Assembly: GCA_028698335.1 (NCBI GenBank)
Contig: JAQVDP010000008.1
Span: 124,001-188,000, forward strand
Direction: 5' to 3'
Origin: Nevskiales bacterium
GTDB taxonomy: Bacteria; Pseudomonadota; Gammaproteobacteria; Nevskiales; Nevskiaceae
Length of the DNA stretch: 64,000 nucleotides
Shown: in pieces, positions 1-64,000 of the stretch
Layout of the letters: every line of letters starts with the position of its first letter
How positions within the stretch are numbered: the first letter of the stretch is position 1
The notes under the pieces: generated by a model
The model's input: the letters and a program-made list of their open reading frames with translations, nothing else
Told to the model about the DNA's origin: nothing
Database searches by the model: none
Program-made: the position numbers and the translations under genes

Positions 1-281
1 TGCCTGCGGCCGTTCTCGAACGGATACCGCCCGGGGATGAACAGCAGCTCGTGGTAGGGGCCGACATCGGACTGCTGGTAGTCGACGAACATCATCCATG
101 CATACGGCGAATGCAGCCGCCGGCCGGCCAGCGTCGGCGCATCGAAGGCATCGCGGGCGCGGCACGTGGGATCGTGGCGCAACATGCAGATGTAGCCGCG
201 ACCGTGCAGCCGCCAGGGCGCCGGCGCCCGCAGCAACGGTTCGGTCGCGCCGTCGGAAGATTGCATCGGATCTGGATTCAT
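1..281 (-). CDS. Acetoacetate decarboxylase-like protein, N-terminal part (cut by window edge)
   Basis: The minus strand is open from an ATG at 281 to the left edge, giving 93 residues and no stop. The peptide is protein-like throughout, with segments such as APAPWRLHGRGYICML and SDVGPYHELLFIPG. The GPYxELLFIPG block is typical of acetoacetate-decarboxylase-fold proteins, which act on 3-oxoacids or are uncharacterised relatives. The catalytic lysine region of the family lies beyond the edge, so activity cannot be judged. No strong Shine-Dalgarno precedes this ATG; a second ATG five codons in is an alternative. It diverges from the SDR gene at 721. The ketone-rich neighbourhood fits a 3-oxoacid substrate, but that is inference. 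Confidence 0.6.
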   Translation of the reverse strand, partial: MNPDPMQSSDGATEPLLRAPAPWRLHGRGYICMLRHDPTCRARDAFDAPTLAGRRLHSPYAWMMFVDYQQSDVGPYHELLFIPGRYPFENGRR

Positions 282-720
282 GACGTGAACATACGCGCCG
301 GACCGCACCCGCAACAGGCGCGATCGCGGCTCTCCTCTGGCTCGCAAACCCGCATGCTGCCCGATCCGGGACGCCCCCTCACATGCGCGTCGCGGTCAAG
401 GCGTTGATCGATCCGGCCACCTCGGACTGATGGATCCGGCCAGTCGCTTGATCGGCGCGGCCCTCGCACCGCCTGCCCGCACCGTCCGCGCGGGTGGCGT
501 GCCTATAATCCCGGGCCATCCGCCTGCAACAGGCATTTGCCCTACTTTGAGTTGGGGGCAAACGGACCCGCGCTGCGCGATGATGCACCCGCTGCGGGGA
601 TCCCATCCGCCCGCAGCCGCACGACTGCCGCGGCCAGGCGCCGGATCGGAATCCGACCGGACCGCGCGGCGTCCACAACAGTCAATTCAAGCGTCATCCA
701 GCGAATCACGGAGGATAGAG
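282..720. other. Intergenic region between divergent genes
   Basis: This 439-base stretch separates the decarboxylase-like gene from the SDR gene. The SDR frame stays open upstream to 430, but that extension (proline- and arginine-rich, no family similarity) reads like non-coding GC-rich DNA. I see a TATAAT hexamer at 504-509 and a good ribosome binding site at 709-715. I recognise no repeat or RNA gene. Confidence 0.5.
504..509 (+). promoter_or_regulatory. Possible -10 hexamer for the SDR gene
   Basis: TATAAT is an exact match to the sigma-70 -10 consensus, about 210 bases before the SDR start. No convincing -35 lies 16-18 bases upstream, so the call is weak; the exact hexamer stands out in such GC-rich sequence. 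Confidence 0.25.
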
Positions 721-1488
721 GTGCAGACAGCAGATCACGTCATTCTGGTCACCGGCGGCGCGTCCGGTCTCGGCGAGGCCACGGTACGGCGCTTCGTCGC
801 CGCCGGCGGCAAGGCCGTCATTGCCGACTTCAACGTCGAACGCGGTCAGGCCCTGGCCGGGGAACTCGGCGCCGCCGCGCGCTTCGCCGGCGGCGACGTT
901 GCGTCCGACAGCGACGCCCAGGCCGCCGTCAACACCGCACTCGAGGCCTTCGGCCGGATCGACGTGCTGGTCAACTGCGCCGGCATCGGCACCCCGGCCA
1001 AGGCCGTCGGCAAGGACGGTCCGCTGCCGCTGGAGGCCTTCGAGAAGGTCATCCGCGTCAACCTGACCGGCACCTTCAACATGATCCGGCTCGCGGCCGC
1101 GGCGATGCAGAAGCAGGCGCCGGACGCCGGCGGCGAGCGCGGTGTCATCATCAATACCGCGTCGGTCGCCGCGTTCGACGGCCAGATCGGCCAGCCGGCC
1201 TACGCCGCGTCGAAGGCCGGCGTCGTCGGCATGACCCTGCCGCTGGCGCGGGAGTTCGCGCGCTCGGGCATCCGCGTCGTCACCATCGCACCGGGCCTGT
1301 TCCTGACCCCGATGATGCAGGGGCTGCCGCAGGAAGCGCAGGATTCGCTCGGCATGCAGGTGCCGTTCCCGTCGCGCCTCGGTCAGCCGGCCGAATTCGC
1401 CCAGCTGGTCCAGTCGATCGTCGAGAACCCGATGCTCAACGGCGAAACGATCCGCCTCGACGGCGCGATCCGCATGGCTCCGAAGTAA
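721..1488 (+). CDS. SDR family dehydrogenase, type II 3-hydroxyacyl-CoA dehydrogenase-like
   Basis: This is a 255-residue classical short-chain dehydrogenase. It has the TGGASGLG cofactor loop (residues 11-18), an acidic Asp36 after beta-2 that favours NAD(H), the NCAG motif (85-88), and the catalytic Ser148, Tyr161 and Lys165 (YAASK). Overall it resembles HSD10/type II 3-hydroxyacyl-CoA dehydrogenases, which oxidise 3-hydroxyacyl-CoA in beta-oxidation and also short alcohols or steroids. The GTG at 721 is chosen because CGGAGGA (709-715) sits just upstream and the Rossmann fold begins eight residues later; the longer frame from 430 has no RBS. It lies 164 bases ahead of an acyl-CoA synthetase on the same strand, consistent with a fatty-acid degradation pair. 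Confidence 0.85.
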
Positions 1489-1652
1489 CGCCGCAGCCGA
1501 CTCGGCAAAATCGGCGGTCTGCAGGTAGAGTAGGCGACCGCCCCGGACCGCACAGCGGTCCGACGCCCGTGCTCCCGTCCGTGTGGCGGGAGCACGCAGG
1601 CCCGGGGAACAACGCTGGATTCAGCGGCAAATGACGAGGCGAGGAGAGCGCC

Positions 1653-3329
1653 GTGACACAAGAAAAGGCTTTGCGCACGCCCCTGGCGTGCCTGTACCAC
1701 TGGGAAAAGACACGCCCGGACACGATCCACTTCACCCAGCCAACCGGTAACGGCCAGGTCGTCGACTACACCTGGAAGCAGGCGATGGACCAGGCCCGGC
1801 GCATGGCCGCGTACCTGCGTTCGCTGAACCTGCCCGAACACAGCCAGATCGCGCTGCTGGGCAAGAACTCGGCGCACTGGATCATCGCCGACTGGGCGAT
1901 CTGGCTCGCCGGACACGTCACCGTGCCGCTGTATCCGACGCTCAACGCCGAAACGGTGCGCTACATCCTCGACCACTCCGGGTCGCGCGTCCTGTTCGTC
2001 GGCAAGCTCGACGACTGGGAGATGATGAAGCCCGGCGTGCCGGCGGACATGCCGGTGATCACGCTGCCGCTGGCGCCCGAAACCGAGGGCCAGCGCTGGG
2101 ATGACATCGTCGCGCGTACCGAGCCGATGCAGGACAACCCGGACCGCGAACTCGACGAGCTGGCGACCATCGTCTACACCTCCGGCAGCACCGGTCAGCC
2201 CAAGGGCGTGATGCAGAGCTTCCGCGCGATGGCGGTCTGCGGCACGCTGATGGACCAGGTGTTCCCGGCCAACGAGAACGACCGGATGCTGTCCTATCTG
2301 CCGCTGGCGCACGTCGCCGAACGCCTGGCGGTGGAGAACAACTCCACCTACCACGGCTTTCGCGTGTATTTCGCCGAGTCGCTGGAGACCTTCGTTTCCG
2401 ACCTGCGCCGCGCCCGCCCGACGATCTTCTTCTCGGTGCCGCGCCTGTGGACCAAGTTCCAGCTCGGCGTCATGGCCAAGCTGCCGAAGAAGAAACAGGA
2501 TGTCCTGTTCCGGATCCCGATCCTCGGCAAGAAGGTCAAGCGCAAGATTCTCGAACAGCTCGGCCTCGAGCACGTGCGCATCGCCGTGACCGGCGCCGCG
2601 CCGCTGCCCCCGGCCAGCGTCGACTGGTATCGCAGCCTCGGGCTCGAACTGCTCGAGGCCTACGGCATGAGCGAGAACATGGCGTACTCGCACTTCACCC
2701 GCCCCGGCGCCCAGCGCACCGGCTACGTCGGCCACGCCAATCCGCAGGTCGAGTGCCGCATCGGCGACAACGGCGAGATCCTGGTCAAGAGCCCGGCGCA
2801 GATGATGGGCTACTTCAAGGAGCCCGAGAAAACCGCCGAATGCATGACGCCGGACGGTTTCTTCAAGACCGGCGACATGGGACAGATCGACGAGCAGGGC
2901 CGCCTGCGCATCACCGGCCGGGTCAAGGAACTGTTCAAGACCAGCAAGGGCAAGTACGTGGCGCCGGTGCCGATCGAGAACCGGCTCGGCGCGCATCCCA
3001 AGGTCGAGGCGGTCTGCGTCGGCGGCGCCAACCAGCCGGCGACCTTCGCGCTGCTGCTGCTGTCCGAGGAGACCCGCGCGATCATCAACGACCAGAACAT
3101 CCGCGACGGCATCGCGACCGAGCTGCAGTCGATGATGAAGGAGATCAACGCCTCGCTCGACCCGCACGAACAGCTCGAGTTCGCGGTGATCGTCAAGGAG
3201 CCGTGGACGATCGACAACGGCGCACTGACGCCGACGATGAAGATTCGCCGCAACGTCATCGAGGAACGCTACGAACCGCACATCGATCGCTGGTTCCGGA
3301 CCCGCGAGAAGGTGATCTGGGAGAGCTGA
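1653..3329 (+). CDS. Long-chain acyl-CoA synthetase (AMP-binding)
   Basis: This 558-residue ANL-superfamily enzyme should activate a fatty or other carboxylic acid to acyl-CoA through an acyl-AMP. The P-loop-like motif YTSGSTGQPKG is at residues 175-185. The later motifs EAYGMSEN and FKTGDMGQIDEQGRLRITGR are present, and the C-terminal domain contains KTSKGKYVAP. The FACS/bubblegum-like layout suggests long-chain acids, but the substrate cannot be read from sequence. The GTG start at 1653 follows GAGGAGAG at 1641-1648. A strong bidirectional terminator follows at 3346-3379, separating it from a convergent second synthetase. Confidence 0.88.
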   Translation: MTQEKALRTPLACLYHWEKTRPDTIHFTQPTGNGQVVDYTWKQAMDQARRMAAYLRSLNLPEHSQIALLGKNSAHWIIADWAIWLAGHVTVPLYPTLNAETVRYILDHSGSRVLFVGKLDDWEMMKPGVPADMPVITLPLAPETEGQRWDDIVARTEPMQDNPDRELDELATIVYTSGSTGQPKGVMQSFRAMAVCGTLMDQVFPANENDRMLSYLPLAHVAERLAVENNSTYHGFRVYFAESLETFVSDLRRARPTIFFSVPRLWTKFQLGVMAKLPKKKQDVLFRIPILGKKVKRKILEQLGLEHVRIAVTGAAPLPPASVDWYRSLGLELLEAYGMSENMAYSHFTRPGAQRTGYVGHANPQVECRIGDNGEILVKSPAQMMGYFKEPEKTAECMTPDGFFKTGDMGQIDEQGRLRITGRVKELFKTSKGKYVAPVPIENRLGAHPKVEAVCVGGANQPATFALLLLSEETRAIINDQNIRDGIATELQSMMKEINASLDPHEQLEFAVIVKEPWTIDNGALTPTMKIRRNVIEERYEPHIDRWFRTREKVIWES

Positions 3330-3345
3330 TCCCGGGCGGTCTGAA

Positions 3346-3383
3346 AAAGGCCGTCACCGTTACAGCGGTGACGGCCTTTATTG
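3346..3383. terminator. Bidirectional intrinsic terminator
   Basis: AAAGGCCGTCACCG (3346-3359) pairs perfectly with CGGTGACGGCCTTT (3366-3379) around a six-base loop. A-rich and T-rich tails flank the 14-bp stem, so it should end both convergent synthetase genes. Confidence 0.9.
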
Positions 3384-3482
3384 TGCCCCGTCTGTCCGGA
3401 CGCAGCTCGGAGCACCCGCCTCAAGCGCTCCACCCGGAGGCAACCGCAGACGGTCCGGCGCCGCGGACGAACACGGTCGCCG

Positions 3483-5135
3483 TCAGGCTGTCGGCATGTC
3501 AGCGACCTTTTCCAGCCCCAGCGCCTTCGATGCTCGCGCGCGCATCTCGATCTTGCGCACCTTGCCGGTCACCGTCATCGGATACTCGGCGACGACCTCC
3601 AGATAGCGCGGCACCTTGTAGTGCGCGAGCCTGTCCTTGCAGAAGGTCTTGAGCGCCTCCAGCGTCAACGGCGGCCGCCCATCTTTCATGATGACGCTGG
3701 CCAGCACCTCCTCACCGTATTTCTCGTCCGGCACTCCGATGATCTGAACGTCCTGAATGTCAGGATGGGTGTACAGAAACTCCTCGATTTCGCGCGGATA
3801 GATGTTCTCGCCGCCGCGGATGATCATGTCCTTGATGCGGCCGACGATGTTGATATAGCCCTGCTCGTCCATCGTCGCCAGATCGCCGGTGCGCATCCAG
3901 CCTTCGGGCGTGATCGCCTCTCCGGTGCGCTTCTCATCGTTCCAGTAGCCCAGCATCACCGAGTAGCCCCGGGTCTGGAATTCACCCACCTCGCCATAAG
4001 CACAGATCTCGCCGGATTCAGGGCCGACAATCCGGATCTCCACATGCGGATGCACGCGCCCAACGCTACCGACGCGTTTGTCCAACGGATCATCCGGGCC
4101 AGTCTGGGTCGCCACGGGCGAGGTCTCGGTCATGCCATAGATGATCTCGACCTCCGGCATGTGAAAATCGGTGACGAGGCGCTTCATCACTTCAATCGGG
4201 CACGGTGATCCGCCAATGGTGCCGGTGCGCAGAGAGGACTTGTCGGTCGTCTCGAAGTCCGGATGCGACATCATGGCAATGAACATCGTCGGCACACACA
4301 TCAGGCCGGTACAGCGCTCGGCCGCGATCGCCTTGAGCGTCCGCTCCGGGTCGAAGCTTGCCGCCGGCACCACGATGGTCGCCCCGCGCGTGGTACACAT
4401 CAGGTTTCCGCAAACCATTCCCGCGCAGTGGTAGAAGGGCACCGGCACACAGAAGCGGTCACTTTCCGACATGCGCATGCACAGGCCGTCGAAATAGGCG
4501 TTGTTGAGGATGTTGCGATGCGACAGCGTGGCACCCTTGGGCGAACCGGTGGTGCCGCTGGTGTACTGAATGTTGATGGGATCGTTCGGCGCGAGCGTCC
4601 GCATGCACTCAGCCACCGCCTCAGCGGGTACGCTTTCGCCATCGGCCAGCAACTGCGCCCAGTCACCGGGCTGGCCCGGCCGGTCGACGAAGATCACTTC
4701 CTTGAGATCAGGACATTCACCACGCACATCGGACAGCATGCTGACGTAGTTGCTGGTCTTGAACTCGCGCTCCGACACCACCCCCTTGCAGCCGGATTGC
4801 CGCAATGCATAGGCCAGTTCGTTGGCGCGATAGGCTGGATTGATATTGACCTGGATGACGCCAAGCTTGGCAGTCGCGTACTGCACCAGCACCCACTCAA
4901 CGACATTGGGAGCCCACATACCGATGCGATCACCTTTGCGGTAGCCGCGAGCCATCAAGCCACGTGCGACGCGATCGACTTCCTCATTGAACTGCCGATA
5001 GGTCCAGCGAATATTCTGGTGTGGCATGACCAGTGCCTCGCGATCGGGAAACCTCGCGACGGTGGCTTCGAAGTTGTCGCCAATGGTCTGCTCCAGCAGT
5101 GGAACGTCGGTACGGCCTATTGCCTGGGCGCTCAT
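3483..5135 (-). CDS. Acyl-CoA synthetase, medium-chain/AMP-binding family
   Basis: This 550-residue AMP-forming acyl-CoA ligase is a different subfamily from the synthetase it faces. It carries [11 protein letters not shown] (191-201), [48 protein letters not shown] and the C-terminal lysine region [10 protein letters not shown]. The [14 protein letters not shown] segment is typical of the FadK/medium-chain group of fatty-acyl-CoA ligases. The ATG at 5135 is preceded by a GAGGAG ribosome site. Its base composition is slightly less GC-rich than its neighbours. A perfect 12-bp palindrome 116 bases upstream may be an operator. It probably activates a carboxylic acid for beta-oxidation; the chain length is unknown. 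Confidence 0.87.
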
Positions 5136-5607
5136 CTGGATCTCCTCGTCTCGTGCAGTCGGAACGCTGCACTTGTATGTGCCGTGCTTCGCCAGTCCCA
5201 GGCCCGTGCCCCAGAGTCCGAATCAGGATGACTCAGAACGCGCCGGCCTGGTGACCGGTCACAGCGTCCCGCGTGTCAATGGCGAAGAAACACGGTCGCG
5301 GAGTCCAGTCTTCCACAGAAATACAGGATGCTCCCCCTACCAAACGGCCGGATTCGCAGCGGACACCGCCGCATGTCCGACCGCTGATCTTTTCAAGAAC
5401 ACCCGCCCGTTCCATACACGGGATCATCGCCTGGAGAATCGAGGCTGGACGGACCAGTCCCCGTTATCGAACGGCTGGGGCAACCGAATGCCGCTAGGCC
5501 GCAGCCGTGCCGCGACCGGGACGACGGGTGATCAGAGCTGCGAATACCGACGCACGCACGAACCCTGATCGGCGGCGCTCAAGGCGCGCCCGGCCACCTT
5601 CCTCGGC
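5136..5607. other. Intergenic region upstream of the acyl-CoA synthetase
   Basis: This 472-base stretch lies between two minus-strand genes. The short frames in it have no family similarity. It should hold the promoter of the synthetase ending at 3483 and the 3' region of the monooxygenase. The clearest structure is the palindrome at 5251-5262; I see nothing else of note. Confidence 0.5.
5251..5262. promoter_or_regulatory. Perfect palindrome GTGACCGGTCAC, candidate operator
   Basis: This 12-base perfect palindrome starts 116 bases upstream of the synthetase start codon, in non-coding sequence. Such sites are often bound by TetR- or GntR-type dimers, but no such regulator is adjacent, so the binding protein is unknown. 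Confidence 0.35.
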
Positions 5608-7107
5608 TCAGGCGTTCAGATCGCGCACCACGGGCGCACAAGCGTCAACGTAGTCAGACAGGCAAGGCCGCATGGTACGGCGCCTGTACTCCCGCATCAG
5701 ACCGACCCAGTTGTTGGTATTGCGGCCGTCGCGGGTCTTGTACCAGCTCTGGCAGTTGCCGGAGAACGTGGTCTCCTCGCTGCGCGCCCGCATCTCGTCT
5801 GCGAACGCGCGCTGCGCCTCGGCGCGCACGTCGATCGTCGCCCAACCGTGCTGCCGGCGCGCCTGCAGCAGCTTGACCAGGTACTGCTGCTGGCATTCAA
5901 GCATGTAGATGATCGACCCGGAGCCGACGTTGGTATTCGGCCCGTACAGCATGAAGAAGTTCGGGAAGCCCGACACCGCCATGCCCAGATAGGCCTCGGC
6001 GCCGTCCCGCCAGGTCTGGTGGAGGTCGCGGCCGTCGACGCCGGTCACCCGCATCGGCGTCAGGAACTCGGTCGCCGCAAAGCCGGTACCGAAGATGATC
6101 GCATCGACCGCGCGCTCGCGACCGTCGGCGCTGCGCACGCCGCGGGCCGTGATCCCGGACACCGCATCGGTCACAACCTCGACGTTCGGGCGCACCAGCG
6201 CCCGCAGCCATTCGGTGGTCAGCAGGATGCGCTTGCAGCCGATCGGATAGTCCGGCGTCAGCTTGCGCCGCAGCGCCGGGTCGCGCACCTGGATCCGCAG
6301 CTGGGCCCTGGACAGCCACGTCACCAGACGTTCGGCCCACTTGTGCCCGTCGTAGGCATAGGCCAGCGCCTCGGTGATCCAGTAGATGCGCTGGCGGTCC
6401 AGGTCGTAAAGCCACGGGAAGCGCCTGAGCAGCCCCTGCTCGAAGGGCGAGAAGGCCTTGTCGAACTTCGGCGCGACCCAGCCCGGCGAGCGCTGGAACA
6501 GGTGCAGTTGCCGCAGCTTCGGGGCGATCTCGGGGACGAACTGCACCGCACTGGCACCGGTGCCGATGACCGCGACCGTCTTGTCGCGCAGATCGTAGTC
6601 GTGGTCCCAGTGCGCCGAATGGAAACAACGCCCCTCGAAGGATTCCAGCCCCGGAATGTCGGGAATCGACGGTCGATGCAGCTGGCCGACCGCACTGACC
6701 ACGGTGACCGCCTCGACGCTGGAGCCATCGTCCAGGCTCAGCACCCACAGCCCGCGACCCTGATCGAAGCGCGCGGCCGTCACCGCGTGACCGAAGCGGA
6801 TGTGGCGCATCAGGTCGAACTTCCCGGCACAGTGGCGCTCGTACTCGAGAATCTCTGCCTGCTTGGCGTAACGGTACTTCCACGGGTAATGCGGCTCGAA
6901 CGAGAACGAATACAGGTGCGAGGGCACATCACAGGCTGCGCCGGGATAGGTGTTCTCGCGCCAGACGCCGCCGAGATCGGCGGCCTTCTCGAACACCGCG
7001 AACGCCTCGATGCCCGCCTGCTTGAGGTAATGCGCCATGCCCAGGCCACCAAACCCGGAACCGATGATCGCGACCTCAAGCGGGCCGGACTGGATGCCTC
7101 CGTCCAT
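5608..7107 (-). CDS. Flavin-containing, Baeyer-Villiger-type monooxygenase
   Basis: This 499-residue FAD/NAD(P)H monooxygenase should insert oxygen into a ketone to give an ester or lactone. The FAD-binding GSGFGG is at 16-21. The BVMO fingerprint FxGxxxHxxxW is intact as FEGRCFHSAHW (157-167), and the NADPH-binding GTGASA is at 182-187. Length and motifs match the 4-hydroxyacetophenone/cyclohexanone monooxygenase class. The ATG at 7107 follows GGAG with six bases of spacing. It is transcribed divergently from an AraC-type regulator 142 bases away, a common arrangement for regulated catabolic genes. With the ketone carboxylase further along, it suggests a second route for a ketone substrate; that link is inferred. 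Confidence 0.85.
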   Translation of the reverse strand: MDGGIQSGPLEVAIIGSGFGGLGMAHYLKQAGIEAFAVFEKAADLGGVWRENTYPGAACDVPSHLYSFSFEPHYPWKYRYAKQAEILEYERHCAGKFDLMRHIRFGHAVTAARFDQGRGLWVLSLDDGSSVEAVTVVSAVGQLHRPSIPDIPGLESFEGRCFHSAHWDHDYDLRDKTVAVIGTGASAVQFVPEIAPKLRQLHLFQRSPGWVAPKFDKAFSPFEQGLLRRFPWLYDLDRQRIYWITEALAYAYDGHKWAERLVTWLSRAQLRIQVRDPALRRKLTPDYPIGCKRILLTTEWLRALVRPNVEVVTDAVSGITARGVRSADGRERAVDAIIFGTGFAATEFLTPMRVTGVDGRDLHQTWRDGAEAYLGMAVSGFPNFFMLYGPNTNVGSGSIIYMLECQQQYLVKLLQARRQHGWATIDVRAEAQRAFADEMRARSEETTFSGNCQSWYKTRDGRNTNNWVGLMREYRRRTMRPCLSDYVDACAPVVRDLNA

Positions 7108-7138
7108 GACCGCTCCGGTTCAATTCTGATTGGCCATT

Positions 7139-7185
7139 ATTGTCCGATGCGTCCGACCGGCGCTTGGATGACGCCCCGGGACAAT
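7139..7185. promoter_or_regulatory. Inverted repeat in the monooxygenase/AraC divergent promoter
   Basis: ATTGTCC (7139-7145) is repeated in inverse as GGACAAT (7179-7185), with 33 bases between. It lies in the 142-base region between the divergent genes and is a plausible binding site for the AraC protein. The arms are short, so confidence is low. Confidence 0.3.
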
Positions 7186-7249
7186 TCATTGATACTTACG
7201 GCCAAGGCTGTCCGTTTCGATCATCCTTTCATCCGAGCACGACCCGTTC

Positions 7250-8266
7250 ATGGCGCACACCGAGGTCCCCCGCAGCATCGTCAGTGTGCAGCTGCTCACG
7301 CGGCTTGCCACGGAGCAGGGCATGGCGATCGGGGACTGCCTGACGGACAGCCGCATCAGTCCGGAGACGCTGGCCGACACCCACGCCGAGATCCTGCCGA
7401 GCCAGGAGCTGCAGGTGGTGCGCAACATCGTCGGCCGCATCGGCCACCTGCCCGCGCTGGGGCTGGCCGCCGGCGCGCGCTATCACCTGTCGGTCTACGG
7501 CGTCTGGGGCTTCGCGCTGGCCACCAGCCCTACCCCGCGCGCGCTGGCCGACATCGCGATGCGCTACCTGGACCTGAGCTTCGCGTTCATCCGCTTTTCG
7601 GTCGAGATCGAGAACGGCGTGCCGTCGGTGCACATGGATGACGACAGCGTTCCGGCGGAGGTGCGCCAGTTCCTGCTCGAGCGCGACCTCGCGGCCATGG
7701 TCAACGCGCTGACCGAAGTCATGCCGGGCAAGCTGCCGTTTCGCAGCATCGAACTGAAGTGTCCTGAACCGGCGTACGCGACCCAGTTCCAGGAGCTGTG
7801 CGGCATCCGCCCCCGCTTCGGCCGCCCGGCCAACATCGTCGAGATGGACCCGGAATACCTGGACACCCCGCTGCCGCAGGGCAACGAACTGGTGTCCCGC
7901 GCCTGCGAGGACTACTGCCGCCGGCTGATGGCGCGCAAACACCGCCGCATCGGCCTGTCGGCGCGGGTCCGCGACCGCCTGCTGCAGGCGCCCAACCGCA
8001 TGCCGGGAATCGACGAACTGGCGTCCGAGCTGCACATGGCGCCGCGCAGCCTGCGGCGCAAGCTGCAGGAAGAAGGCACCTCGTACCGGGCGCTGACAGA
8101 GGAAGTCCGCCAGACCCTGGCCGAAGAACTGCTCAAGACCGCCAAGCTCAAGCTCGACGAAATCGCGGAGCGTCTCGGCTACGCCGAGTCGGCCAGCTTC
8201 ATCCATGCCTTCCAGCGCTGGACCGGCATGTCCCCCGGCGCCTACCGCAACCGCCTGCCGCGCTGA
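7250..8266 (+). CDS. AraC-family transcriptional regulator (OruR/arabinose-binding-domain type)
   Basis: This 338-residue regulator has the two-part layout of the AraC_arabinose-binding/OruR group. An N-terminal ligand domain of about 200 residues includes GVWGFALATSPT near residue 85. A C-terminal double helix-turn-helix of about 90 residues includes ELASELHMAPRSLRRKL and IAERLGYAESASFIHAFQRW. The ATG at 7250 gives the expected start. It is divergent from the Baeyer-Villiger-type monooxygenase and is probably its activator. It converges on the RoxA-like gene, with a small GC hairpin (8267-8291) between the stop codons. Confidence 0.85.
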   Translation: MAHTEVPRSIVSVQLLTRLATEQGMAIGDCLTDSRISPETLADTHAEILPSQELQVVRNIVGRIGHLPALGLAAGARYHLSVYGVWGFALATSPTPRALADIAMRYLDLSFAFIRFSVEIENGVPSVHMDDDSVPAEVRQFLLERDLAAMVNALTEVMPGKLPFRSIELKCPEPAYATQFQELCGIRPRFGRPANIVEMDPEYLDTPLPQGNELVSRACEDYCRRLMARKHRRIGLSARVRDRLLQAPNRMPGIDELASELHMAPRSLRRKLQEEGTSYRALTEEVRQTLAEELLKTAKLKLDEIAERLGYAESASFIHAFQRWTGMSPGAYRNRLPR

Positions 8267-8291
8267 CCGCCGGCGCGCGATGCACCGGCGG
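8267..8291. terminator. GC hairpin between convergent genes
   Basis: CCGCCGG (8267-8273) pairs with CCGGCGG (8285-8291) across the 33 bases between the araC-type and RoxA-like stop codons. There is no T tract, so it may be only a weak terminator. Confidence 0.35.
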
Positions 8292-8299
8292 CATCGCGA

Positions 8300-10678
8300 C
8301 TACAGCGTCTTCAGATACTCGATGACCGCGCGGCGCTCCTGATCGCTCAGCACGGCGGTGAACGCATGTCCCTGGTTGCCCTGGCCGTACATGCGCGTGT
8401 TGTAGATCTTGCGGGTCTCCAGCTGTTCGTCGATGCTCGGCCCGGCGCCGAGATACCACAGGTACGGATTGCTGGAATTGAGAATGTTCAACAGGTCCTG
8501 GAACACCGGATCGGTGTCGTTGGGACTGCAGTCCAGATACGGCGTGGTGCCGTCGTCACCGCAAGCCAGCGTGTCGTACTTCCAGCCGAGCCTGTCGGTG
8601 TCGTAGGCGCGGCCGAAATCGGTATCGAACCCCATCACCAGGCCCAGCTGGTCAACGCGCGTCGGCGTCGACACGCGGCGCCAGATGGTCTGCCGCGCGC
8701 TCGGGTCGAGCACCTCCCAGACATTCGGCACCGAGCCGTTGTGGAAATACGGGGCGGTGGCCCAGACGCCGTACAACGGTGGCGCCAGATAACCCGGCTC
8801 GCGACCCTGGCGGATCTCGGCGCGGTTCTGCGTACTGCAGTCCAGATTCGGATCGTCGTTGAGCGTTTCCGGATAGGCGAAGAAGTTCTCCTTGCCGTAC
8901 TGCTCGGCCGCCTCGCTGTCGCTGTCGACGCGCTTCGGGTCGGTGCCGATCAGGTCGCGTGGCACGATGTAACTGGCGACGCCTTCGAGCGCCGGCGTCT
9001 CCAGATACGCCGGGTCGTTGACGTAGCGCGGCGAGTAGGCGCCGTGACAACTCGCGCAGGAACCGTTGCCGCCCGCCGGCCGCGGCGCGGCCTGATTCAG
9101 GCCGTCGGCCCACAGATCCTTGGAATGGAACAGAATCGCGCCCTGCTCGGCCAGCGCGGTATCGATCGCACCGGGATACGGCGGCGCCTTCAGCGACATC
9201 AGATAGGTGTCCCCGGCGCGCGCGTGCTGCTTGAGCCAGTCGAAGCCGGCCGGCCCCGGGCCCGGCAGGTAGAAGCCCAGATCGGAGCGCAGCGCGTCCA
9301 TCGCCAGGAAGCCGTCCTGGAATTTCACCGGGCGGTGTCCGACGTTCCACCATGCCGGCGTGTCCAGCGAGCCGCCGTTGGGCGTCAGCAGCGCGAAGGC
9401 GATGAAGTTCGGATCCAGCGGGCGGATGTCCTGCGCCAGCAACAGCGTGATGATCTGCAGGGCCAGCGCGTTGTTGGTGCCGCGGGTCTTGCCGACGATG
9501 ATCGGCACCACCGGCGGCAGGCCGGCGTAGCCATGCCCGAGGTCGAGATCCATCTGCCCGAATTCGCTGAGACTGTTGGCGTTGCCGTAGATCGAACCGA
9601 CGCCGTCGACACCGGAGATCTGGCCGCTGTGGCAGACATGGCAGGTCGTCCCGAGCTTTCCGGTCCAGCGCCCGTCCGCCTCTCGCAGCTGCGTCAGGCC
9701 GGTCGGCAGCTGGCCGCTGCCGCCGTTGGTCTGGTTCGGATCCTCGCCCGGCAACGGATACGGATTGCGGTCCGTCCCCAGCCCCATGCCGTAGCGTTCT
9801 GCCACCAGCCGGTCGAAGTTGTCCGGCCGCGCGTCCAGCCCCCAGGTCTGCCACAGCGTGTTGTATTCCTCGGCCGTGAGATTGCCGGTATCGCTGGCGC
9901 TGCCGCCGAAGTACCAGCCGGCACCGATCGCGCCGTTGCCCTCGATCAGCGCGCGGCCCTGCGCCGTCATTGCCCGCAGTTCGCCGCAGGTCCGGGCCGG
10001 TGGCTCCTCGCCGACCGCCGCCGGATCGCGATGGCAGTCCTTCCAGTAGGCGTTGAAGTACACCGCCTTGCCGGCATTGGCGCCGGGCACCACCAGCGCG
10101 CGCGGATCGGTCGGCAGCACGGCGTCGTCGGTCTTGCCGTCGCAGTAGTCGAACCAGGCATGCCCACCGTAGCTGCTGCCGAGCAGGGGCCGATCGTCGA
10201 TGACCGCCCCGCCGTAGCCGGCCAGCACCGCCGCGCAACCGGCGGGGTCGGCGAAGCACTGCAACAGGAGATCCATGGCCTGATAGGCATCGCTGCCCTG
10301 CGGCCACGGCGCGCCACCGGAATGCGGCGTCTCCTGTCCGGAGGCCATCAGCAGAACGCGCGAGGTCGGATTGTTCTCACCCAGGCGCTGCCACGATGCG
10401 CGCAGGTTCTCCAGGTCGGCATCGCGGTCGGCCGACAGCATCATGTCGCGGCCGTTCTCGACGTCGGCAACGCCGCCGGGCACATGACAGCTGCGGCAGA
10501 AATCCAGCCGCGGCTGCACGTTGCCGGCGAAGTGCTCTTCCAGCGAGCGCGCCTGCGCACTGCCTCCGCCGCCCGTGCCGGTCGCGGTACCGCCGCTGTA
10601 GTCGCCCGAGCACGCCGTCAGCAGCAGCGATGTCAGGAACAGACCCGCCACGCCGCGGGCCCGCGTCGATGCATCCAT
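8300..10678 (-). CDS. Triheme RoxA-like cytochrome c lipoprotein, copy 1
   Basis: This 792-residue exported protein has lipobox LLTAC (Cys23), so it should be a membrane-anchored lipoprotein outside the cytoplasm. It carries three c-type heme motifs: CRSCH (61-65), CHVCH (346-350) and CASCH (541-545). The block after the third heme (GAYSPRYV, then APPLYGVWATAPYFHNGSVP) matches the RoxA/RoxB rubber-oxygenase and diheme-peroxidase family. The 195-residue gap between hemes two and three is close to RoxA's (199, from memory). The N-terminal heme is extra. RoxA cleaves polyisoprene oxidatively; the substrate here is unknown. A paralogue lies 40 bases upstream, and TlpA, DUF4266 and DUF3570 genes come earlier on the same strand. 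Confidence 0.75.
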   Translation of the reverse strand: MDASTRARGVAGLFLTSLLLTACSGDYSGGTATGTGGGGSAQARSLEEHFAGNVQPRLDFCRSCHVPGGVADVENGRDMMLSADRDADLENLRASWQRLGENNPTSRVLLMASGQETPHSGGAPWPQGSDAYQAMDLLLQCFADPAGCAAVLAGYGGAVIDDRPLLGSSYGGHAWFDYCDGKTDDAVLPTDPRALVVPGANAGKAVYFNAYWKDCHRDPAAVGEEPPARTCGELRAMTAQGRALIEGNGAIGAGWYFGGSASDTGNLTAEEYNTLWQTWGLDARPDNFDRLVAERYGMGLGTDRNPYPLPGEDPNQTNGGSGQLPTGLTQLREADGRWTGKLGTTCHVCHSGQISGVDGVGSIYGNANSLSEFGQMDLDLGHGYAGLPPVVPIIVGKTRGTNNALALQIITLLLAQDIRPLDPNFIAFALLTPNGGSLDTPAWWNVGHRPVKFQDGFLAMDALRSDLGFYLPGPGPAGFDWLKQHARAGDTYLMSLKAPPYPGAIDTALAEQGAILFHSKDLWADGLNQAAPRPAGGNGSCASCHGAYSPRYVNDPAYLETPALEGVASYIVPRDLIGTDPKRVDSDSEAAEQYGKENFFAYPETLNDDPNLDCSTQNRAEIRQGREPGYLAPPLYGVWATAPYFHNGSVPNVWEVLDPSARQTIWRRVSTPTRVDQLGLVMGFDTDFGRAYDTDRLGWKYDTLACGDDGTTPYLDCSPNDTDPVFQDLLNILNSSNPYLWYLGAGPSIDEQLETRKIYNTRMYGQGNQGHAFTAVLSDQERRAVIEYLKTL

Positions 10679-10718
10679 CTGCTTTGTCCTCCTCAGACCG
10701 CCTGCGACCCCGGGCGCG

Positions 10719-13172
10719 CTACAGCGTCTTCAGATATTCGATGATCGCGCGGCGCTCCTGATCGGTGAGCACGTCACTGAAACGGTGCCCGCCGTTGCCG
10801 TTGCCGAGGATGCGGGTGTCGTAGACCAGACGCTTGTCGATCGAATCCGGCGCCGGATCCGGGATCGTGACCAGTCCGCTGAGGTACAGGGTCTCGTTGA
10901 GGAAGTTCTGCACCAGCTGCACCAGGGATGCGCCCTCGTCGTTGACCGGGTTGCAGTTGTAGAGCGCCGTGCCCGGCATGTCGGTGCAACTCAGCGCGTC
11001 CGACTTCCAGCCCATCGCGTCGTAGTCGTAGGCCGTGTCCATGCGCTGGTCGAAGCCCTTGATGTCGCCTTCGACCTGCAGCTTGCGCTGCCAGATCGGC
11101 ACGCGCTTGGACGAATCGAGCACCGCCTCGACGGTCGGCACCGAACCGTTGTGGAAATACGGCGCGGTGGCCCAGATTCCGTACAGTGGCGGGGCCTGGT
11201 AGCCGATCACGTCCTTCTCCCAGCCGCAGACTCCGAGCGGGCGCAGCTCGACCGGCAGCAGGTCGTCGAGCGCCTCGCTCACCGGATCCTTGTCGTCCGG
11301 ATCGACCCAGCCTTCGACATTGTCGGTATAGCCCCAGTAGGTGGTATCCCAGCGCTCGCGCAGCGTCGGCGTCAGCATGTCCGAGCGGGCGTGATCGGTA
11401 TCGATCACCTCCAGCGGGGAGATGTGCGCGGCGATGCCTTCGAGCACCGGATCCTCCAGGTACGCCGGATCCTCGACGTAGCGCGGCGAATACACGCCAT
11501 GGCAGCTGGCGCAGGAGCCGTTGCCGCCGAGCGGCCGCGGGGCGTCGGCGTTGCCCGGCTCGGCCCACAGATCCTTGGTGTGGAACAGCACCGCGCCCTG
11601 CTCGGCCAGCACGGTATCGATCGGCGCCGGATACTCCGGTGAGTGCAGCGACAGGAAGAAGGCTTCGAGATCCTGGTCGTACTGTTCGATGCGGTCGCGG
11701 TAGAACTTGCCGTCCGCCGACACCAGCTCCTGGAACTCGCCGGGACCGGCGGCCATGATGATGCGCGTGCTGTCGTTGGAGACTCCGGCGTCGAAGAACT
11801 TGCGCGGACGCGAGCCCATGTTCCACCACGGCGGGGTGTCCTGCGTGTGCGCGAGCGGATGCGCGACGTCGACCAGCCCGCTCGGCCCGACCACGGTCTT
11901 CAACGGATCGGGATTCAGCCCCAGCGAATCCAGATCGAGCACGGTGATCAGGAACTCGAACGCGCCGACGGCGTTGTTCTGTCCGCGCTGCTTGATGCCG
12001 ATGTTGAACAGGCTGTTGATGTCCGTCGACGGCAGCAGCGACGAGAACGGCGTGCCGGCGAAGATCGAACCGTCGCGCGCGTTCATCGGCACGTCGAAGT
12101 TGTTGTTGCCGAGGCCGATGTTCTCCATCGTGATCGCCTCGCCATCATTGGTCTTGCCGATCTGTCCGCCGTGGCACTGGAAGCATGCGGCGGTGCCGAT
12201 CTCGCCGGTCCAGTTGCCCTGCTCATCCTTGAGCTGACGCAGTCCCAGCGGCAGCTGCCCCGATCCGCCGTTGGTGGCAACCGGATCCTCGCCCGGCAGC
12301 GGATACGGGTTGTCGAACGGGGCGCGATTCAATCCGTAGCGCAGCGTGTAGAGCTCATCGAAGTTGGCCGGGCGCTCGCTCAACCCCCATTGCTGCCAGG
12401 TGTTGTTGTATTCCTCCGCCGACATCGCCGCGGCCGGCAGCTCGTCGATCAGGAACTCGCGCCCGCGATCCCGCCGCGCGCGGTACTCGCCGCAGGTCTT
12501 CGCCTGCTGCTCGGCTTCCGGCAGGTTGACGTGACAGTTCTCCCAGTAGGCGTTGAAGAACACCGCCTTGCCGGCATTGGCGCCGGGCTGGATCAGCGTC
12601 CGCGGATCCGGCGGCAGCAGGGCCGTATCGGGCTTGTCCTCGCAGTAGCTGGCCCACAGGTGCCCGCCACGTTTGCTGCCCAGCAGCGGCGCCTCGCTGA
12701 CCACGGGACCGTCGCCGACACCATCGAGACATCCGGTCGGGTTCTCGAAACATTTCAGCAGGGTCTGCACGTCGGTATAGGCGTCGCTGCCCTGCGGCCA
12801 CGGCTGACCGCCGCTGTGCGGGGTTTCCGCCCCCGACGCCATCAGCAGGATGCGCGAGGTCGGGTTGTTGCCCCCCAGGGTTTCCCACGAATCGCGCAGA
12901 TTGACCAGATCCTGGCCACTGTTGGTCGACAGCATCATGTCGCGACCGTCCTCGACGTCGGCGACCCCGCCAGGAACGTGACAGGTGCGGCAGAAGTCTA
13001 GGCGCGGCTGCACGCGCTTGGCGAAGAACCCGTCGACCGTGCCGTCACCCCCCGTCACCGGGGGTGTTCCACTGCCGTCGGTCGCGGTGCCCCCGCTGTA
13101 GTCTCCGCTGCAGGCCCCGAGCAGCAGCGCCGTCGCTGCCGCGATCCACTTGCCGTGTTTGACGATCATCAT
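10719..13172 (-). CDS. Triheme RoxA-like cytochrome c lipoprotein, copy 2
   Basis: This 817-residue paralogue of the next gene has lipobox LLGAC (Cys21) followed by the same CSGDYSGGTAT start to the mature protein. Heme motifs are CRTCH (61-65), CFQCH (330-334) and CASCH (554-558). The RoxA-type signature APPLYGIWATAPYFHNGSVP is near residue 670. It is co-directional with DUF3570 upstream (78 bases) and copy 1 downstream (40 bases), so an operon is likely. Both copies end in a shared C terminus, DQERRAxIEYLKTL, showing duplication followed by divergence in the middle (copy 2 has a longer insert around 345-480). Its role may be an extracytoplasmic oxygenase or peroxidase, or an electron carrier. 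Confidence 0.75.
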   Translation of the reverse strand: MMIVKHGKWIAAATALLLGACSGDYSGGTATDGSGTPPVTGGDGTVDGFFAKRVQPRLDFCRTCHVPGGVADVEDGRDMMLSTNSGQDLVNLRDSWETLGGNNPTSRILLMASGAETPHSGGQPWPQGSDAYTDVQTLLKCFENPTGCLDGVGDGPVVSEAPLLGSKRGGHLWASYCEDKPDTALLPPDPRTLIQPGANAGKAVFFNAYWENCHVNLPEAEQQAKTCGEYRARRDRGREFLIDELPAAAMSAEEYNNTWQQWGLSERPANFDELYTLRYGLNRAPFDNPYPLPGEDPVATNGGSGQLPLGLRQLKDEQGNWTGEIGTAACFQCHGGQIGKTNDGEAITMENIGLGNNNFDVPMNARDGSIFAGTPFSSLLPSTDINSLFNIGIKQRGQNNAVGAFEFLITVLDLDSLGLNPDPLKTVVGPSGLVDVAHPLAHTQDTPPWWNMGSRPRKFFDAGVSNDSTRIIMAAGPGEFQELVSADGKFYRDRIEQYDQDLEAFFLSLHSPEYPAPIDTVLAEQGAVLFHTKDLWAEPGNADAPRPLGGNGSCASCHGVYSPRYVEDPAYLEDPVLEGIAAHISPLEVIDTDHARSDMLTPTLRERWDTTYWGYTDNVEGWVDPDDKDPVSEALDDLLPVELRPLGVCGWEKDVIGYQAPPLYGIWATAPYFHNGSVPTVEAVLDSSKRVPIWQRKLQVEGDIKGFDQRMDTAYDYDAMGWKSDALSCTDMPGTALYNCNPVNDEGASLVQLVQNFLNETLYLSGLVTIPDPAPDSIDKRLVYDTRILGNGNGGHRFSDVLTDQERRAIIEYLKTL

Positions 13173-13250
13173 CTCGTTCTCTCCTCCGGCGCGCCGATGT
13201 CCCGGCGCCCGTCACTCGTCCCCGGCCTCGATCGGACCGGGCTTGAACCT

Positions 13251-14423
13251 TCACTCGAACCGGTAGCCGACCCGCAGCTGCAGGCTCGTGTAGTCGACCA
13301 ACCCCGGGTTCTCCACGTCGACCGAACGGATCGCGTAGTCACCCGAGGCCTCGTAGACCTCGATGCCGGCACCGACGGTCCAGTGCCGGGCGATCGAACG
13401 CTTCAGATCCAGACGCGCGGAGACGGCGCCGAACGGCGACAGGCGGTAGTCGCTGGACGCAAATCCGTCGTCGCGGAAATCCGCGTAGTACGGCGCGTAG
13501 AAAAACGCCTGCGACTGGCTGTACCAGCGCACCGACGGACTCAGCAGCCACGCCTCGCCGATGCGTTGCTGCCAGGCCAGCTCCAGCGTGTGCGACTCGA
13601 TCTTCCAGTCGTCGCGGAAGAAGCGGTAGTCCAGATGCAGTGCGGCGGACAGCGCCGGCAGGTAATGCCGCAACCGCCCGCTCAGCGTCCAGATCTGGCG
13701 GCCGTCGGGCCGGCTCTCCGGCACCGTGCCGGCGCTGGCGACGAAGTACGCGCGCTTGTACGGATCGGTCAGATAGCCGTCGTGCCGGGTATAGCCGAAC
13801 ACGCCCTGGACGACGGTCTGCGGCCCGAGAATCCACGACGCGCCGGCATAGCTCGTCCAGGTGTTCTTGTCGGCGCTGCGGATCCGGTCCGGATACTGGG
13901 CACTGCCCCCTTCGGTCGGTTCGATCCGGTCGTCGGAATAGCCGATCCCGGCACTGAGCGTGTACGGCGCCCCCGGCGGCGTGTATTGCGCCTCGAAACC
14001 GACATTGGCCGCCTGATAGTCGTCCTCGTCGGAATAGCCGAGCTTGGCGACCGCGTCGATCACCCCCACCGGTTGCGCGTAGCTCAGCTGCAGATCGACC
14101 CGCTCCTCCTCGATGCTGGCACCGCTCATGACCTGCACCGGCCTGCCGTCGGCACCCGGCTGCACCCACCAGGGGCTGGCACCGCTCATGCTCTCGACGG
14201 TCAGATCCGCCGCGACATTGCCGGCACCCACGACACCGGCGACGCGGAACAGATGCGAATCGATGCTGTAGCGCTCGGACGCACGCCCGCTGGCACTGTC
14301 GGCCGCCGGCAGATCCCCCTCCTCGTAGCGCGAGTAGAGGTAGTCGGTCTCGATATCGGCCGCCTGCGCCATGCCCGGAATCGCGAGCGCGGCGGACGTC
14401 AGCGCCTGCAGCGACGCCGACAT
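13251..14423 (-). CDS. DUF3570 outer-membrane beta-barrel protein
   Basis: This 390-residue protein has a short signal peptide (MSASLQALTSAALAIPGMAQA). It is followed by alternating aromatic beta-strands and ends YTSLQLRVGYRFE, the terminal-aromatic pattern of outer-membrane barrels although the last residue is Glu. The SMSGASPWW segment is characteristic of DUF3570. The ATG at 14423 is chosen because the signal peptide starts there. The frame continues open upstream through three 72-bp repeats to 14840 but offers no better start. DUF3570 typically sits beside DUF4266 lipoproteins and thioredoxin-like proteins, exactly as here. The function is unknown; a porin-like or scaffold role for the neighbouring lipoproteins is inference. 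Confidence 0.75.
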   Translation of the reverse strand: MSASLQALTSAALAIPGMAQAADIETDYLYSRYEEGDLPAADSASGRASERYSIDSHLFRVAGVVGAGNVAADLTVESMSGASPWWVQPGADGRPVQVMSGASIEEERVDLQLSYAQPVGVIDAVAKLGYSDEDDYQAANVGFEAQYTPPGAPYTLSAGIGYSDDRIEPTEGGSAQYPDRIRSADKNTWTSYAGASWILGPQTVVQGVFGYTRHDGYLTDPYKRAYFVASAGTVPESRPDGRQIWTLSGRLRHYLPALSAALHLDYRFFRDDWKIESHTLELAWQQRIGEAWLLSPSVRWYSQSQAFFYAPYYADFRDDGFASSDYRLSPFGAVSARLDLKRSIARHWTVGAGIEVYEASGDYAIRSVDVENPGLVDYTSLQLRVGYRFE

Positions 14424-14430
14424 CCGCGCG

Positions 14431-14634
14431 CGGGGAGCGGCGCCCCTCACGACACCAGGATCCCCATGCTGCGCATGGGGCCCCTCCACCACATGGTTCG
14501 CTCGCGGGGCGGCGCCTCTCACGACGCTAAGATCCCCATGCTGCGCATGGGGCCCCTCCACCACATGGTTCGCTCGCGGGGCGGCGCCCCTCACGACGCT
14601 AAGATCCCCATGCTGCGCATGGGGCCCCTCCACG
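14431..14634. repeat. Three tandem copies of a 72-bp palindrome-containing repeat
   Basis: Near-identical units occur with a strict 72-base period; the GATCCCC element recurs at 14459, 14531 and 14603. Each unit holds the hairpin CCCCATGC-TGC-GCATGGGG followed by GGCCCC, and a GGGGC/GCCCC mini-hairpin. They lie between the DUF4266 stop and the DUF3570 signal peptide. Because 72 is a multiple of three, the DUF3570 frame stays open through them. The unit resembles a REP/BIME-like interspersed element rather than a CRISPR (no unique spacers). Confidence 0.8.
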
Positions 14635-14646
14635 CTGTTCGGGGCT

Positions 14647-14868
14647 TTAATTGCATCCACAACCGCCGCCTCCCAGGGTGGTGCCGCCGCTGGCGGCTTC
14701 CTTGCTGAACTGGACGTGGCGGCGATAGCTCGCGACCAGCGGATCGGGCTCGAACGCCATTTCGGGACGCGCCAGATCGCCGCGCTGCCAGGGCTGCACC
14801 GGCTGGGCACTGCACCCGACCAACAGGCACAACGCCGCACCGGCCATAACGGCCGCCACTCGCTTCAT
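14647..14868 (-). CDS. DUF4266 small lipoprotein
   Basis: This 73-residue protein has signal peptide and lipobox LLVGC (Cys19). It then carries the DUF4266 core QPWQRGDLARPEMAF and a C-terminal GGTTLGGGGCGCN tail with two cysteines, a hallmark of the family. Its ATG overlaps the TlpA stop codon by four bases (ATGA), so translation is coupled. DUF4266 proteins are found with DUF3570 barrels; the glycine/cysteine tail suggests metal or cofactor attachment, but no function is established. It is followed by the 72-bp repeats and then DUF3570. Confidence 0.8.
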   Translation of the reverse strand: MKRVAAVMAGAALCLLVGCSAQPVQPWQRGDLARPEMAFEPDPLVASYRRHVQFSKEAASGGTTLGGGGCGCN

Positions 14869-15392
14869 GAGTCTTCCTCCAGTAGGGACGCGATCGCGCG
14901 TTCGAGTTCGGGGAATGCGTCGGCCTGATAGCCGACCTGTACGTGCCGGACACGGCCGTCCGGGCCGATCAGATACCCCGAGGGCATCGCCGGCAGTGCG
15001 AAACGTTCAGCCCACAGGCCGTCCGGATCGAAGATCACCGGCAGCTCGAGTCCGAGGCGGTCGATGACGCGCCGGGCATCCTGCCGGCGCGTGTCGACAT
15101 TCACGGTGAGCACTTCGAATGGCGTCGCGGACGGCGCTGCCCGCCATCGCGCATGCAGCTGCTGCAGCGCCGGCAGCGCCTGCATGCACGGCGCGCACCA
15201 CGACGCCCAGAAGTCGACGTACAGCACCCGACTCCGACCGTCCTGCAGCCGTTGTATGTGTCCGCTTTGGTCCTGCGCCGCCAGATCCGGAACGGTGTCG
15301 CCGACGTCCAGCGCCAGCGCCGTTACCGGCAACAGCAACGCGCCAAGCCACGCACCCCTCGAGCGCACTTGTTGCCACCCCCGCCATCGCAC
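14865..15392 (-). CDS. TlpA/ResA-like thioredoxin-fold exported protein
   Basis: This 175-residue thiol-disulfide protein has an N-terminal signal/anchor segment (about residues 10-28, GAWLGALLLPVTALAL). The redox motif is WCAPC (Cys66, Cys69) and a cis-Pro region follows (ALPAMPSGYLIG). Such proteins reduce apocytochrome cysteines or other exported thiols. As first gene of the set leading to DUF4266, DUF3570 and two multiheme lipoproteins, it could keep the DUF4266 tail cysteines or heme-binding cysteines reduced. The promoter should lie in the 153 bases between it and the acetoacetyl-CoA synthetase stop codon. Confidence 0.82.
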   Translation of the reverse strand: MRWRGWQQVRSRGAWLGALLLPVTALALDVGDTVPDLAAQDQSGHIQRLQDGRSRVLYVDFWASWCAPCMQALPALQQLHARWRAAPSATPFEVLTVNVDTRRQDARRVIDRLGLELPVIFDPDGLWAERFALPAMPSGYLIGPDGRVRHVQVGYQADAFPELERAIASLLEEDS

Positions 15393-15545
15393 GTTTGTTC
15401 GCCCGCGTCACGGAGCCGGGCCCCGTGCATCAGGTCATCTGTTTGATGGCGACCATAGTGCGCCCTCGGCGGCGGCGATGTCATGCTTCCGCCGGCCACC
15501 GAGTTGATCGATCAGGCCACGGCCCGCGGCCCCGATCCGCTCCCG

Positions 15546-17576
15546 TCAGGCGGCGTGGCTGCGGCCGCGCTCGTAGTCCGGGCAGGCCAGGGCGAATTCG
15601 ACGTAGTAGTCGATCGACTGGGGGTTCATCATCGCGTCCCGACTCGCCGCCTTCTCCAGCGGCCATCCCATCAGCAGCTTGCGCACCGGAACCTCCATCT
15701 TCTTGCCGGTGAGCGTGTACGGGATCTGCTCGACCGCGTAGGTCCTGTCGGGCACATGCCGCGGGCTGCAGTCCTCGCGCAGCTTGCGGTTGATCGCGCC
15801 GACCATCGCGTCGTCGAGCGTATAGCCGTCCTTGAGTTTGACGAACAGCGGCATGAAGAACTTGCCGCCCGGCAGTTCGCAGCACACGGCGAGACTGTCG
15901 GCCACGCCCTCGACCTGCTCGACCGCGCGGTAGATCTCCGCGGTGCCGATGCGCACGCCGTAGCGATTGAGCGTCGAGTCGGAGCGGCCATAGATGTAGC
16001 AGCCGCCGCGCTCATTGATCTTGATGAAATCGCCGTGGCGCCAGACGCCGGGGAAGACGTCGAAGTAGGACTCGTGATAGCGCCGGCCTTCGGCGTCGTT
16101 CCAGAAATACAGCGGCATCGATGGAAACGGCTGCAGCACCACCAGCTCCCCGACCTCGTCGACGAGCTCCTGTCCGTCGTCGCTCCAGGCGTGGACATCC
16201 ATGCCGAGCATCCGCGCCTGGATCTCCCCGGCGTGGACCGGCAGCGTCGGCGACGCGCCGACGAAGCCGCTCGCGATCTCGGTGCCGCCGGACTGCGAGG
16301 TCACCCACAGGTCCGACTTCACGCTGTCGTAGAGCCACGCGAAGGTTTCCGGAGTCGACGGCGAACCGCCGACCATGATCGCCTCGAGTTTCGACAGGTC
16401 GTACTGCTCGGCCGGCTTCAGGCCCGCCTTCTCCATCATCTGCACGAAGGTCGGGCTCGCGCCGAAGAACGTCGTGCCGGTGTCGGCGGCGAGTTTCCAC
16501 AGCAGATCCGGCTGCGGATGCACCGGACTGCCGTCGTAGAGCACCGCGGCGGCGCCGGTCAGCAACGCGGACAGCACCAGGTTCCACATCACCCAGCCGG
16601 TGGTGCTGTAGAAGAACATCGCCGAGTGATCGGACAGGCCGAAGTGGAAATGCGTCAGCTTCAGATGCTCGATCAGCGCGCCGACGTGGCTGTGGACGAT
16701 GGCCTTGGGCAGTCCGGTGGTCCCGGACGAGAACAGAACCCACAGCGGATGATCGTAGGGGACGTACGCGTACTCGAACGCCTCGCGCGCGACCGGCGGA
16801 TGGTCCATCACCGTCTGCCAGGGAATGACTTCCGGCGCGACCGGCCCGGCCAGCTCCGGCGGCGGCGCATCCGGCTTCAGATACGGCAGCCACACCACCC
16901 GCTGCAGCGACGGCAGCGCCGCCGCAATCCCGCGGACTTCCTCCGTCCGCTCGAAGTCCTTGCCGCCGAAGCGATAGCCGTCGGCCGCGAACAGCACCTT
17001 GGGCTCGATCTGCGAGAAACGGTCGACCACGGTCTTGGTGCCGAACTCCGGCGCCGCCGATGACCACACCGCGCCGATGGCGATCGTCGCCATCATCGCG
17101 ACCGCGGTCTCGGCGACGTTGGGCATGTAGGATACGACACGGTCGCCGGGCTCCACGCCCATCGCCCGCAGCTGCGTCGCCAGCACCCGCACCTGCGCGC
17201 CGAGTTCGGCCACGCTCATCCGCGCCAGCGGCCGCAGCTCCGACAGATGGTGCAGCGCCGTGCGATCGCCGGCCTCGGCCTCGTGTCGCAGCAGGTGCTG
17301 CGCATAGTTGACGCGCGAACCCTCGAACCACTTCGCGCCGCGCATGACGCGGCGGTCGAGCACGGCCTTGTACGGCGTCTTCGAGTCGACCTCGAAATAG
17401 TCCCAGAGCGCCCCCCAGAACGCCTCGATCTCCGTGACCGACCAGCGCCACAGCGCCTGGTAGTCGTCGAACTGCAGTCCGCGGTGCTCACGCAGCCAGC
17501 GCTGGAAGCGCGCGACGTTGCTGGTCTCGGCGAACTCGGGACGTGGCGTCCACAACAGCTGTCCTTCCTGGATCAT
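15546..17576 (-). CDS. Acetoacetate-CoA ligase (acetoacetyl-CoA synthetase family)
   Basis: This 676-residue AMP-forming ligase of the acetoacetyl-CoA synthetase family starts MIQEGQLLWTP. It contains SSGTTGLPKAIVHSH, RYGVRIGTAEIYR and the C-terminal TGKKMEVPVRKLL with the adenylation lysine. It should activate acetoacetate or a related 3-oxoacid. It starts seven bases after the ApcE-like stop and is the last gene of the ketone carboxylase operon, where it can convert the carboxylation product to its CoA thioester; in Aromatoleum a benzoylacetate-CoA ligase plays that part. No separate strong RBS is visible, which suggests translational coupling. The longer frame to 17624 would overlap apcE and is rejected. 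Confidence 0.87.
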   Translation of the reverse strand: MIQEGQLLWTPRPEFAETSNVARFQRWLREHRGLQFDDYQALWRWSVTEIEAFWGALWDYFEVDSKTPYKAVLDRRVMRGAKWFEGSRVNYAQHLLRHEAEAGDRTALHHLSELRPLARMSVAELGAQVRVLATQLRAMGVEPGDRVVSYMPNVAETAVAMMATIAIGAVWSSAAPEFGTKTVVDRFSQIEPKVLFAADGYRFGGKDFERTEEVRGIAAALPSLQRVVWLPYLKPDAPPPELAGPVAPEVIPWQTVMDHPPVAREAFEYAYVPYDHPLWVLFSSGTTGLPKAIVHSHVGALIEHLKLTHFHFGLSDHSAMFFYSTTGWVMWNLVLSALLTGAAAVLYDGSPVHPQPDLLWKLAADTGTTFFGASPTFVQMMEKAGLKPAEQYDLSKLEAIMVGGSPSTPETFAWLYDSVKSDLWVTSQSGGTEIASGFVGASPTLPVHAGEIQARMLGMDVHAWSDDGQELVDEVGELVVLQPFPSMPLYFWNDAEGRRYHESYFDVFPGVWRHGDFIKINERGGCYIYGRSDSTLNRYGVRIGTAEIYRAVEQVEGVADSLAVCCELPGGKFFMPLFVKLKDGYTLDDAMVGAINRKLREDCSPRHVPDRTYAVEQIPYTLTGKKMEVPVRKLLMGWPLEKAASRDAMMNPQSIDYYVEFALACPDYERGRSHAA

Positions 17577-17583
17577 GATCGGA

Positions 17584-18330
17584 TTACCGGGTGGGCAGCG
17601 CGCCGAGCCACGCCAGCACCGCATCGGGGCTCAGCGACTCGGGCACGTGGGTGTAGATCGCGGGGTCGGCGGCAGCGGATGCCTCGGACCAGTCCGCCGC
17701 CCTCAGGTAGCGCCCGCCGGCATCACCGCGATGATCGTAGGCGCCTGCGAAGTCGCCGATCCCGTTGTCGGCGTCGGCATCCAGCGCCAGCCACAGCGGC
17801 GCCTGGTAATGCCGCGCGACGTTCTGCAGCGGCGTGTAGTACTCGAGCGCGCGCGCATCGTCTTCGTGCACCAGCACGCCGGCCAGTGCGTCGGTGTAGA
17901 TCTGGCGGGTCAGCCCCGTCAGGGCGACCGCGACATCGTCCAGCGCGTCCTCGTCCTCGGCGTCGGACCCGGTCAGCAGGCGGACCAGCCGGCCGCTGCC
18001 CGGCAGCGACAGCGCGACCGGCACACCGGGGTTGCCCCCGGTGACCGACGCAAGGCCCTCTCTCAACAGGTCCTCGAGGCCGCCGTTGTCGAGCAGGTCG
18101 ACGACGTCATCGGCACCGTCGCAGGCGATCTGTCCGCGCGCGGCGAAATCGACGATGGCGGCTTCGGCATCGACGTCCACCAGCGCCAGCGACAGCCAGC
18201 GCTGCAGCTCCTTGTGGTACAGCCCCAGCTGCTCCGGAACCGACCACGGATCCTCGCCCGCGCGCAGCACGCGCGCCCCGAAACGGTGGGCGTTGATCCA
18301 GCGCGCCGGCAGCGTGGTATCGCCCGCCAT
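17584..18330 (-). CDS. Putative ketone carboxylase epsilon subunit (ApcE-like)
   Basis: This 248-residue acidic, alanine-rich soluble protein has no motif I recognise and no signal peptide or membrane segment. I assign it by position: it follows the ApcD-like gene with two bases between stop and start and precedes the CoA ligase by seven. That is where apcE sits in the acetophenone carboxylase operon of Aromatoleum; ApcE there is a separate, less conserved subunit of about 34 kDa needed for activity (from memory). This one is smaller, about 27 kDa. Direct similarity to ApcE is not established by reading alone. Confidence 0.5.
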   Translation of the reverse strand: MAGDTTLPARWINAHRFGARVLRAGEDPWSVPEQLGLYHKELQRWLSLALVDVDAEAAIVDFAARGQIACDGADDVVDLLDNGGLEDLLREGLASVTGGNPGVPVALSLPGSGRLVRLLTGSDAEDEDALDDVAVALTGLTRQIYTDALAGVLVHEDDARALEYYTPLQNVARHYQAPLWLALDADADNGIGDFAGAYDHRGDAGGRYLRAADWSEASAAADPAIYTHVPESLSPDAVLAWLGALPTR

Positions 18331-18332
18331 GG

Positions 18333-20576
18333 TCAGGACTGCCCGCCGGCCTTGCGCAACGCGGCCAGCTCGGCCTCCAGCGCGTCGATCCGGACCTGCA
18401 TCGGATGCGCCATCATCACCGGCGGATTGACCTGGCTGGCCGGATAGGTCACATCCGGAGAGCCGGCATGCACGCGGGTCTTGTCGGTCCAGCAGCCGAA
18501 GTACGGCACCTTGCCGGAGGGCTTGTCCTTCGACCAGCTCGCGCAGAAGTCCTTGTACGGCCGCGACCCGGCGAGGCGTTCCTGGCGCGCTTCGTCACGG
18601 GCCTTCTCGGTCGCCGCGAGGTCGACGATCAGGGTCTCCCTGTCGTAGACCACGCGATAGACCCGCCAGGCGACATCGTGCGAGATCAGATCCTCATCGA
18701 GATCACGCGCCACATCGGCCGGATCGCGTTCCAGCGGATCGCCGAAACCGCCGCCGCTGCCCTGCGAGATCATGTACAGCTCGCCGCTCTTGGAAGCATG
18801 GAACGGCAGCGACATCGGGTGCGTCGAGTAGGTGGCCTCCGGGTACGGCCGCTCGTTCATCATCTCCTCGATGCTGAAGCGGAACGAACCCGGATCGGTG
18901 CGGAATTTCTCGAACACATCGACGCCCTGGATCCGCGCCAGCGGATAGGTCGGGCAGCCGTAGCCGCCGAACAGACCCGGAACGTTCGGGAACTTGGCGC
19001 CGATCGCGGTCAGCATGAAGCCCCACATCGGGCTGTCGACCATCGCCAGGATCATCTGGTAGCCCATGCCGCCGCGCTGACGGCCGAAGCCCTGGTTGTC
19101 GCGCATCAGCTTCTTGGAGACGATCTGCACGAACGGCATCTCCTCCTCCATGAATTCCTGCTCGGCAAGGTCTGCCATGGTCGCGAAGATCGGCGCCAGC
19201 GAGTGCTGGCCGTCGGCGTCGGCCAGCGCGCCGCCGCCCATGCCGTTGATGTCGGCGCAGACGTTGCCGACCATCTCACCGTGCTGGGTGATCCCGCCGA
19301 ACATGAACGTGTTGATCATGTTGAACCACGGCGCGACCACGCGGGTGTATTTCTCCGGCACGCTGTAGAGCAGCTTCATCGCGCAGACCTGGCCGCAGCT
19401 CCAGGCGGTGAACAGCGTCATCATCGTCTGCGAACTCGGCGTCAACGGCGACGGCTTGAGCACTGAGGCCGGATCGAAGATGAAGTTCACCGGCGACAGT
19501 ACGCCCTGGTTGCGCGGCAGGTCCGGCCAGATGAAGGTCAGGAACAGCTGCGCGAGCATGCCCTTGTTGGTGATGTCGAGGCTGTTGATCGCGCGATTGG
19601 TGAATTCCGGCGACGAGCCGCGGAAGTCGAAGGTCAGCTCGTCGTCCTTCTTGGTCAGCTCCAGATTGATCTTGATCTGCACCGATTCGCGCAGGGTGTT
19701 GTCGGTGAACCAGCAGTGGCGCGCGGTGCCGTCCGGCCATTCGCGCAGGCGCCGGCGCACTTCCTGGTCGGTGGCCTCGAGGTTGTTGCGCAGGCAGGCG
19801 ACGACCGCCTCGACGCCGTATTCGGCGATCGCCTCCTTGATGCGCTGCTCGACCCGGCGGCACACGTAGAGCTTCACCTTCATGTCCGCGTACTGCAGCT
19901 TCGGCTCGCGCACCGAGTTCTGCAGGAAGGTCACCAGATCCCGGCGCAGCTCGTAGTTCTCGACCACCTTGAACGGCGACATGCGCAGACCTTCGTCCCA
20001 GATCTGTTCGGCGGTGCCGGGCATGCCGCCCGGCTCGATCGCGCCGTTCTCGCCCTCGTGCACCGTGGCACCGGCCCAGGCCACGATCTTGCCCTCGTGG
20101 AACACCGGCATGAACAGCGACTGGTCGGTGCTGTGCGCCTGGCCGTAGCGGGAGTCGTTGACGATGAAGGCATCGCCTTCCCTGATGCCGACGGTGCGCT
20201 CCTTGGCCCAGTACTTGTTGCAGAACTTGATCGGGTACTGCACCAGGTTGCAGAAGATCACGACGCCGCCGGAGCTGGCGATGCTCAGATCACCGCTGGC
20301 GGTGTACATCGCCGAGACGCAGTCGCCCCACTTGGCACCCGGCGCCGCCCCCATGTTCTCCAGCATCTCGAAGCTTTCGTTGACGCCGGCCTGCAGGCGC
20401 TCGCGCACCAGTCCGAGCCGGTGCGGATCGTTCTCCTTCGCCAGGCAGGCCTCCTCGAGTTCGGTCCGCGGCTCCAGGCCGTGGTTCTCCATGATCTCGG
20501 GGTCCGGCGCCAGGAACAGGCTGGCGTCCTTCAGGAACTGTTCGACGGAGCGGCCGCCCTTCACATCATCAGCCAT
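18333..20576 (-). CDS. Ketone carboxylase / hydantoinase B-type subunit (ApcD-like)
   Basis: This 747-residue protein belongs to the hydantoinase B/oxoprolinase B family, larger than the usual 550-600 residues, as in acetophenone and acetone carboxylases. Visible blocks include VNDSRYGQAHSTDQSLF, WAGATVHEGENGAIEPGG, DFRGSSPEFTNRAINS and SQGSGGGFGDPLERDP. In the Apc core complex this subunit carries out carboxyl transfer, working with two HyuA-type kinase subunits and a small zinc protein. It is the fourth of five contiguous subunit genes. The ATG at 20576 has a GGAG-like site upstream. The gene order A-B-C-D-E matches apc. Confidence 0.82.
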   Translation of the reverse strand: MADDVKGGRSVEQFLKDASLFLAPDPEIMENHGLEPRTELEEACLAKENDPHRLGLVRERLQAGVNESFEMLENMGAAPGAKWGDCVSAMYTASGDLSIASSGGVVIFCNLVQYPIKFCNKYWAKERTVGIREGDAFIVNDSRYGQAHSTDQSLFMPVFHEGKIVAWAGATVHEGENGAIEPGGMPGTAEQIWDEGLRMSPFKVVENYELRRDLVTFLQNSVREPKLQYADMKVKLYVCRRVEQRIKEAIAEYGVEAVVACLRNNLEATDQEVRRRLREWPDGTARHCWFTDNTLRESVQIKINLELTKKDDELTFDFRGSSPEFTNRAINSLDITNKGMLAQLFLTFIWPDLPRNQGVLSPVNFIFDPASVLKPSPLTPSSQTMMTLFTAWSCGQVCAMKLLYSVPEKYTRVVAPWFNMINTFMFGGITQHGEMVGNVCADINGMGGGALADADGQHSLAPIFATMADLAEQEFMEEEMPFVQIVSKKLMRDNQGFGRQRGGMGYQMILAMVDSPMWGFMLTAIGAKFPNVPGLFGGYGCPTYPLARIQGVDVFEKFRTDPGSFRFSIEEMMNERPYPEATYSTHPMSLPFHASKSGELYMISQGSGGGFGDPLERDPADVARDLDEDLISHDVAWRVYRVVYDRETLIVDLAATEKARDEARQERLAGSRPYKDFCASWSKDKPSGKVPYFGCWTDKTRVHAGSPDVTYPASQVNPPVMMAHPMQVRIDALEAELAALRKAGGQS

Positions 20577-20615
20577 TGCGATTCCTCCAGTTTGTCTTGT
20601 GGTCAGCGGCGCGGC

Positions 20616-22751
20616 TCAGGCGGCGCGCTCGAACAGGCCGCTGCCATAGCGGCCGATCCTCAGGGTCCAGCCCGGCTCGACCAGGAAGCTGGTCGCCTCC
20701 GACAACACCACCGCCGGGCCCTGAACGCTGCAGCCGAACGGCAGCGCGGCCAGTTCGTAGAAGCGGGTGTCCTGCGCGCCGTCGACGTCGACGAAGTGGC
20801 AGGGCTTGGTCAGGAACGGCTCCGGCGCGGCGGCGCTGTCGCCGGCCTTCGGCAAGACGTCCCGCAGCTCCAGCGTCGACATCTCCGAGTAGCTGGCGAC
20901 ACGCACGGTATTGATACGGATGCCGGCCTCCGGCGCCTGGCTGCCCTCGCCGTAGCGGCGGCCGTAGTCGCGCGAGAACGCCTCGATCAGGTCCAGCATC
21001 TCGTCTTCGCTGTTGATGCGATTGGACTCGGCGACCACCGCGGTCTGTGCCAGCTGGTTGCCGTAGCGCATGTCGAGTTCGAGCCGGTGCTTGATGCGCT
21101 CCGGCGCGACGCCCTGACGCAGCAGGTCCTCGCGTCCGCGCGCCTCGAGTTCCTCGACGATCGCGTTGAAGCCGTCGAAGTCGGACAGCAGCGCGCGGGT
21201 GTTGGAGTCGTACAGCGACAGGTACACCGACTTCTCGTGGATGTGCATCTGATCCATGTTGCCGGCGCCGACCGCGGAGAAGATCGACGAGAACGGCGGC
21301 ACCACGATGCGCTGCACGCCGAGCACGCGGGCGATGCCGCAGGCGTGCAGCGGGCCGTTGCCGCCATAGGCCAGGATCGTGAAGTGGCGCGGCTCGTAGC
21401 CACGCGCGCGCAGCTCCTGGGCGATGCCGTTGGCCATGTCGTTGTCGACCTTTTCGCGGATCGCCAGCGCCGCGTCGACCAGCTCCATGCCCATCGGCTC
21501 GGCCACGTCCTTGGCGATCGCGCGCTGCGCGCGCTTCTCCGAGAGCTGGATATGACCGCCGGCGTAACGGTCCGGCAGCAGGTAACCGAGCACCAGATCG
21601 GAATCGGTCACGGTCGCGTTGCGGCCGCCGAAGTTGTAGCAGGCCGGCCCCGGATCGGAGCCGGCGCTTTCCGGCCCGACTGCGACGGTCTCGCGCAGGC
21701 GGTCGTAGCGGGCGATCGAACCGCCGCCGGCGCCCAGCGTGACCAGATGCACCATCGGGATGTTGACCATCCAGCGCTCGATCACCGGGTTGAAGTCGTA
21801 GAACTTCACGCCGCCCTTGACCACGAGCCCGATGTCGAACGAGGTGCCGCCCATGTCGGTGCAGACCACGTTGCCCAGATCGTTCTGCGCGGCGAGATGC
21901 TCCGACGCGTAGATGCCGGCGACCGGACCGGAGTGGATCGTCTGCAGCGCGTCGGTCGAGTTCAGCTGCGCCATGCCGCCCGAGTTGTGGATGACCAGCA
22001 TCGGCTTGCGATAGCCGTTGTCGCGCAGGTTCAGCTCCAGCGTGGACAGACCGTGGTACATCACGCTGTGCAGGAACGCGTCGATGATGCTCGACGAGGT
22101 CCGCGCGTACTCGCCCTTGCGACCACCGACGAGGTGCGACAGCAGGATCGGCGCCGATCCGAGCATGTGCTCCGGGAATTCCTCGCGGATGATGTCCTCG
22201 ACGAACAGCTCGTGTTCCGGATTGACCACCGCGTTCATCAGCGAGACCACGAAGGCCTGCACGCCGTTGTCGACGAGCTTGCGCACCTGGGCGCGCACGT
22301 CCTCGGCGTCGATCGGCAGCAAGACCGAACCGGCCTCGCCGATGCGCTCGCGGATGCCGACGATCATCTGGATCGGCACCAGCGGATCGGGGCGCTCGGC
22401 CATCGGCAGGTCGCGCTGCATCCGGTCCGGCAGACCTTCGCCGTAGCCGCGGCCGCGCGACAGCGGCACGATGCTCTCGAAGCCGGCCGTGGTGATCAGA
22501 CCGACCCGCGGCCCCTTGCGCTCGATCAGCGCATTGGTGCCCAGCGTCGTGGCGTAGCGCACCGAATCCACGCCTTCCATCACGTCCTGCAATTGCAGTC
22601 CGATCTGCTCGTAGGCGTTCTGCAGTGACTGGTTGAACCCGAGGGCGAGGTTCTGATGCGTGGTCAGCGCCTTGGCCTCCACGTACTTGCCGTCCCAGAC
22701 CAGCGAGCAGTCCGTGAACGTCCCGCCAATATCCACCGAAACTCGGCGCAT
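20616..22751 (-). CDS. Ketone carboxylase / hydantoinase A-type subunit (ApcC-like)
   Basis: This 711-residue HyuA-family protein has the ASKHA-type phosphate-binding motifs SVDIGGTFTDCS near the N terminus and CTDMGGTSFDIG near residue 300. It also has ATTLGTNALIERKGPRVGLITT and VTLGAGGGSIA. Such subunits phosphorylate a carbonyl or bicarbonate at the expense of ATP. It is the second HyuA paralogue in the operon (the other is 23254-25152), the alpha/alpha-prime arrangement known from acetophenone carboxylase. It starts 78 bases after the small zinc subunit. Confidence 0.85.
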   Translation of the reverse strand: MRRVSVDIGGTFTDCSLVWDGKYVEAKALTTHQNLALGFNQSLQNAYEQIGLQLQDVMEGVDSVRYATTLGTNALIERKGPRVGLITTAGFESIVPLSRGRGYGEGLPDRMQRDLPMAERPDPLVPIQMIVGIRERIGEAGSVLLPIDAEDVRAQVRKLVDNGVQAFVVSLMNAVVNPEHELFVEDIIREEFPEHMLGSAPILLSHLVGGRKGEYARTSSSIIDAFLHSVMYHGLSTLELNLRDNGYRKPMLVIHNSGGMAQLNSTDALQTIHSGPVAGIYASEHLAAQNDLGNVVCTDMGGTSFDIGLVVKGGVKFYDFNPVIERWMVNIPMVHLVTLGAGGGSIARYDRLRETVAVGPESAGSDPGPACYNFGGRNATVTDSDLVLGYLLPDRYAGGHIQLSEKRAQRAIAKDVAEPMGMELVDAALAIREKVDNDMANGIAQELRARGYEPRHFTILAYGGNGPLHACGIARVLGVQRIVVPPFSSIFSAVGAGNMDQMHIHEKSVYLSLYDSNTRALLSDFDGFNAIVEELEARGREDLLRQGVAPERIKHRLELDMRYGNQLAQTAVVAESNRINSEDEMLDLIEAFSRDYGRRYGEGSQAPEAGIRINTVRVASYSEMSTLELRDVLPKAGDSAAAPEPFLTKPCHFVDVDGAQDTRFYELAALPFGCSVQGPAVVLSEATSFLVEPGWTLRIGRYGSGLFERAA

Positions 22752-22829
22752 GATGTTGTTCTCCGAATTGAGTCTTCGACAGGCCCGGCCCGGCGGGCGA
22801 TCAGCCCCGGGCGCCCGAGCCGGCTGCGA

Positions 22830-23231
22830 TCAGTGATGGTGATGGCACTGCGGCGCCACGAAATCCGGGCCGAGCACCGGCTCGCTCAGCGGCTCGCGGT
22901 TGGCCCACTGCGCCTTCAGCGCATCGATGTCCAGCTCGATGTCGTGGGTCGGCGGATGCCCCGGCGGCAGATACTCGACCTCGACCTGGCGTCCGCAGTG
23001 CGGGCAGAAGTACTCGACCAGGCGGCACCATTCCGGATCGGGCGCGAAGGTGAACTCGTAACGGTCCGGATCCAGGATCGGCGCGTGCACCTCGGCCGGA
23101 TCGCGCTCGCGCACGACCAGACCTTCCTTGTAGTTGGCGCGCGCCGGACCGAGCACGCCCTTGCAACGCGTGCACTCCCACTTCTCGCTGTCGAGATCGA
23201 TTGCCAATGCGGCGGTGACGAAGACTTTCAT
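22830..23231 (-). CDS. Small zinc-binding ketone carboxylase subunit (ApcB-like / acetone carboxylase gamma-like)
   Basis: This 133-residue subunit has two CxxC pairs (Cys20/Cys23 and Cys76/Cys79) forming a likely four-cysteine zinc site. The acetone-carboxylase-gamma-like block YKEGLVVRERDPAEVH and an acidic C-terminal half follow. The protein ends QCHHHH, a natural histidine tail with an extra cysteine. Small subunits of this type (about 15 kDa) belong to acetone and acetophenone carboxylases. It lies between the two HyuA-type genes, 22 bases after the first, with its own RBS (GGAGGAGAA). Confidence 0.82.
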   Translation of the reverse strand: MKVFVTAALAIDLDSEKWECTRCKGVLGPARANYKEGLVVRERDPAEVHAPILDPDRYEFTFAPDPEWCRLVEYFCPHCGRQVEVEYLPPGHPPTHDIELDIDALKAQWANREPLSEPVLGPDFVAPQCHHHH

Positions 23232-23253
23232 GATGTTCTCCTCCGGTTCGAAT

Positions 23254-25152
23254 TCAGCGGCGCACGAGGATGTCGCCGGCCTCGGTGATGACGAAGCGCC
23301 ATCCCGACCGGATATGGGTGGTGAAGTAGGCTTCCTCGACGAGGCAGGGACCGTCGCCCCAGTCGCCGGCCTTGAGGGCTTCGAGCGCGTAGACCGGCAG
23401 CTCGGCGCGGCCGGGGCGCACGCCCTTGGGCGTCGCCGCCTGGCGTTCCTCGATCCCGGCGCCGCCGAGCGCCTGCTTCTCGATGGCCCGGGTGGCGCGC
23501 AGCTCCATCCACGCCCCCGCCTTCAGCGCGTCCCCGAACGCGCCCCCGAGATCCGGCGTGGCGCCATTGAGCGCCTTGCGCTGGTAGCTGTCGCCGCTGC
23601 CGGCGAGCACGTCGAAGTCCAGCGCGCAGCCGTCGAGCTCGAAACCCTCGGCGAGCATGCCGCGACGGGCCTGCTCCATCAGGTTCTTCCGTGCCTGCTC
23701 GACGGCCTCGGCCCCGGCACCGGCGAGCGGTTCGAGGTAGGTGTGCTGGATATCGGAGAAGCCGATGCCGTAGGCACAGAACACCGCCGCGTAACGGGGA
23801 ATCAGGATCTGCCTGATGTCGGCCTGCTCGGCCACGCCGCAGGCCGACATCGGACCGGCGCCACCGAACGCCATCAGCAGCTGCGGAACCTTGCCGTCCG
23901 CGGCGCGCGGCAGGGCGTCTGCGATCTTGCGGTGGTAGGCGGTCTGCATCGCCTCGACCGCCGTCTGCAGATCCACGCCGAGCGGCTCGGCCACGTGCTT
24001 GGTGACCGCGCGCTCGGCGCGGTCGGCGTCCAGATGCAGCTTGCCGCCGAAGAACGAGTCCGGATCGAGGATGCCCTCGAGCAGCAGCGCGTCGGTGATC
24101 GTCGCCTTGGTGCCGCCGCGGCCGAAGCACGCCGGCCCCGGCGCCGAGCCGACGCTCTCCGGCCCGACCTTGACCTCGCCGTCCTCGGCGCGGATCACCG
24201 AACCGCCGCCCGCGCCGATGCTGGCGACGTCGGCGAGCGCGACCGGCACCGGCGCACCCTCGATGTCACCGAAGTCACGGACCTTGGCGCGACCGTCGTT
24301 GAACACCGCGATGTCGGTGGTGGTGCCGCCGATGTCGATCGACACCGCCGACTTCAGCCCGTAGTGATCGAGCAGCACTTCGGCGCCGACCACACCGCCC
24401 TGCGGCCCGGACGAGTAGGTCTTGATCGCGACCGTCTTGGCGACGCGGGTGGAGTTGCCGTCGTTGCGGAAGATCAGCAGCGGCTTGCGCGCGCGGTGCG
24501 CGCGCAGCTTGTTCTCGGCGTTGTAGAGGAACTGCTCCATCGCCGGATGCAGGAACGAATTGACGAACGCGCCCCACAGACGGCGCTGGTCGCCGCCGAT
24601 CTGCGACAGCTCCGACGCGAACAGCATCGGCACCGCCCCGAGAAGATGACGCGGGAACTTGCGGTAGAGCAGACGCTTGACCGCCTTTTCCGCCGCATCG
24701 GCATCGGCGCCGACGAAACCGACCACGACGCGGTTGGCGCCGTCCGAGACCAGACGCGACATCGCGTGGGTCAGGCTCAGCGCGTCGGCATCCGCAGCGA
24801 CCACCTGGATACGATCGCCGACCAGTGCGTCGAACAGCTCGGGGGCGTGTTCGCGCACCGCGTCGGTCGCCGCCGCGTCGTTGACGATCCAGCCCAGGCG
24901 CGGTCCCTTGCGCTGCACGATCGCATTGGTGCCCTGCGTCGTCGAATAGCGGATGTAGTCGATCGAAGAAACCAGGCGCGGCAGATCCGATTCGCCGTAG
25001 AGCTGGTCCGACAACGCGTCGAGTCCCTTGACGAAACATTCCGTCAGATCGTGCGGTGTGGTCAGCGTCTTGGCGTGTACGGTGCGGGTTCCGTCGGTGG
25101 CGCACACATCCGTCAGGGTGCCGCCATTATCAATACTGACGAGTAGCCTCAC
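23254..25152 (-). CDS. Ketone carboxylase / hydantoinase A-type subunit (ApcA-like)
   Basis: This 632-residue HyuA-type protein is the first gene of the carboxylase operon. It shows SIDNGGTLTDVCATDG at the N terminus, TTQGTNAIVQRKGPRLGW, SIDIGGTTTDIAVF near residue 275 and SIGAGGGSVIRAEDG. The GTG start at 25152 follows a strong GGAGG. The near 70-kDa size fits the alpha subunit of acetophenone carboxylase. A C-rich box 88 bases upstream is shared with other local promoters, and the LuxR gene ends 184 bases upstream. The substrate is unresolved: acetone, acetophenone and other methyl ketones are all possible. Confidence 0.84.
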   Translation of the reverse strand: MRLLVSIDNGGTLTDVCATDGTRTVHAKTLTTPHDLTECFVKGLDALSDQLYGESDLPRLVSSIDYIRYSTTQGTNAIVQRKGPRLGWIVNDAAATDAVREHAPELFDALVGDRIQVVAADADALSLTHAMSRLVSDGANRVVVGFVGADADAAEKAVKRLLYRKFPRHLLGAVPMLFASELSQIGGDQRRLWGAFVNSFLHPAMEQFLYNAENKLRAHRARKPLLIFRNDGNSTRVAKTVAIKTYSSGPQGGVVGAEVLLDHYGLKSAVSIDIGGTTTDIAVFNDGRAKVRDFGDIEGAPVPVALADVASIGAGGGSVIRAEDGEVKVGPESVGSAPGPACFGRGGTKATITDALLLEGILDPDSFFGGKLHLDADRAERAVTKHVAEPLGVDLQTAVEAMQTAYHRKIADALPRAADGKVPQLLMAFGGAGPMSACGVAEQADIRQILIPRYAAVFCAYGIGFSDIQHTYLEPLAGAGAEAVEQARKNLMEQARRGMLAEGFELDGCALDFDVLAGSGDSYQRKALNGATPDLGGAFGDALKAGAWMELRATRAIEKQALGGAGIEERQAATPKGVRPGRAELPVYALEALKAGDWGDGPCLVEEAYFTTHIRSGWRFVITEAGDILVRR

Positions 25153-25240
25153 AGCGATCCTCCGTAAGCACTTGAGTCGCGTTCGTGGCGCGACGAATCA
25201 TGGTTGGTGTGTGCTTAGCGTCGGGGATCGCAGGGGGGGT

Positions 25241-25258
25241 GTCCCCACCCTAAAGGAT
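25241..25258 (-). promoter_or_regulatory. Shared C-rich box upstream of the carboxylase operon
   Basis: GTCCCCACCCTAAAGGAT differs at only two positions from the box at 29321-29338 before the MDR gene. It lies 88 bases ahead of the apcA-like start. I infer a binding site for the neighbouring MalT/LuxR-type activator. Confidence 0.45.
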
Positions 25259-25336
25259 TGACTTGATTCCCCTTCCGAATAAGGGGGCGGCGCGCGCCGC
25301 AAAGGCCGCTGCAATGCGGCCTGCGGGCGTCCGGAG

Positions 25337-28210
25337 CTACTCGATCAGGCCGAGGTGGCGGGCCACGGCGATGGCCTGCACGCGGTTGCTGATCTGCAGC
25401 TTCTCGAAGATGTTGCGCAGGTGCCACTTGACCGTATTGGTCGAGACCGACAGGCGTTCCGCCAGATCCTTGTTCGACAGCCCCAGGGAGACGTAGCGCA
25501 GCAGATTGCGTTCCTTCTCGGTCAGGCTTTCGAGCAGTTGTAGCGACACGGCGTCGTCGCCGCCCTGCGCCAGCGCCTCGGGGACCTCCCCGGCGGTCTC
25601 GCCGGCCTCCGCGAGCAGGTGGTCGAGATAGTCGCGCAGCGTGTCCTGGTGCGCCATCCGCGGCAGTTGCTCGAACGAGCGACGCACGTCCTTGAGCAGC
25701 TGCATCAGCATCGGCCCCTCGTCGAGCACGGCGCGCACGAATTCGCGCGGCGCACCCAGCTCCAGCGCCTCGAGCAGTGAGCGGCGGGCACAGTTGACGC
25801 GGCCCTCGGCCTGTTGCGCCATCGCCAGCATCAGCGTCAGCTTGAGTTCACGCCGGCGGCGGCGCTGCTGCTTGGCGAGCCGGATCTGCGCCTGCAGCCC
25901 GGCCCTGGCCTCGGCGGCGCGGCCGACGTGAATCATGTAGCGCGCCCAGGTGATCGTATGCGCCTCGGTCTCGCCGGCGTGGAACATCAGCTCCTCGTCG
26001 TCGTCGGACGGCGGCGCGAGTTCGCGCAGGCGCCGCTCGGCCAGGTCGAGGTCGCCCGACAGCGTCGCCTGACGGACCCGCTCGGACTTGGCGTAGCGCA
26101 GCAGGCGCTCGAAGTTGTACTGGTAGCCGATGTACAGCGCGCGATCGAGCACGGCCTCGGCCTCGGCGCGGTCGCCGCGCAGAAATGCGATGCGCGCCCG
26201 CGTCAGGAACATCGCGCCGAGTGGATCGACGATCGCCTGCTGTTCGGCGAGCTGGCCGTAATCGTTGAGCAGCGTCTGCGCGTCGGCGATCCGGTTCTGC
26301 TCGTAGTAGGCATCGGCCAGGTAGACCGCCAGGACCGAGCCGGCGGTGACGCTGCCCGATGCCTCCTCCTCGGTGCGCCGCAGCGCCGATGCCAGGCCAC
26401 GCGCGGCATCGGTGACGCGCCCCTCGGCGCTGAGCGTGGTGCTGTAGACCGCCTCCTGATACGCCTGCCCGAACAGCGAGCCGTCGCGGTCGTGCAGCGG
26501 CCGGGCCTTGATCAGCAGGCTGCGCGCCTCCTCGAACTGGCTGTGGCCCACCAGCGCGGCGGCCTGCGCATTGAAGGTCACCGCATAACGGAACCCGTCC
26601 TGTTCGCTGAGCTGGTTGCTCGCCGACTCCGCCGCCGGGCCGAGTTCGTCGATCCGGTCCTGCGCCACCATCACGAACAGCTTGGCGCAGTTGTGCACGC
26701 CGTGCGCATGCGGATCGTCGGAGTGCCGGAGGACTTCGGCACGGGCGTCGATCAGGCGATTGGCCTTGTCGAAGGCGCGGCGGAAACCGTACGCGATGAT
26801 CGCGGCATTGGCGAGATTCTCGTAGGGCAGCATCAGCTCGATCGGCAGCTGGTCGACATAGCGCTCGATCAGGCCGAGACGCTCCTGCGCCACCAGCCGG
26901 TCGATCACCGCGTCGAGCAGGCCCGCCGCGCGTTCGAGGTCGCCGGCCTCGATGCAATGCTGGATCGCCTCCTCGCGGTAGCCGTGTTCCGCGAACCAGT
27001 CGGCGATGCGGCGCTGGCGCCGGCGCAGCTCGTCCGGCTCCGTCTCCTTGCGCATGCGCGTCAGCAGGAAGTGCCGGAACAGGTTGTGGAAGCGGTACCA
27101 GCTTCCCTCCAGATCGAGGTGACTCAGAAACAGGCCGACGCGTTCGATCTCGTCGATGATCGCCTGCCCGTCGGGCGCACCGGTGACGAAGCTCACCAGC
27201 TCGCTGCTGAGCTTCTCCGGCACGCAGAGGTCGAACAGATTGGCCTGCAGCTCGGGCGAGAGGTTGTCGAACACGTCGGTGGCCAGAAACCCGATCAGAT
27301 CGCTGGTCATCCCCTTGCCGGCGTAGGCAAGGCTGCGGTGCTCGCGCCCGCGCCGCAGGCACAGGCGGAAACACTGCCGGGCCGCCGGCCAGCCGTCGGT
27401 CAGACGCTGGATGTCGTCGACATCGGCCGGGGTCAGGCCGGGAAATTCCCGGAAGAACTCCGAGCATTCGACCGGGCCGAAGCGCAGGTCGTTCTCGTCG
27501 ATCACGACCATCTGCTCGCGCATGCGCAGGCTGACCAGTCGGTCGGACGGCAGCACCCGCGAGCCGATGCACAGCTGCACCCCGGCCGGCAGCAGGCGGA
27601 CGACCTGCATGAATACGCCCTCGAGATCGGCGGTGAACGCCTGCTCGAAGTTGTCGACGACGATGAGTCCGCCGCCGCGAAGGCGACCGAGCGCGCGCTT
27701 GAAATCCTGGACGGTCGGCGGGCGCGGATCGAGCCGCGCCTTGCGCTGGCGCACGCGCTCGTCGAAGCCGTCGGCGGCGTCGCAGAGCAGGCGCAGGAAC
27801 TGCGCCGGATCGGCCGAGTGCGCGTCCATGCGGATCCATGCGATCTGGTCGCCCTGGGCCGCGCGGAACTCGCTGTACTGGCGCAGCAGCGTGGTCTTGC
27901 CGAAGCCCGCAGGCCCCTGTACCAGCGCCAGCGGCGCGGCAGCGTGGGTCTTCAGGCGGTCCAGCGCATCGCGGCGCAGCACGAAGGAACGCGACGTATC
28001 GGGCTGCCCGACGCGCTCCTCCCCGGCTGTGCCGACTGTCTTGCGGACCGCCGCGGGTGCGGTCTGTCCTCTCACCGTATCGGCCGTGACGCGGGCGGTC
28101 GAAGTCGCCGCCCCGTTCTCCTCTTGTATCGTCCGCCGCATGGTAGCGCCGGTCCCGGCACCGGACAAACCGCCCGGGGCGGGCAGGGCCGATTCGCTTG
28201 CGGCCTCCAC
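25337..28210 (-). CDS. MalT-like LuxR-family transcriptional regulator
   Basis: This 957-residue STAND-type activator has a Walker A GPAGFGKTT at 99-107, a Walker B-like segment GGLIVVDNFEQ and a long TPR-like helical middle. The C-terminal LuxR helix-turn-helix (LTEKERNLLRYVSLGLSNKDLAERLSVS) occupies the last 65 residues. Proteins of this design bind an inducer and ATP, oligomerise and activate catabolic promoters. It lies directly upstream of the ketone carboxylase operon and 22 bases after the MDR gene, on the same strand. The GTG at 28210 is the probable start; an ATG at residue 24 is possible. It is the best candidate regulator of the surrounding genes. Confidence 0.88.
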   Translation of the reverse strand: MEAASESALPAPGGLSGAGTGATMRRTIQEENGAATSTARVTADTVRGQTAPAAVRKTVGTAGEERVGQPDTSRSFVLRRDALDRLKTHAAAPLALVQGPAGFGKTTLLRQYSEFRAAQGDQIAWIRMDAHSADPAQFLRLLCDAADGFDERVRQRKARLDPRPPTVQDFKRALGRLRGGGLIVVDNFEQAFTADLEGVFMQVVRLLPAGVQLCIGSRVLPSDRLVSLRMREQMVVIDENDLRFGPVECSEFFREFPGLTPADVDDIQRLTDGWPAARQCFRLCLRRGREHRSLAYAGKGMTSDLIGFLATDVFDNLSPELQANLFDLCVPEKLSSELVSFVTGAPDGQAIIDEIERVGLFLSHLDLEGSWYRFHNLFRHFLLTRMRKETEPDELRRRQRRIADWFAEHGYREEAIQHCIEAGDLERAAGLLDAVIDRLVAQERLGLIERYVDQLPIELMLPYENLANAAIIAYGFRRAFDKANRLIDARAEVLRHSDDPHAHGVHNCAKLFVMVAQDRIDELGPAAESASNQLSEQDGFRYAVTFNAQAAALVGHSQFEEARSLLIKARPLHDRDGSLFGQAYQEAVYSTTLSAEGRVTDAARGLASALRRTEEEASGSVTAGSVLAVYLADAYYEQNRIADAQTLLNDYGQLAEQQAIVDPLGAMFLTRARIAFLRGDRAEAEAVLDRALYIGYQYNFERLLRYAKSERVRQATLSGDLDLAERRLRELAPPSDDDEELMFHAGETEAHTITWARYMIHVGRAAEARAGLQAQIRLAKQQRRRRRELKLTLMLAMAQQAEGRVNCARRSLLEALELGAPREFVRAVLDEGPMLMQLLKDVRRSFEQLPRMAHQDTLRDYLDHLLAEAGETAGEVPEALAQGGDDAVSLQLLESLTEKERNLLRYVSLGLSNKDLAERLSVSTNTVKWHLRNIFEKLQISNRVQAIAVARHLGLIE

Positions 28211-28232
28211 GGTCTGCGCTCCGCCGGCCCGC

Positions 28233-29252
28233 TCAGCCGGGCTCCGCGCCGATCTTGACCATCAGCTTGCCCTGGTTGCCGCCGCTGTACAGGAGCTTGA
28301 GCGCTCCGACAGCGTTCTCGAGGCCGTCGACCACGTGCAGCCGGTACTTCAGGCGGCCTTCCTGCATCCAGCCGGCGAGCTTGAGCTGCAGCTCGGGGTA
28401 GCGCTCCATGTAGTCGAGGATGACGAAGCCCTGGATCGTCAGGCGCCGCATGATCACGTTGCGGAACATGTACGGTCCCGGCACCGGACCCGACGCGTTG
28501 TAGGTCGAGATCAGGCCGCAGATGACGACGCGGCCGAAGTCCTTCATCACCGTCAGCCCGGCATCGAGGACCTCACCGCCGACATTCTCGAAGTGCACGT
28601 CGACACCGTCCGGCGCCAGCTGGCGCAGGCGCTCGACGACGTTCTCGTTCTTGTAGTCGACGACCTCGTCGTAGCCGAGATCGGACTTCAGCCAGCCGCA
28701 TTTCTCGGCGCCGCCGGCGATCCCGATCGTGCGGCAGCCGTGGATCTTGGCGATCTGGCCGACGAGCATGCCGACCGCGCCGGCCGCGGCGGTCACGACC
28801 ACGGTGTCGCCGGCCTTGGCCTGGCCCACGTCCATCAGCCCCACCAGCGCGGTCGGACCGGCGACGGTCAGAATGCCGAAGGCATCGGCGAGCTTCAGCC
28901 CCGGAATCGGCGGCATCTTCTGGAACGCCGTGCCGTTGTCGACGATATAGTCGGACCAGCTGCTCAGGCCGGCTGCGAGGTCGCCCTCGCGGAAATCCGG
29001 ATGGCGCGACTGGACGATCTCGCCGATGACGAAGCCGCGCATGCGGTCACCGATGCGGACCGGGTCCATGTAGATGTCCCAGTCGCTGAGCCAGACACGG
29101 TTGGTCGCGTCCAGCGACATATAGACCGAGCGCACCAGGAACTCGCCGTCCTTGAGTTCCGGAACCGGTTCCTCGCGCAGCACCAGTGTCTGATCGTCGA
29201 TATCGCCCTTGGGACGCTGATTGAAGTACCAATGGCGCGCGCTCTTCGACAT
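28233..29252 (-). CDS. Zinc-independent MDR family NADP-dependent oxidoreductase
   Basis: This 339-residue medium-chain dehydrogenase/reductase is of the leukotriene B4 12-hydroxydehydrogenase/curcumin reductase (YncB) group. It starts MSKSARHWYFNQRPKGD, has the nucleotide-binding AAAGAVGMLVGQIAK and the VDVHFENVGG motif, and lacks catalytic-zinc ligands. Such enzymes reduce the double bond of alpha,beta-unsaturated ketones with NADPH. The ATG at 29252 follows GAGGAG. It is followed by the LuxR gene, with a shared C-rich box 68 bases upstream. Confidence 0.87.
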   Translation of the reverse strand: MSKSARHWYFNQRPKGDIDDQTLVLREEPVPELKDGEFLVRSVYMSLDATNRVWLSDWDIYMDPVRIGDRMRGFVIGEIVQSRHPDFREGDLAAGLSSWSDYIVDNGTAFQKMPPIPGLKLADAFGILTVAGPTALVGLMDVGQAKAGDTVVVTAAAGAVGMLVGQIAKIHGCRTIGIAGGAEKCGWLKSDLGYDEVVDYKNENVVERLRQLAPDGVDVHFENVGGEVLDAGLTVMKDFGRVVICGLISTYNASGPVPGPYMFRNVIMRRLTIQGFVILDYMERYPELQLKLAGWMQEGRLKYRLHVVDGLENAVGALKLLYSGGNQGKLMVKIGAEPG

Positions 29253-29320
29253 CGAATTCTCCTCGTGATCGGTCGAAACTGTTCTAGTACCGGCCAGTGT
29301 CGGACCATCGCCGCCCCGGC

Positions 29321-29338
29321 GGCCCCACCCCAAAGGAT
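29321..29338 (-). promoter_or_regulatory. Shared C-rich box upstream of the MDR gene
   Basis: GGCCCCACCCCAAAGGAT is 16/18 identical to the box before the carboxylase operon and lies 68 bases before this gene's start, in the same orientation. It is a candidate site for the LuxR-type protein. Confidence 0.45.
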
Positions 29339-29370
29339 AGGGCCGCCCGCGAAGGCCGGACCCGGCGGCC

Positions 29371-30138
29371 CTACATATTCTCGAGCGTGGTGCTGATCAC
29401 GCCGCCGTCGACCACCAGCTCGGCGCCCGAGACGTAGGCCGCGTGCTCGGAACACAGGTACAGCGTCGCCCCGGCGATGTCGTCGGCGCGGCCGAGACGG
29501 CGCAGCGGAATGTGCCCGGCCAGATCGCGCTTGATCTGCTCCAGGGCCTCGCCCTCGCCGTAGGCCCGCAGGATCGGGGTGTCGATGAAACCGGGCAGGA
29601 TCACGTTGGAGCGTACCTTCGGGTGCTCCTTGACCAGATCGTGGGTGAACTTCACCAGGCCCGCCTTGCAGGCGCTGTAACACGCATGGCCGGCGGCCTG
29701 GATCACCGCCGCGATCGACGCGATGTTGACGATGGCGCCGCCGCTGCGTTCCAGCATCGGCATCGCCGCCCGGGCGGCCAGCATCGGGCCCTTCAGCAGC
29801 ACGTTGAACTGCAGGTCGATCGCGTCCTCGCTGAGTTCGGCGATCGATTCGAGGCGCGCCAGACCGGCGTTGTTGATCAGCGCGTCGAGCGTGCCGAAGC
29901 GCGACTCGACCCAGGCCATGCCCTCGGCGATGTCCGCGCCGGAGCCGGCATCGAGCCGGCGCGCGACCCAGCGTTCGGCCGCGGATGCCTCCACCTGGAC
30001 CGCCTGCAGAGCCGCCTCGTCGATGTCGGTCGCGACCACGGTCGCACCGGCGTCCAGAAAGCGCCGCGCGATCGCCAGGCCGATGCCGGACGCCGCACCG
30101 GTGACCAGGACGATCCTGCCGGAAAAATCGAAAGCCAT
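29371..30138 (-). CDS. SDR family oxidoreductase
   Basis: This 255-residue classical short-chain dehydrogenase has VTGAASGIGLAIA at the N terminus, an Asp after beta-2 (ATDIDE), NNAG, the catalytic Ser in NIASIAAV, YSACKAG as a YxxxK variant with intact Tyr and Lys, and GAELVVDGG near the C terminus. It probably oxidises an alcohol to a ketone or the reverse. The ATG at 30138 follows GAGGAG; the longer frame to 30258 has no such site. It is divergent from the thiolase gene and upstream of the MDR gene (118 bases). Confidence 0.85.
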   Translation of the reverse strand: MAFDFSGRIVLVTGAASGIGLAIARRFLDAGATVVATDIDEAALQAVQVEASAAERWVARRLDAGSGADIAEGMAWVESRFGTLDALINNAGLARLESIAELSEDAIDLQFNVLLKGPMLAARAAMPMLERSGGAIVNIASIAAVIQAAGHACYSACKAGLVKFTHDLVKEHPKVRSNVILPGFIDTPILRAYGEGEALEQIKRDLAGHIPLRRLGRADDIAGATLYLCSEHAAYVSGAELVVDGGVISTTLENM

Positions 30139-30229
30139 GACATGTCTCCTCTTCGTATCGGTATCGGATGGCGGGCACCCCGGTCGGGCGCCGCGCTCGC
30201 GGGGCAGTGTCGGTGGCGGGAGCGGACCA

Positions 30230-30246
30230 GGCCCTACCCCTATGGG
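30230..30246 (-). promoter_or_regulatory. Related C-rich box in the SDR/thiolase divergent promoter
   Basis: GGCCCTACCCCTATGGG resembles the two boxes at 25241 and 29321 (same GGCCCYACCCC core). It lies about 91 bases from the SDR start and 105 from the thiolase start. The match is weaker at its 3' end. Confidence 0.3.
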
Positions 30247-30351
30247 CGGTGCGCGCACCTCCCGGCTCCCCTACCGTCCCCGCACGCGGATGAAACGGAG
30301 CCATGGGGGCATCCGCCGATGCAATCCCGCACGCGTTTGAGGAGAACACTG

Positions 30352-31539
30352 ATGAGTAACAAGGTGGTTGTTGCCGGCGTCGGCATGATTCCGTTCACCA
30401 AGCCGGGGCGCAGCGACCCGTACGACGTCATGGGCGCCCATGCCGCGCAGCTCGCACTGCAGGACGCCGGCGTCGGCTACGAGCACGTCAAGCAGGCCTA
30501 TGCGTCGTATGTCTACGGCGACAGCACCTGCGGCCAGCGCGCGCTGTATCACGTCGGGCTGACCGGCATCCCCATCGTCAACGTCAACAACAACTGCTCG
30601 TCCGGCTCCAGCGCGCTGTTCCTCGCGCGCCAGGCGGTCGAATCCGGCGCGGTCGACTGCGCGCTGGCCGTGGGCTTCGAGCAGATGGTGCCCGGCGCCC
30701 TCGCCAGCGTGTTCACCGACCGCCCCAACCCGCTGGGCCCGTTCATCGACATCGCCCAACGCCTGCAGCCGGACCCGGACGCGTTCATGGCCCCGCACCT
30801 GTTCGGCGGCGCCGGTTACGAGCACGCGCAGAAATACGGCACGAAGCCCGAGACCTTCGCCAGGATCGCGGTCAAGGCGCGACGCCACGCCGAGCACAAC
30901 GACAAGGCCATCTTCCGCAGCCCGGTCAGCGTGGAGGAAGTCCTCGAATCGCCGGTGATCTACAAGATGACCACGCGCCTGCAGTGCTGCCCGCCGACCT
31001 GCGGCGCCGCCGCGGCGCTGCTGGTCAGCGAGGCCTTCGCCCGGCGCCACGGCGTCGACGCGCGCGTACGCATTCTCGGCCAGGCGCTGACCACCGACGA
31101 CCCCTCGACCTTCGATTCGGATTCGATGATCCGCGCGGTCGGATTCGACCTGTCCCGCAGCGCCGCGCAGCAGGTCTACGAGACCGCCGGCGTCGGCCCG
31201 TCCGACATCGACGTCTGCGAGCTGCACGACTGCTTCACCGCCAACGAACTGATCACCTACGAAGCCCTCGGCTTCGCGCCGGAAGGCGGCGCCGAGCGCT
31301 TCATCAGCGACGGCGACAACACCTACGGCGGCAAGGTGGTCACCAATCCGTCCGGCGGTCTGCTGTCGAAGGGCCATCCGCTCGGCGCCACCGGTCTGGC
31401 GCAGTGCACCGAGCTGGTCGAGCAGCTGCGCGGCCGTGCCGGCCTGCGGCAGGTCCAGGGCGCCCGCCACGCGCTGCAGCACAACATCGGCTCCGGCAGC
31501 GCCTGCGTCGTCACCCTCTACGGTCTCGAGGACCGCTGA
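30352..31539 (+). CDS. Lipid-transfer-protein-type (SCP2/SCPx) thiolase
   Basis: This 395-residue thiolase-fold enzyme has the nucleophilic Cys82 in NNNCSSGSSAL, the HDCF motif (ELHDCFTANE) typical of SCP2-type thiolases, and the C-terminal GGLLSKGHPLGATG. It should cleave 3-ketoacyl-CoA thiolytically, so it could act on the CoA ester made by the neighbouring ligase or on side chains such as those of sterols. The ATG at 30352 follows GGAG. It is divergent from the SDR and ends in a strong hairpin shared with the convergent DUF1329 gene. Confidence 0.87.
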   Translation: MSNKVVVAGVGMIPFTKPGRSDPYDVMGAHAAQLALQDAGVGYEHVKQAYASYVYGDSTCGQRALYHVGLTGIPIVNVNNNCSSGSSALFLARQAVESGAVDCALAVGFEQMVPGALASVFTDRPNPLGPFIDIAQRLQPDPDAFMAPHLFGGAGYEHAQKYGTKPETFARIAVKARRHAEHNDKAIFRSPVSVEEVLESPVIYKMTTRLQCCPPTCGAAAALLVSEAFARRHGVDARVRILGQALTTDDPSTFDSDSMIRAVGFDLSRSAAQQVYETAGVGPSDIDVCELHDCFTANELITYEALGFAPEGGAERFISDGDNTYGGKVVTNPSGGLLSKGHPLGATGLAQCTELVEQLRGRAGLRQVQGARHALQHNIGSGSACVVTLYGLEDR

Positions 31540-31545
31540 GCCCCC

Positions 31546-31587
31546 CGCGCAGGCGGCCGGTCCTTTGCGTGATCGGCCGCCTGCGCG
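31546..31587. terminator. Strong hairpin between convergent thiolase and DUF1329 genes
   Basis: CGCGCAGGCGGCCG (31546-31559) pairs perfectly with CGGCCGCCTGCGCG (31574-31587) around a 14-base loop. No T tract follows, but the 14-bp GC stem between two stop codons is a plausible transcription barrier. Confidence 0.55.
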
Positions 31588-31629
31588 CCGGACATGAGGC
31601 GAAAACGAGGCGGCGCTTGGCGGATGCGC

Positions 31630-33009
31630 TCAGCTCCGCGCCAGGCGGATCAGCGCGTTCTTGGTCAGATAGCGTTCGTAGATTTCGGGATCGTTGACCA
31701 GCGTGCGATGCCCGCCGCCAACCGACTTGACCTGCTCGAGCCGGGTCATGCGCCCGGTCTGCACGTCGAAGGCATGGACGTGTCCCCACGACCAGTACGG
31801 ATGGGCGCCGTCCATCACCCGCTGATCGCCGGCCTCGTACAGCGCGTACGCGCCGTCGAAGGAGCGGAACACGTCGCCGCGGCGGTCATACGACACCATC
31901 GCCACCGGCAGCAGCGTGCGGGCGTCGAACCACACGCGCTTCTTGCTCACCGGCGCGCGCGGGAACTTCACCGGCTCGGCCTCGACGATGATCGTCTCCG
32001 GAACCAGTTCGACCTCGGTATCCCAGAACAGCTGCCCGTTCTTGCCGCCGTGGGTGCTGTGTTCCCAGTTCGGGTGATCCGGATTCCAGCCGCCCGAGAT
32101 GCCCGCCAGCAACGGGCCGCGACCGACGATCCTGTAGTTGCCCCAGGTATGCAGTGGATCCCCCGCAGCCCAGGCGTCCGACAGATACAGCGAACCGCCG
32201 GGCACCAACGGCTCGAAGCGCTGGTCGGTCGGAAACTGGCGGATGCGCTTGAACGCCGGGATGTAGCCGTACAGCTCCGGAAAGACGTTCTGGTCGTAGT
32301 CCCAGATGTTGAGATACGAGGTGCCGAGAAAATCGTTCGGCGCGGTGAACACGATGCTCTGGTAGCGCAGCTTGTCCTCGTGGCCCGGCCAGTACGGCTT
32401 CGGGTCCATGCTCACCCGCGCCACCGGCGACAACTCGGCCCAGGCGCCCTCGTAGGTGTAGGCCAGCGCCCCGTCGGGATCGAGGTCGTACTCCTTGAAC
32501 GCGTACAGCGACGCATCGTGGCGACCCCAGCTCATCGTCTGCCCGGCGAAGACCTCGATCGCCGAACCCGGATCCGGGAACGGCGCGCCGCCGATCCAGG
32601 GGCCGCCGTCGCGGTCGACGACGTTGCCGCTTGCGTCGAAGCGTGCACGGCCCTTGTTGCGGAACGTCGCCTCCATGTACTCCCAGGGACTCAGCCGCAT
32701 CACGTCGGTGGTCGTCGGTACCACCTTCAGGTGGCGCCCGAGATGGCGGACCTGATGCAGCTTCGCCGGCTCCATCAGCTCGGCCACCGCCTCGACATTG
32801 TCGGCGGTGATCAGGTCCCCGCTCTTGATCCGTCCCTTGGTATAGCCCTCGATCGACAGCAGCTCGTCCGGATAGGCCTTGGTGATGTCGCCGCTGTCCG
32901 CCAGCGCGCGATGCAGCGGCATCAGGACTCCGGTCGCCAGCACACCCCTGAGCATCTGCTCAAGGAAGTGCCGCCGGCTGTAGCCGGAGTCGAAACGTCT
33001 GACGTGCAT
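31630..33009 (-). CDS. DUF1329 protein with Tat signal, copy 1
   Basis: This 459-residue exported protein begins MHVRRFDSGYSRRHFLEQM. Its SRRHFL matches the twin-arginine consensus, so it is probably exported folded. The rest is DUF1329: AYPDELLSIEGYTKGRIKSGD, WGRHDASLYAFKEYD, PAFKRIRQFPTDQRFEP and SDAWAAGDP. DUF1329 proteins adopt a LolB-like fold in the envelope. They usually sit with DUF1302 barrels and RND transporters in clusters for hydrophobic compounds, as here. The ATG at 33009 is chosen because the signal begins there. It is the last gene of a five-gene minus-strand operon. Confidence 0.83.
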   Translation of the reverse strand: MHVRRFDSGYSRRHFLEQMLRGVLATGVLMPLHRALADSGDITKAYPDELLSIEGYTKGRIKSGDLITADNVEAVAELMEPAKLHQVRHLGRHLKVVPTTTDVMRLSPWEYMEATFRNKGRARFDASGNVVDRDGGPWIGGAPFPDPGSAIEVFAGQTMSWGRHDASLYAFKEYDLDPDGALAYTYEGAWAELSPVARVSMDPKPYWPGHEDKLRYQSIVFTAPNDFLGTSYLNIWDYDQNVFPELYGYIPAFKRIRQFPTDQRFEPLVPGGSLYLSDAWAAGDPLHTWGNYRIVGRGPLLAGISGGWNPDHPNWEHSTHGGKNGQLFWDTEVELVPETIIVEAEPVKFPRAPVSKKRVWFDARTLLPVAMVSYDRRGDVFRSFDGAYALYEAGDQRVMDGAHPYWSWGHVHAFDVQTGRMTRLEQVKSVGGGHRTLVNDPEIYERYLTKNALIRLARS

Positions 33010-33109
33010 GCCGAACCTCGGTATTGAATCCGCCGGTCCCAGCCGCCCCCTGTTTCGCAGAAGGGTGTCCGGCGGCGCGAACGCCGCCGGCACAAGGGGG
33101 GAGAGCCGG

Positions 33110-35035
33110 TTAGAACTGGTAGCTGATGCGCATGGAGAACTCGTCGGCCCATTCGGCCGTCGACAGCGCATTGCTGTTGGGATTGCCGCTGACGGTGTCG
33201 ATGTAGTTGTAGAACGCCTCCACCGTGAATTTGCCGTTGGGCTTCCAGCGCACCGCCGGCTGCAGCAGCAAGCCGCCCTCGGCGTCGTACAGCGCGGCGA
33301 AATCGGCGCGCCAGACCAGGCTCGGGAACGGCTGCTGGAACGCGAACACCAGATAGTTGGAGCCGCCGTCGATGCCGCCGGTGGTCGACACCGACTCCTC
33401 CGGCGTCGCGCCGAAGCCGCTCAGATGGCGCCCGAACAGATCGCTCTGCGACTTGTGCATGTACTGGAACACGAAGTAGGTCGCCGGGAACGCGCGGGTG
33501 AAGCGATGGTATTTCTCCATCACCAGCGCGCTGGTCCACTCGTCCTGGTCGATGTAGTTGCGGCTCAGCGAGGTGTTGGTGAACTTGCGGTTGGGAACGT
33601 AGGTCGCCTCGAGGTTGATGATCAGCTGGTCGAGGAACGACCCCGGCTCACCCAGCACGACGTAGCTGGTGCCGAGCCCGAACACGCGCTCACGGAAATA
33701 CTCGCGGGCGATATGGCCACGCATGCCGCCGGAGAGCTGGAAGAACAGGTCCAGCTCGCGCCGCGCCGCCTCGTCCGATTCGACCGGCGCCGCCAGCAGC
33801 AGTCGCGACTGCGGGAACTCCTCGATCGACGCGTTGAGACCCTCCAGCGCGTCGAGCCGCGCCATCGCGGCATAGGTGAACCACTCATCGGCGGAATGGA
33901 CGCCGGTCGGATCGACCTCGAACGCGGTCTCGGCGAGGATCGAACCGGTCACCGGAATCCCGCCGCCCGGCAGCAGATCGACGACCGCCTGCAGCAGGTT
34001 GCCGAGATTGTCGGTCAGCCCGGGAATCACGTTCGGCAGGGTCCCCGGCAGGCCGCGGTTGACGCCGGATTTGGTCCAGCGGAACACGCCGTCGGGGTTG
34101 TAGCGATAGCTGTAGATCGCCTGCACGCCGAAGTCGCCGATGCTGCCGCGGATGCGGGCACCGTAGTTCAGCTCGTCGCTGTAATCGTCGTAGAAGTCAC
34201 GCACGGTGAACTGCGAGGCGATGACGTTGTACGACGTGTTCGGATTGCCGTACACGGTGGACTGGAACTTCTGCGCGAAGGTGTCCAGCTCCCAGTTCTC
34301 GTTGAGCTGGTAGGCGATGCGCACGCCCAGCGCCGGCACGCGCTTGTCGGAGTATTCCTCGCTCGCGAAGTCCAGGATCGAATGCCGGCGGAGGTCCAGA
34401 CCGTTGGGCACGTCGAGCACGCGGAAGAACAGCGCCTGGCCCCAGGCGATCTGCTGGTTGCCGATGCGCACCAGCAAAGGACCGTTCTGGTAGTCCAGGT
34501 ACAGCGCCGGCAGGTCGACCATGTAGTCGCGCCCGGTCCACTCCAGCGGATTGGCCTTGCCGCCGCCCTCGATCGCGTAGTCGAAGTAGTTCGGCTGCTG
34601 GTAGTAGTCGCAGCAGGCCTGGCTGTCGGCCTGCGTCGGGTTGAACTCGTCGTAGATGACCGGGTCGTAGATCGCGCGGACACTGCCGACGAAGTTGAAG
34701 TTGTCGCCGAACTTGTAGCCGATGTCGAGGCGGCCACGCAGGTACATCATGTTGAAGTCGTTGTCGGTCTCGGCGATCTGGCGCGTCTCGACATCGTTGA
34801 ACAGACCGGCCTCGGACGGCGGGATGCCGCCGCTGCGTTCGACGGCGACACCGTTGAACAGGTTGCCGCCCTGGTTGTATGGGTTTTCTTCACCGCCGAG
34901 CTTGTAGGCCGCCTCGTAGCGCAGGTAGCCGCTGACGTTGAGGCTGTCGAAAATGCCGTCTGCGGACGCGCCCCCTGACACCGCCATCGAGGCCGCGAAT
35001 GCCGCGACTGCCCCGATCCTGTTCCGCTGATTCAT
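33110..35035 (-). CDS. DUF1302 outer-membrane beta-barrel protein
   Basis: This 641-residue protein has a signal peptide (AFAASMAVSGGASADG) and a long series of amphipathic strands. It ends EFSMRISYQF with the terminal Phe recognised by the barrel-assembly machinery. DUF1302 proteins are porin-like and accompany DUF1329 and RND genes. The start is set at the ATG at 35035 where the signal peptide begins. The same frame runs open to 36001 inside the next gene, but that part is a GC-rich shadow. It may form the outer-membrane channel for substrate entry or exit with the RND pump. Confidence 0.83.
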   Translation of the reverse strand: MNQRNRIGAVAAFAASMAVSGGASADGIFDSLNVSGYLRYEAAYKLGGEENPYNQGGNLFNGVAVERSGGIPPSEAGLFNDVETRQIAETDNDFNMMYLRGRLDIGYKFGDNFNFVGSVRAIYDPVIYDEFNPTQADSQACCDYYQQPNYFDYAIEGGGKANPLEWTGRDYMVDLPALYLDYQNGPLLVRIGNQQIAWGQALFFRVLDVPNGLDLRRHSILDFASEEYSDKRVPALGVRIAYQLNENWELDTFAQKFQSTVYGNPNTSYNVIASQFTVRDFYDDYSDELNYGARIRGSIGDFGVQAIYSYRYNPDGVFRWTKSGVNRGLPGTLPNVIPGLTDNLGNLLQAVVDLLPGGGIPVTGSILAETAFEVDPTGVHSADEWFTYAAMARLDALEGLNASIEEFPQSRLLLAAPVESDEAARRELDLFFQLSGGMRGHIAREYFRERVFGLGTSYVVLGEPGSFLDQLIINLEATYVPNRKFTNTSLSRNYIDQDEWTSALVMEKYHRFTRAFPATYFVFQYMHKSQSDLFGRHLSGFGATPEESVSTTGGIDGGSNYLVFAFQQPFPSLVWRADFAALYDAEGGLLLQPAVRWKPNGKFTVEAFYNYIDTVSGNPNSNALSTAEWADEFSMRISYQF

Positions 35036-35088
35036 ATCGCTCTGTCTCCTCGCTGTATTTGATGACCGCCGAGCGTCGTGGCGCGCTC

Positions 35089-36066
35089 CTAGCGGTTGCT
35101 CCCGATGCGGGCAATGCGCTCGGCCTGCCCGACGACGATCACCCCCCCGTCTCCGGGCGCCCGGCCCGCGGCGAGATACCAGACTCTCGCCACGTCGCCG
35201 GCCCGGACCTGTTCCCAGTTGCCCCCGTTGTCCTCGCTGACCAGCATCTCGCGCATCCCCGGGACGACCACCAGGCCGTCCGCGGTCACCGACACGCCCA
35301 GCAGGTTGGCGTCCGTCGGCACGTCCAGCTTGTCCCAGCTCGCGCCCCCGTCCGCGGTACGCAGCACGGTGCCGCTCTGGCCGACGGCGAAGCCGAGTCC
35401 GTCGCCGCGTACATCGAGCGCGAACAGCGACGCCTCGCCCTGGCGCACACGGCTCCAGCTCGCGCCCTCGTCGTCGGAGCGCAGGATCAGGCCGGATTCG
35501 CCGACCGCCAGGAAGCGTCCGCCGCCGAGCGCCTGCACCGCATACAGGTGTGGCTCGAAGCCGCCGTCGACGAGCGTGCTCCAGTCGACCTTGACCGGCT
35601 GCCAGCTCTTGCCGGCATCCTCGGAGCGGACGATCGCGCCAAAGGACCCGACCGCGACGGCGACCGATGCGGCATCCAGGTCGACGCCCATCAGGCGCTG
35701 CTCGGATCCGCTCGGCGCGGAGACCCACTGCCCGTCGGCATCGCGACGGGCGGTGATGCCCATCTGGCCGACGGCAACGCCCTGGCCGTCGCGGACCGCG
35801 ATCGCCAGCAGCGCCAGCTTCGTGTCGGTCGGCTCGAACGCCCAGGTGGCCCCGGCGTCGGCGCTGCGCATGACCCGGCCGCCGGCGCCGACCGCGTAGG
35901 CGGCCTCGCCGTCGAAGGTCACGTCGAACAGGGCGCGATGCGCCGTGCCGATGTGCAGACGCTGCATCTGCGCCGCGCCGGCCGTGGCCGCGGCGACGCA
36001 TAGCGCCGCGCCGAGCCCGACGCCGAACAGACGTTTTGCAACTCCACTTGATGACAGTGCACTCAT
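35089..36066 (-). CDS. YCF48/BNR-repeat exported protein
   Basis: This 325-residue exported protein has a signal peptide (RLFGVGLGAALCVAAATAGA) and repeated BNR/Asp-box-like units such as RSADAGATWAFE, RSEDAGKSWQPV, RSDDEGASWSRV, RTADGGASWDKL and SEDNGGNWEQV. Together these indicate a YCF48-type beta-propeller. These proteins recur between DUF1329/DUF1302 and RND genes, where a periplasmic chaperone or binding role is supposed but unproven. The start MSALSSSG at 36066 fits the signal peptide. It is 53 bases upstream of the DUF1302 gene, in the same operon. Confidence 0.82.
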   Translation of the reverse strand: MSALSSSGVAKRLFGVGLGAALCVAAATAGAAQMQRLHIGTAHRALFDVTFDGEAAYAVGAGGRVMRSADAGATWAFEPTDTKLALLAIAVRDGQGVAVGQMGITARRDADGQWVSAPSGSEQRLMGVDLDAASVAVAVGSFGAIVRSEDAGKSWQPVKVDWSTLVDGGFEPHLYAVQALGGGRFLAVGESGLILRSDDEGASWSRVRQGEASLFALDVRGDGLGFAVGQSGTVLRTADGGASWDKLDVPTDANLLGVSVTADGLVVVPGMREMLVSEDNGGNWEQVRAGDVARVWYLAAGRAPGDGGVIVVGQAERIARIGSNR

Positions 36067-36132
36067 CTTCTTCTCGCTGCGCCCGCCGCCGATGCCTGCG
36101 GCGCCGACGGCGGGCATGCCGGTGGAACGGAC

Positions 36133-37509
36133 TCAGGTACCCAGACGCTGGATCGCGGTCGTCGTCAGGTACTTGTTGTAGACGTCGGTGTCGCCGGCGG
36201 TCAGCAGGCTCTTGTAGCCACCCGCGCAGCTCTCGGTCTGATGGATGCGGCTCATGCGGTTGGACTGCACGTCATGGCTGTGGATGTAGGTCCACGACCA
36301 GTCCGGATTGCCATTGGCGTCCTTGACCACGACGTTGCCGTCCTTGTAACGCGACCAGCCGGCCTCGAACGACTTCCACACGTCGCCGCGACGATCGAAG
36401 GTGTTGTAGGCGATGAACATCTGGTTGCGGACGTCGATCCACACCCGCTTCTTGCCCACCGGCGAACGCGGATATCCGGTCGGCTCGGCCTCCAGCACGA
36501 TGACTTCCGGCACCAGCGACATCTTGGTGTCCCAGAAGGTCTTGCCCTTCGGTCCGCCGTGCGTACCCGGCTCCCAGTTCTTCTTCGACCCGTGGAAGGT
36601 GTCGCTGACCGCGCCGAGCATCGGCTTGCGCTCGACGATCTTGTAGTTGCCCCAGGTCAGCATCGGATCGCCCGCGGCCCAGGCGTCGGACAGGAACCAG
36701 GTGACGCCCGGCACCAGCGGCTCGAAGCGCTGGTTGGTCGGGAACTGGCGCACGCGCTTGAACGCCGGCAGATAGCCGTACAGCTCGGGGAACTCGCGCT
36801 GGTCGTACTTCCAGATGCTCAGGAACGACGAGCCGGAGATATCGTTCGGCGCGGTGAACCACACCGACTGATAGCGCAGCAGATCCTTCTTGTCCTGGAA
36901 CACGGTGCCGTCGAGGCGGCCGGTGGCCTGCAGTTCGGCCCAGACGAAATCGTACTGGTAGGCCTCGCTGCCGTCCGGCGCGATGTCCCACTGCCGGATC
37001 GCGTACTGGCAGTAGTCGTGGCGCCCCCACGACAGCGTGATGTTGGCGATGGTCTCCTCGCCCGACTTCGGATCGGTGAACGGCAGGCCACCGATCCACG
37101 GACCGCCGTTGTCGGCGTAGATGTTGCCGTCGGGGCCGATCTTCGCCTTGCCCTTGTTGCGCAGGGTCGCCTCGAGGAACTTGGGCGGGAACAGCGTCTC
37201 CATGTCGGTGACGGTGTCGACGATCTCGATGCGACGGCCCATCTCCTTGACCTGCATGTACGAGATCGGATCGAGCAGATCCTTGACGATGTCGACGTTG
37301 TCGGCAGTCAGGATGTCACCCGGCTTGATCTTGCCCTTGGTGTACATCTCGATCGACATCAGTTCGTCCGGATAGGCCTTGCTGATGTCCGCGCCCTCCG
37401 CGACCAGCGGCCACAGCGGCGTCAGGACGCCCGCGGCCGCGACGCCCTTGAGCGTCTTCTCCATGAACATGCGGCGCGAGTAGTTGAAGTCGTACTTCCT
37501 GATATGCAT
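36133..37509 (-). CDS. DUF1329 protein with Tat-like signal, copy 2
   Basis: This 458-residue paralogue of the DUF1329 protein at 31630 starts MHIRKYDFNYSRRMFMEKT with a twin-arginine-like SRRMF, then GVAAAGVLTPLWPLVAEGA. Shared blocks are AYPDELMSIEMYTKGKIKPGD, PWIGGLPFTDPKSG, SWGRHDYCQYAIRQWD and PAFKRVRQFPTNQRFEP. Two copies in one operon suggest two related binding proteins or a heteromer. The ATG at 37509 has GGAG upstream. It is 77 bases after the RND gene. Confidence 0.83.
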   Translation of the reverse strand: MHIRKYDFNYSRRMFMEKTLKGVAAAGVLTPLWPLVAEGADISKAYPDELMSIEMYTKGKIKPGDILTADNVDIVKDLLDPISYMQVKEMGRRIEIVDTVTDMETLFPPKFLEATLRNKGKAKIGPDGNIYADNGGPWIGGLPFTDPKSGEETIANITLSWGRHDYCQYAIRQWDIAPDGSEAYQYDFVWAELQATGRLDGTVFQDKKDLLRYQSVWFTAPNDISGSSFLSIWKYDQREFPELYGYLPAFKRVRQFPTNQRFEPLVPGVTWFLSDAWAAGDPMLTWGNYKIVERKPMLGAVSDTFHGSKKNWEPGTHGGPKGKTFWDTKMSLVPEVIVLEAEPTGYPRSPVGKKRVWIDVRNQMFIAYNTFDRRGDVWKSFEAGWSRYKDGNVVVKDANGNPDWSWTYIHSHDVQSNRMSRIHQTESCAGGYKSLLTAGDTDVYNKYLTTTAIQRLGT

Positions 37510-37586
37510 GTGTAGCTCCTCCGGGTATTCGATGTCCCTAACAGCGCCTGCGCGAGCCCACAGGCGACGTGATTGCCAACAGGCCC

Positions 37587-40076
37587 TCAGCCGGTCGCCG
37601 GCGTCGGACCGGCGTCCGCTGCCGACGGATAAGACGTTGCTTTGGATGCAGGCTCCGGCGCGCCGTGCGCGGTGTCCGTGAACTTGGACAGATCGACGTT
37701 CTCGCCGACGAGCAGATCGGTGCGGCCGACGAACTTGGGCTTGAACAGCCACACCAGCAGCGGTACGACGACGAGCGCCGTCACCATGTTGATGAGCATC
37801 GTCAGCACCAGCAGCAGGCCCATGTCCGCCAGGAATTTGAGATCCGACAGGAAGTACCAGGGCGCGATGCCGAGCAGCATGATCGTCGCGGTGAACAGGA
37901 TCGCCTTGCCGGTGGTGGTCAGCGCGGCGGTGATCGCGTAGCCGAAATCCGGTTTCTCCGCGTCGAATTCCTCGCAGACGCGACTGAGCAGGTAGATGCC
38001 GTAGTCGATGCCGACCCCCACACCGATCGCCGCGACCATCAGTGAGTTGATGTCCAGACCGACACCCATCGTGTACATCGTCGCGACCAGGATCACGTTG
38101 GCGAGGTTGACCGGAACCAGCAGGACCAGCCCCGCGACCACCGAACGGTACGCGAACGAGCAGACGATCAGGATCACGATGTTGAGGAACGCCAGGATGC
38201 GCCACTCGTAGGCCGCGACGGTGTCGTTCATGGCCTGCTGCAGCGCGATCGTGCCGGTGCCCAGGCGCACCCTGAAGGCGTCGTGATCGAGACCGACGCC
38301 ATCGACGGCCTTGCGCGCGCTGGCCAGCGCCGCGTCGACGGTCTCCTGCTTGTTGTCCTTGTACCAGAGCGAAACCGTGGAGTTCTGCTGTTCGAAATCG
38401 ACGACATGCGAGAACGCCTTGGCGCTGCTGCCGAGCATGATCGCGGTGGCGGCGGCGCTGACCATTTCCTGGGTCGTGTCGATCGGCAGCCACTTCGGGT
38501 TGCCGCCGGCGTAGAGGCGGTTGCCCTCCATCAGGTAGTCCGCGAACGACAGCGTCGCCCGTGGCGGCGCCTCGCCCTCCTCGATATCGGCCTGCAGCGC
38601 CTGCATCGTGAAGATCGTGTCGGCCTGCCGCGCGACGCGACTCGGGTTCTTCGGATCCTTGGCCTCGAGCACGATCTCCAGCGTATTGACACCGGGGAAG
38701 TTGCGGTTGATGGCGGCCACCGCGGTATTGAACTCGGAGTCCTCCCACAGCAGGTTGCTGCCTTCGACCGGATTGCCGATCTTGATCTGCGACGAGCTGT
38801 AGGCCGCCAGCGCGCCGACGATGACGATCACCACCGTCGTCACCCGCGCCGGCCCGCCGTAGGTCAGGCGCGCCAGCCCGGCCAGCACGCGCTTGATCGC
38901 CACGTGCACGCCGCCTTCGCCGGTCTTGCCGATGATGCGGTCGATGTTCTTCGGCGGCGGCAGCACCGACAGCAGCAGCGGCGCCAGGATCACGCCGGTC
39001 GGGATCAGCATCATCGCCCAGAAGCCGCAGAACAGCGCGAAGCGCTCCATCGCCGGGATCGGCGCCATCGCGATCAGGAAGATGCCGGCGGCGTCGGTGA
39101 CGATGCCGAGAATGCTCGGCGCCATCATCACGCTGGTGGTGATCTGCGCGGCCTTGACCCGGTCGCCGACGTGGGCATAGACCTCGTAGTAGCGTTCGGC
39201 GAACTGCACGCAGTGACTGAAGGATCGCGCGACCAGCAGCAGCGGCACGATCATCAGCAGCGGCTCGATCGGCGAGCGGATCCAGCCGGCGAAGCCGAAG
39301 CCCCAGATCGCGCAGACCGCGCTGGCGATCAGCGGCGTCAGGACGCCGGCGATGTTCTGCATGTAGACCACCAGCGCGAGGATCAGCGCGGTCAGCGTGA
39401 CCGCGAAGATGCCGATCATCTGCGCCTCATACTGGTACACCCAGCCGGTCAGCGCCGGCTGCCCGGCGAGGTAGACGTCGTGGTGCTCGTCGCGCGCCGC
39501 CTCGACCAGGTCCTGCACGTAATTGAAGGCTTCGCCGTAGTCGAGACGCGATTCGATGAAGGTCGCGTTGATCAGCGTCGCCGAACCGTCACCGGAAACC
39601 AGAAAGTTGCGGACCGCCGGGGAGCTTTCGACTCTTTCCCGGAAAACATCCAACTCTTCCTGGCTCTGCGGAACGTGGTCCTCCATCAGCGGCTTGATGT
39701 CGATACCGAATGGAGTGGCCTCCGCGTAGCGCGCCTTCTCGGTCGCGATCGACAGCACCTGGTCGTGGTCGACCCCCGGAGCCAGATCGATGTCACGGGT
39801 GAATTTCCAGACTTTCTGCAGGGTGTCGGTGTTGTAGATGTCACCGTCCTTGCGCTGGATCATCACCGTCATCGTCAGCGGATTGCCGAAGTTCGGGTGG
39901 TCCCTGAAGGTCTCGGCGAAGGGGTGCCCCTCCGGCAGCAGATCCGAAAAGATGGTCTGCAGTTTGACGTTGGGAATCCCCAACGCGAACAGCACGGTCA
40001 GCGCGATCATCACACCGGCGGTGATCCGCCGGTGGCCCAGTACCCAGCTTGCGATACGGAAACGGACGGAATGCAT
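37587..40076 (-). CDS. MMPL/RND family transporter
   Basis: This 829-residue protein of the MMPL/HAE3 (sterol-sensing-like) RND family has an N-terminal membrane segment (ITAGVMIALTVLFALGIP), a large extracytoplasmic domain, a block of about five transmembrane helices (TLTALILALVVYMQNIAGV onward), a second periplasmic domain, and a second helix block with GVGVGIDYGIYLLSRV. It would move hydrophobic molecules using the proton gradient. It is the first gene of the operon with DUF1329, YCF48 and DUF1302; its promoter lies in the divergent region before pyc. The ATG at 40076 matches the usual N terminus. Confidence 0.87.
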   Translation of the reverse strand: MHSVRFRIASWVLGHRRITAGVMIALTVLFALGIPNVKLQTIFSDLLPEGHPFAETFRDHPNFGNPLTMTVMIQRKDGDIYNTDTLQKVWKFTRDIDLAPGVDHDQVLSIATEKARYAEATPFGIDIKPLMEDHVPQSQEELDVFRERVESSPAVRNFLVSGDGSATLINATFIESRLDYGEAFNYVQDLVEAARDEHHDVYLAGQPALTGWVYQYEAQMIGIFAVTLTALILALVVYMQNIAGVLTPLIASAVCAIWGFGFAGWIRSPIEPLLMIVPLLLVARSFSHCVQFAERYYEVYAHVGDRVKAAQITTSVMMAPSILGIVTDAAGIFLIAMAPIPAMERFALFCGFWAMMLIPTGVILAPLLLSVLPPPKNIDRIIGKTGEGGVHVAIKRVLAGLARLTYGGPARVTTVVIVIVGALAAYSSSQIKIGNPVEGSNLLWEDSEFNTAVAAINRNFPGVNTLEIVLEAKDPKNPSRVARQADTIFTMQALQADIEEGEAPPRATLSFADYLMEGNRLYAGGNPKWLPIDTTQEMVSAAATAIMLGSSAKAFSHVVDFEQQNSTVSLWYKDNKQETVDAALASARKAVDGVGLDHDAFRVRLGTGTIALQQAMNDTVAAYEWRILAFLNIVILIVCSFAYRSVVAGLVLLVPVNLANVILVATMYTMGVGLDINSLMVAAIGVGVGIDYGIYLLSRVCEEFDAEKPDFGYAITAALTTTGKAILFTATIMLLGIAPWYFLSDLKFLADMGLLLVLTMLINMVTALVVVPLLVWLFKPKFVGRTDLLVGENVDLSKFTDTAHGAPEPASKATSYPSAADAGPTPATG

Positions 40077-40715
40077 CTTAGGATGGCCTGCGGAAGTGTA
40101 TTGAAAGGAATGTCAGCCGGCGTGCGTCCGCCGATCGCGGAGATCCGATCGCGGCGCGGAGGTCCATGCGTGATTCGGCACCGCCACGGGGGCGTGCTCG
40201 GGGCGTGCGGCTGCCGCAATCGGCATATCCACATGCAGCGCAGCGGTCGTATGACTCACATGCAGCTCCTCTCGTCGCACGGGAACCTTCTATGTCGAAG
40301 TTCCCTGTAGTTATGGGCGAGGCGGACCTCGCCATTCGCACGTCTTCATCGGTGTATGACGTTGGCCGCAGTCTAGGAGCGCCCCGCAACCACCCACACC
40401 ACACTTACGGGTAGTTTTCCGACATTGGCGCCGCCATCGACAACGCGGCGCCGGGGATTGGCACACGGGGCATTCCCAGCCCAAAGGCTGGGGCCCGGGC
40501 ACGATGCGGCGATTACGCTACACTCGACCCGAGGTCCGAATCGTTGCGCCGGGACCGGCGCATCGCACCGCAGCATCACAACATCGGCCCCGGTCGCTCA
40601 CCGAACAGACAGGCTGGCCCAGGCGTTCGCCAGGGACGTTTGACGCCGGCCCGTCATCCACCCTCGGCACAGTCATTGCTGTGCCTAAACACGGAATGCT
40701 GGAGACCTGACCGCC
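40077..40715. other. Divergent intergenic region between RND operon and pyc
   Basis: This 639-base non-coding region should carry both the RND-operon promoter (minus) and the pyc promoter (plus). It includes a GC hairpin, CCCAGCC (40475-40481) with GGCTGGG (40486-40492), without a T tract. Short frames here show no family similarity. I see no RNA gene or riboswitch that I can name. Confidence 0.5.
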
Positions 40716-43700
40716 ATGCGCAAGATTCGCAAGCTTCTGGTTGCCAACCGCTCCGAGATCGCGATTCGCGTGATGCGCGCGGCCGCCGAGCTCGGAATCC
40801 GGACCGTCGCGATCTACGCCAACGAGGACCGTTTTGCCCTGCACCGGTTCAAGGCCGACGAAAGCTACCGCGTCGGCGACGGCAAGCAGCCGATCGCCGC
40901 CTATCTCGACATCGACGACATCCTGCGCATCGCCCGCGAGGCCGGTGTCGACGCGATCCATCCCGGTTACGGCTTCCTGTCCGAGAACCCGGACTTCGCC
41001 GAAGCCTGCGAACGCGCCGGCATCGCCTTCATCGGCCCGAAACCCAAGGTCATGCGCACGCTCGGCAACAAGGTTTCGGCCCGCGAGGTCGCGATCCGCG
41101 CCGGGGTGCCGGTGATGCCGGCCACCGGCCCGCTGCCCCGTGATCTGGAGCAGATCAAGCAGCTCGCTGCCGGTGTCGGCTATCCGCTGATGCTCAAGGC
41201 CAGCTGGGGCGGCGGCGGTCGCGGCATGCGCGTGATCGAGTCCGAGGACGATCTGGGCAGCCAGGTCGAGGTGGCGCGGCGCGAGGCGGCGTCCGCGTTC
41301 GGCAACGACGAGGTCTATCTCGAGAAGCTGGTGCGCCACGCCCGCCATGTCGAGGTGCAGATCTTCGGCGACACCCACGGCAATCTGGTCCATCTGTTCG
41401 AGCGCGACTGCTCGGTGCAGCGCCGCAACCAGAAGGTGGTCGAGCGCGCGCCGGCGCCGTATCTCGACGCCGAAGGCCGGAGCGCGCTGTGCGAGGCCGG
41501 TTTGAAGCTGGCCCGCGCGGTCGACTACACCCACGCCGGCACGGTCGAGTTCCTGATGGACGCCGACACCGGGGCGTTCTACTTCATCGAGGTCAACCCG
41601 CGCATCCAGGTCGAACACACCGTGACCGAGCAGGTCACCGGCGTCGACATCGTCAAGGGCCAGATCCGGGTCACCGAGGGCGCCCGCATCGGTACGCCGG
41701 AGTGCGGCGTGCCGGAGCAGGCGGACATCCGCCTCAACGGCTACGCCCTGCAATGCCGGGTGACCACCGAGGACCCCGAGAACAACTTCACGCCGGATTA
41801 CGGCAGGCTCAGCGTCTACCGCAGCGCCGCCGGCTTCGGCGTGCGACTCGACGCCGGCACCGCGTACTCGGGCGCGGTGATCACACCCTACTACGACTCG
41901 CTGCTGGTCAAGGTCACCACCTGGGGCGCGACCAACACCGATGCGATCCAGCGCATGGACCGCGCCCTGCGCGAGTTCCGCATCCGCGGACTGTCGAGCA
42001 ACCTGCAGTTCCTCGAAAACGTCATCAACCATCCGGTGTTCCGCTCGGGCGAATGCATCACCCGCTTCATCGATTCGACGCCGGAGCTGTTCAAGTTCGC
42101 CAAGCGCCGCGACCGCGCGACGCGGCTGTTGCGCTTCATCGGCGAGGTCGTCGTCAACGGCAATCCGGAGATGAAGGGCCGCACCCCGCCGGCGCTGCCG
42201 CTGCCGGATCCGGTCCTGCCGTCGGCCGATCTCAGCGCACCGATTCCAGACGGGACCCGCGACAAGCTGCGCGAGCTCGGGCCGGAGGGCTTCGCGGCGT
42301 GGATGCTCAAGCAACCGCAGGTGCTGCTGACCGACACCACGATGCGCGACGCGCACCAGTCGCTGTTCGCGACCCGCATGCGCACGCGCGACATGCTGGA
42401 GATCGCGCCCTATTACGCGCGCATGATGCCGCAGCTGTTCTCGCTGGAATGCTGGGGCGGCGCGACCTTCGACGTGGCGATGCGCTTCCTCAAGGAGGAC
42501 CCCTGGGAACGTCTCGCGCAGCTGCGCGAGGCGGTGCCGAACATCCTGTTCCAGATGCTGCTGCGCGCATCCAACGCCGTCGGCTACACCAACTATCCCG
42601 ACAACGTCGTGCGCTACTTCGTGCAGCAGGCCGCGGCCGGCGGCGTCGACGTGTTCCGCGTGTTCGACTCGCTGAACTGGGTCGAGAACATGCGCGTCGC
42701 CATCGACGCGGTGCGCGAATCCGGCGCGCTGTGCGAGGCCGCGATCTGCTACACCGGCGATCTGTTCGACGACGCCCGCCCGAAGTACAGCCTCAAGTAC
42801 TACGTCGACATGGCCAAGGCCCTCGAAAAGGCCGGCGCCCACGTCATCGGCATCAAGGACATGGCCGGTGTCTGCCGTCCGCGCGCGGCGCATGCGCTGG
42901 TCACCGCGCTGAAACAGGAGGTCGGCCTGCCGATCCACTTCCACACCCATGACACCAGCGGCATCGCCGCCGCCAGCGTGCTGGCCGCGATCGACGCCGG
43001 CGTCGATGCGGTCGACGGCGCGCTCGACTCGATGTCCGGCCTGACCTCGCAGCCGAACCTGGGCGCGATCGCCAGCGCACTGGCCGGCGGCCAGCGCGAT
43101 CCGGGCGTGTCCTTCGACAACCTGCAGGCGATCTCGCATTACTGGGAAGGCGTGCGCCGCTACTACCAGCCGTTCGAGGCGGACATCCGCTCCGGGACCT
43201 CGGACGTCTACCGCCACGAGATGCCCGGCGGCCAGTACACCAACCTGCGCGAACAGGCGCGCGCGCTGGGCCTCGAATCGCGCTGGCCCGAGGTGTCCAA
43301 GGCCTACGCGGCGGTCAACCAGCTGTTCGGCGACATCGTCAAGGTCACGCCGACCTCCAAGGTCGTCGGCGACATGGCACTGTTCATGGTCGCCAACGAT
43401 CTCGATGCCGAGGACGTGATCGACCCCGAGCGCGAAATCGCGTTCCCGGAATCGGTAATCTCGCTGTTCAAGGGCGAGCTCGGCTACCCGCCGGACGGCT
43501 TCCCCGCCGCGCTCCAGGCCAAGGTACTCAAGGGCGCGACGCCGCTGCAGGGCCGGCCGGGTGCCTCACTGCCGCCGACCGACCTAGACAAGACGCGGGA
43601 GGACGTCGAAAAGGCGATCGGGCGCAAGCTGGGCAGCAGCGACCTCGCATCCAGCCTGATGTATCCCAAGGTGTTCCGCGACTACGCCGAGCACCGCAGC

Positions 43701-44165
43701 CATTTCGGTGACGTGTCCGCGCTACCGACGCCGGTGTTCTTCTATGGCATGCAGAAGGACCAGGAGGTCGCGGTCGACCTCGAGCCGGGCAAGACCCTGC
43801 TGATCACGCTGCAGGGCCAGGCCGAAGTCCCCGAGGACGGCGAGATCAAGCTGTTCTTCGAACTCAACGGCCAGCCGCGCATGGTGCGCGTCCCCAAGGC
43901 CGGCGCCACCGCCAAGGCCGAGAAGGCCAAGGCAGAGGACGGCAACCCCAGCCACGTCGGCGCGCCGATGCCGGGCGCGATCTCCGCGGTCGCGGTCAAG
44001 CCCGGGCAGAAGGTCAAGAAGGGCGATCCGCTGCTGTCGATCGAGGCGATGAAGATGGAGACGCAGATCCGCGCCGAGGCCGACGCGACCATTCAGCAGG
44101 TGCTGGCGCGCCGCGGCGAGACCGTCAACGCCCACGACCTGCTGCTGGTGATCGAACGCAGCTGA
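40716..44165 (+). CDS. pyc: Pyruvate carboxylase, single-chain
   Basis: This 1149-residue biotin enzyme makes oxaloacetate from pyruvate, bicarbonate and ATP. The biotin carboxylase domain spans about 1-450 (ANRSEIAIRVMRAA; ATP-grasp KASWGGGGRGMRV; FIEVNPRIQVEHTVTE). The carboxyltransferase TIM barrel is about 530-810 (DTTMRDAHQSLFATRMR, GLPIHFHTHDTSG). A biotinyl domain closes the protein with EAMKMET, the biotin lysine near residue 1113. The length fits alpha-4 pyruvate carboxylases. The ATG at 40716 has GGAG 13 bases before it. It supplies anaplerosis and diverges from the RND operon. Confidence 0.95.
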   Translation: MRKIRKLLVANRSEIAIRVMRAAAELGIRTVAIYANEDRFALHRFKADESYRVGDGKQPIAAYLDIDDILRIAREAGVDAIHPGYGFLSENPDFAEACERAGIAFIGPKPKVMRTLGNKVSAREVAIRAGVPVMPATGPLPRDLEQIKQLAAGVGYPLMLKASWGGGGRGMRVIESEDDLGSQVEVARREAASAFGNDEVYLEKLVRHARHVEVQIFGDTHGNLVHLFERDCSVQRRNQKVVERAPAPYLDAEGRSALCEAGLKLARAVDYTHAGTVEFLMDADTGAFYFIEVNPRIQVEHTVTEQVTGVDIVKGQIRVTEGARIGTPECGVPEQADIRLNGYALQCRVTTEDPENNFTPDYGRLSVYRSAAGFGVRLDAGTAYSGAVITPYYDSLLVKVTTWGATNTDAIQRMDRALREFRIRGLSSNLQFLENVINHPVFRSGECITRFIDSTPELFKFAKRRDRATRLLRFIGEVVVNGNPEMKGRTPPALPLPDPVLPSADLSAPIPDGTRDKLRELGPEGFAAWMLKQPQVLLTDTTMRDAHQSLFATRMRTRDMLEIAPYYARMMPQLFSLECWGGATFDVAMRFLKEDPWERLAQLREAVPNILFQMLLRASNAVGYTNYPDNVVRYFVQQAAAGGVDVFRVFDSLNWVENMRVAIDAVRESGALCEAAICYTGDLFDDARPKYSLKYYVDMAKALEKAGAHVIGIKDMAGVCRPRAAHALVTALKQEVGLPIHFHTHDTSGIAAASVLAAIDAGVDAVDGALDSMSGLTSQPNLGAIASALAGGQRDPGVSFDNLQAISHYWEGVRRYYQPFEADIRSGTSDVYRHEMPGGQYTNLREQARALGLESRWPEVSKAYAAVNQLFGDIVKVTPTSKVVGDMALFMVANDLDAEDVIDPEREIAFPESVISLFKGELGYPPDGFPAALQAKVLKGATPLQGRPGASLPPTDLDKTREDVEKAIGRKLGSSDLASSLMYPKVFRDYAEHRSHFGDVSALPTPVFFYGMQKDQEVAVDLEPGKTLLITLQGQAEVPEDGEIKLFFELNGQPRMVRVPKAGATAKAEKAKAEDGNPSHVGAPMPGAISAVAVKPGQKVKKGDPLLSIEAMKMETQIRAEADATIQQVLARRGETVNAHDLLLVIERS

Positions 44166-44190
44166 GCCGCCGCGGATTTTGCGTGCGACG

Positions 44191-44215
44191 CGCGGGCGCC
44201 GGGTGGGCGCCCGCG
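44191..44215. terminator. Hairpin between pyc and the convergent DUF6455 gene
   Basis: CGCGGGCGCC (44191-44200) pairs perfectly with GGCGCCCGCG (44206-44215), loop GGGTG, in the 64 bases between two convergent stop codons. No T tract; probably a bidirectional barrier. Confidence 0.5.
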
Positions 44216-44229
44216 TGCTGCCGGCCGGT

Positions 44230-44607
44230 TCAGCCGGCGGTGGCTTCGCTCAGGCGCTGGATCGACTTGTTGTTGGCGCAGAAGCCGTAGTCGTCGGCAC
44301 GCGCATACCCCTGCAGCACGGCCTCACAGCGCGCCTTGCTGTCGCAGTTACGGCAGGCGGTGGTGGCGACGTGACGTTCCATGAAGCCGAGGTTCGACAC
44401 ATAGGCACGCAGGCTCAGACCGCGCGTCTCCAGCATCCGCCGCAGCGGCATCGGCGTGATCTCGCGGATCGCGCGGCGGATGTCGGCGAAGCGCCACAGT
44501 GCCCGATGCACCGGTACCGCGTACATGAACACGACCTGCAACAGGCCCATCATCATCGCAAGCACGATCAGGTCGGTGACCAAGAGGCGGATTTCAGCGG
44601 CGGACAT
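44230..44607 (-). CDS. DUF6455-type membrane protein, copy 1
   Basis: This 125-residue protein has one N-terminal transmembrane helix (LLVTDLIVLAMMMGLLQVVFMY) and a cysteine cluster CRNCDSKARC followed by GFCANN. The C-x2-C-x5-C...C pattern is that of DUF6455, whose function is unknown but which suggests metal binding. The segment ITPMPLRRMLETRGL precedes the cluster. The ATG at 44607 follows GGAG. A related protein lies just upstream, with a hairpin between them. Confidence 0.6.
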   Translation of the reverse strand: MSAAEIRLLVTDLIVLAMMMGLLQVVFMYAVPVHRALWRFADIRRAIREITPMPLRRMLETRGLSLRAYVSNLGFMERHVATTACRNCDSKARCEAVLQGYARADDYGFCANNKSIQRLSEATAG

Positions 44608-44665
44608 CCTGGGGTACTCCGGAAAGAATGGATTGAAACGGTCCGGGCCTGGCGTCCCGGTGTTG

Positions 44666-44692
44666 GACGGGCCGCCTTCACAGCGGCCCGTC
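44666..44692. terminator. Hairpin between the two DUF6455 genes
   Basis: GACGGGCCGC (44666-44675) and GCGGCCCGTC (44683-44692) form a perfect 10-bp stem with a 7-base loop, just after the upstream paralogue's stop codon. There is no U tract in the minus-strand transcript, so it may be partial or an RNA-stability element. Confidence 0.4.
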
Positions 44693-44747
44693 TTGCGTCA
44701 TCGCATCGGTGCGGATCGGCGGCGCGATCCGCCGTGCCGCGGCAGCC

Positions 44748-45119
44748 TCACATCGCCTTGACGCGCGCGATCTGATCGCGGTTGAAGCAGAACTCGTATT
44801 CGCCGGCCTTCTCGCGCCCGCACAGCACTTCTTCGCAATGCGCCTTGTTCGGGCAGGCGCGGCAGCGCGTCACCAGCCCCTGCATCTCTTCCCAGGACAG
44901 CGTTGCGCGCACCTGCGCCACCGGCACGTGGCGGAAGCCCAGCATGCGCCCCAGCGGCAGGGTCATCATTTCCTGGAAGATGCGGTGCTTGCGCACGTGC
45001 TGGTGCAGCTCGCGCGACGCCAGGGGAATGACATCGACCCCCATGGTCAGCAACAGCGCGATCACCAGGAAGACGGTGATGGACAGGGTCAGCAACTGAA
45101 TCGGTTCATTCATGGTCAT
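44748..45119 (-). CDS. DUF6455-type membrane protein, copy 2
   Basis: This 123-residue paralogue of the preceding protein has an N-terminal membrane helix (LLTLSITVFLVIALLLTMGV), then MTLPLGRMLGFRHVP and the cysteine cluster CRACPNKAHCEEVLC followed by EFCFN. The ATG at 45119 is preferred over the one two codons later because GGAG lies seven bases before it. An FNR-like site sits 131 bases upstream, and a fumarate reductase operon is close by. Redox or metal sensing is possible but unproven. Confidence 0.6.
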   Translation of the reverse strand: MTMNEPIQLLTLSITVFLVIALLLTMGVDVIPLASRELHQHVRKHRIFQEMMTLPLGRMLGFRHVPVAQVRATLSWEEMQGLVTRCRACPNKAHCEEVLCGREKAGEYEFCFNRDQIARVKAM

Positions 45120-45249
45120 AGCGAACTCCGGGACTTCGATGCGCCTGCCGCAGCCGCCGCGGACGCCTGCAAGCTCGCGTCCCGCGCCCGGCTGCTGCAA
45201 CGCAACATCCGACATTGCTAATGAAAGCCGATCCGCACCCGGCGGGGCA

Positions 45250-45263
45250 CTGATCCAGATCAC
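45250..45263. promoter_or_regulatory. FNR/Anr-like site
   Basis: CTGATCCAGATCAC matches the FNR/Anr consensus TTGAT-N4-ATCAA at eight of ten positions and is a near-perfect inverted repeat. It lies in the 211-base gap between the tonB-like stop and the second DUF6455 start. Oxygen control of the DUF6455 gene is inferred. Confidence 0.4.
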
Positions 45264-45330
45264 TGAAAGACGCCGCCACAACCGCCCGTCGGCGGGGCCA
45301 TGCCGGTTACGGGGGCTGTTGCCGAACCGG

Positions 45331-46344
45331 CTACCGGATCTTGAAGCCGATCGGCTGGTCGATCGCGAAGCGCCCGCGCCCGACCAGATACTTGGCCGGC
45401 AGCGGCGGGAACCGGCCGACCCGTTCGACCACCGCCCGGGCTTCCTCGTCGAGCATCGGGAAGCCGGTGCCGCGCAGGAGTTCGGCCCCCAGCAGCTCGC
45501 CGTCCCGGGACAGATGGATCCGCACGGTCGCGGTGCCCTGCTGCCCCGCGCCATAGGCCTTGCGCGGATAGCGGCGATGCTCGGCCAGCAGGCGCTTGAC
45601 CTGCCACAGGTAGGCCCAGGGCAGTTCGTCGACCTGGCCCTGGGTGGCGGTCTGCTGCGACGCCGTCTCGCCGGCGGCCTCGAGCGCGTCCGGATCGCCC
45701 TGTGACGCCGCCGCCTGGCTGGCATCGGCGGCCGGCGCCTCGCGCAGGTCCGTCTCGTCCCGGGCGTTCTCGGCGCCGGTACGGGCGACGCTGGTCTCCG
45801 CCTCCGGCCGGGCCTCGCGCCGGGGCTCGGCGTCGGCCGCGGGCTTGTCCACCGCGGCCGGCGCATCCGGGGTTTCCACGGCCCGGGTCCGCGACGCCGA
45901 CGTCGCGGCCGTGCGGGCGTCGGCCTCCTGCCTCGGTTCGGGCGTCTGCTCGCCGGCCTGGAGCTGCGCCTCGGTCGGCGCGCTGGGCGCCGGCGCCATC
46001 GCCGCCGTCATCGGTGCCTGCTGTGGGGGATGGTCGGACGGCGCTTCGGCCGACGCGGGGGACTGGGTCAGATCCTGCCCCTGCAGATTGACGATCATGA
46101 TCGTCTGCGACGTGGCGTCCGAGGCCTCCCGTACGGCATTGAAGGCCACGCCCATCAGCAGCAACAGCAGCAGGTGCACCACGATCGACTGCGCGGCCGC
46201 CCGCCACGCCACCCAACGGTGCATTCCGGAACGGCGTGGCGCATGCGCGGGCATCCGCGCAGGCGCGATCGATGCATCGCGCCGCAGGGGGGCAACTGTA
46301 TTGAGGGCGCCACTGGCGCCTGCGACCGCCAACTCCATGACCAC
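45331..46344 (-). CDS. TonB-family energy transducer protein
   Basis: This protein of about 337 residues has a single transmembrane helix (IVVHLLLLLLMGVAFNAV), a long low-complexity Ala/Pro/Glu linker, and a C-terminal TonB domain (RRYPRKAYGAGQQGTATVRIHLSRDG) of about 90 residues. It should couple the inner-membrane proton gradient to TonB-dependent outer-membrane receptors. A GTG at 46344 lies eight bases after GGAG; an ATG two codons later and another at residue 41 are alternatives. It follows frdB by 75 bases on the same strand; no ExbBD genes are adjacent. Confidence 0.8.
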   Translation of the reverse strand: MVMELAVAGASGALNTVAPLRRDASIAPARMPAHAPRRSGMHRWVAWRAAAQSIVVHLLLLLLMGVAFNAVREASDATSQTIMIVNLQGQDLTQSPASAEAPSDHPPQQAPMTAAMAPAPSAPTEAQLQAGEQTPEPRQEADARTAATSASRTRAVETPDAPAAVDKPAADAEPRREARPEAETSVARTGAENARDETDLREAPAADASQAAASQGDPDALEAAGETASQQTATQGQVDELPWAYLWQVKRLLAEHRRYPRKAYGAGQQGTATVRIHLSRDGELLGAELLRGTGFPMLDEEARAVVERVGRFPPLPAKYLVGRGRFAIDQPIGFKIR

Positions 46345-46419
46345 GCTCGGCTCTCCGCCGGATCGTGCAAACGCGACTATCTGAAGCGCGATCCGTGCCA
46401 GCCGCCCCGGCGCGGCCGC

Positions 46420-47220
46420 TCAGTCCGGCGTCGCGGCGGCGCCATCCGCGCCGCGCCAGCCGGCCGCCGCCATCTTCCGGCGCATATAGGCCAGCTGGGT
46501 CATCAGCGGCAGGTCCTTGGGGCAGACGTCGTCGCAGCCGAGCAGGGTCATGCAGCCGAACACACCGTCGTCGTCGCCGATAAGCTCGTAGAAATCGCCG
46601 TCGTCGCGCAGATCGCGCGGGTCCAGGCGGAAACGCGCCAGCTTGTTGATCGCCACCGCGCCGACGAAATCCTCGCGCATGCGCGCGGTACCGCAGGCGG
46701 CGACGCAGCAGCCGCATTCGATGCAGCGGTCGAGTTCGTAGATCGCCTCGGCCTGCTCGGGCTCCATCCGCGCCTCGGCGCGATCGAGGTCGGCGCCCTG
46801 TGCCGTCTCCTGCGCGTGCACCCAGGTCTCGACGCGTTCGGACATCGCGCGCATCCACTTGCCGGTGTTCACCGACAGGTCGCCGATCAGCTCGAACACC
46901 GGCAGCGGCGCCAGCGCGATCTTCGTCGGCAGCTGGGTCGTCAGCGTCCGGCAGGCCAGACCCGGGCGGCCGTTGATGACCATCGCGCAACTGCCGCAGA
47001 TGCCGGCGCGGCAGACGAAGTCGAACTGCAGCGACGGGTCCTGGATCTCGCGGATCTCGTTGAGGGCGATGAACAGGGTCATGCCGTCGGCCTCCTCGAG
47101 CTCGTAGGTCTGCAGGCGCGGCGCCCGCTCCGGCTCGGCCGGGTTGTAGCGCAGCACGCTGATGCGCAGGCGTCGGGGCGGCTGCGTCTCGGCGGGCATG
47201 TCCGCAGCGGCGTCGTTCAT
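46420..47220 (-). CDS. frdB: Fumarate reductase / succinate dehydrogenase iron-sulfur subunit
   Basis: This 266-residue iron-sulfur subunit has a [2Fe-2S] set (Cys70, 75, 78, 90 in CRAGICGSC...C), [4Fe-4S] cysteines 166, 169, 172 and 233, and [3Fe-4S] cysteines 176, 223 and 229. Each matches Wolinella FrdB with a constant offset, as far as I recall its numbering. It carries electrons between the FAD of FrdA and the hemes of FrdC. Its ATG overlaps the frdA stop by four bases. Order C-A-B is that of epsilonproteobacterial frdCAB. Confidence 0.92.
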
Positions 47221-49193
47221 GGCAGCGGCTCGTCGATCCGTTCGTTGGGGCCGCGGTAGCGCGGCGGCAGTTGCTGCCGGAACGGCAGCAGCGCGTCCTG
47301 CAGCGCGGCACGGCCGCCCTCGCCGCAGGCGGCGCGCAGCGCGTCGACCTGGCGCTGCCGGACCGCCGTGTCGGGATGCTCGATCTGGTTGCGGGCCCCG
47401 TAGCCGCGCCAGCCCGGCGGCAGTTCCATGCGCAGCACGTCGAGGTCCTCGTAGCTCAGTGTCGGCAGTGTGTCGTCATCGTTGCGCCAGCTCGCCAGCG
47501 TGCGCTTGAGCCACTGCGCATCGTCGCGACGCGGGTAATCCGCCCGGAAATGCGCGCCGCGGCTCTCGGTCCGCATCAGCGCGCCGTAGGCCACGCACTG
47601 CGCCAGCTTGAGCATGCGCTGCACGCGGTACGCGACCACCAGCTCCGGATTGGCGCCCGGCGCCGAACTGCGCAGGCCGATGTTGCGGCTGCGCCGGATC
47701 AGCCCCTGCAGCTCCTCGACCGCCGCCGCCAGCGGCGCGGCGTCGCGGAAGATGCCGACCTTCTCGGTCATGATCGCCTGCATCCGCAGCTTCAGCGCCT
47801 GCGCGTCCTCGCTGCCGCCACCGTCGATCAGCTGGCGCAGCCGCGCCTGCTCCCGCTGCCAGAAGTCGCGGACCAGCCCGGTGGACACGTCCAGCTCGTG
47901 GCGGTCGCAGTAGTCGGCGACGCTCTCGCCGACGATCATGCCGGCGACCACCGTCTCCGCCACCGAATTGCCGCCGAGGCGGTTGAACCCATGCAGGTCC
48001 CAGCACGCGGCTTCGCCGGCCGCGAACAGTCCCGAAAGACTGCGGCTCTCGCCGCTGGGCCAGGTGCGGATGCCGCCCATGCTGTAGTGCTGCGCCGGGC
48101 GCACCGGAATCCAGTCCTTCACCGGGTCGATGCCGAGGAAGTACTGGCAGATCTCCTTGACCTCGCGCAGGTTGTGCTCGATGTGATGCTGGCCGAGCAG
48201 GGTGATGTCCAGCCACAGATGCTCGCCGAAGCGCGACCGCGCGCCCTTGCCGGCGAGGATGTGTTCCTCCATGCGCCGTGAGACCACGTCGCGCGAGGCC
48301 AGCTCCTTCTTCTCCGGCTCGTAGTCCGGCATGAAGCGATGCCCGTCGCCGTCACGCAGCAGGCCGCCGTCGCCGCGGCAACCCTCGGTCACCAGGATGC
48401 CGGCGGGGAAGATGCCGGTCGGATGGAACTGCACCGCCTCCATGTTGCCGAGCGCGGCGACGCCGGTTTCCAGCGCGATGGCGTGACCGATGCCCTCGTT
48501 GATCACCGCATTGGTGGTGACCCGGTACAACCGCCCGGCGCCACCGCTGGCGACGACCGTCGCCTTGGCCACGTATGCGACCAGCTCGCCGGTGATCAGG
48601 TCACGCGCGATCGCGCCGTGGCAGCGGCCGCCGTCGTGGATCAGCGACAGCGCCTCGGTGCGCTCGTGTACCGGAATGCGGCTGGCGATGACCTGGTCGC
48701 TGACCGCGTACAGCATCGCGTGGCCGGTGCCGTCCGAGACGTAGCAGGTGCGCCATTTCTTGGTGCCGCCGAAGTTGCGCTGCGCGATCAGGCCGTGGGC
48801 TTCGTCGCGCTCGGTCAGGGTGACGTGCTCGCCATTGATCACCGCCTCTCGGTCACCCCGCCGTACCCGGCTCCACGGCACCCCCCACGCGGCGAGCTCG
48901 CGCACCGCCTTGGGCGCGGTATGGGTGAACATGCGCACGACATCCTGGTCCGCGCCCCAGTCGCTGCCGCGCACGGTGTCGCCGAAGTGGACGTCCTCGT
49001 TGTCACCGTGTCCCTGGATCACGTTGGCGAGACTGGCCTGCATGCCGCCCTGCGCCGCGGCCGAATGCGAGCGCTTCGGCGGGACCAGCGACAGGATCGT
49101 GACCTCGTGGCCCCGCCGGCGTGCGGCGATGCCGACCCGCAGCCCGGCCAGGCCGCCGCCGATCACGAGCACATCGGTGTGGACGATCCTCAC
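47217..49193 (-). CDS. frdA: Fumarate reductase / succinate dehydrogenase flavoprotein subunit
   Basis: This 658-residue flavoprotein carries the fumarate/succinate active site. The FAD-binding [10 protein letters not shown] is at the N terminus; the covalent-flavin His43 is in [10 protein letters not shown], and catalytic Arg301 in [12 protein letters not shown]. Both positions equal Wolinella numbering. HYSMGGIRT and [11 protein letters not shown] follow. The start is GTG at 49193, overlapping the frdC stop as GTGA, so expression is tightly coupled. It could work as fumarate reductase or succinate dehydrogenase. Confidence 0.92.
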
Positions 49194-49963
49194 GGCTGCT
49201 CCGGCGCGGCGACCGATGCCGGCACGTAGCGCTCGCCGACCCGGTCACGGTGTTCGTAGCCGATGCGCAGATAGGTCGCCAGCGACAGCAATCCGAGCGC
49301 CAGCATCACGGCGGTGATCCCGCCGAACAGCACGCGCAGCCGGCGCCGTGTCCGCGCACCGTCACCCCCGCCAGGCAAGCCCCATTTCAGCGCGGCGCGG
49401 TACACGCCGATGCCGGCGTGCAGCTGTACGCTGAACGCCAGCAGCAGATACAACGGCCACCACGCGCCACTCCAGACATCGTCGCCCGAGGCATAGGGTC
49501 CGATCGCGGCGGGCTGCGTCAGCATCTTGTAGAGATGCGGCGACGCCAGGAAGAACATCGCGAATCCGGTCACCACCTGCCACCACCACAGATGCGTGTC
49601 GGCGTGCCGCATCGCCTGGCGATGCTCGCGGAACGCACGGTACTGCCGGTAGCTGGCCGGGAACTTGCGCAGCGCCAGCAGCGCGTGCACCAGCAGCAGC
49701 GCCCACACCACGGCCACGGCGATCGACACCAGCACCGGCAACGGCCGGCCCAGGATGAAGTAGCCCTCGAACATGCGCGTGACCGTCCACATCGCATCCT
49801 TGCTGATCAGGATCGACGAGACGAACAGGGTGTGCCCCCAGATGAACAGGGCCAGCGCGACCCCGCTGAGGGTCTGCGTCACATCGAGCCGGGCCGGCAG
49901 ACGGCTGCGGCGCAACCGCGACACGGCTCGCCTGCCTCCCGCCATCGGCTCTGCTGACTGCAT
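49190..49963 (-). CDS. frdC: Dihaem cytochrome b subunit of quinol:fumarate reductase
   Basis: This 257-residue, five-helix membrane anchor aligns with Wolinella FrdC without gaps over the helices. Heme ligands His44, His93, His143 and His182 fall at identical positions, and Glu66, important for menaquinol oxidation, is kept. Residue 180, the E-pathway glutamate in Wolinella, is Gln here ([12 protein letters not shown]). It is the first gene of the frdCAB operon, with a 152-base upstream gap after the thioesterase gene. It links quinone to the soluble subunits, so the residue change may alter proton coupling. Confidence 0.9.
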
Positions 49964-50115
49964 GCTGCCCCCCGCCTGAGCGCACTTGCCGTCGGCCTTG
50001 CCCGTCGGGGACGGCCGATCCGGATCTCATTTGCCCTTAGGCTAACGTGTCGGCGCGCGTGCCGGAACTACGGATACTACGTGCGGTGCCGCGCAAGGAC
50101 GCCGCCGTGGCGCGA

Positions 50116-50565
50116 TCAGCCGTCGACGCGGCTCTCGCGGCGCACCGCGCCCTGCTCGAAGCGGCGGCGCTCGTCCGGGGTCTGCGGCTGCAGCGGCGGC
50201 ACCGGCTGCGGCTCGCCGTCCTCGCTGACCGCGACCATCGTGAAGAAACAGCTGTTGGCGTGGCGGACGACACCCTTGCGGATGTCCTCGGCGATGACCT
50301 TGATCCCGACTTCCATCGACGTGCGCCCGGTGTAGTTCACCGACGCCAGGAACGTCACCAGCTCGCCGACGTGCACCGGCTGGCGGAACATCACCCGGTC
50401 CACCGACAGCGTGACCACATAGCTGTTAGCGTAGCGGCTGGCGCAGGCATAGGCCACCTGGTCGAGCAGCTTGAGAATATGCCCGCCGTGGATGTTGCCG
50501 GAGAAATTCACCATGTCCGGCGTCATCAGCACGGTCATCGTCAGTTGATGCCTGGGCAGGTCCAT
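50116..50565 (-). CDS. Acyl-CoA thioesterase (hotdog fold, YciA-like)
   Basis: This 149-residue hotdog-fold thioesterase has the family block FSGNIHGGHILKLLDQVAYACASRY and RPVHVGEL-like RQPVHVGELVTF. It hydrolyses acyl-CoA to acid and CoA; YciA-type enzymes have broad chain-length use and are hexameric. I chose the ATG at 50565 because AGGA lies seven bases before it; an ATG at 50586 would add seven residues but lacks a site. It is upstream of frdCAB and 63 bases downstream of aceF's stop on the same strand. Confidence 0.87.
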   Translation of the reverse strand: MDLPRHQLTMTVLMTPDMVNFSGNIHGGHILKLLDQVAYACASRYANSYVVTLSVDRVMFRQPVHVGELVTFLASVNYTGRTSMEVGIKVIAEDIRKGVVRHANSCFFTMVAVSEDGEPQPVPPLQPQTPDERRRFEQGAVRRESRVDG

Positions 50566-50628
50566 TCCCGTTCCTGGAGTTCGCATGTGTGCCCCGCGGC
50601 AAGCAATTAAGGCGCCAACATCCCGGCT

Positions 50629-52314
50629 CTACAGGCTCAACCGCCGGATGTCGCCGATGAGCTGGCACAGGTGGACGATGAAGCGCGCGGCGTAGGCGCC
50701 GTCGATCACGCGATGGTCGTAGGACAGCGACAGCGGACACATCAACCGCGGCTGGAAGGCCTGGCCGTCCCACACCGGCTGCATCCGCGCCTTGGACACA
50801 CCGAGGATGCCGACCTCCGGCGCGTTGACGATCGGCGTGAAATGCGATCCGCCGATGCCGCCGAGACTGGAGATCGAGAAGCATCCGCCCTGCATCTCGT
50901 CGGGCTTGAGCTTGCCGTCGCGCGCCTTCTTCGCCAGCGCCGCCGATTCCTCCGCGAGCTGTGCGATGCCCTTGTTCCAGACGTCCCTGATCACCGGCAC
51001 CACCAGGCCGTTGGGCGTGTCGGCGGCGAAACCGATGTTGCAGTAGCCCTTCATGATCAGGCCCTCGCCGTCCGGCGCCAGCGAGGCGTTGAATTCCGGA
51101 TAGGTCTTCATCGCCGTGGCCACGGCCTTGACCAGGAACGGCAGCAGCGTCAGCTTCGGACCGCCGCCCGCGACGAGCTCCTGCGACATCGACTTGCGGA
51201 AGGACTCGAGCTCGGTGATGTCGGCGTCGTCGGTCTGGGTCACATGCGGCACGTTGACCCATGAGCGATGCAGGAACTGCGCGGAGAGCTTGCGGATGCG
51301 CGCCAGCGGCCTGGTCTCGACCGGCCCGAACCTGGAGAAGTCCACCGGCGGGATCGGCGGAATGCCGGAGCCGCCCGCGGGCGCCACGGCAGTGGCGGCG
51401 GGCTGCGTCATGCGCTGCTTGACGAAGCCCTGCACATCCTCGATGACGATGCGACCGCGCGCGCCGGTCCCCTTGACCTGCGACAGATCCACGCCGAGCT
51501 CGCGCGCGAACTTGCGGGTCGCGGGCCCCGCGTAGGGCACCTGTTCCGGCGACGACGGGGCCCGCGGCGGTGGCACCGGTTCAGTGTCCACCAGCGGCGG
51601 CGTTCCCGGCTTGGGCCAGGATGCGCCGGCCTCGGCGCTGGCGTCGGCCGCGGCCTGCGGCGGCGCCGCCGCGGGCGCTGCGCTCGGGGCATCGGCCGCG
51701 TCGCCCGCGTCGGCGCCCTCCAGCGTGCAGATCGCATCGCCTTCGGAGACCTTGTCGCCGACCTTGAGCTTCAGATCGCGGACGATGCCGGCGCCGGGCG
51801 ACGGCACTTCCATCGTCGCCTTGTCGGACTCCAGCACGATCAGCGGCTGTTCGGCCTCGACGGTTTCGCCGTCGGCCACCAGCACCTCGATCACCGGCAC
51901 CCCTTCATAGTTGCCGATGTCCGGAACCTTCACCGTCTGCGCCCCGCCACCGGCGGCGGGACGGGCTGGCGCCGGCGCGGGTGCCGGTTCGGCCGCGGCC
52001 TGGGCCGGCGGCTCCGCAGCGGGCGCGGCGGGAGACGACGCGGCAGTCGCGGCCGGCGCCGCCTCGTCTGCGGCAGCGGCCTCCAGCGCGCAGATCAGGT
52101 CCCCTTCGGACAGCTTGTCGCCGACCTTGACCTTGAATCCGCGGACCACGCCGGCGGCCGGCGACGGTACTTCCATCGTCGCCTTGTCGGACTCCAGCAC
52201 CAGCAGCGGCTGTTCGGCCTCGACGGTCTCGCCGTCGGCCACCAGCACCTCGATCACCGGCACCCCTTCGTAGTTGCCGATGTCCGGAACCTTCACCTCG
52301 ATCGTGTTGGTCAT
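50629..52314 (-). CDS. aceF: Pyruvate dehydrogenase E2, dihydrolipoyl acetyltransferase
   Basis: This 561-residue E2 core protein of the pyruvate dehydrogenase complex has two lipoyl domains with lipoyl lysines Lys44 and Lys165 (ESDKATMEVPSP twice), Ala/Pro linkers, a peripheral-subunit binding domain (YAGPATRKFARELGVDLSQVKG), and a catalytic domain with DHRVIDGAYAARF near the C terminus. It transfers acetyl groups to CoA. The two lipoyl domains are almost identical in DNA as well. E1 (aceE) is upstream, but a terminator lies between the genes; E3 is not in the window. Confidence 0.94.
   Translation of the reverse strand: MTNTIEVKVPDIGNYEGVPVIEVLVADGETVEAEQPLLVLESDKATMEVPSPAAGVVRGFKVKVGDKLSEGDLICALEAAAADEAAPAATAASSPAAPAAEPPAQAAAEPAPAPAPARPAAGGGAQTVKVPDIGNYEGVPVIEVLVADGETVEAEQPLIVLESDKATMEVPSPGAGIVRDLKLKVGDKVSEGDAICTLEGADAGDAADAPSAAPAAAPPQAAADASAEAGASWPKPGTPPLVDTEPVPPPRAPSSPEQVPYAGPATRKFARELGVDLSQVKGTGARGRIVIEDVQGFVKQRMTQPAATAVAPAGGSGIPPIPPVDFSRFGPVETRPLARIRKLSAQFLHRSWVNVPHVTQTDDADITELESFRKSMSQELVAGGGPKLTLLPFLVKAVATAMKTYPEFNASLAPDGEGLIMKGYCNIGFAADTPNGLVVPVIRDVWNKGIAQLAEESAALAKKARDGKLKPDEMQGGCFSISSLGGIGGSHFTPIVNAPEVGILGVSKARMQPVWDGQAFQPRLMCPLSLSYDHRVIDGAYAARFIVHLCQLIGDIRRLSL
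51769..51931 (-). repeat. Direct repeat: second lipoyl-domain coding segment, copy of 52132-52294
   Basis: The coding DNA here and at 52132-52294 is nearly identical at an offset of 363 bases (121 codons), covering the lipoyl lysine and the domain start. It reflects tandem duplication or gene conversion within aceF. Confidence 0.85.
52132..52294 (-). repeat. Direct repeat: first lipoyl-domain coding segment, copy of 51769-51931
   Basis: This is the upstream member of the aceF lipoyl-domain pair. Differences from the other copy are scattered and few (for example the stretch before the ESDKATM codons). Confidence 0.85.
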
Positions 52315-52430
52315 GAGTGTCCTGTTCCGTGAATATGTTGATGAAGCCGCCGAGGACTTTTGGTGTCCGTCAAGGCGCGCCGACGAGCCATGGCGGGACC
52401 ATGGCGGGGAGGCGCAACGCTGGCGGGCGC

Positions 52431-52471
52431 AAAAAAGCCCGTCGGCCTCGCGACGATGTTCGCGTGACGGG
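52431..52471 (-). terminator. Intrinsic terminator after aceE
   Basis: In the minus-strand transcript CCCGTC pairs with GACGGG (52466-52471 with 52438-52443). An inner stem CGCGA/TCGCG follows, and six uridines come from the A tract at 52431-52436. It lies five bases past the aceE stop codon and before aceF, so it should cut or reduce read-through between the two PDH genes. Confidence 0.75.
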
Positions 52472-52476
52472 ACACG

Positions 52477-55140
<2,664 letters not shown>

Positions 55141-55204
55141 GCGGTCTCCTCGCACCGGCGGCGCGCACGAGGCGCGATCGGTTTCGGACCAATGTAGACG
55201 TGCC

Positions 55205-55250
55205 CCATATATATGTCCAATATATGGAAAGTACGTTATCCATATTTACT
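55205..55250. promoter_or_regulatory. AT-rich operator region between aceE and lysR
   Basis: CCATATAT (55205-55212) and ATATATGG (55220-55227) form a perfect inverted repeat with a 7-base spacer, and a further CCATAT half-site begins at 55240. In DNA this GC-rich the cluster stands out, and it is placed for a LysR protein controlling the divergent genes. Confidence 0.55.
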
Positions 55251-55261
55251 AGATATGTGAC

Positions 55262-56179
55262 ATGGAGCTGCGGCACCTGCGCTATTTCCTCGCCGTGGCC
55301 GAGGAACTGCACTTCACCCGCGCGGCCGAACGCCTCGGCATCGGCCAGCCGCCGCTGTCGCAGCAGATCCAGGCGCTGGAGCGGGAACTCGGAACCGAAC
55401 TGTTCAGGCGCCTGCCGCGCGGCGTCGCGCTGACCGACGCCGGTCGCATTTTTCTCGACGACGCCCGCGCCATCCTCAAGGACGTGCAGCGCGCCACCGA
55501 CCGCGTGCAGCGCGTCGCCCGCGGCGAGCTCGGCCGCATCCGCGTCGGCATGATCAACTCGGCGCCGTTCCACCCGTTCATCCCCAACGTCATCCGCGAG
55601 TTCCGTCGCCGCTATCCCGGCGTCGCGCTGACCCTGCAGGAGAACAGCACGCCGCTGCTCGCCGACGCGCTACAGAACGACCAGGTCGACATCGCCTTCG
55701 TGCGCCCGCTGATCGGCGACAGCGGCGGCCTGCTGACCCGGCACCTGTTCGACGAGGAGGTCGTCATCGCCCTGCCCAGCGGCCACGCGCTGGCGCGCCG
55801 GCGCAGCCTGCCGCTGCTGGCGCTGTCGCTGGAGCCCTTCGTGCTGTTCCCGCGCTCGGTCGGCTCCGGCCTCTACGACGAAATCATCGCCACCTGCCGC
55901 AAGGTCGGGTTCAGTCCGCGCATCGTCCAGGAGACCCTGCAGGTCACGTCCATCGTCAACCTCGTCGCCGCCGGGCTCGGCGTCTCACTGGTGCCGGCCT
56001 CGATGCAGCAGGTCCACACCGACGGCGTCGCCTACCGTCGCATCAGCGGGCCGCGCCCCAGGGCGCGCATGAGCCTCATCCACCGCGAAGACCCGGACCC
56101 GACCTCGCCGGTCAGCAACATGATCCGGCTCGCCGCCCAGATGGTGCGGACGACCAGCCCCGCGCGCAGCGGCCGATAG
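55262..56179 (+). CDS. LysR-family transcriptional regulator
   Basis: This 305-residue LysR regulator has an N-terminal winged helix (MELRHLRYFLAVAEELHFTRAAERLGIGQ, split as in the family) and a C-terminal periplasmic-binding-like effector domain starting near residue 90 (RIRVGMINSAPFHPF). It starts at 55262 and is divergent from aceE, 121 bases away, with AT-rich inverted repeats between. It could control pyruvate dehydrogenase or only itself. It converges on another LysR gene. Confidence 0.88.
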   Translation: MELRHLRYFLAVAEELHFTRAAERLGIGQPPLSQQIQALERELGTELFRRLPRGVALTDAGRIFLDDARAILKDVQRATDRVQRVARGELGRIRVGMINSAPFHPFIPNVIREFRRRYPGVALTLQENSTPLLADALQNDQVDIAFVRPLIGDSGGLLTRHLFDEEVVIALPSGHALARRRSLPLLALSLEPFVLFPRSVGSGLYDEIIATCRKVGFSPRIVQETLQVTSIVNLVAAGLGVSLVPASMQQVHTDGVAYRRISGPRPRARMSLIHREDPDPTSPVSNMIRLAAQMVRTTSPARSGR

Positions 56180-56233
56180 CGGCCCCGGCCGTCCCGTGCC
56201 GCCCCAAAAGGCAGGCGCAGGACGGACGCGTGC

Positions 56234-57154
56234 TCAGGCGCGGGCCTGCGACCCGACCGAATCCTCCCGGGCACTCCACTGCAGCACGAAGTCCACGAAG
56301 GTCCGGAGCCGGGTCGGGATCAGATCGCGGTCGCGATACAGCATGTTGATCACCCTTGGCGGGCCCTCCCAGTCTGGCAGCACGCTCTCGACACCGTCGA
56401 TCGCGACGTCCCCGGTGAAGTTGTAGTCCGGCAACAGCGCGATGCCCTGCCCGTGACGGGCGAATTCCAGCGCCACCAGATTGTCGTCGACCGTGATCGC
56501 GGGTTCCGGCAGGACGCCCGCGACCTCCCCGCTGGACCGGTGCGTCAGCGACCAGCGCCGGATGGGGTTGCTCACGATCAGCCGGTGCCGCACCAGCTCC
56601 GCCGGGTGCGCCGGCACACCCGCCTGCCGCAGATACCGGGACGCCGCGCACAGGCGCAACCGGCTCCGCCAGACCGGCCGCGCCACCCAGTCGGCCTGCA
56701 TCGGCTCGCCGGCCCGGAACGCCAGATCGAAGCGGTCCTCGGCCAGATCGGCGTTGTGGTTGGACAGGTGCAGGTCCAGCCGGATCTTCGGGTACATCTG
56801 CATGAACGCGCCGGTGCAGCGCCCGAGCCAGTTCTGCGCCGAGTTGGTCGGCGCGGCGATCCTCAGCACGCCGCACAGGCTGTGGTAGTGACGGTCCAGC
56901 CGCTCGCTGGCCTGGCTCAGATCCGCCACCAGAGGCCCGCACTGCTCCAGATACATCTGTCCGGCGCTGGTCAGACCGAAAAGATGCGCGTTGCGCTCGA
57001 ACAGCCGGCAGCCGAGCTGCGTCTCCAGGCGCTTGAGCCGCCGGCTCAGCGTCGCCATCGGTACGTCCAGCTCCTTCGACGCCTGCGTCAGGCTGCTGTG
57101 CCGCGCGGTCAGGACGAACAGGCGCAGGTCGTCCAGCGAGTATCCTTGATCCAT
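56234..57154 (-). CDS. LysR-family transcriptional regulator
   Basis: This 306-residue LysR regulator has helix-turn-helix LTQASKELDVPMATLSRRLKRLE near the N terminus and an effector domain from about residue 95. It belongs to the DsdC/AaeR-like set with LFERNAHLFGLT. The ATG at 57154 has GGGAG nine bases upstream; an in-frame ATG at 57163 is possible. It is divergent from an EamA transporter gene and probably controls it. A small inverted repeat, TCCCAT-TT-ATGGGA (57165-57178), sits just before the start. Confidence 0.85.
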   Translation of the reverse strand: MDQGYSLDDLRLFVLTARHSSLTQASKELDVPMATLSRRLKRLETQLGCRLFERNAHLFGLTSAGQMYLEQCGPLVADLSQASERLDRHYHSLCGVLRIAAPTNSAQNWLGRCTGAFMQMYPKIRLDLHLSNHNADLAEDRFDLAFRAGEPMQADWVARPVWRSRLRLCAASRYLRQAGVPAHPAELVRHRLIVSNPIRRWSLTHRSSGEVAGVLPEPAITVDDNLVALEFARHGQGIALLPDYNFTGDVAIDGVESVLPDWEGPPRVINMLYRDRDLIPTRLRTFVDFVLQWSAREDSVGSQARA

Positions 57155-57164
57155 CGGATCCATC

Positions 57165-57178
57165 TCCCATTTATGGGA
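57165..57178. promoter_or_regulatory. Inverted repeat before the LysR start, candidate autoregulatory site
   Basis: TCCCAT-TT-ATGGGA lies 11 bases upstream of the lysR start codon at 57154, in the 108-base AT-richer region shared with the EamA gene. The 6-bp arms and position suggest an operator, but evidence is limited. Confidence 0.3.
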
Positions 57179-57262
57179 TCTAATTTGCCAATTTCGCCAG
57201 TATTTTTGCAAAAACAGAATATATAGGATGCCGGCCTTCACCCGACCCACCCGAGGTGTCCC

Positions 57263-58180
57263 GTGCAATCCAACACCCTTGCCGTATGGCTGATGGCGGT
57301 GCTCAGCGTGTTTTTCTGGGGCAGCAACTTCAACGCCGCGGCCGTCCTCGTCGGGCACCTGTCACCGCTGTCCGCGGCCGCCGAACGCTTCACCGTGGCG
57401 ATCGGGCTCATGTTGCTGTGGCGCCTGCTGCGGGGACGCCCCGAAACGCGGCTGACCGGCACGGACATCCTCGTCCTGTCGGCCCTGGGCCTGATCGGCG
57501 TGTTCGGATTCAACTTCGCGTTCTTCGAGGGCATGCGGCAGACCTCCCCGCTCAACGGCGCGCTGATCATGGCCACCAGTCCGCTGGTGACCGCCCTGCT
57601 GACCGGCTGGCTGCTGCAGACCCCGATACGCCGGCTCCAGGGCGTCGGCATCGTCGTCAGCCTGGCCGGCGTCTCGCTCGTGGTCACCGGCGGACACCTG
57701 CACGACCTGCACGTCGCCCCGGGCGATCTCGACATGATGCTGGCCTGCCTGTGCTGGAGCCTGTACTCGGTGCTCGTCAAGAAATTCGCCGGTCATGTCC
57801 ACCCGATTCAGCTCACCCGCTGGACACTGGGCGCCGGGGTACTGTGCCTCTGGATCGTCGCCGCGTTCACCAGCGACCCGCTCGCCGAACTGCGGCAGCT
57901 GCCGCTGGACCACCACCTGCTGCTGGTCTACATGGCGGTTTTCGGATCGATCCTCGCATACGTCATGTTCCTCAACGCGGTCCAGGTCATCGGACCCGGC
58001 CGGATCGCGCTGGTCTTCAATCTGGTGCCCGTGTTCACGCTGATCATCGGGCTGGCCTTCGGCCACGCGCCCGACAGCGCCCAGGTGTTCGGCATGATGC
58101 TGGTCTTCGCCGGCGTGATCGTCGGCAGCGGCGCGCTCAACGGCCTGGTCCCAAGTCGGCGCCTGGTGGCGGACACCTAG
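57263..58180 (+). CDS. EamA/DMT-family transporter
   Basis: This 305-residue inner-membrane protein has about ten hydrophobic helices in two EamA repeats (VFFWGSNFNAAAVLVGH at the start; CLCWSLYSVLVKKFAG near the middle). Such proteins export amino acids, nucleosides or other metabolites. The start is GTG at 57263, 108 bases from a divergent LysR gene that probably regulates it. A strong hairpin follows its stop codon. Confidence 0.87.
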   Translation: MQSNTLAVWLMAVLSVFFWGSNFNAAAVLVGHLSPLSAAAERFTVAIGLMLLWRLLRGRPETRLTGTDILVLSALGLIGVFGFNFAFFEGMRQTSPLNGALIMATSPLVTALLTGWLLQTPIRRLQGVGIVVSLAGVSLVVTGGHLHDLHVAPGDLDMMLACLCWSLYSVLVKKFAGHVHPIQLTRWTLGAGVLCLWIVAAFTSDPLAELRQLPLDHHLLLVYMAVFGSILAYVMFLNAVQVIGPGRIALVFNLVPVFTLIIGLAFGHAPDSAQVFGMMLVFAGVIVGSGALNGLVPSRRLVADT

Positions 58181-58204
58181 ACCGGCGCCGGCGCAGTCCG
58201 CACC

Positions 58205-58240
58205 ACGGCCGGGCGGACCAGAAAACCGCCCGGCCGTTTG
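58205..58240 (+). terminator. Intrinsic terminator after the EamA gene
   Basis: ACGGCCGGGCGG (58205-58216) pairs perfectly with CCGCCCGGCCGT (58226-58237) around a 9-base A-rich loop, followed by a short T run. It lies 24 bases after the stop codon. Confidence 0.75.
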
Positions 58241-58381
58241 TCGCCGCCCGCCGTTCCGAAGCCACGCTGACGGGACCACCCCGGCGGCACGCGACGACGC
58301 CCCGCGCAAGGTGCCTTGCGTCACGGCCGGCACCGCCGCGACCGGTTAGGCTGCGCCGGATCGCAACCGGAAGTCCCGCCA

Positions 58382-59107
58382 GTGACCCAGCGCCACCTGA
58401 TCGTCCTCGGCATCCTGATCCTGCTCGTCCCGCTGGTGTGGCTGGCGGACCGGCACCTGCTCGCTCACAAGGGCGGCTTCTTCCCGGTGGACTTCAGCGG
58501 CGTGCTGATCGGCGCCTACGGCATCTGGCTGGCGCTGCACATCGCGCTCAGCAGCCTGTGGGTCGCCCGCATGCAGCCGGAACGGCTCTTCGCCGCCCAT
58601 CTGGGCTGCGGCCTCGCCGCCGCCGCGCTGCTGATCGCCGGCACCCTCGCCTATGGCTGGATCGACCGCCTGCGCTCCGCGCGCAGCCACGCCGCACGCA
58701 TGGAACAGCGCGCCGCCCTCCATGACCGGATCGAACTGCTGCGCTGGTGGCACATCCCGGATGCCGGGCGCCCGCAGGCGATTCACGCCCGGGTCCGCCT
58801 GCGCCAGCCCGGTCGCTTCGCCGCCCATGCCGAAGGCCGCAGCGGCGAACCGGACGACGTGCAGGTCTTCGCCGGCGAACTCGACGCCCAGCTCCAGATC
58901 CCCGAGCCCGGCATCGTCGACTGCGTGCTGCCGCTGACCTACTACGCCGACCGCACGGCGACCGACATCTCGCTGCGCTTCTACCTGTTCGAAAAACCCA
59001 CCGGCCCCGGCGCCGGCGACCTCAGCAAGACCTACCTGGCCAGGCCGACGACCCGCGACGACGGCCGGACGTTCTACGCCCCGCTACCGGCGCCATCCGC
59101 GCCCTGA
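58382..59107 (+). CDS. Hypothetical inner-membrane protein
   Basis: This 241-residue protein of unknown family has three predicted membrane helices in the first 110 residues (LIVLGILILLVPLVWLA, GVLIGAYGIWLALHIAL, LAAAALLIAGTLAYGW). A soluble C-terminal domain starts HIPDAGRPQAIHARVRLRQP. The GTG at 58382 is preferred, with a GGAAG-like site upstream, because the longer frame to 58316 is arginine-rich shadow sequence. It stands alone after the EamA terminator; I see no partner gene. Confidence 0.6.
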   Translation: MTQRHLIVLGILILLVPLVWLADRHLLAHKGGFFPVDFSGVLIGAYGIWLALHIALSSLWVARMQPERLFAAHLGCGLAAAALLIAGTLAYGWIDRLRSARSHAARMEQRAALHDRIELLRWWHIPDAGRPQAIHARVRLRQPGRFAAHAEGRSGEPDDVQVFAGELDAQLQIPEPGIVDCVLPLTYYADRTATDISLRFYLFEKPTGPGAGDLSKTYLARPTTRDDGRTFYAPLPAPSAP

Positions 59108-59504
59108 AGACACCGTTCATCCCGCACGCTTGCTCACCGCGGACATCCGGCGTGTAATGCCACAAAGCGCTGACGCCCGGCTTCGATCTCAAACCCGTGA
59201 AGCACTGTTCAGGAACGACAGGTGCGGGGAGGCTTTATGGCAGAGATGCCGCACATCCGTTCGATTGCAGGTAGGCTCCGAGTGGGACCGTGTACACACT
59301 CGTCCGGTACACGCAAGCCGTATTTCACGGGCCATTCATCACCGCTGAATTCGTGTCGTGCTTCATGGAATGAGTATTTATATAAGCAGTATTGAAAACC
59401 CGTGGTCATTACAGGAAACAATCTAGTGTCTGCTACGGCTGACATCTGGGAACCCGCTGAACAAATCGCCAAGCGGAGACGTCAGATCGATTGGGAGGGA
59501 TTTC
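59108..59504. other. AT-richer spacer before the HEPN gene
   Basis: The GC content drops visibly from about 59140 to 60170 relative to the rest of the window. Short frames here (for example GTG at 59402 to 59623, and a minus-strand frame at 59209-59472) show no recognisable family. An AT-rich TATTTATATAAG near 59375 could be a promoter. Possible remnant sequence at an insertion edge. Confidence 0.4.
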
Positions 59505-60158
59505 ATGAGCCATTGGACATCAGCGCAAACCTCGGCCCTTGCGAACGTGGAGGCATCTCTGCGCACAGTCGAAAGCATCTTGAGCTTCGTCAAAGATGGC
59601 CAGGGAAAGCCATCAAAGGGTGAGAGGGCGCTGTTCGCCGCTGCTGTAGTATTTCTTTATGGACTTTGGGAAAACTACGTCGAGCAGCTTGCGATAGAGC
59701 TAGTAACGAAAGTATCTGGGCAGCTCAGCCCCGACAAGGTTCCTGAGATTATTAGAAAGCAGCTCGAAAAGAAGGGCACTTGGGAACTGGCGGTTCATCC
59801 CGGATGGAAGTCGCTTTGGGTCGAGAACGTAAAGCGCATGGCCATCGGCGACGACGGAGAGTCGTTTGGCATGAACACCGCTCGCGCTGGGCAAGTGAAG
59901 AATCTTCTAATAAATGCCGGCGCAACTGATCCATTTGAGAACATATCCAATGACATCATCCCAGCCCACTTGGCCGTTTCCAACATCACAGAAGCCGTGA
60001 ATAAGCTCGTCGAACTACGCGGCGAAATCGTTCACACCGGCACTGTTCCATCGACCCTAAGAAAGCACCACGTCAAGGACTGGAAGGTCTTCGTTAAAGA
60101 TTTGGTGGAGTGTCTGGACGCTAACTGCCGAGCTCAATGCAAGACACTTCTGCGCTAA
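59505..60158 (+). CDS. HEPN-domain protein
   Basis: This 217-residue helical protein looks like a HEPN (MAE_28990-like) domain. It has LYGLWENYVEQ in the first half and the R-x4-H active-site pattern Arg172-GEIV-His177 (RGEIVHTGT) in the second. HEPN proteins are often RNases in toxin, defence or abortive-infection systems. The ATG at 59505 follows GGGAGG with five bases of spacing. Codon use and GC content differ from the neighbours, pointing to horizontal acquisition. No antitoxin, DUF262 or restriction partner is visible beside it, so it may be an orphan. Confidence 0.65.
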   Translation: MSHWTSAQTSALANVEASLRTVESILSFVKDGQGKPSKGERALFAAAVVFLYGLWENYVEQLAIELVTKVSGQLSPDKVPEIIRKQLEKKGTWELAVHPGWKSLWVENVKRMAIGDDGESFGMNTARAGQVKNLLINAGATDPFENISNDIIPAHLAVSNITEAVNKLVELRGEIVHTGTVPSTLRKHHVKDWKVFVKDLVECLDANCRAQCKTLLR

Positions 60159-60391
60159 ACACCTTGCAGGGAAGATTGTTGATCCACGGATCCGCCTGCC
60201 GCAAGCGTGATCCTGATGGCACACCGAACCCACACCCCGATCCCCTCGCGCATGAGCAGCCGACTGAAATCACCGGGCCATCGGGCATGACCGCAACCGC
60301 GGACAACGCCGTGCACATCCCCCTCCGCTGATGCACCGAGGTTCGGCGCAGCGGCATCGCGGTGCCGGCGCCCGGTATGCTGTGCGCCTCC

Positions 60392-61261
60392 ATGCCCGCA
60401 CCATCCCATATCTCCGCCACGCGTCTGGTCATGCTCACCGCCGCGACCATGCTGGCGTTCGCGGCGAATTCGCTGCTGTGTCGGGAGGCGCTGGCCTCGG
60501 GCAGCATCGGCCCGGCCAGCTTCACGCTGCTGCGCATCGCATCCGGCGCCGCGGTGCTCGGGCTGCTCGCGGCGCATCGGACCCGATCCTTCCGCGTGGG
60601 CGGCGGCTGGCGTGCAGCGGCGGCGCTGTTCGCATACGCGGCGGCGTTTTCGTTTGCCTACACCCATCTCAGCGCCGGCACCGGGGCATTGCTGCTGTTC
60701 GGCGCCGTTCAGACCACGATGATCGTCTGGGGCCTGTGGTCGGGCGAGCGCATCAACGCACCGCAGCTGGCGGGGGCGCTGGCCGCGGGGGCCGGACTGG
60801 TCTGGCTGCTGCTGCCGGGCGTGACCGCGCCACCCGTGGGAGATGCCGCGCTGATGCTCGGCGCGGGAGGTGCTTGGGGGGTCTATTCGCTGCTGGGCCG
60901 CGGGGGCCGGCAGCCGACGGTGGCGACTGCGGGCAATTTCATCCGCGCGGTGCCGATGGCCGTGCTCGCATACCTGCTGTTCGGCCAGGCGGAACGCAGC
61001 AGCGGCATCGGCATCGCCTATGCCGTGGCGTCGGGCGCGCTCGCATCCGGCATGGGATACGCGCTCTGGTATTCGGTGCTGCCGGCGCTCAAGGCCACCA
61101 CCGCCGCCACCGTCCAGCTCAGCGTGCCGGTGATCGCGGTGTCCGGCGGCTTCGTCCTGCTGGGCGAACCCGTCACCTCACGACTGCTCGTTGCCGCCGT
61201 CGCCGTGCTCGGCGGCATCGCCGCGTTCGTCATGTGCAGGAACCGCGAGCCCGCCGCCTGA
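60392..61261 (+). CDS. EamA/DMT-family transporter
   Basis: This 289-residue membrane protein has ten hydrophobic segments in two EamA halves (LTAATMLAFAANSLLCREAL at the N terminus; GMGYALWYSVLPALKATTAA near 215). It is distinct from the other EamA gene at 57263. The ATG at 60392 is the best-supported start; 60362 and 60431 are alternatives. It marks the return to GC-rich sequence after the HEPN island. The substrate is unknown. Confidence 0.82.
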   Translation: MPAPSHISATRLVMLTAATMLAFAANSLLCREALASGSIGPASFTLLRIASGAAVLGLLAAHRTRSFRVGGGWRAAAALFAYAAAFSFAYTHLSAGTGALLLFGAVQTTMIVWGLWSGERINAPQLAGALAAGAGLVWLLLPGVTAPPVGDAALMLGAGGAWGVYSLLGRGGRQPTVATAGNFIRAVPMAVLAYLLFGQAERSSGIGIAYAVASGALASGMGYALWYSVLPALKATTAATVQLSVPVIAVSGGFVLLGEPVTSRLLVAAVAVLGGIAAFVMCRNREPAA

Positions 61262-61345
61262 GCCGATAGCGCCGGTCGCGCGGAATGCCGCCTTGACCAG
61301 CACAACCGACACGACCCTCATCCACCCGACACGGATTCCGTCCCA

Positions 61346-61798
61346 ATGACCTGGCCACTCGAATACCAACGCGCCGCACAGGACTTCGAACGCTTCATGC
61401 TCGCCGCCCGCGACGCGTCGGGACTGGCGACGACGAACATGGCCTGGACCATGACGCAGGGCGTGCTGCTGACATTCAGACGGCGATTGTCGGTGCGCGA
61501 CGCCATCGCGTTCGCCAATGTGCTGCCGCCGCTGCTCCGCGCCCTGTTCCTGGACGACTGGAACCCCGACGAGCCACCGGCGCCGTTCGGCTCCCGCGAG
61601 GATCAGACGCGGGAAGCGCAGTCGTTGCGCGCCGAACACAATTTCTCGCCGGACCATGCCATCGAGGCCGTCGCCACCGCCTTGCATCAGTGCGTGGACG
61701 CAGCGACCCTGGAGCGCGTCCTGGACCGACTGCCACCGGAGGCCAGGGCGTTCTGGGCGGTGCCGGCACCCGGGGCGCGGCCGGCCGGCGGCGGCTAG
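61346..61798 (+). CDS. DUF2267 protein
   Basis: This 150-residue soluble protein has the DUF2267 pattern: repeated helical units with RRRLSVRDAIAFANVLPPLLRALFLDDWNP (split), SREDQTREAQSL and VLDRLPPEARAFW. The function is unknown. It converges on the LOG-family gene, with 88 bases between stop codons, and follows the EamA gene by 84 bases. Confidence 0.75.
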   Translation: MTWPLEYQRAAQDFERFMLAARDASGLATTNMAWTMTQGVLLTFRRRLSVRDAIAFANVLPPLLRALFLDDWNPDEPPAPFGSREDQTREAQSLRAEHNFSPDHAIEAVATALHQCVDAATLERVLDRLPPEARAFWAVPAPGARPAGGG

Positions 61799-61886
61799 AA
61801 ATTCCCGTTGCGCATGACCCGGCCGTTGCAGGGCGGATCGCCGATCCACCCTGAGGGGCTCAGGTTCGGCCGACGGCTCCGCTGCG

Positions 61887-62621
61887 CTAATCCGCCTTGC
61901 CCGGCCGGGGCAAGTCCACGTCGGCGCCGCGACTGATCGGCGGCGACTCGCGCAGTTTTTCTGCCGCGGCAAGCATCTGCTGGCGCTTCCAGTCGCGGTG
62001 TTCGCGCATGATGGTCAGCACCTCTTCAGGATCGTCGGTCAGCCGGATGATGGAGAGATCCTCCCCGGCGACCGTCCCCTGCTTGAGCATGGTGCCTCTG
62101 ACCCAGTCCACCAATCCGCCTTAGTAGTCGCTGCCGAACAGGACGAGGGGCATCGAATAGATCTTGTGCGTCTGCATGAGCGTCAGGGCTTCAAAGAACT
62201 CGTCCAGCGTGCCGAAGCCGCCCGGCATACAGACGTAGCCCATCGAGTACTTGACGAACATCACCTTGCGGGCGAAGAAGTAGTGGAACTGCAGCGCCAG
62301 ATCCTGAAACGGATTGGGGTGCTGTTCCACCGGCAGGGAGATGTTCAGCCCGACCGACCGGCCGTGTACGTCGTAGGCCCCTTTGTTGGCGGCTTCCATG
62401 AGCCCCGGACCGCCGCCGGTGATGATGGTAAAGCCATTGCGGGCCAGCAGCTGCGCGATGGTTTCCGCCTGCCGATAGTAGGGACTGTTCTCCTCCAGCC
62501 GGGCGGAACCGAATATGGAGACCGAAAATCCCAGCTGGGAAAGTTTGTCGAAACCTTCGATGAACTCGCTGATGATGCGGAACATCCGCCAGGATTCGTC
62601 GCCTTTCAGGTCTTCGATCAT
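61887..62621 (-). pseudogene. LOG-family (TIGR00730) protein split by an in-frame TAA
   Basis: One frame from 62621 to 61887 encodes a LOG-like (lonely guy) protein with GGGPGLMEAANKGA and the catalytic PGGFGTLDEFFEAL. After FGSDY a TAA (62121-62123) falls where the family has Trp (DYWGGL). The remainder, GGLVDWVRG to DVDLPRPGKAD, continues in the same frame with no shift. Either a 166-residue product is made, or the gene is inactivated, or the codon is read through or mis-sequenced. TGG to TAA needs two changes. LOG enzymes release nucleobases from nucleoside monophosphates. Confidence 0.7.
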
Positions 62622-62739
62622 TGCGAATTTCCCCGTTTACCGAGCAGCGGTCCGACCCGTACCCCGAGCTGGCAGCATACACCGCGACAGCAGACGAATT
62701 CCCAGCGATCGCGACGCAGTGCATCGCGCAAGGAGCGAC

Positions 62740-63126
62740 ATGACTCTCTTTTCCCGGGACGTGTATTACGTCCGGATCTCACCTGACCTGATCGTGTGCC
62801 GCAATGTCACGGCGGGGCTGGAACATCGGCAGCCGGCCTCGACGCCTTTCACGACTCAGCGCCTGCTGGTCGCCTCGTTTCAACCTGCCGTCGAGACGCT
62901 GCGCACCGCATTGCGCAGGACCCACAGGCGTTCCCTGCTGCGGCCGGCGATGCTGCTGCATCCGCTGGAACGGATCGACGGCGGACTCAGTGCAATCGAG
63001 ACGCGCGTGCTGGTCGAGCTTGCGGCCAGTGTCGGCGCCGCCACTTGCGTCGTGCATGTCGGGCCGGAGCTGTCGGATCGCGAAGTGATCGCGCGGATCG
63101 ATGGTGCAGCCCGCTCGAATCGCTGA
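62740..63126 (+). CDS. Hypothetical protein
   Basis: This 128-residue protein starts MTLFSRDVYYVRISPDLIVC. AGGAG (62731-62735) lies four bases before the ATG. It has an N-terminal strand-rich part and a C-terminal segment LVELAASVGAATCVVHVGPEL. It vaguely resembles the N-terminal part of MreB-like actin-fold proteins, but I would not rely on that. It lies between the LOG-family and radical SAM genes, without a clear partner. Confidence 0.45.
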   Translation: MTLFSRDVYYVRISPDLIVCRNVTAGLEHRQPASTPFTTQRLLVASFQPAVETLRTALRRTHRRSLLRPAMLLHPLERIDGGLSAIETRVLVELAASVGAATCVVHVGPELSDREVIARIDGAARSNR

Positions 63127-63144
63127 GCGCCGGCGCGCCGGCGC

Positions 63145-64000
63145 TTACTGGATCCGGACCGGCATCCGCCGCGGGCCCCAGGTGCCGGCGGGGCCGTCGA
63201 ACACGCCGGGGATACGGTGGCCGCAGTGCGTGCAGCTGCCGTCGTCGGTGAGGCCGTATTCGCCGATGCTGTAGGCGTCGCGCTCGATCACCCGCGCCTG
63301 GCAGTGCGGGCAATAGGTGCTGCCGCCTTCGCGGTCGTGCACGTTGCCGGTGTAGACGTAGTTGAGCCCGTGATCAAGCGCAATCTTGCGGGCACGGGCA
63401 AGCGTCGATCCCGGAGTCGGCGCCGCATCGCGCATCTTGTAGTCGGGATGGAAGGCGGTGAAGTACAGCGGCACGTCGGGCCCGAGCTGGTCGGCGATCC
63501 AGCGGCACTGGCTTTCAAGCTCGGCGTCGCTGTCGTTCTGCCCCGGGATCAGCAGGGTGGTGATCTCGAGCCAGACGTCGGTGTCGTGCCGGAGGTACAG
63601 CAGGGTGTCGAGCACGGCGCCGAGTTCGGCACCGCAGACGTGCTTGTAGAAACGTTCGTTGAAGGCCTTGAGGTCGACGTTCGCGGCGTCCATGTGCGCG
63701 TAGAACTCGCGACGCGCGTCCGGGCTGACGTAACCGGCGGTGACGGCGACCGGACGGATGCCGAGCTCGCGCGCGGCGTCGGCGCAGTCCACCGCGTACT
63801 CGAGAAAGATCACCGGATCGTTGTAGGTGAAGGCGATGCTGCGGCAGCCAAGCCGCTGGGCGGTCTGCGCGAGTTGCTCGGGCGCGGCATGGCCGGACAG
63901 CAGATCGGTCTCGCGCGCCTTGGAGATGTCCCAGTTCTGGCAGAACTTGCAGGCGAGATTGCAGCCGGCGGTGCCGAAGGACAGCACGCTGGATCCGGGG
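63145..64000 (-). CDS. amrS: AmmeMemoRadiSam system radical SAM enzyme, C-terminal part (cut by window edge)
   Basis: The frame is open through the right edge: the sequence reads PGSSVLSFGTAGC and continues beyond 64000, so the N terminus is missing. It has the radical SAM CNLACKFCQNW cluster, a YNDPVIFLEYA block, FKTDYKM-like FHPDYKMRDAAPTPG and a C-terminal zinc-ribbon-like CTHCGHRIPG. The family works with MEMO1- and AMMECR1-domain proteins in an uncharacterised radical reaction; neither partner is in the window. Confidence 0.82.
   Translation of the reverse strand, partial: PGSSVLSFGTAGCNLACKFCQNWDISKARETDLLSGHAAPEQLAQTAQRLGCRSIAFTYNDPVIFLEYAVDCADAARELGIRPVAVTAGYVSPDARREFYAHMDAANVDLKAFNERFYKHVCGAELGAVLDTLLYLRHDTDVWLEITTLLIPGQNDSDAELESQCRWIADQLGPDVPLYFTAFHPDYKMRDAAPTPGSTLARARKIALDHGLNYVYTGNVHDREGGSTYCPHCQARVIERDAYSIGEYGLTDDGSCTHCGHRIPGVFDGPAGTWGPRRMPVRIQ

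Follow-up and report, generated by a model that had tools for sequence, protein, structure and literature searches.

A gene module whose DUF3570 outer-membrane barrel carries two flavinylation motifs is linked, across genera, to genes for Rox-type haem proteins. In the window, the 64,000-nucleotide stretch of Nevskiales bacterium DNA analysed here, the module comprises a TlpA-like thioredoxin, a DUF4266 lipoprotein and the DUF3570 barrel, and is followed by two triheme lipoproteins, RoxC and Rox2. We propose, giving the idea about an even chance, that these three module proteins and an ApbE encoded at a distance form an electron-supply module for RoxC and Rox2 as surface haem enzymes; the module would probably carry cellular electrons to the outer surface.

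Gene organization of the window locus

The five genes lie on the minus strand in the order TlpA, DUF4266, DUF3570, RoxC and Rox2, which confirms the arrangement claimed by the earlier note. The first encodes a TlpA/ResA-like periplasmic thioredoxin (14865..15392; Pfam AhpC-TSA 60.9 bits, Redoxin 54.3 bits) with a WCAPC motif, the CxxC of which is conserved in 55/55 relatives. It overlaps by 4 bp the gene for the DUF4266 lipoprotein (14647..14868; Pfam 80.3 bits), whose C-terminus is GGCGCN and whose C-terminal CxC is conserved in all 59 relatives. A 72-bp tandem repeat (14437..14633; 2.7 copies, 96% matches) lies between the DUF4266 and DUF3570 genes; each unit contains a palindromic core, and a 27-base stretch of the repeat occurs nowhere else in the Nevskiales bacterium genome. 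The DUF3570 gene (13251..14450; Pfam 191.8 bits), of the two-motif subtype referred to below as type B, starts at a GTG at about 14450 or an ATG at about 14423, and is separated by 78 bp from RoxC (10719..13172), which in turn lies 40 bp from Rox2 (8300..10678). Because a promoter scan of 8000-15700 found no sigma-70-like site, the case for co-transcription of the five genes comes from this spacing. Terminator-like sites in the same interval are at chance level (3 found against 2.4 expected), so the scan does not allow an operon boundary to be drawn. No Rfam match and no tRNA genes were found in the window.

Convergent with Rox2, on the plus strand, is a gene for an AraC-type regulator (7250..8266; Pfam Arabinose_bd and HTH_18), which we treat as an association only; the gene group with an AraC-type representative occurs at 26 of 113 loci (duplicates counted). 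The other neighbours are on the minus strand. A flavin monooxygenase of the FMO group (5608..7107; Pfam FMO-like 78.2 bits) is possibly Baeyer-Villiger-like; its best NCBIfam match, 237 bits, is far below the cut-off of 1100. Upstream lie an acetoacetate-CoA ligase (15546..17624; TIGR01217 809 bits, cut-off 521) and, by Pfam, a hydantoinase B/A pair resembling ketone (acetophenone) carboxylase subunits (18333..22751), which scores 564 bits for ApcC and 306 for ApcD, both far below the cut-off of 1500. These genes may have a role in product catabolism, and the neighbourhood also contains acyl-CoA ligases and other catabolic genes.

The barrel, ApbE and DsbD

The window DUF3570 protein is modelled as a barrel with a mean pLDDT of 91.2. 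Its best structural matches are outer-membrane barrels, many of them about equally good, and no specific porin family is therefore claimed. The protein contains two SGAS sequences, each an instance of the [S/T]GA[S/T] motif for flavinylation by ApbE, and is predicted to be flavinylated. Most type-B sequences (36 of 42) have two such motifs and another 2 have three; the remainder have one motif (3 sequences) or, in one contig-end piece, none. The window set thus combines the DUF3570, DUF4266 and thioredoxin-like genes and the motif that characterise a flavinylated electron-transfer set.

No ApbE gene is found near the locus, as the earlier note had remarked, and three are present elsewhere in the genome. 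The one on contig 31 groups in a clade of type-B-linked ApbE genes, and the partner for the window barrel is likely encoded elsewhere in the genome. The remark that ApbE often accompanies such sets also holds for the order: ApbE adjoins type-B DUF3570 in 22 of the 35 Nevskiales loci fetched. In G008, TlpA, DUF4266, DUF3570, ApbE, DsbD and RoxC follow one another on one strand, the only type-B locus of the order with DsbD inside the cluster. DsbD also occurs near a RoxB gene without the module (L167) and beside a type-A set in the window's genome. The earlier note had cast TlpA as a mere keeper of reduced cysteines; given a barrel with two flavinylation motifs and DsbD inside the G008 cluster, a role as electron relay is likelier.

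Identity of RoxC and Rox2

The last two genes had been described as encoding triheme RoxA-like lipoproteins. Three CxxCH motifs (at residues 61, 330 and 554 in RoxC, and 61, 346 and 541 in Rox2) and a lipobox, followed by a CSGDYSG start, are indeed present in both, as is the MauG-type motif PYFHNGSVP. The assignment to RoxA did not stand, as the RoxA profile gives the two proteins 514 and 521 bits against a cut-off of 1000. RoxC (Pfam RoxA-like_Cyt-c 76.6 bits) scores 1351 bits against the curated NCBIfam RoxC cut-off of 900 and is 76% identical to Fontimonas thermophila RoxC. Rox2 (Pfam RoxA-like_Cyt-c 76.5 bits) scores 886 with the RoxC profile and 858 with the RoxB profile, both just below cut-offs of 900; on the Rox tree it falls in a separate clade, with a RoxB-like haem motif, CHVCH. 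By profile scores and tree, one protein belongs to the RoxC group already published and the other is a paralogue resembling RoxB, and the idea of new RoxA-like proteins was rejected. Rox2 has a third haem, found in 0/16 RoxB-clade rows among the Rox rows listed.

Prakash et al. (2024; PMC10837239) described RoxC as Rox-related proteins with no assigned function; the group is the largest among Rox, with 243 of 458 sequences, and is marked by a lipoprotein signal, a third N-terminal haem and an acidic pI (Table 1 there). The window RoxC shares these features, with a third N-terminal CxxCH and a pI of 4.5, and has the group's Phe/Ala pair at the active-site columns of RoxA Trp302 and Phe317. Rox2 keeps the residue equivalent to Phe317, and neither protein has a Trp at the 302 position. 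Common to both window proteins and RoxA/RoxB are the dihaem core and the MauG-type motif, along with sequence similarity and, for RoxC, a match to RoxA structure 4b2n, for which alone the RoxC model, of moderate quality (mean pLDDT 65.0), was used. RoxA and RoxB cleave rubber, whereas two tested RoxC proteins, RoxC_Fth and RoxC_Oat, did not, according to unpublished data reported in that paper (PMC10837239).

Linkage within Nevskiales

We examined 85 genomes of the window's order and counted a genome as a Rox genome if the RoxC profile matched at E 1e-30 or better, a level that RoxA and RoxB proteins can reach as well. DUF3570 proteins were divided by Pfam score into types A (at least 290 bits), B (157-225) and C (below), and two contig-end pieces of G002 were assigned to type B by hand. 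Type-B DUF3570 is present in 28 of 30 Rox genomes versus 4 of the 55 others. With Rox rows below 250 bits, N-terminal-domain rows and second pieces of one gene set aside, half of the type-B copies (18/36) lie less than 5 kb from a Rox gene against 0.40 expected by chance, an expectation calculated for genomes of 4 Mb from the 32 type-B copies that occur in Rox genomes. None of 21 type-A and none of 8 class-C copies lie within 5 kb of Rox. Inside single genera the type-B association persists (stratified p = 1.6e-7), the observed count being matched by none of 100000 within-genus permutations; type A shows a weak within-genus association (p = 0.049). Eleven of the 36 type-B copies, one of which (G057 C89) was not fetched, lie beyond 5 kb of any Rox gene with no DUF1592 gene seen adjoining, and all 11 are in Rox genomes.

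Rox and module genes occur within 10 kb of each other at 27 distinct loci among those listed (31 minus 4 duplicates fetched twice). The Rox gene is on the module's strand in 25 of them, and a Rox gene and a module gene overlap by 4 bp in 7, in several gene orders and, at L105, via a split haem-domain gene. A separate gene of the module's cluster encodes the N-terminal haem domain in G064 and G065. The neighbourhood is thus conserved in related genomes, a condition on which the earlier note had staked its proposal, and this supports its view of a linked redox set of barrel and lipoproteins.

Linkage by Rox clade and across the class

A Rox set derived from homologues (at least 72 loci, including some RoxA/RoxB rows, with flanks up to 10 kb that are shorter at contig ends) extends the link to Cellvibrionales (Zhongshania, Spongiibacter), Pseudomonadales (Perlucidibaca) and UBA7310; the Solimonas and Fontimonas cases belong to Nevskiales. 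Among the Rox rows listed, some with short flanks, the module was found within 10 kb in 0/9 of the RoxA clade and 0/16 of the RoxB clade. These 25 rows, in contrast to the window proteins, have two haems and no third, and the other 89 include 34 near a module and 70 with a third haem domain. Proximity to the module is seen in 29/68 three-haem versus 6/52 two-haem rows among those listed, a difference that is not significant in an independent-pairs test (median p 0.625). A crude lipobox rule fires on 66 of 68 third-haem rows and also on 7 of 25 RoxA/RoxB rows. At the level of genomes, type-B-like DUF3570 (150-225 bits, hand-read) is present in 12/13 with three-haem loci versus 1/21 with two-haem loci, 3 of these 34 repeating genomes of the order set; the third-haem genome G094 had no DUF3570 match.

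In a class-wide reverse test of 369 genomes, type B stands apart at more than 400 bits (281 in G399), the next score being 171. The six type-B loci outside the order comprise one with Rox on the other strand (L145), two with DUF1592-like genes, one with multihaem ORFs (G433) and two, in G161 and G399, with no haem protein nearby. The neighbours of the G433 barrel are overlapping ORFs on the opposite strand that carry 18, 19 and 24 CxxCH motifs; we take these to be cytochromes of a type that serves exchange through the outer membrane. Of 15 lower-scoring DUF3570 loci, taken from the upper part of a longer list, none has Rox as a neighbour, and in one a 9-haem ORF lies alongside. Two of the 15 (L228 and L240) have two flavinylation motif matches.

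DUF1592 proteins and a shared start

Seven Nevskiales loci have a type-B module next to a DUF1592 haem protein, and all four type-B genomes without Rox are among them. Of the order's six readable DUF1592 proteins, five have a C(x)GDYSG start like that of the window RoxC. Read by eye, the starts of eight DUF1592-type proteins, six of them from Nevskiales and two from elsewhere, are CxGDYSG (three), CGDYSG (two), CGGYSG (one), CGGNYEG (L223) and a weaker variant (L222); a ninth protein, L102, is cut by a contig end. Counted with the crude lipobox rule on raw ORFs after removal of duplicates, the start tag is found in 28/76 Rox proteins and in all 4 DUF1592 proteins caught by the rule, versus none of 359 other lipobox-like ORFs, a set in which many are probably no genuine genes. 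Other haem ORFs carry it in 4/9 cases, at least 3 of these being Rox pieces or a split Rox haem domain. The tag is absent from Rox of Zhongshania and Spongiibacter and from RoxC of Solimonas. Common descent of the Rox and DUF1592 haem domains was considered and is not detectable (hhalign probability 11.6%).

A proposed route of electron supply

In the proposed module, cytosolic thioredoxin would reduce DsbD, and DsbD in turn TlpA, from which electrons would pass to the CxC of DUF4266 and on to two covalent flavins of the DUF3570 barrel. The flavins would then reduce the N-terminal haem of RoxC and Rox2 and, through it, the dihaem Rox core. There the electrons would serve to activate O2 or peroxide for the extracellular oxidation of a hydrophobic, unsaturated substrate, probably an isoprenoid. 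The flavinylation of the barrel, the direction of flow, the surface exposure and the substrate are what we infer from the genes and their neighbours. Among the observations that count against the proposal are the 11 type-B copies apart from Rox and DUF1592, the sampled RoxA and RoxB without a module, the occurrence of DsbD in a single type-B cluster of the order, the weak type-A association, the type-B sequences with fewer than two motifs, the two type-B loci outside the order with no haem protein nearby, the lack of a DUF3570 match in G094 and the non-significant pairing of third haem and module. More tentatively, and with the odds against it, the two-flavin barrel may be a modular outer-membrane electron injector that serves interchangeable, unrelated haem enzymes, with C(x)GDYSG as a tether or docking tag, the Rox core as a reductant-driven oxygenase or peroxidase, and secreted RoxA and RoxB as versions freed of the supply line. 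The clients would be RoxC/RoxB-like lipoproteins, DUF1592 proteins and, in one genome, the cytochromes with 18-24 haem motifs; the C(x)GDYSG start precedes the haem domain in DUF1592 and many Rox clients.

Gene content alone does not fix the direction of flow, and the Rox lipoproteins might instead oxidise an external donor and send electrons through the flavin barrel to periplasmic thiols, an arrangement favoured by the multihaem ORFs beside the G433 barrel. DsbD, which is part of the G008 cluster and in the window's genome neighbours the type-A set, moves electrons outward, however, and Rox relatives are reported to use O2 (PMC10837239); we consider inward flow quite unlikely. TlpA and its partners could also serve haem attachment or disulphide quality control of Rox and not catalysis, since each Rox protein here has three CxxCH motifs and DsbD is reported to serve cytochrome c assembly (PMC5979037). 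Such a maturation role, which we judge unlikely, makes no call for a flavinylatable outer-membrane barrel; the sampled RoxA and RoxB, also CxxCH proteins, have no module nearby, and expression of RoxC_Fth and RoxC_Oat yielded haem proteins (PMC10837239).

A module that acts on metals or small molecules might share with Rox only regulation or a catabolic island. A VIT1 iron transporter in some DUF3570 clusters (PMC8238504), the 11 type-B copies apart from Rox and DUF1592, and the catabolic genes of the neighbourhood speak for this reading, which is nonetheless improbable in view of the 4-bp Rox-module overlaps at seven loci of differing gene order and the fact that G064 and G065 encode the N-terminal haem domain of Rox next to the module. 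The association could also be a legacy of common descent, or of a single block passed on horizontally, with no functional meaning, as the cases come mostly from one order and Spongiibacteraceae. We regard this as very unlikely, because the Rox tree shows 17 switches of the near-module label, gene orders differ and the link holds within genera.

Relation to known systems and significance

The earlier note had called the locus a candidate undescribed system. Its parts are published: the RoxC group, as above, and DUF3570/DUF4266/thioredoxin/ApbE clusters with or without DsbD (eLife 2021, PMC8238504), among which a flavinylated Chlorobium luteolum protein also has two [S/T]GA[S/T] motifs. Their link is what appears to be new; a search of the accessible literature found no paper joining Rox or RoxC to the DUF3570/DUF4266 flavin set. 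The accessible part of the DUF3570 study names no haem client and calls the function uncertain, whereas here one subtype is tied to Rox and DUF1592; those sets have ApbE in the cluster, whereas the window genome has it on another contig. Similarly, the accessible part of the RoxC study names no gene neighbours (PMC10837239), whereas RoxC is here tied to the flavin barrel module, also in Fontimonas. The idea of a barrel with surface haem proteins has a further parallel. In the MtrCAB-type porin-cytochrome conduit, an outer-membrane barrel is linked to surface haem proteins; the barrel here differs in its flavin motifs, and no small MtrA-like multihaem protein was noted among the window's five genes.

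Through the linkage, the RoxC group and the DUF3570 pathway each gain a candidate partner. RoxC may, moreover, have appeared inactive because the assay lacked an electron supply, although reduction need not be what RoxC lacks, because RoxB is reported to be active in the ferric state (PMC6311187). The tested Fontimonas thermophila RoxC is encoded a few genes from a module (L121), which makes a test of the electron-supply idea direct. More broadly, the pairing of these genes in many related bacteria suggests a way to probe the function of long-puzzling proteins.

Gene content and classification of the RoxC locus

The locus occupies 15392-8300 on the minus strand of the window and runs from a TlpA-like thioredoxin through a DUF4266 lipoprotein, whose gene overlaps that of the thioredoxin by 4 bp, and a DUF3570 protein to two large haem lipoproteins with three CxxCH motifs each. 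These are the genes claimed in the earlier note, which called both haem proteins RoxA-like; that label gives way to RoxC and a RoxB-like paralogue (Rox2), because the first (10719-13172) scores 1351 bits against the NCBIfam RoxC model (cut-off 900) and the second (8300-10678) falls below both cut-offs of 900, with 886 bits for RoxC and 858 for RoxB. A 72-bp tandem repeat (14437-14633; 2.7 copies, 96%) with the palindromic core CCCCATGC-GCA-GCATGGGG separates DUF4266 from DUF3570 and may encode the start of the signal sequence of DUF3570. No other copy of a 27-base stretch of this repeat was found in the window's genome at up to two mismatches, and in genome G044 the two ORFs overlap, leaving no room for it.

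PMC10837239 describes RoxC as a group of Rox-related proteins and calls its function unknown. Most members carry a lipoprotein signal, many also have a third haem at the N-terminus, and two that were partly purified did not cleave rubber. According to PMC8238504, ApbE flavinylates DUF3570 at [S/T]GA[S/T] motifs, and DUF3570 is found together with DUF4266 and thioredoxin-like proteins, in some cases also with DsbD; that paper calls the function of DUF3570 uncertain. A connection between RoxC and this flavin set was not found in the literature searched, including the available portions of both papers.

Association of type-B DUF3570 with Rox proteins

RoxC, DUF3570, DUF4266 and ApbE were each searched separately in 85 genomes of the window's order, where DUF3570 scores separate an ordinary type A from the type B found in the window and from a small number of weaker copies (class C). 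Type B is present in 28 of the 30 genomes with a RoxC-profile match at E 1e-30 or better (which RoxA and RoxB can also match) versus 4 of the 55 without; for type A the counts are 11/30 and 10/55 (p = 0.07). A genus-stratified test gives p = 1.6e-7 for type B, with 0 of 100000 permutations reaching the count, and p = 0.049 for type A. Conservation of a DUF3570-Rox neighbourhood, a check set by the earlier note, was also found: half of the type-B copies (18/36, against 0.40 expected) are no more than 5 kb from Rox, compared with 0/21 type-A and 0/8 class C copies. For 11 of the 36 type-B copies no haem client was seen close by, yet all are in Rox genomes. The Rox family is strongly expanded in G001, G026, G049, G050 and G051, since each has at least 10 matches, some of them gene pieces.

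A scan of named genomes returned at least 72 Rox loci. Among the matches listed, the type-B module adjoins Rox in Zhongshania, Spongiibacter, a Spongiibacteraceae MAG, Perlucidibaca and UBA7310; Zhongshania, Spongiibacter and Perlucidibaca belong to Cellvibrionales or Pseudomonadales, and Solimonas and Fontimonas to Nevskiales. The module is also present at the RoxC locus of Fontimonas thermophila (L121), whose protein others tested and found inactive; there a PhoX-like protein (12536-13888) directly follows RoxC. Among the matches listed, 27 distinct loci have module and Rox within 10 kb, on the same strand in 25, with 4-bp Rox-module overlaps in 7 and at least four gene orders. G064 and G065 have a separate gene for the N-terminal haem domain inside the cluster.

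A tree was built from 119 Rox proteins, five truncated rows being omitted from counts. None of the 9 rows in its RoxA clade or the 16 in its classical RoxB clade has a third haem or a module within 10 kb, some flanks being short. Among the other 89 rows, 34 are near a module and 70 carry the third-haem domain, including two with a split gene. The near-module label switches 17 times across the tree. Third haem and module proximity showed no significant link in an independent-pairs test, so the coupling of these two traits is a clade-level observation only.

Other candidate haem clients and a shared lipoprotein start

In all four type-B genomes without Rox, the module adjoins a DUF1592-DUF1552 pair. 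Seven such loci occur in the order (L101, L102, L104, L108, L109, L110 and L111), five of which (L101, L102, L104, L108 and L110) have 4-bp overlaps from DUF1592 through DUF1552 to TlpA. From this gene context, DUF1592-type proteins read as a second client of the type-B module. DUF1592-type dihaem proteins also precede the module outside the order (L222, L223), and all three scanned in the order have a CBM_2-like domain. Outside the order, two of six type-B loci are without any haem protein nearby. At L224 (G433:C230), the module adjoins overlapping ORFs on the opposite strand that carry 18, 19 and 24 CxxCH motifs and whose decahaem-cytochrome scores are below cut-off.

The mature lipoprotein start C(x)GDYSG is common to many Rox proteins of the order and to the unrelated DUF1592 proteins, and in both a flexible Gly/Asp/Ser stretch comes next and then the haem domain; homology between the two haem domains was not detectable. 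The start was found in 0 of 359 other lipobox-like ORFs at these loci, and neither in Zhongshania/Spongiibacter Rox proteins nor in Solimonas RoxC. As a tag, this start may serve in docking or surface display.

Active-site residues, neighbourhood and proposed electron route

Residues were mapped with an alignment to RoxA and the residues given in Table 1 of PMC10837239. The window's RoxC has Phe and Ala at the RoxA Trp302 and Phe317 positions, the same pair as in the inactive Fontimonas RoxC. Rox2 has Gln at the Trp302 position and keeps the Phe that Ala replaces in RoxC, which makes it the better candidate for oxygenase activity. According to PMC6311187, ferric RoxB is active; the inactivity of RoxC therefore need not stem from a lack of reduction.

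Near the window locus are acyl-CoA ligases, an FMO, an acetoacetate-CoA ligase and two paired proteins similar to ketone carboxylase subunits. Across 113 loci (duplicates included), recurring groups include those whose representatives are an AraC regulator (26 loci), an acyl-CoA ligase (24) and an acyl-CoA dehydrogenase (21). Four genomes, three of Solimonas and one of Stagnimonas, have a linalool dehydratase near the type-B module; in L085, L089, L090 and L091 a linalool dehydratase/isomerase shares one 20-kb stretch with the module. Cleavage of isoprenoid double bonds would give methyl ketones and aldehydes, products that the neighbourhood genes could use. At 15546-22751, the acetoacetate-CoA ligase adjoins hydantoinase A/B proteins that resemble subunits of acetophenone carboxylase, an unassigned 248-aa ORF lying between them; these genes are a possible methyl-ketone route.

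The TlpA CxxC is kept in 55/55 relatives and the C-terminal CxC of DUF4266 in 59/59. Structure prediction gives the window DUF3570 as an outer-membrane barrel with high confidence, and among 42 type-B barrels 36 have two flavinylation motifs, 2 have three, 3 have one and a contig-end piece has none. At 22 of the 35 type-B loci of the order an ApbE gene is no more than 5 kb away, and two of the rest are cut by a contig end. ApbE is absent near the window's set, as noted earlier; the copy on contig 31 of the window's genome clusters with type-B-linked ApbE (support 99), and 18 type-A-linked ApbE form a separate clade. The only DsbD in the fetched stretches of type-B loci of the order is in G008, which encodes TlpA-DUF4266-DUF3570-ApbE-DsbD-RoxC on a single strand; in L167, DsbD lies near a RoxB gene with no module there. 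The single DsbD-family match in the window's genome is within its second set, of type A, which reads TlpA-DUF4266-DUF3570-ApbE-DsbD (L073, G000:C42:89000-94000). Together, the motifs, barrel, and ApbE and DsbD context suggest a probable outward electron flow to haem enzymes, in which electrons would pass through the flavin barrel module to the Rox proteins.
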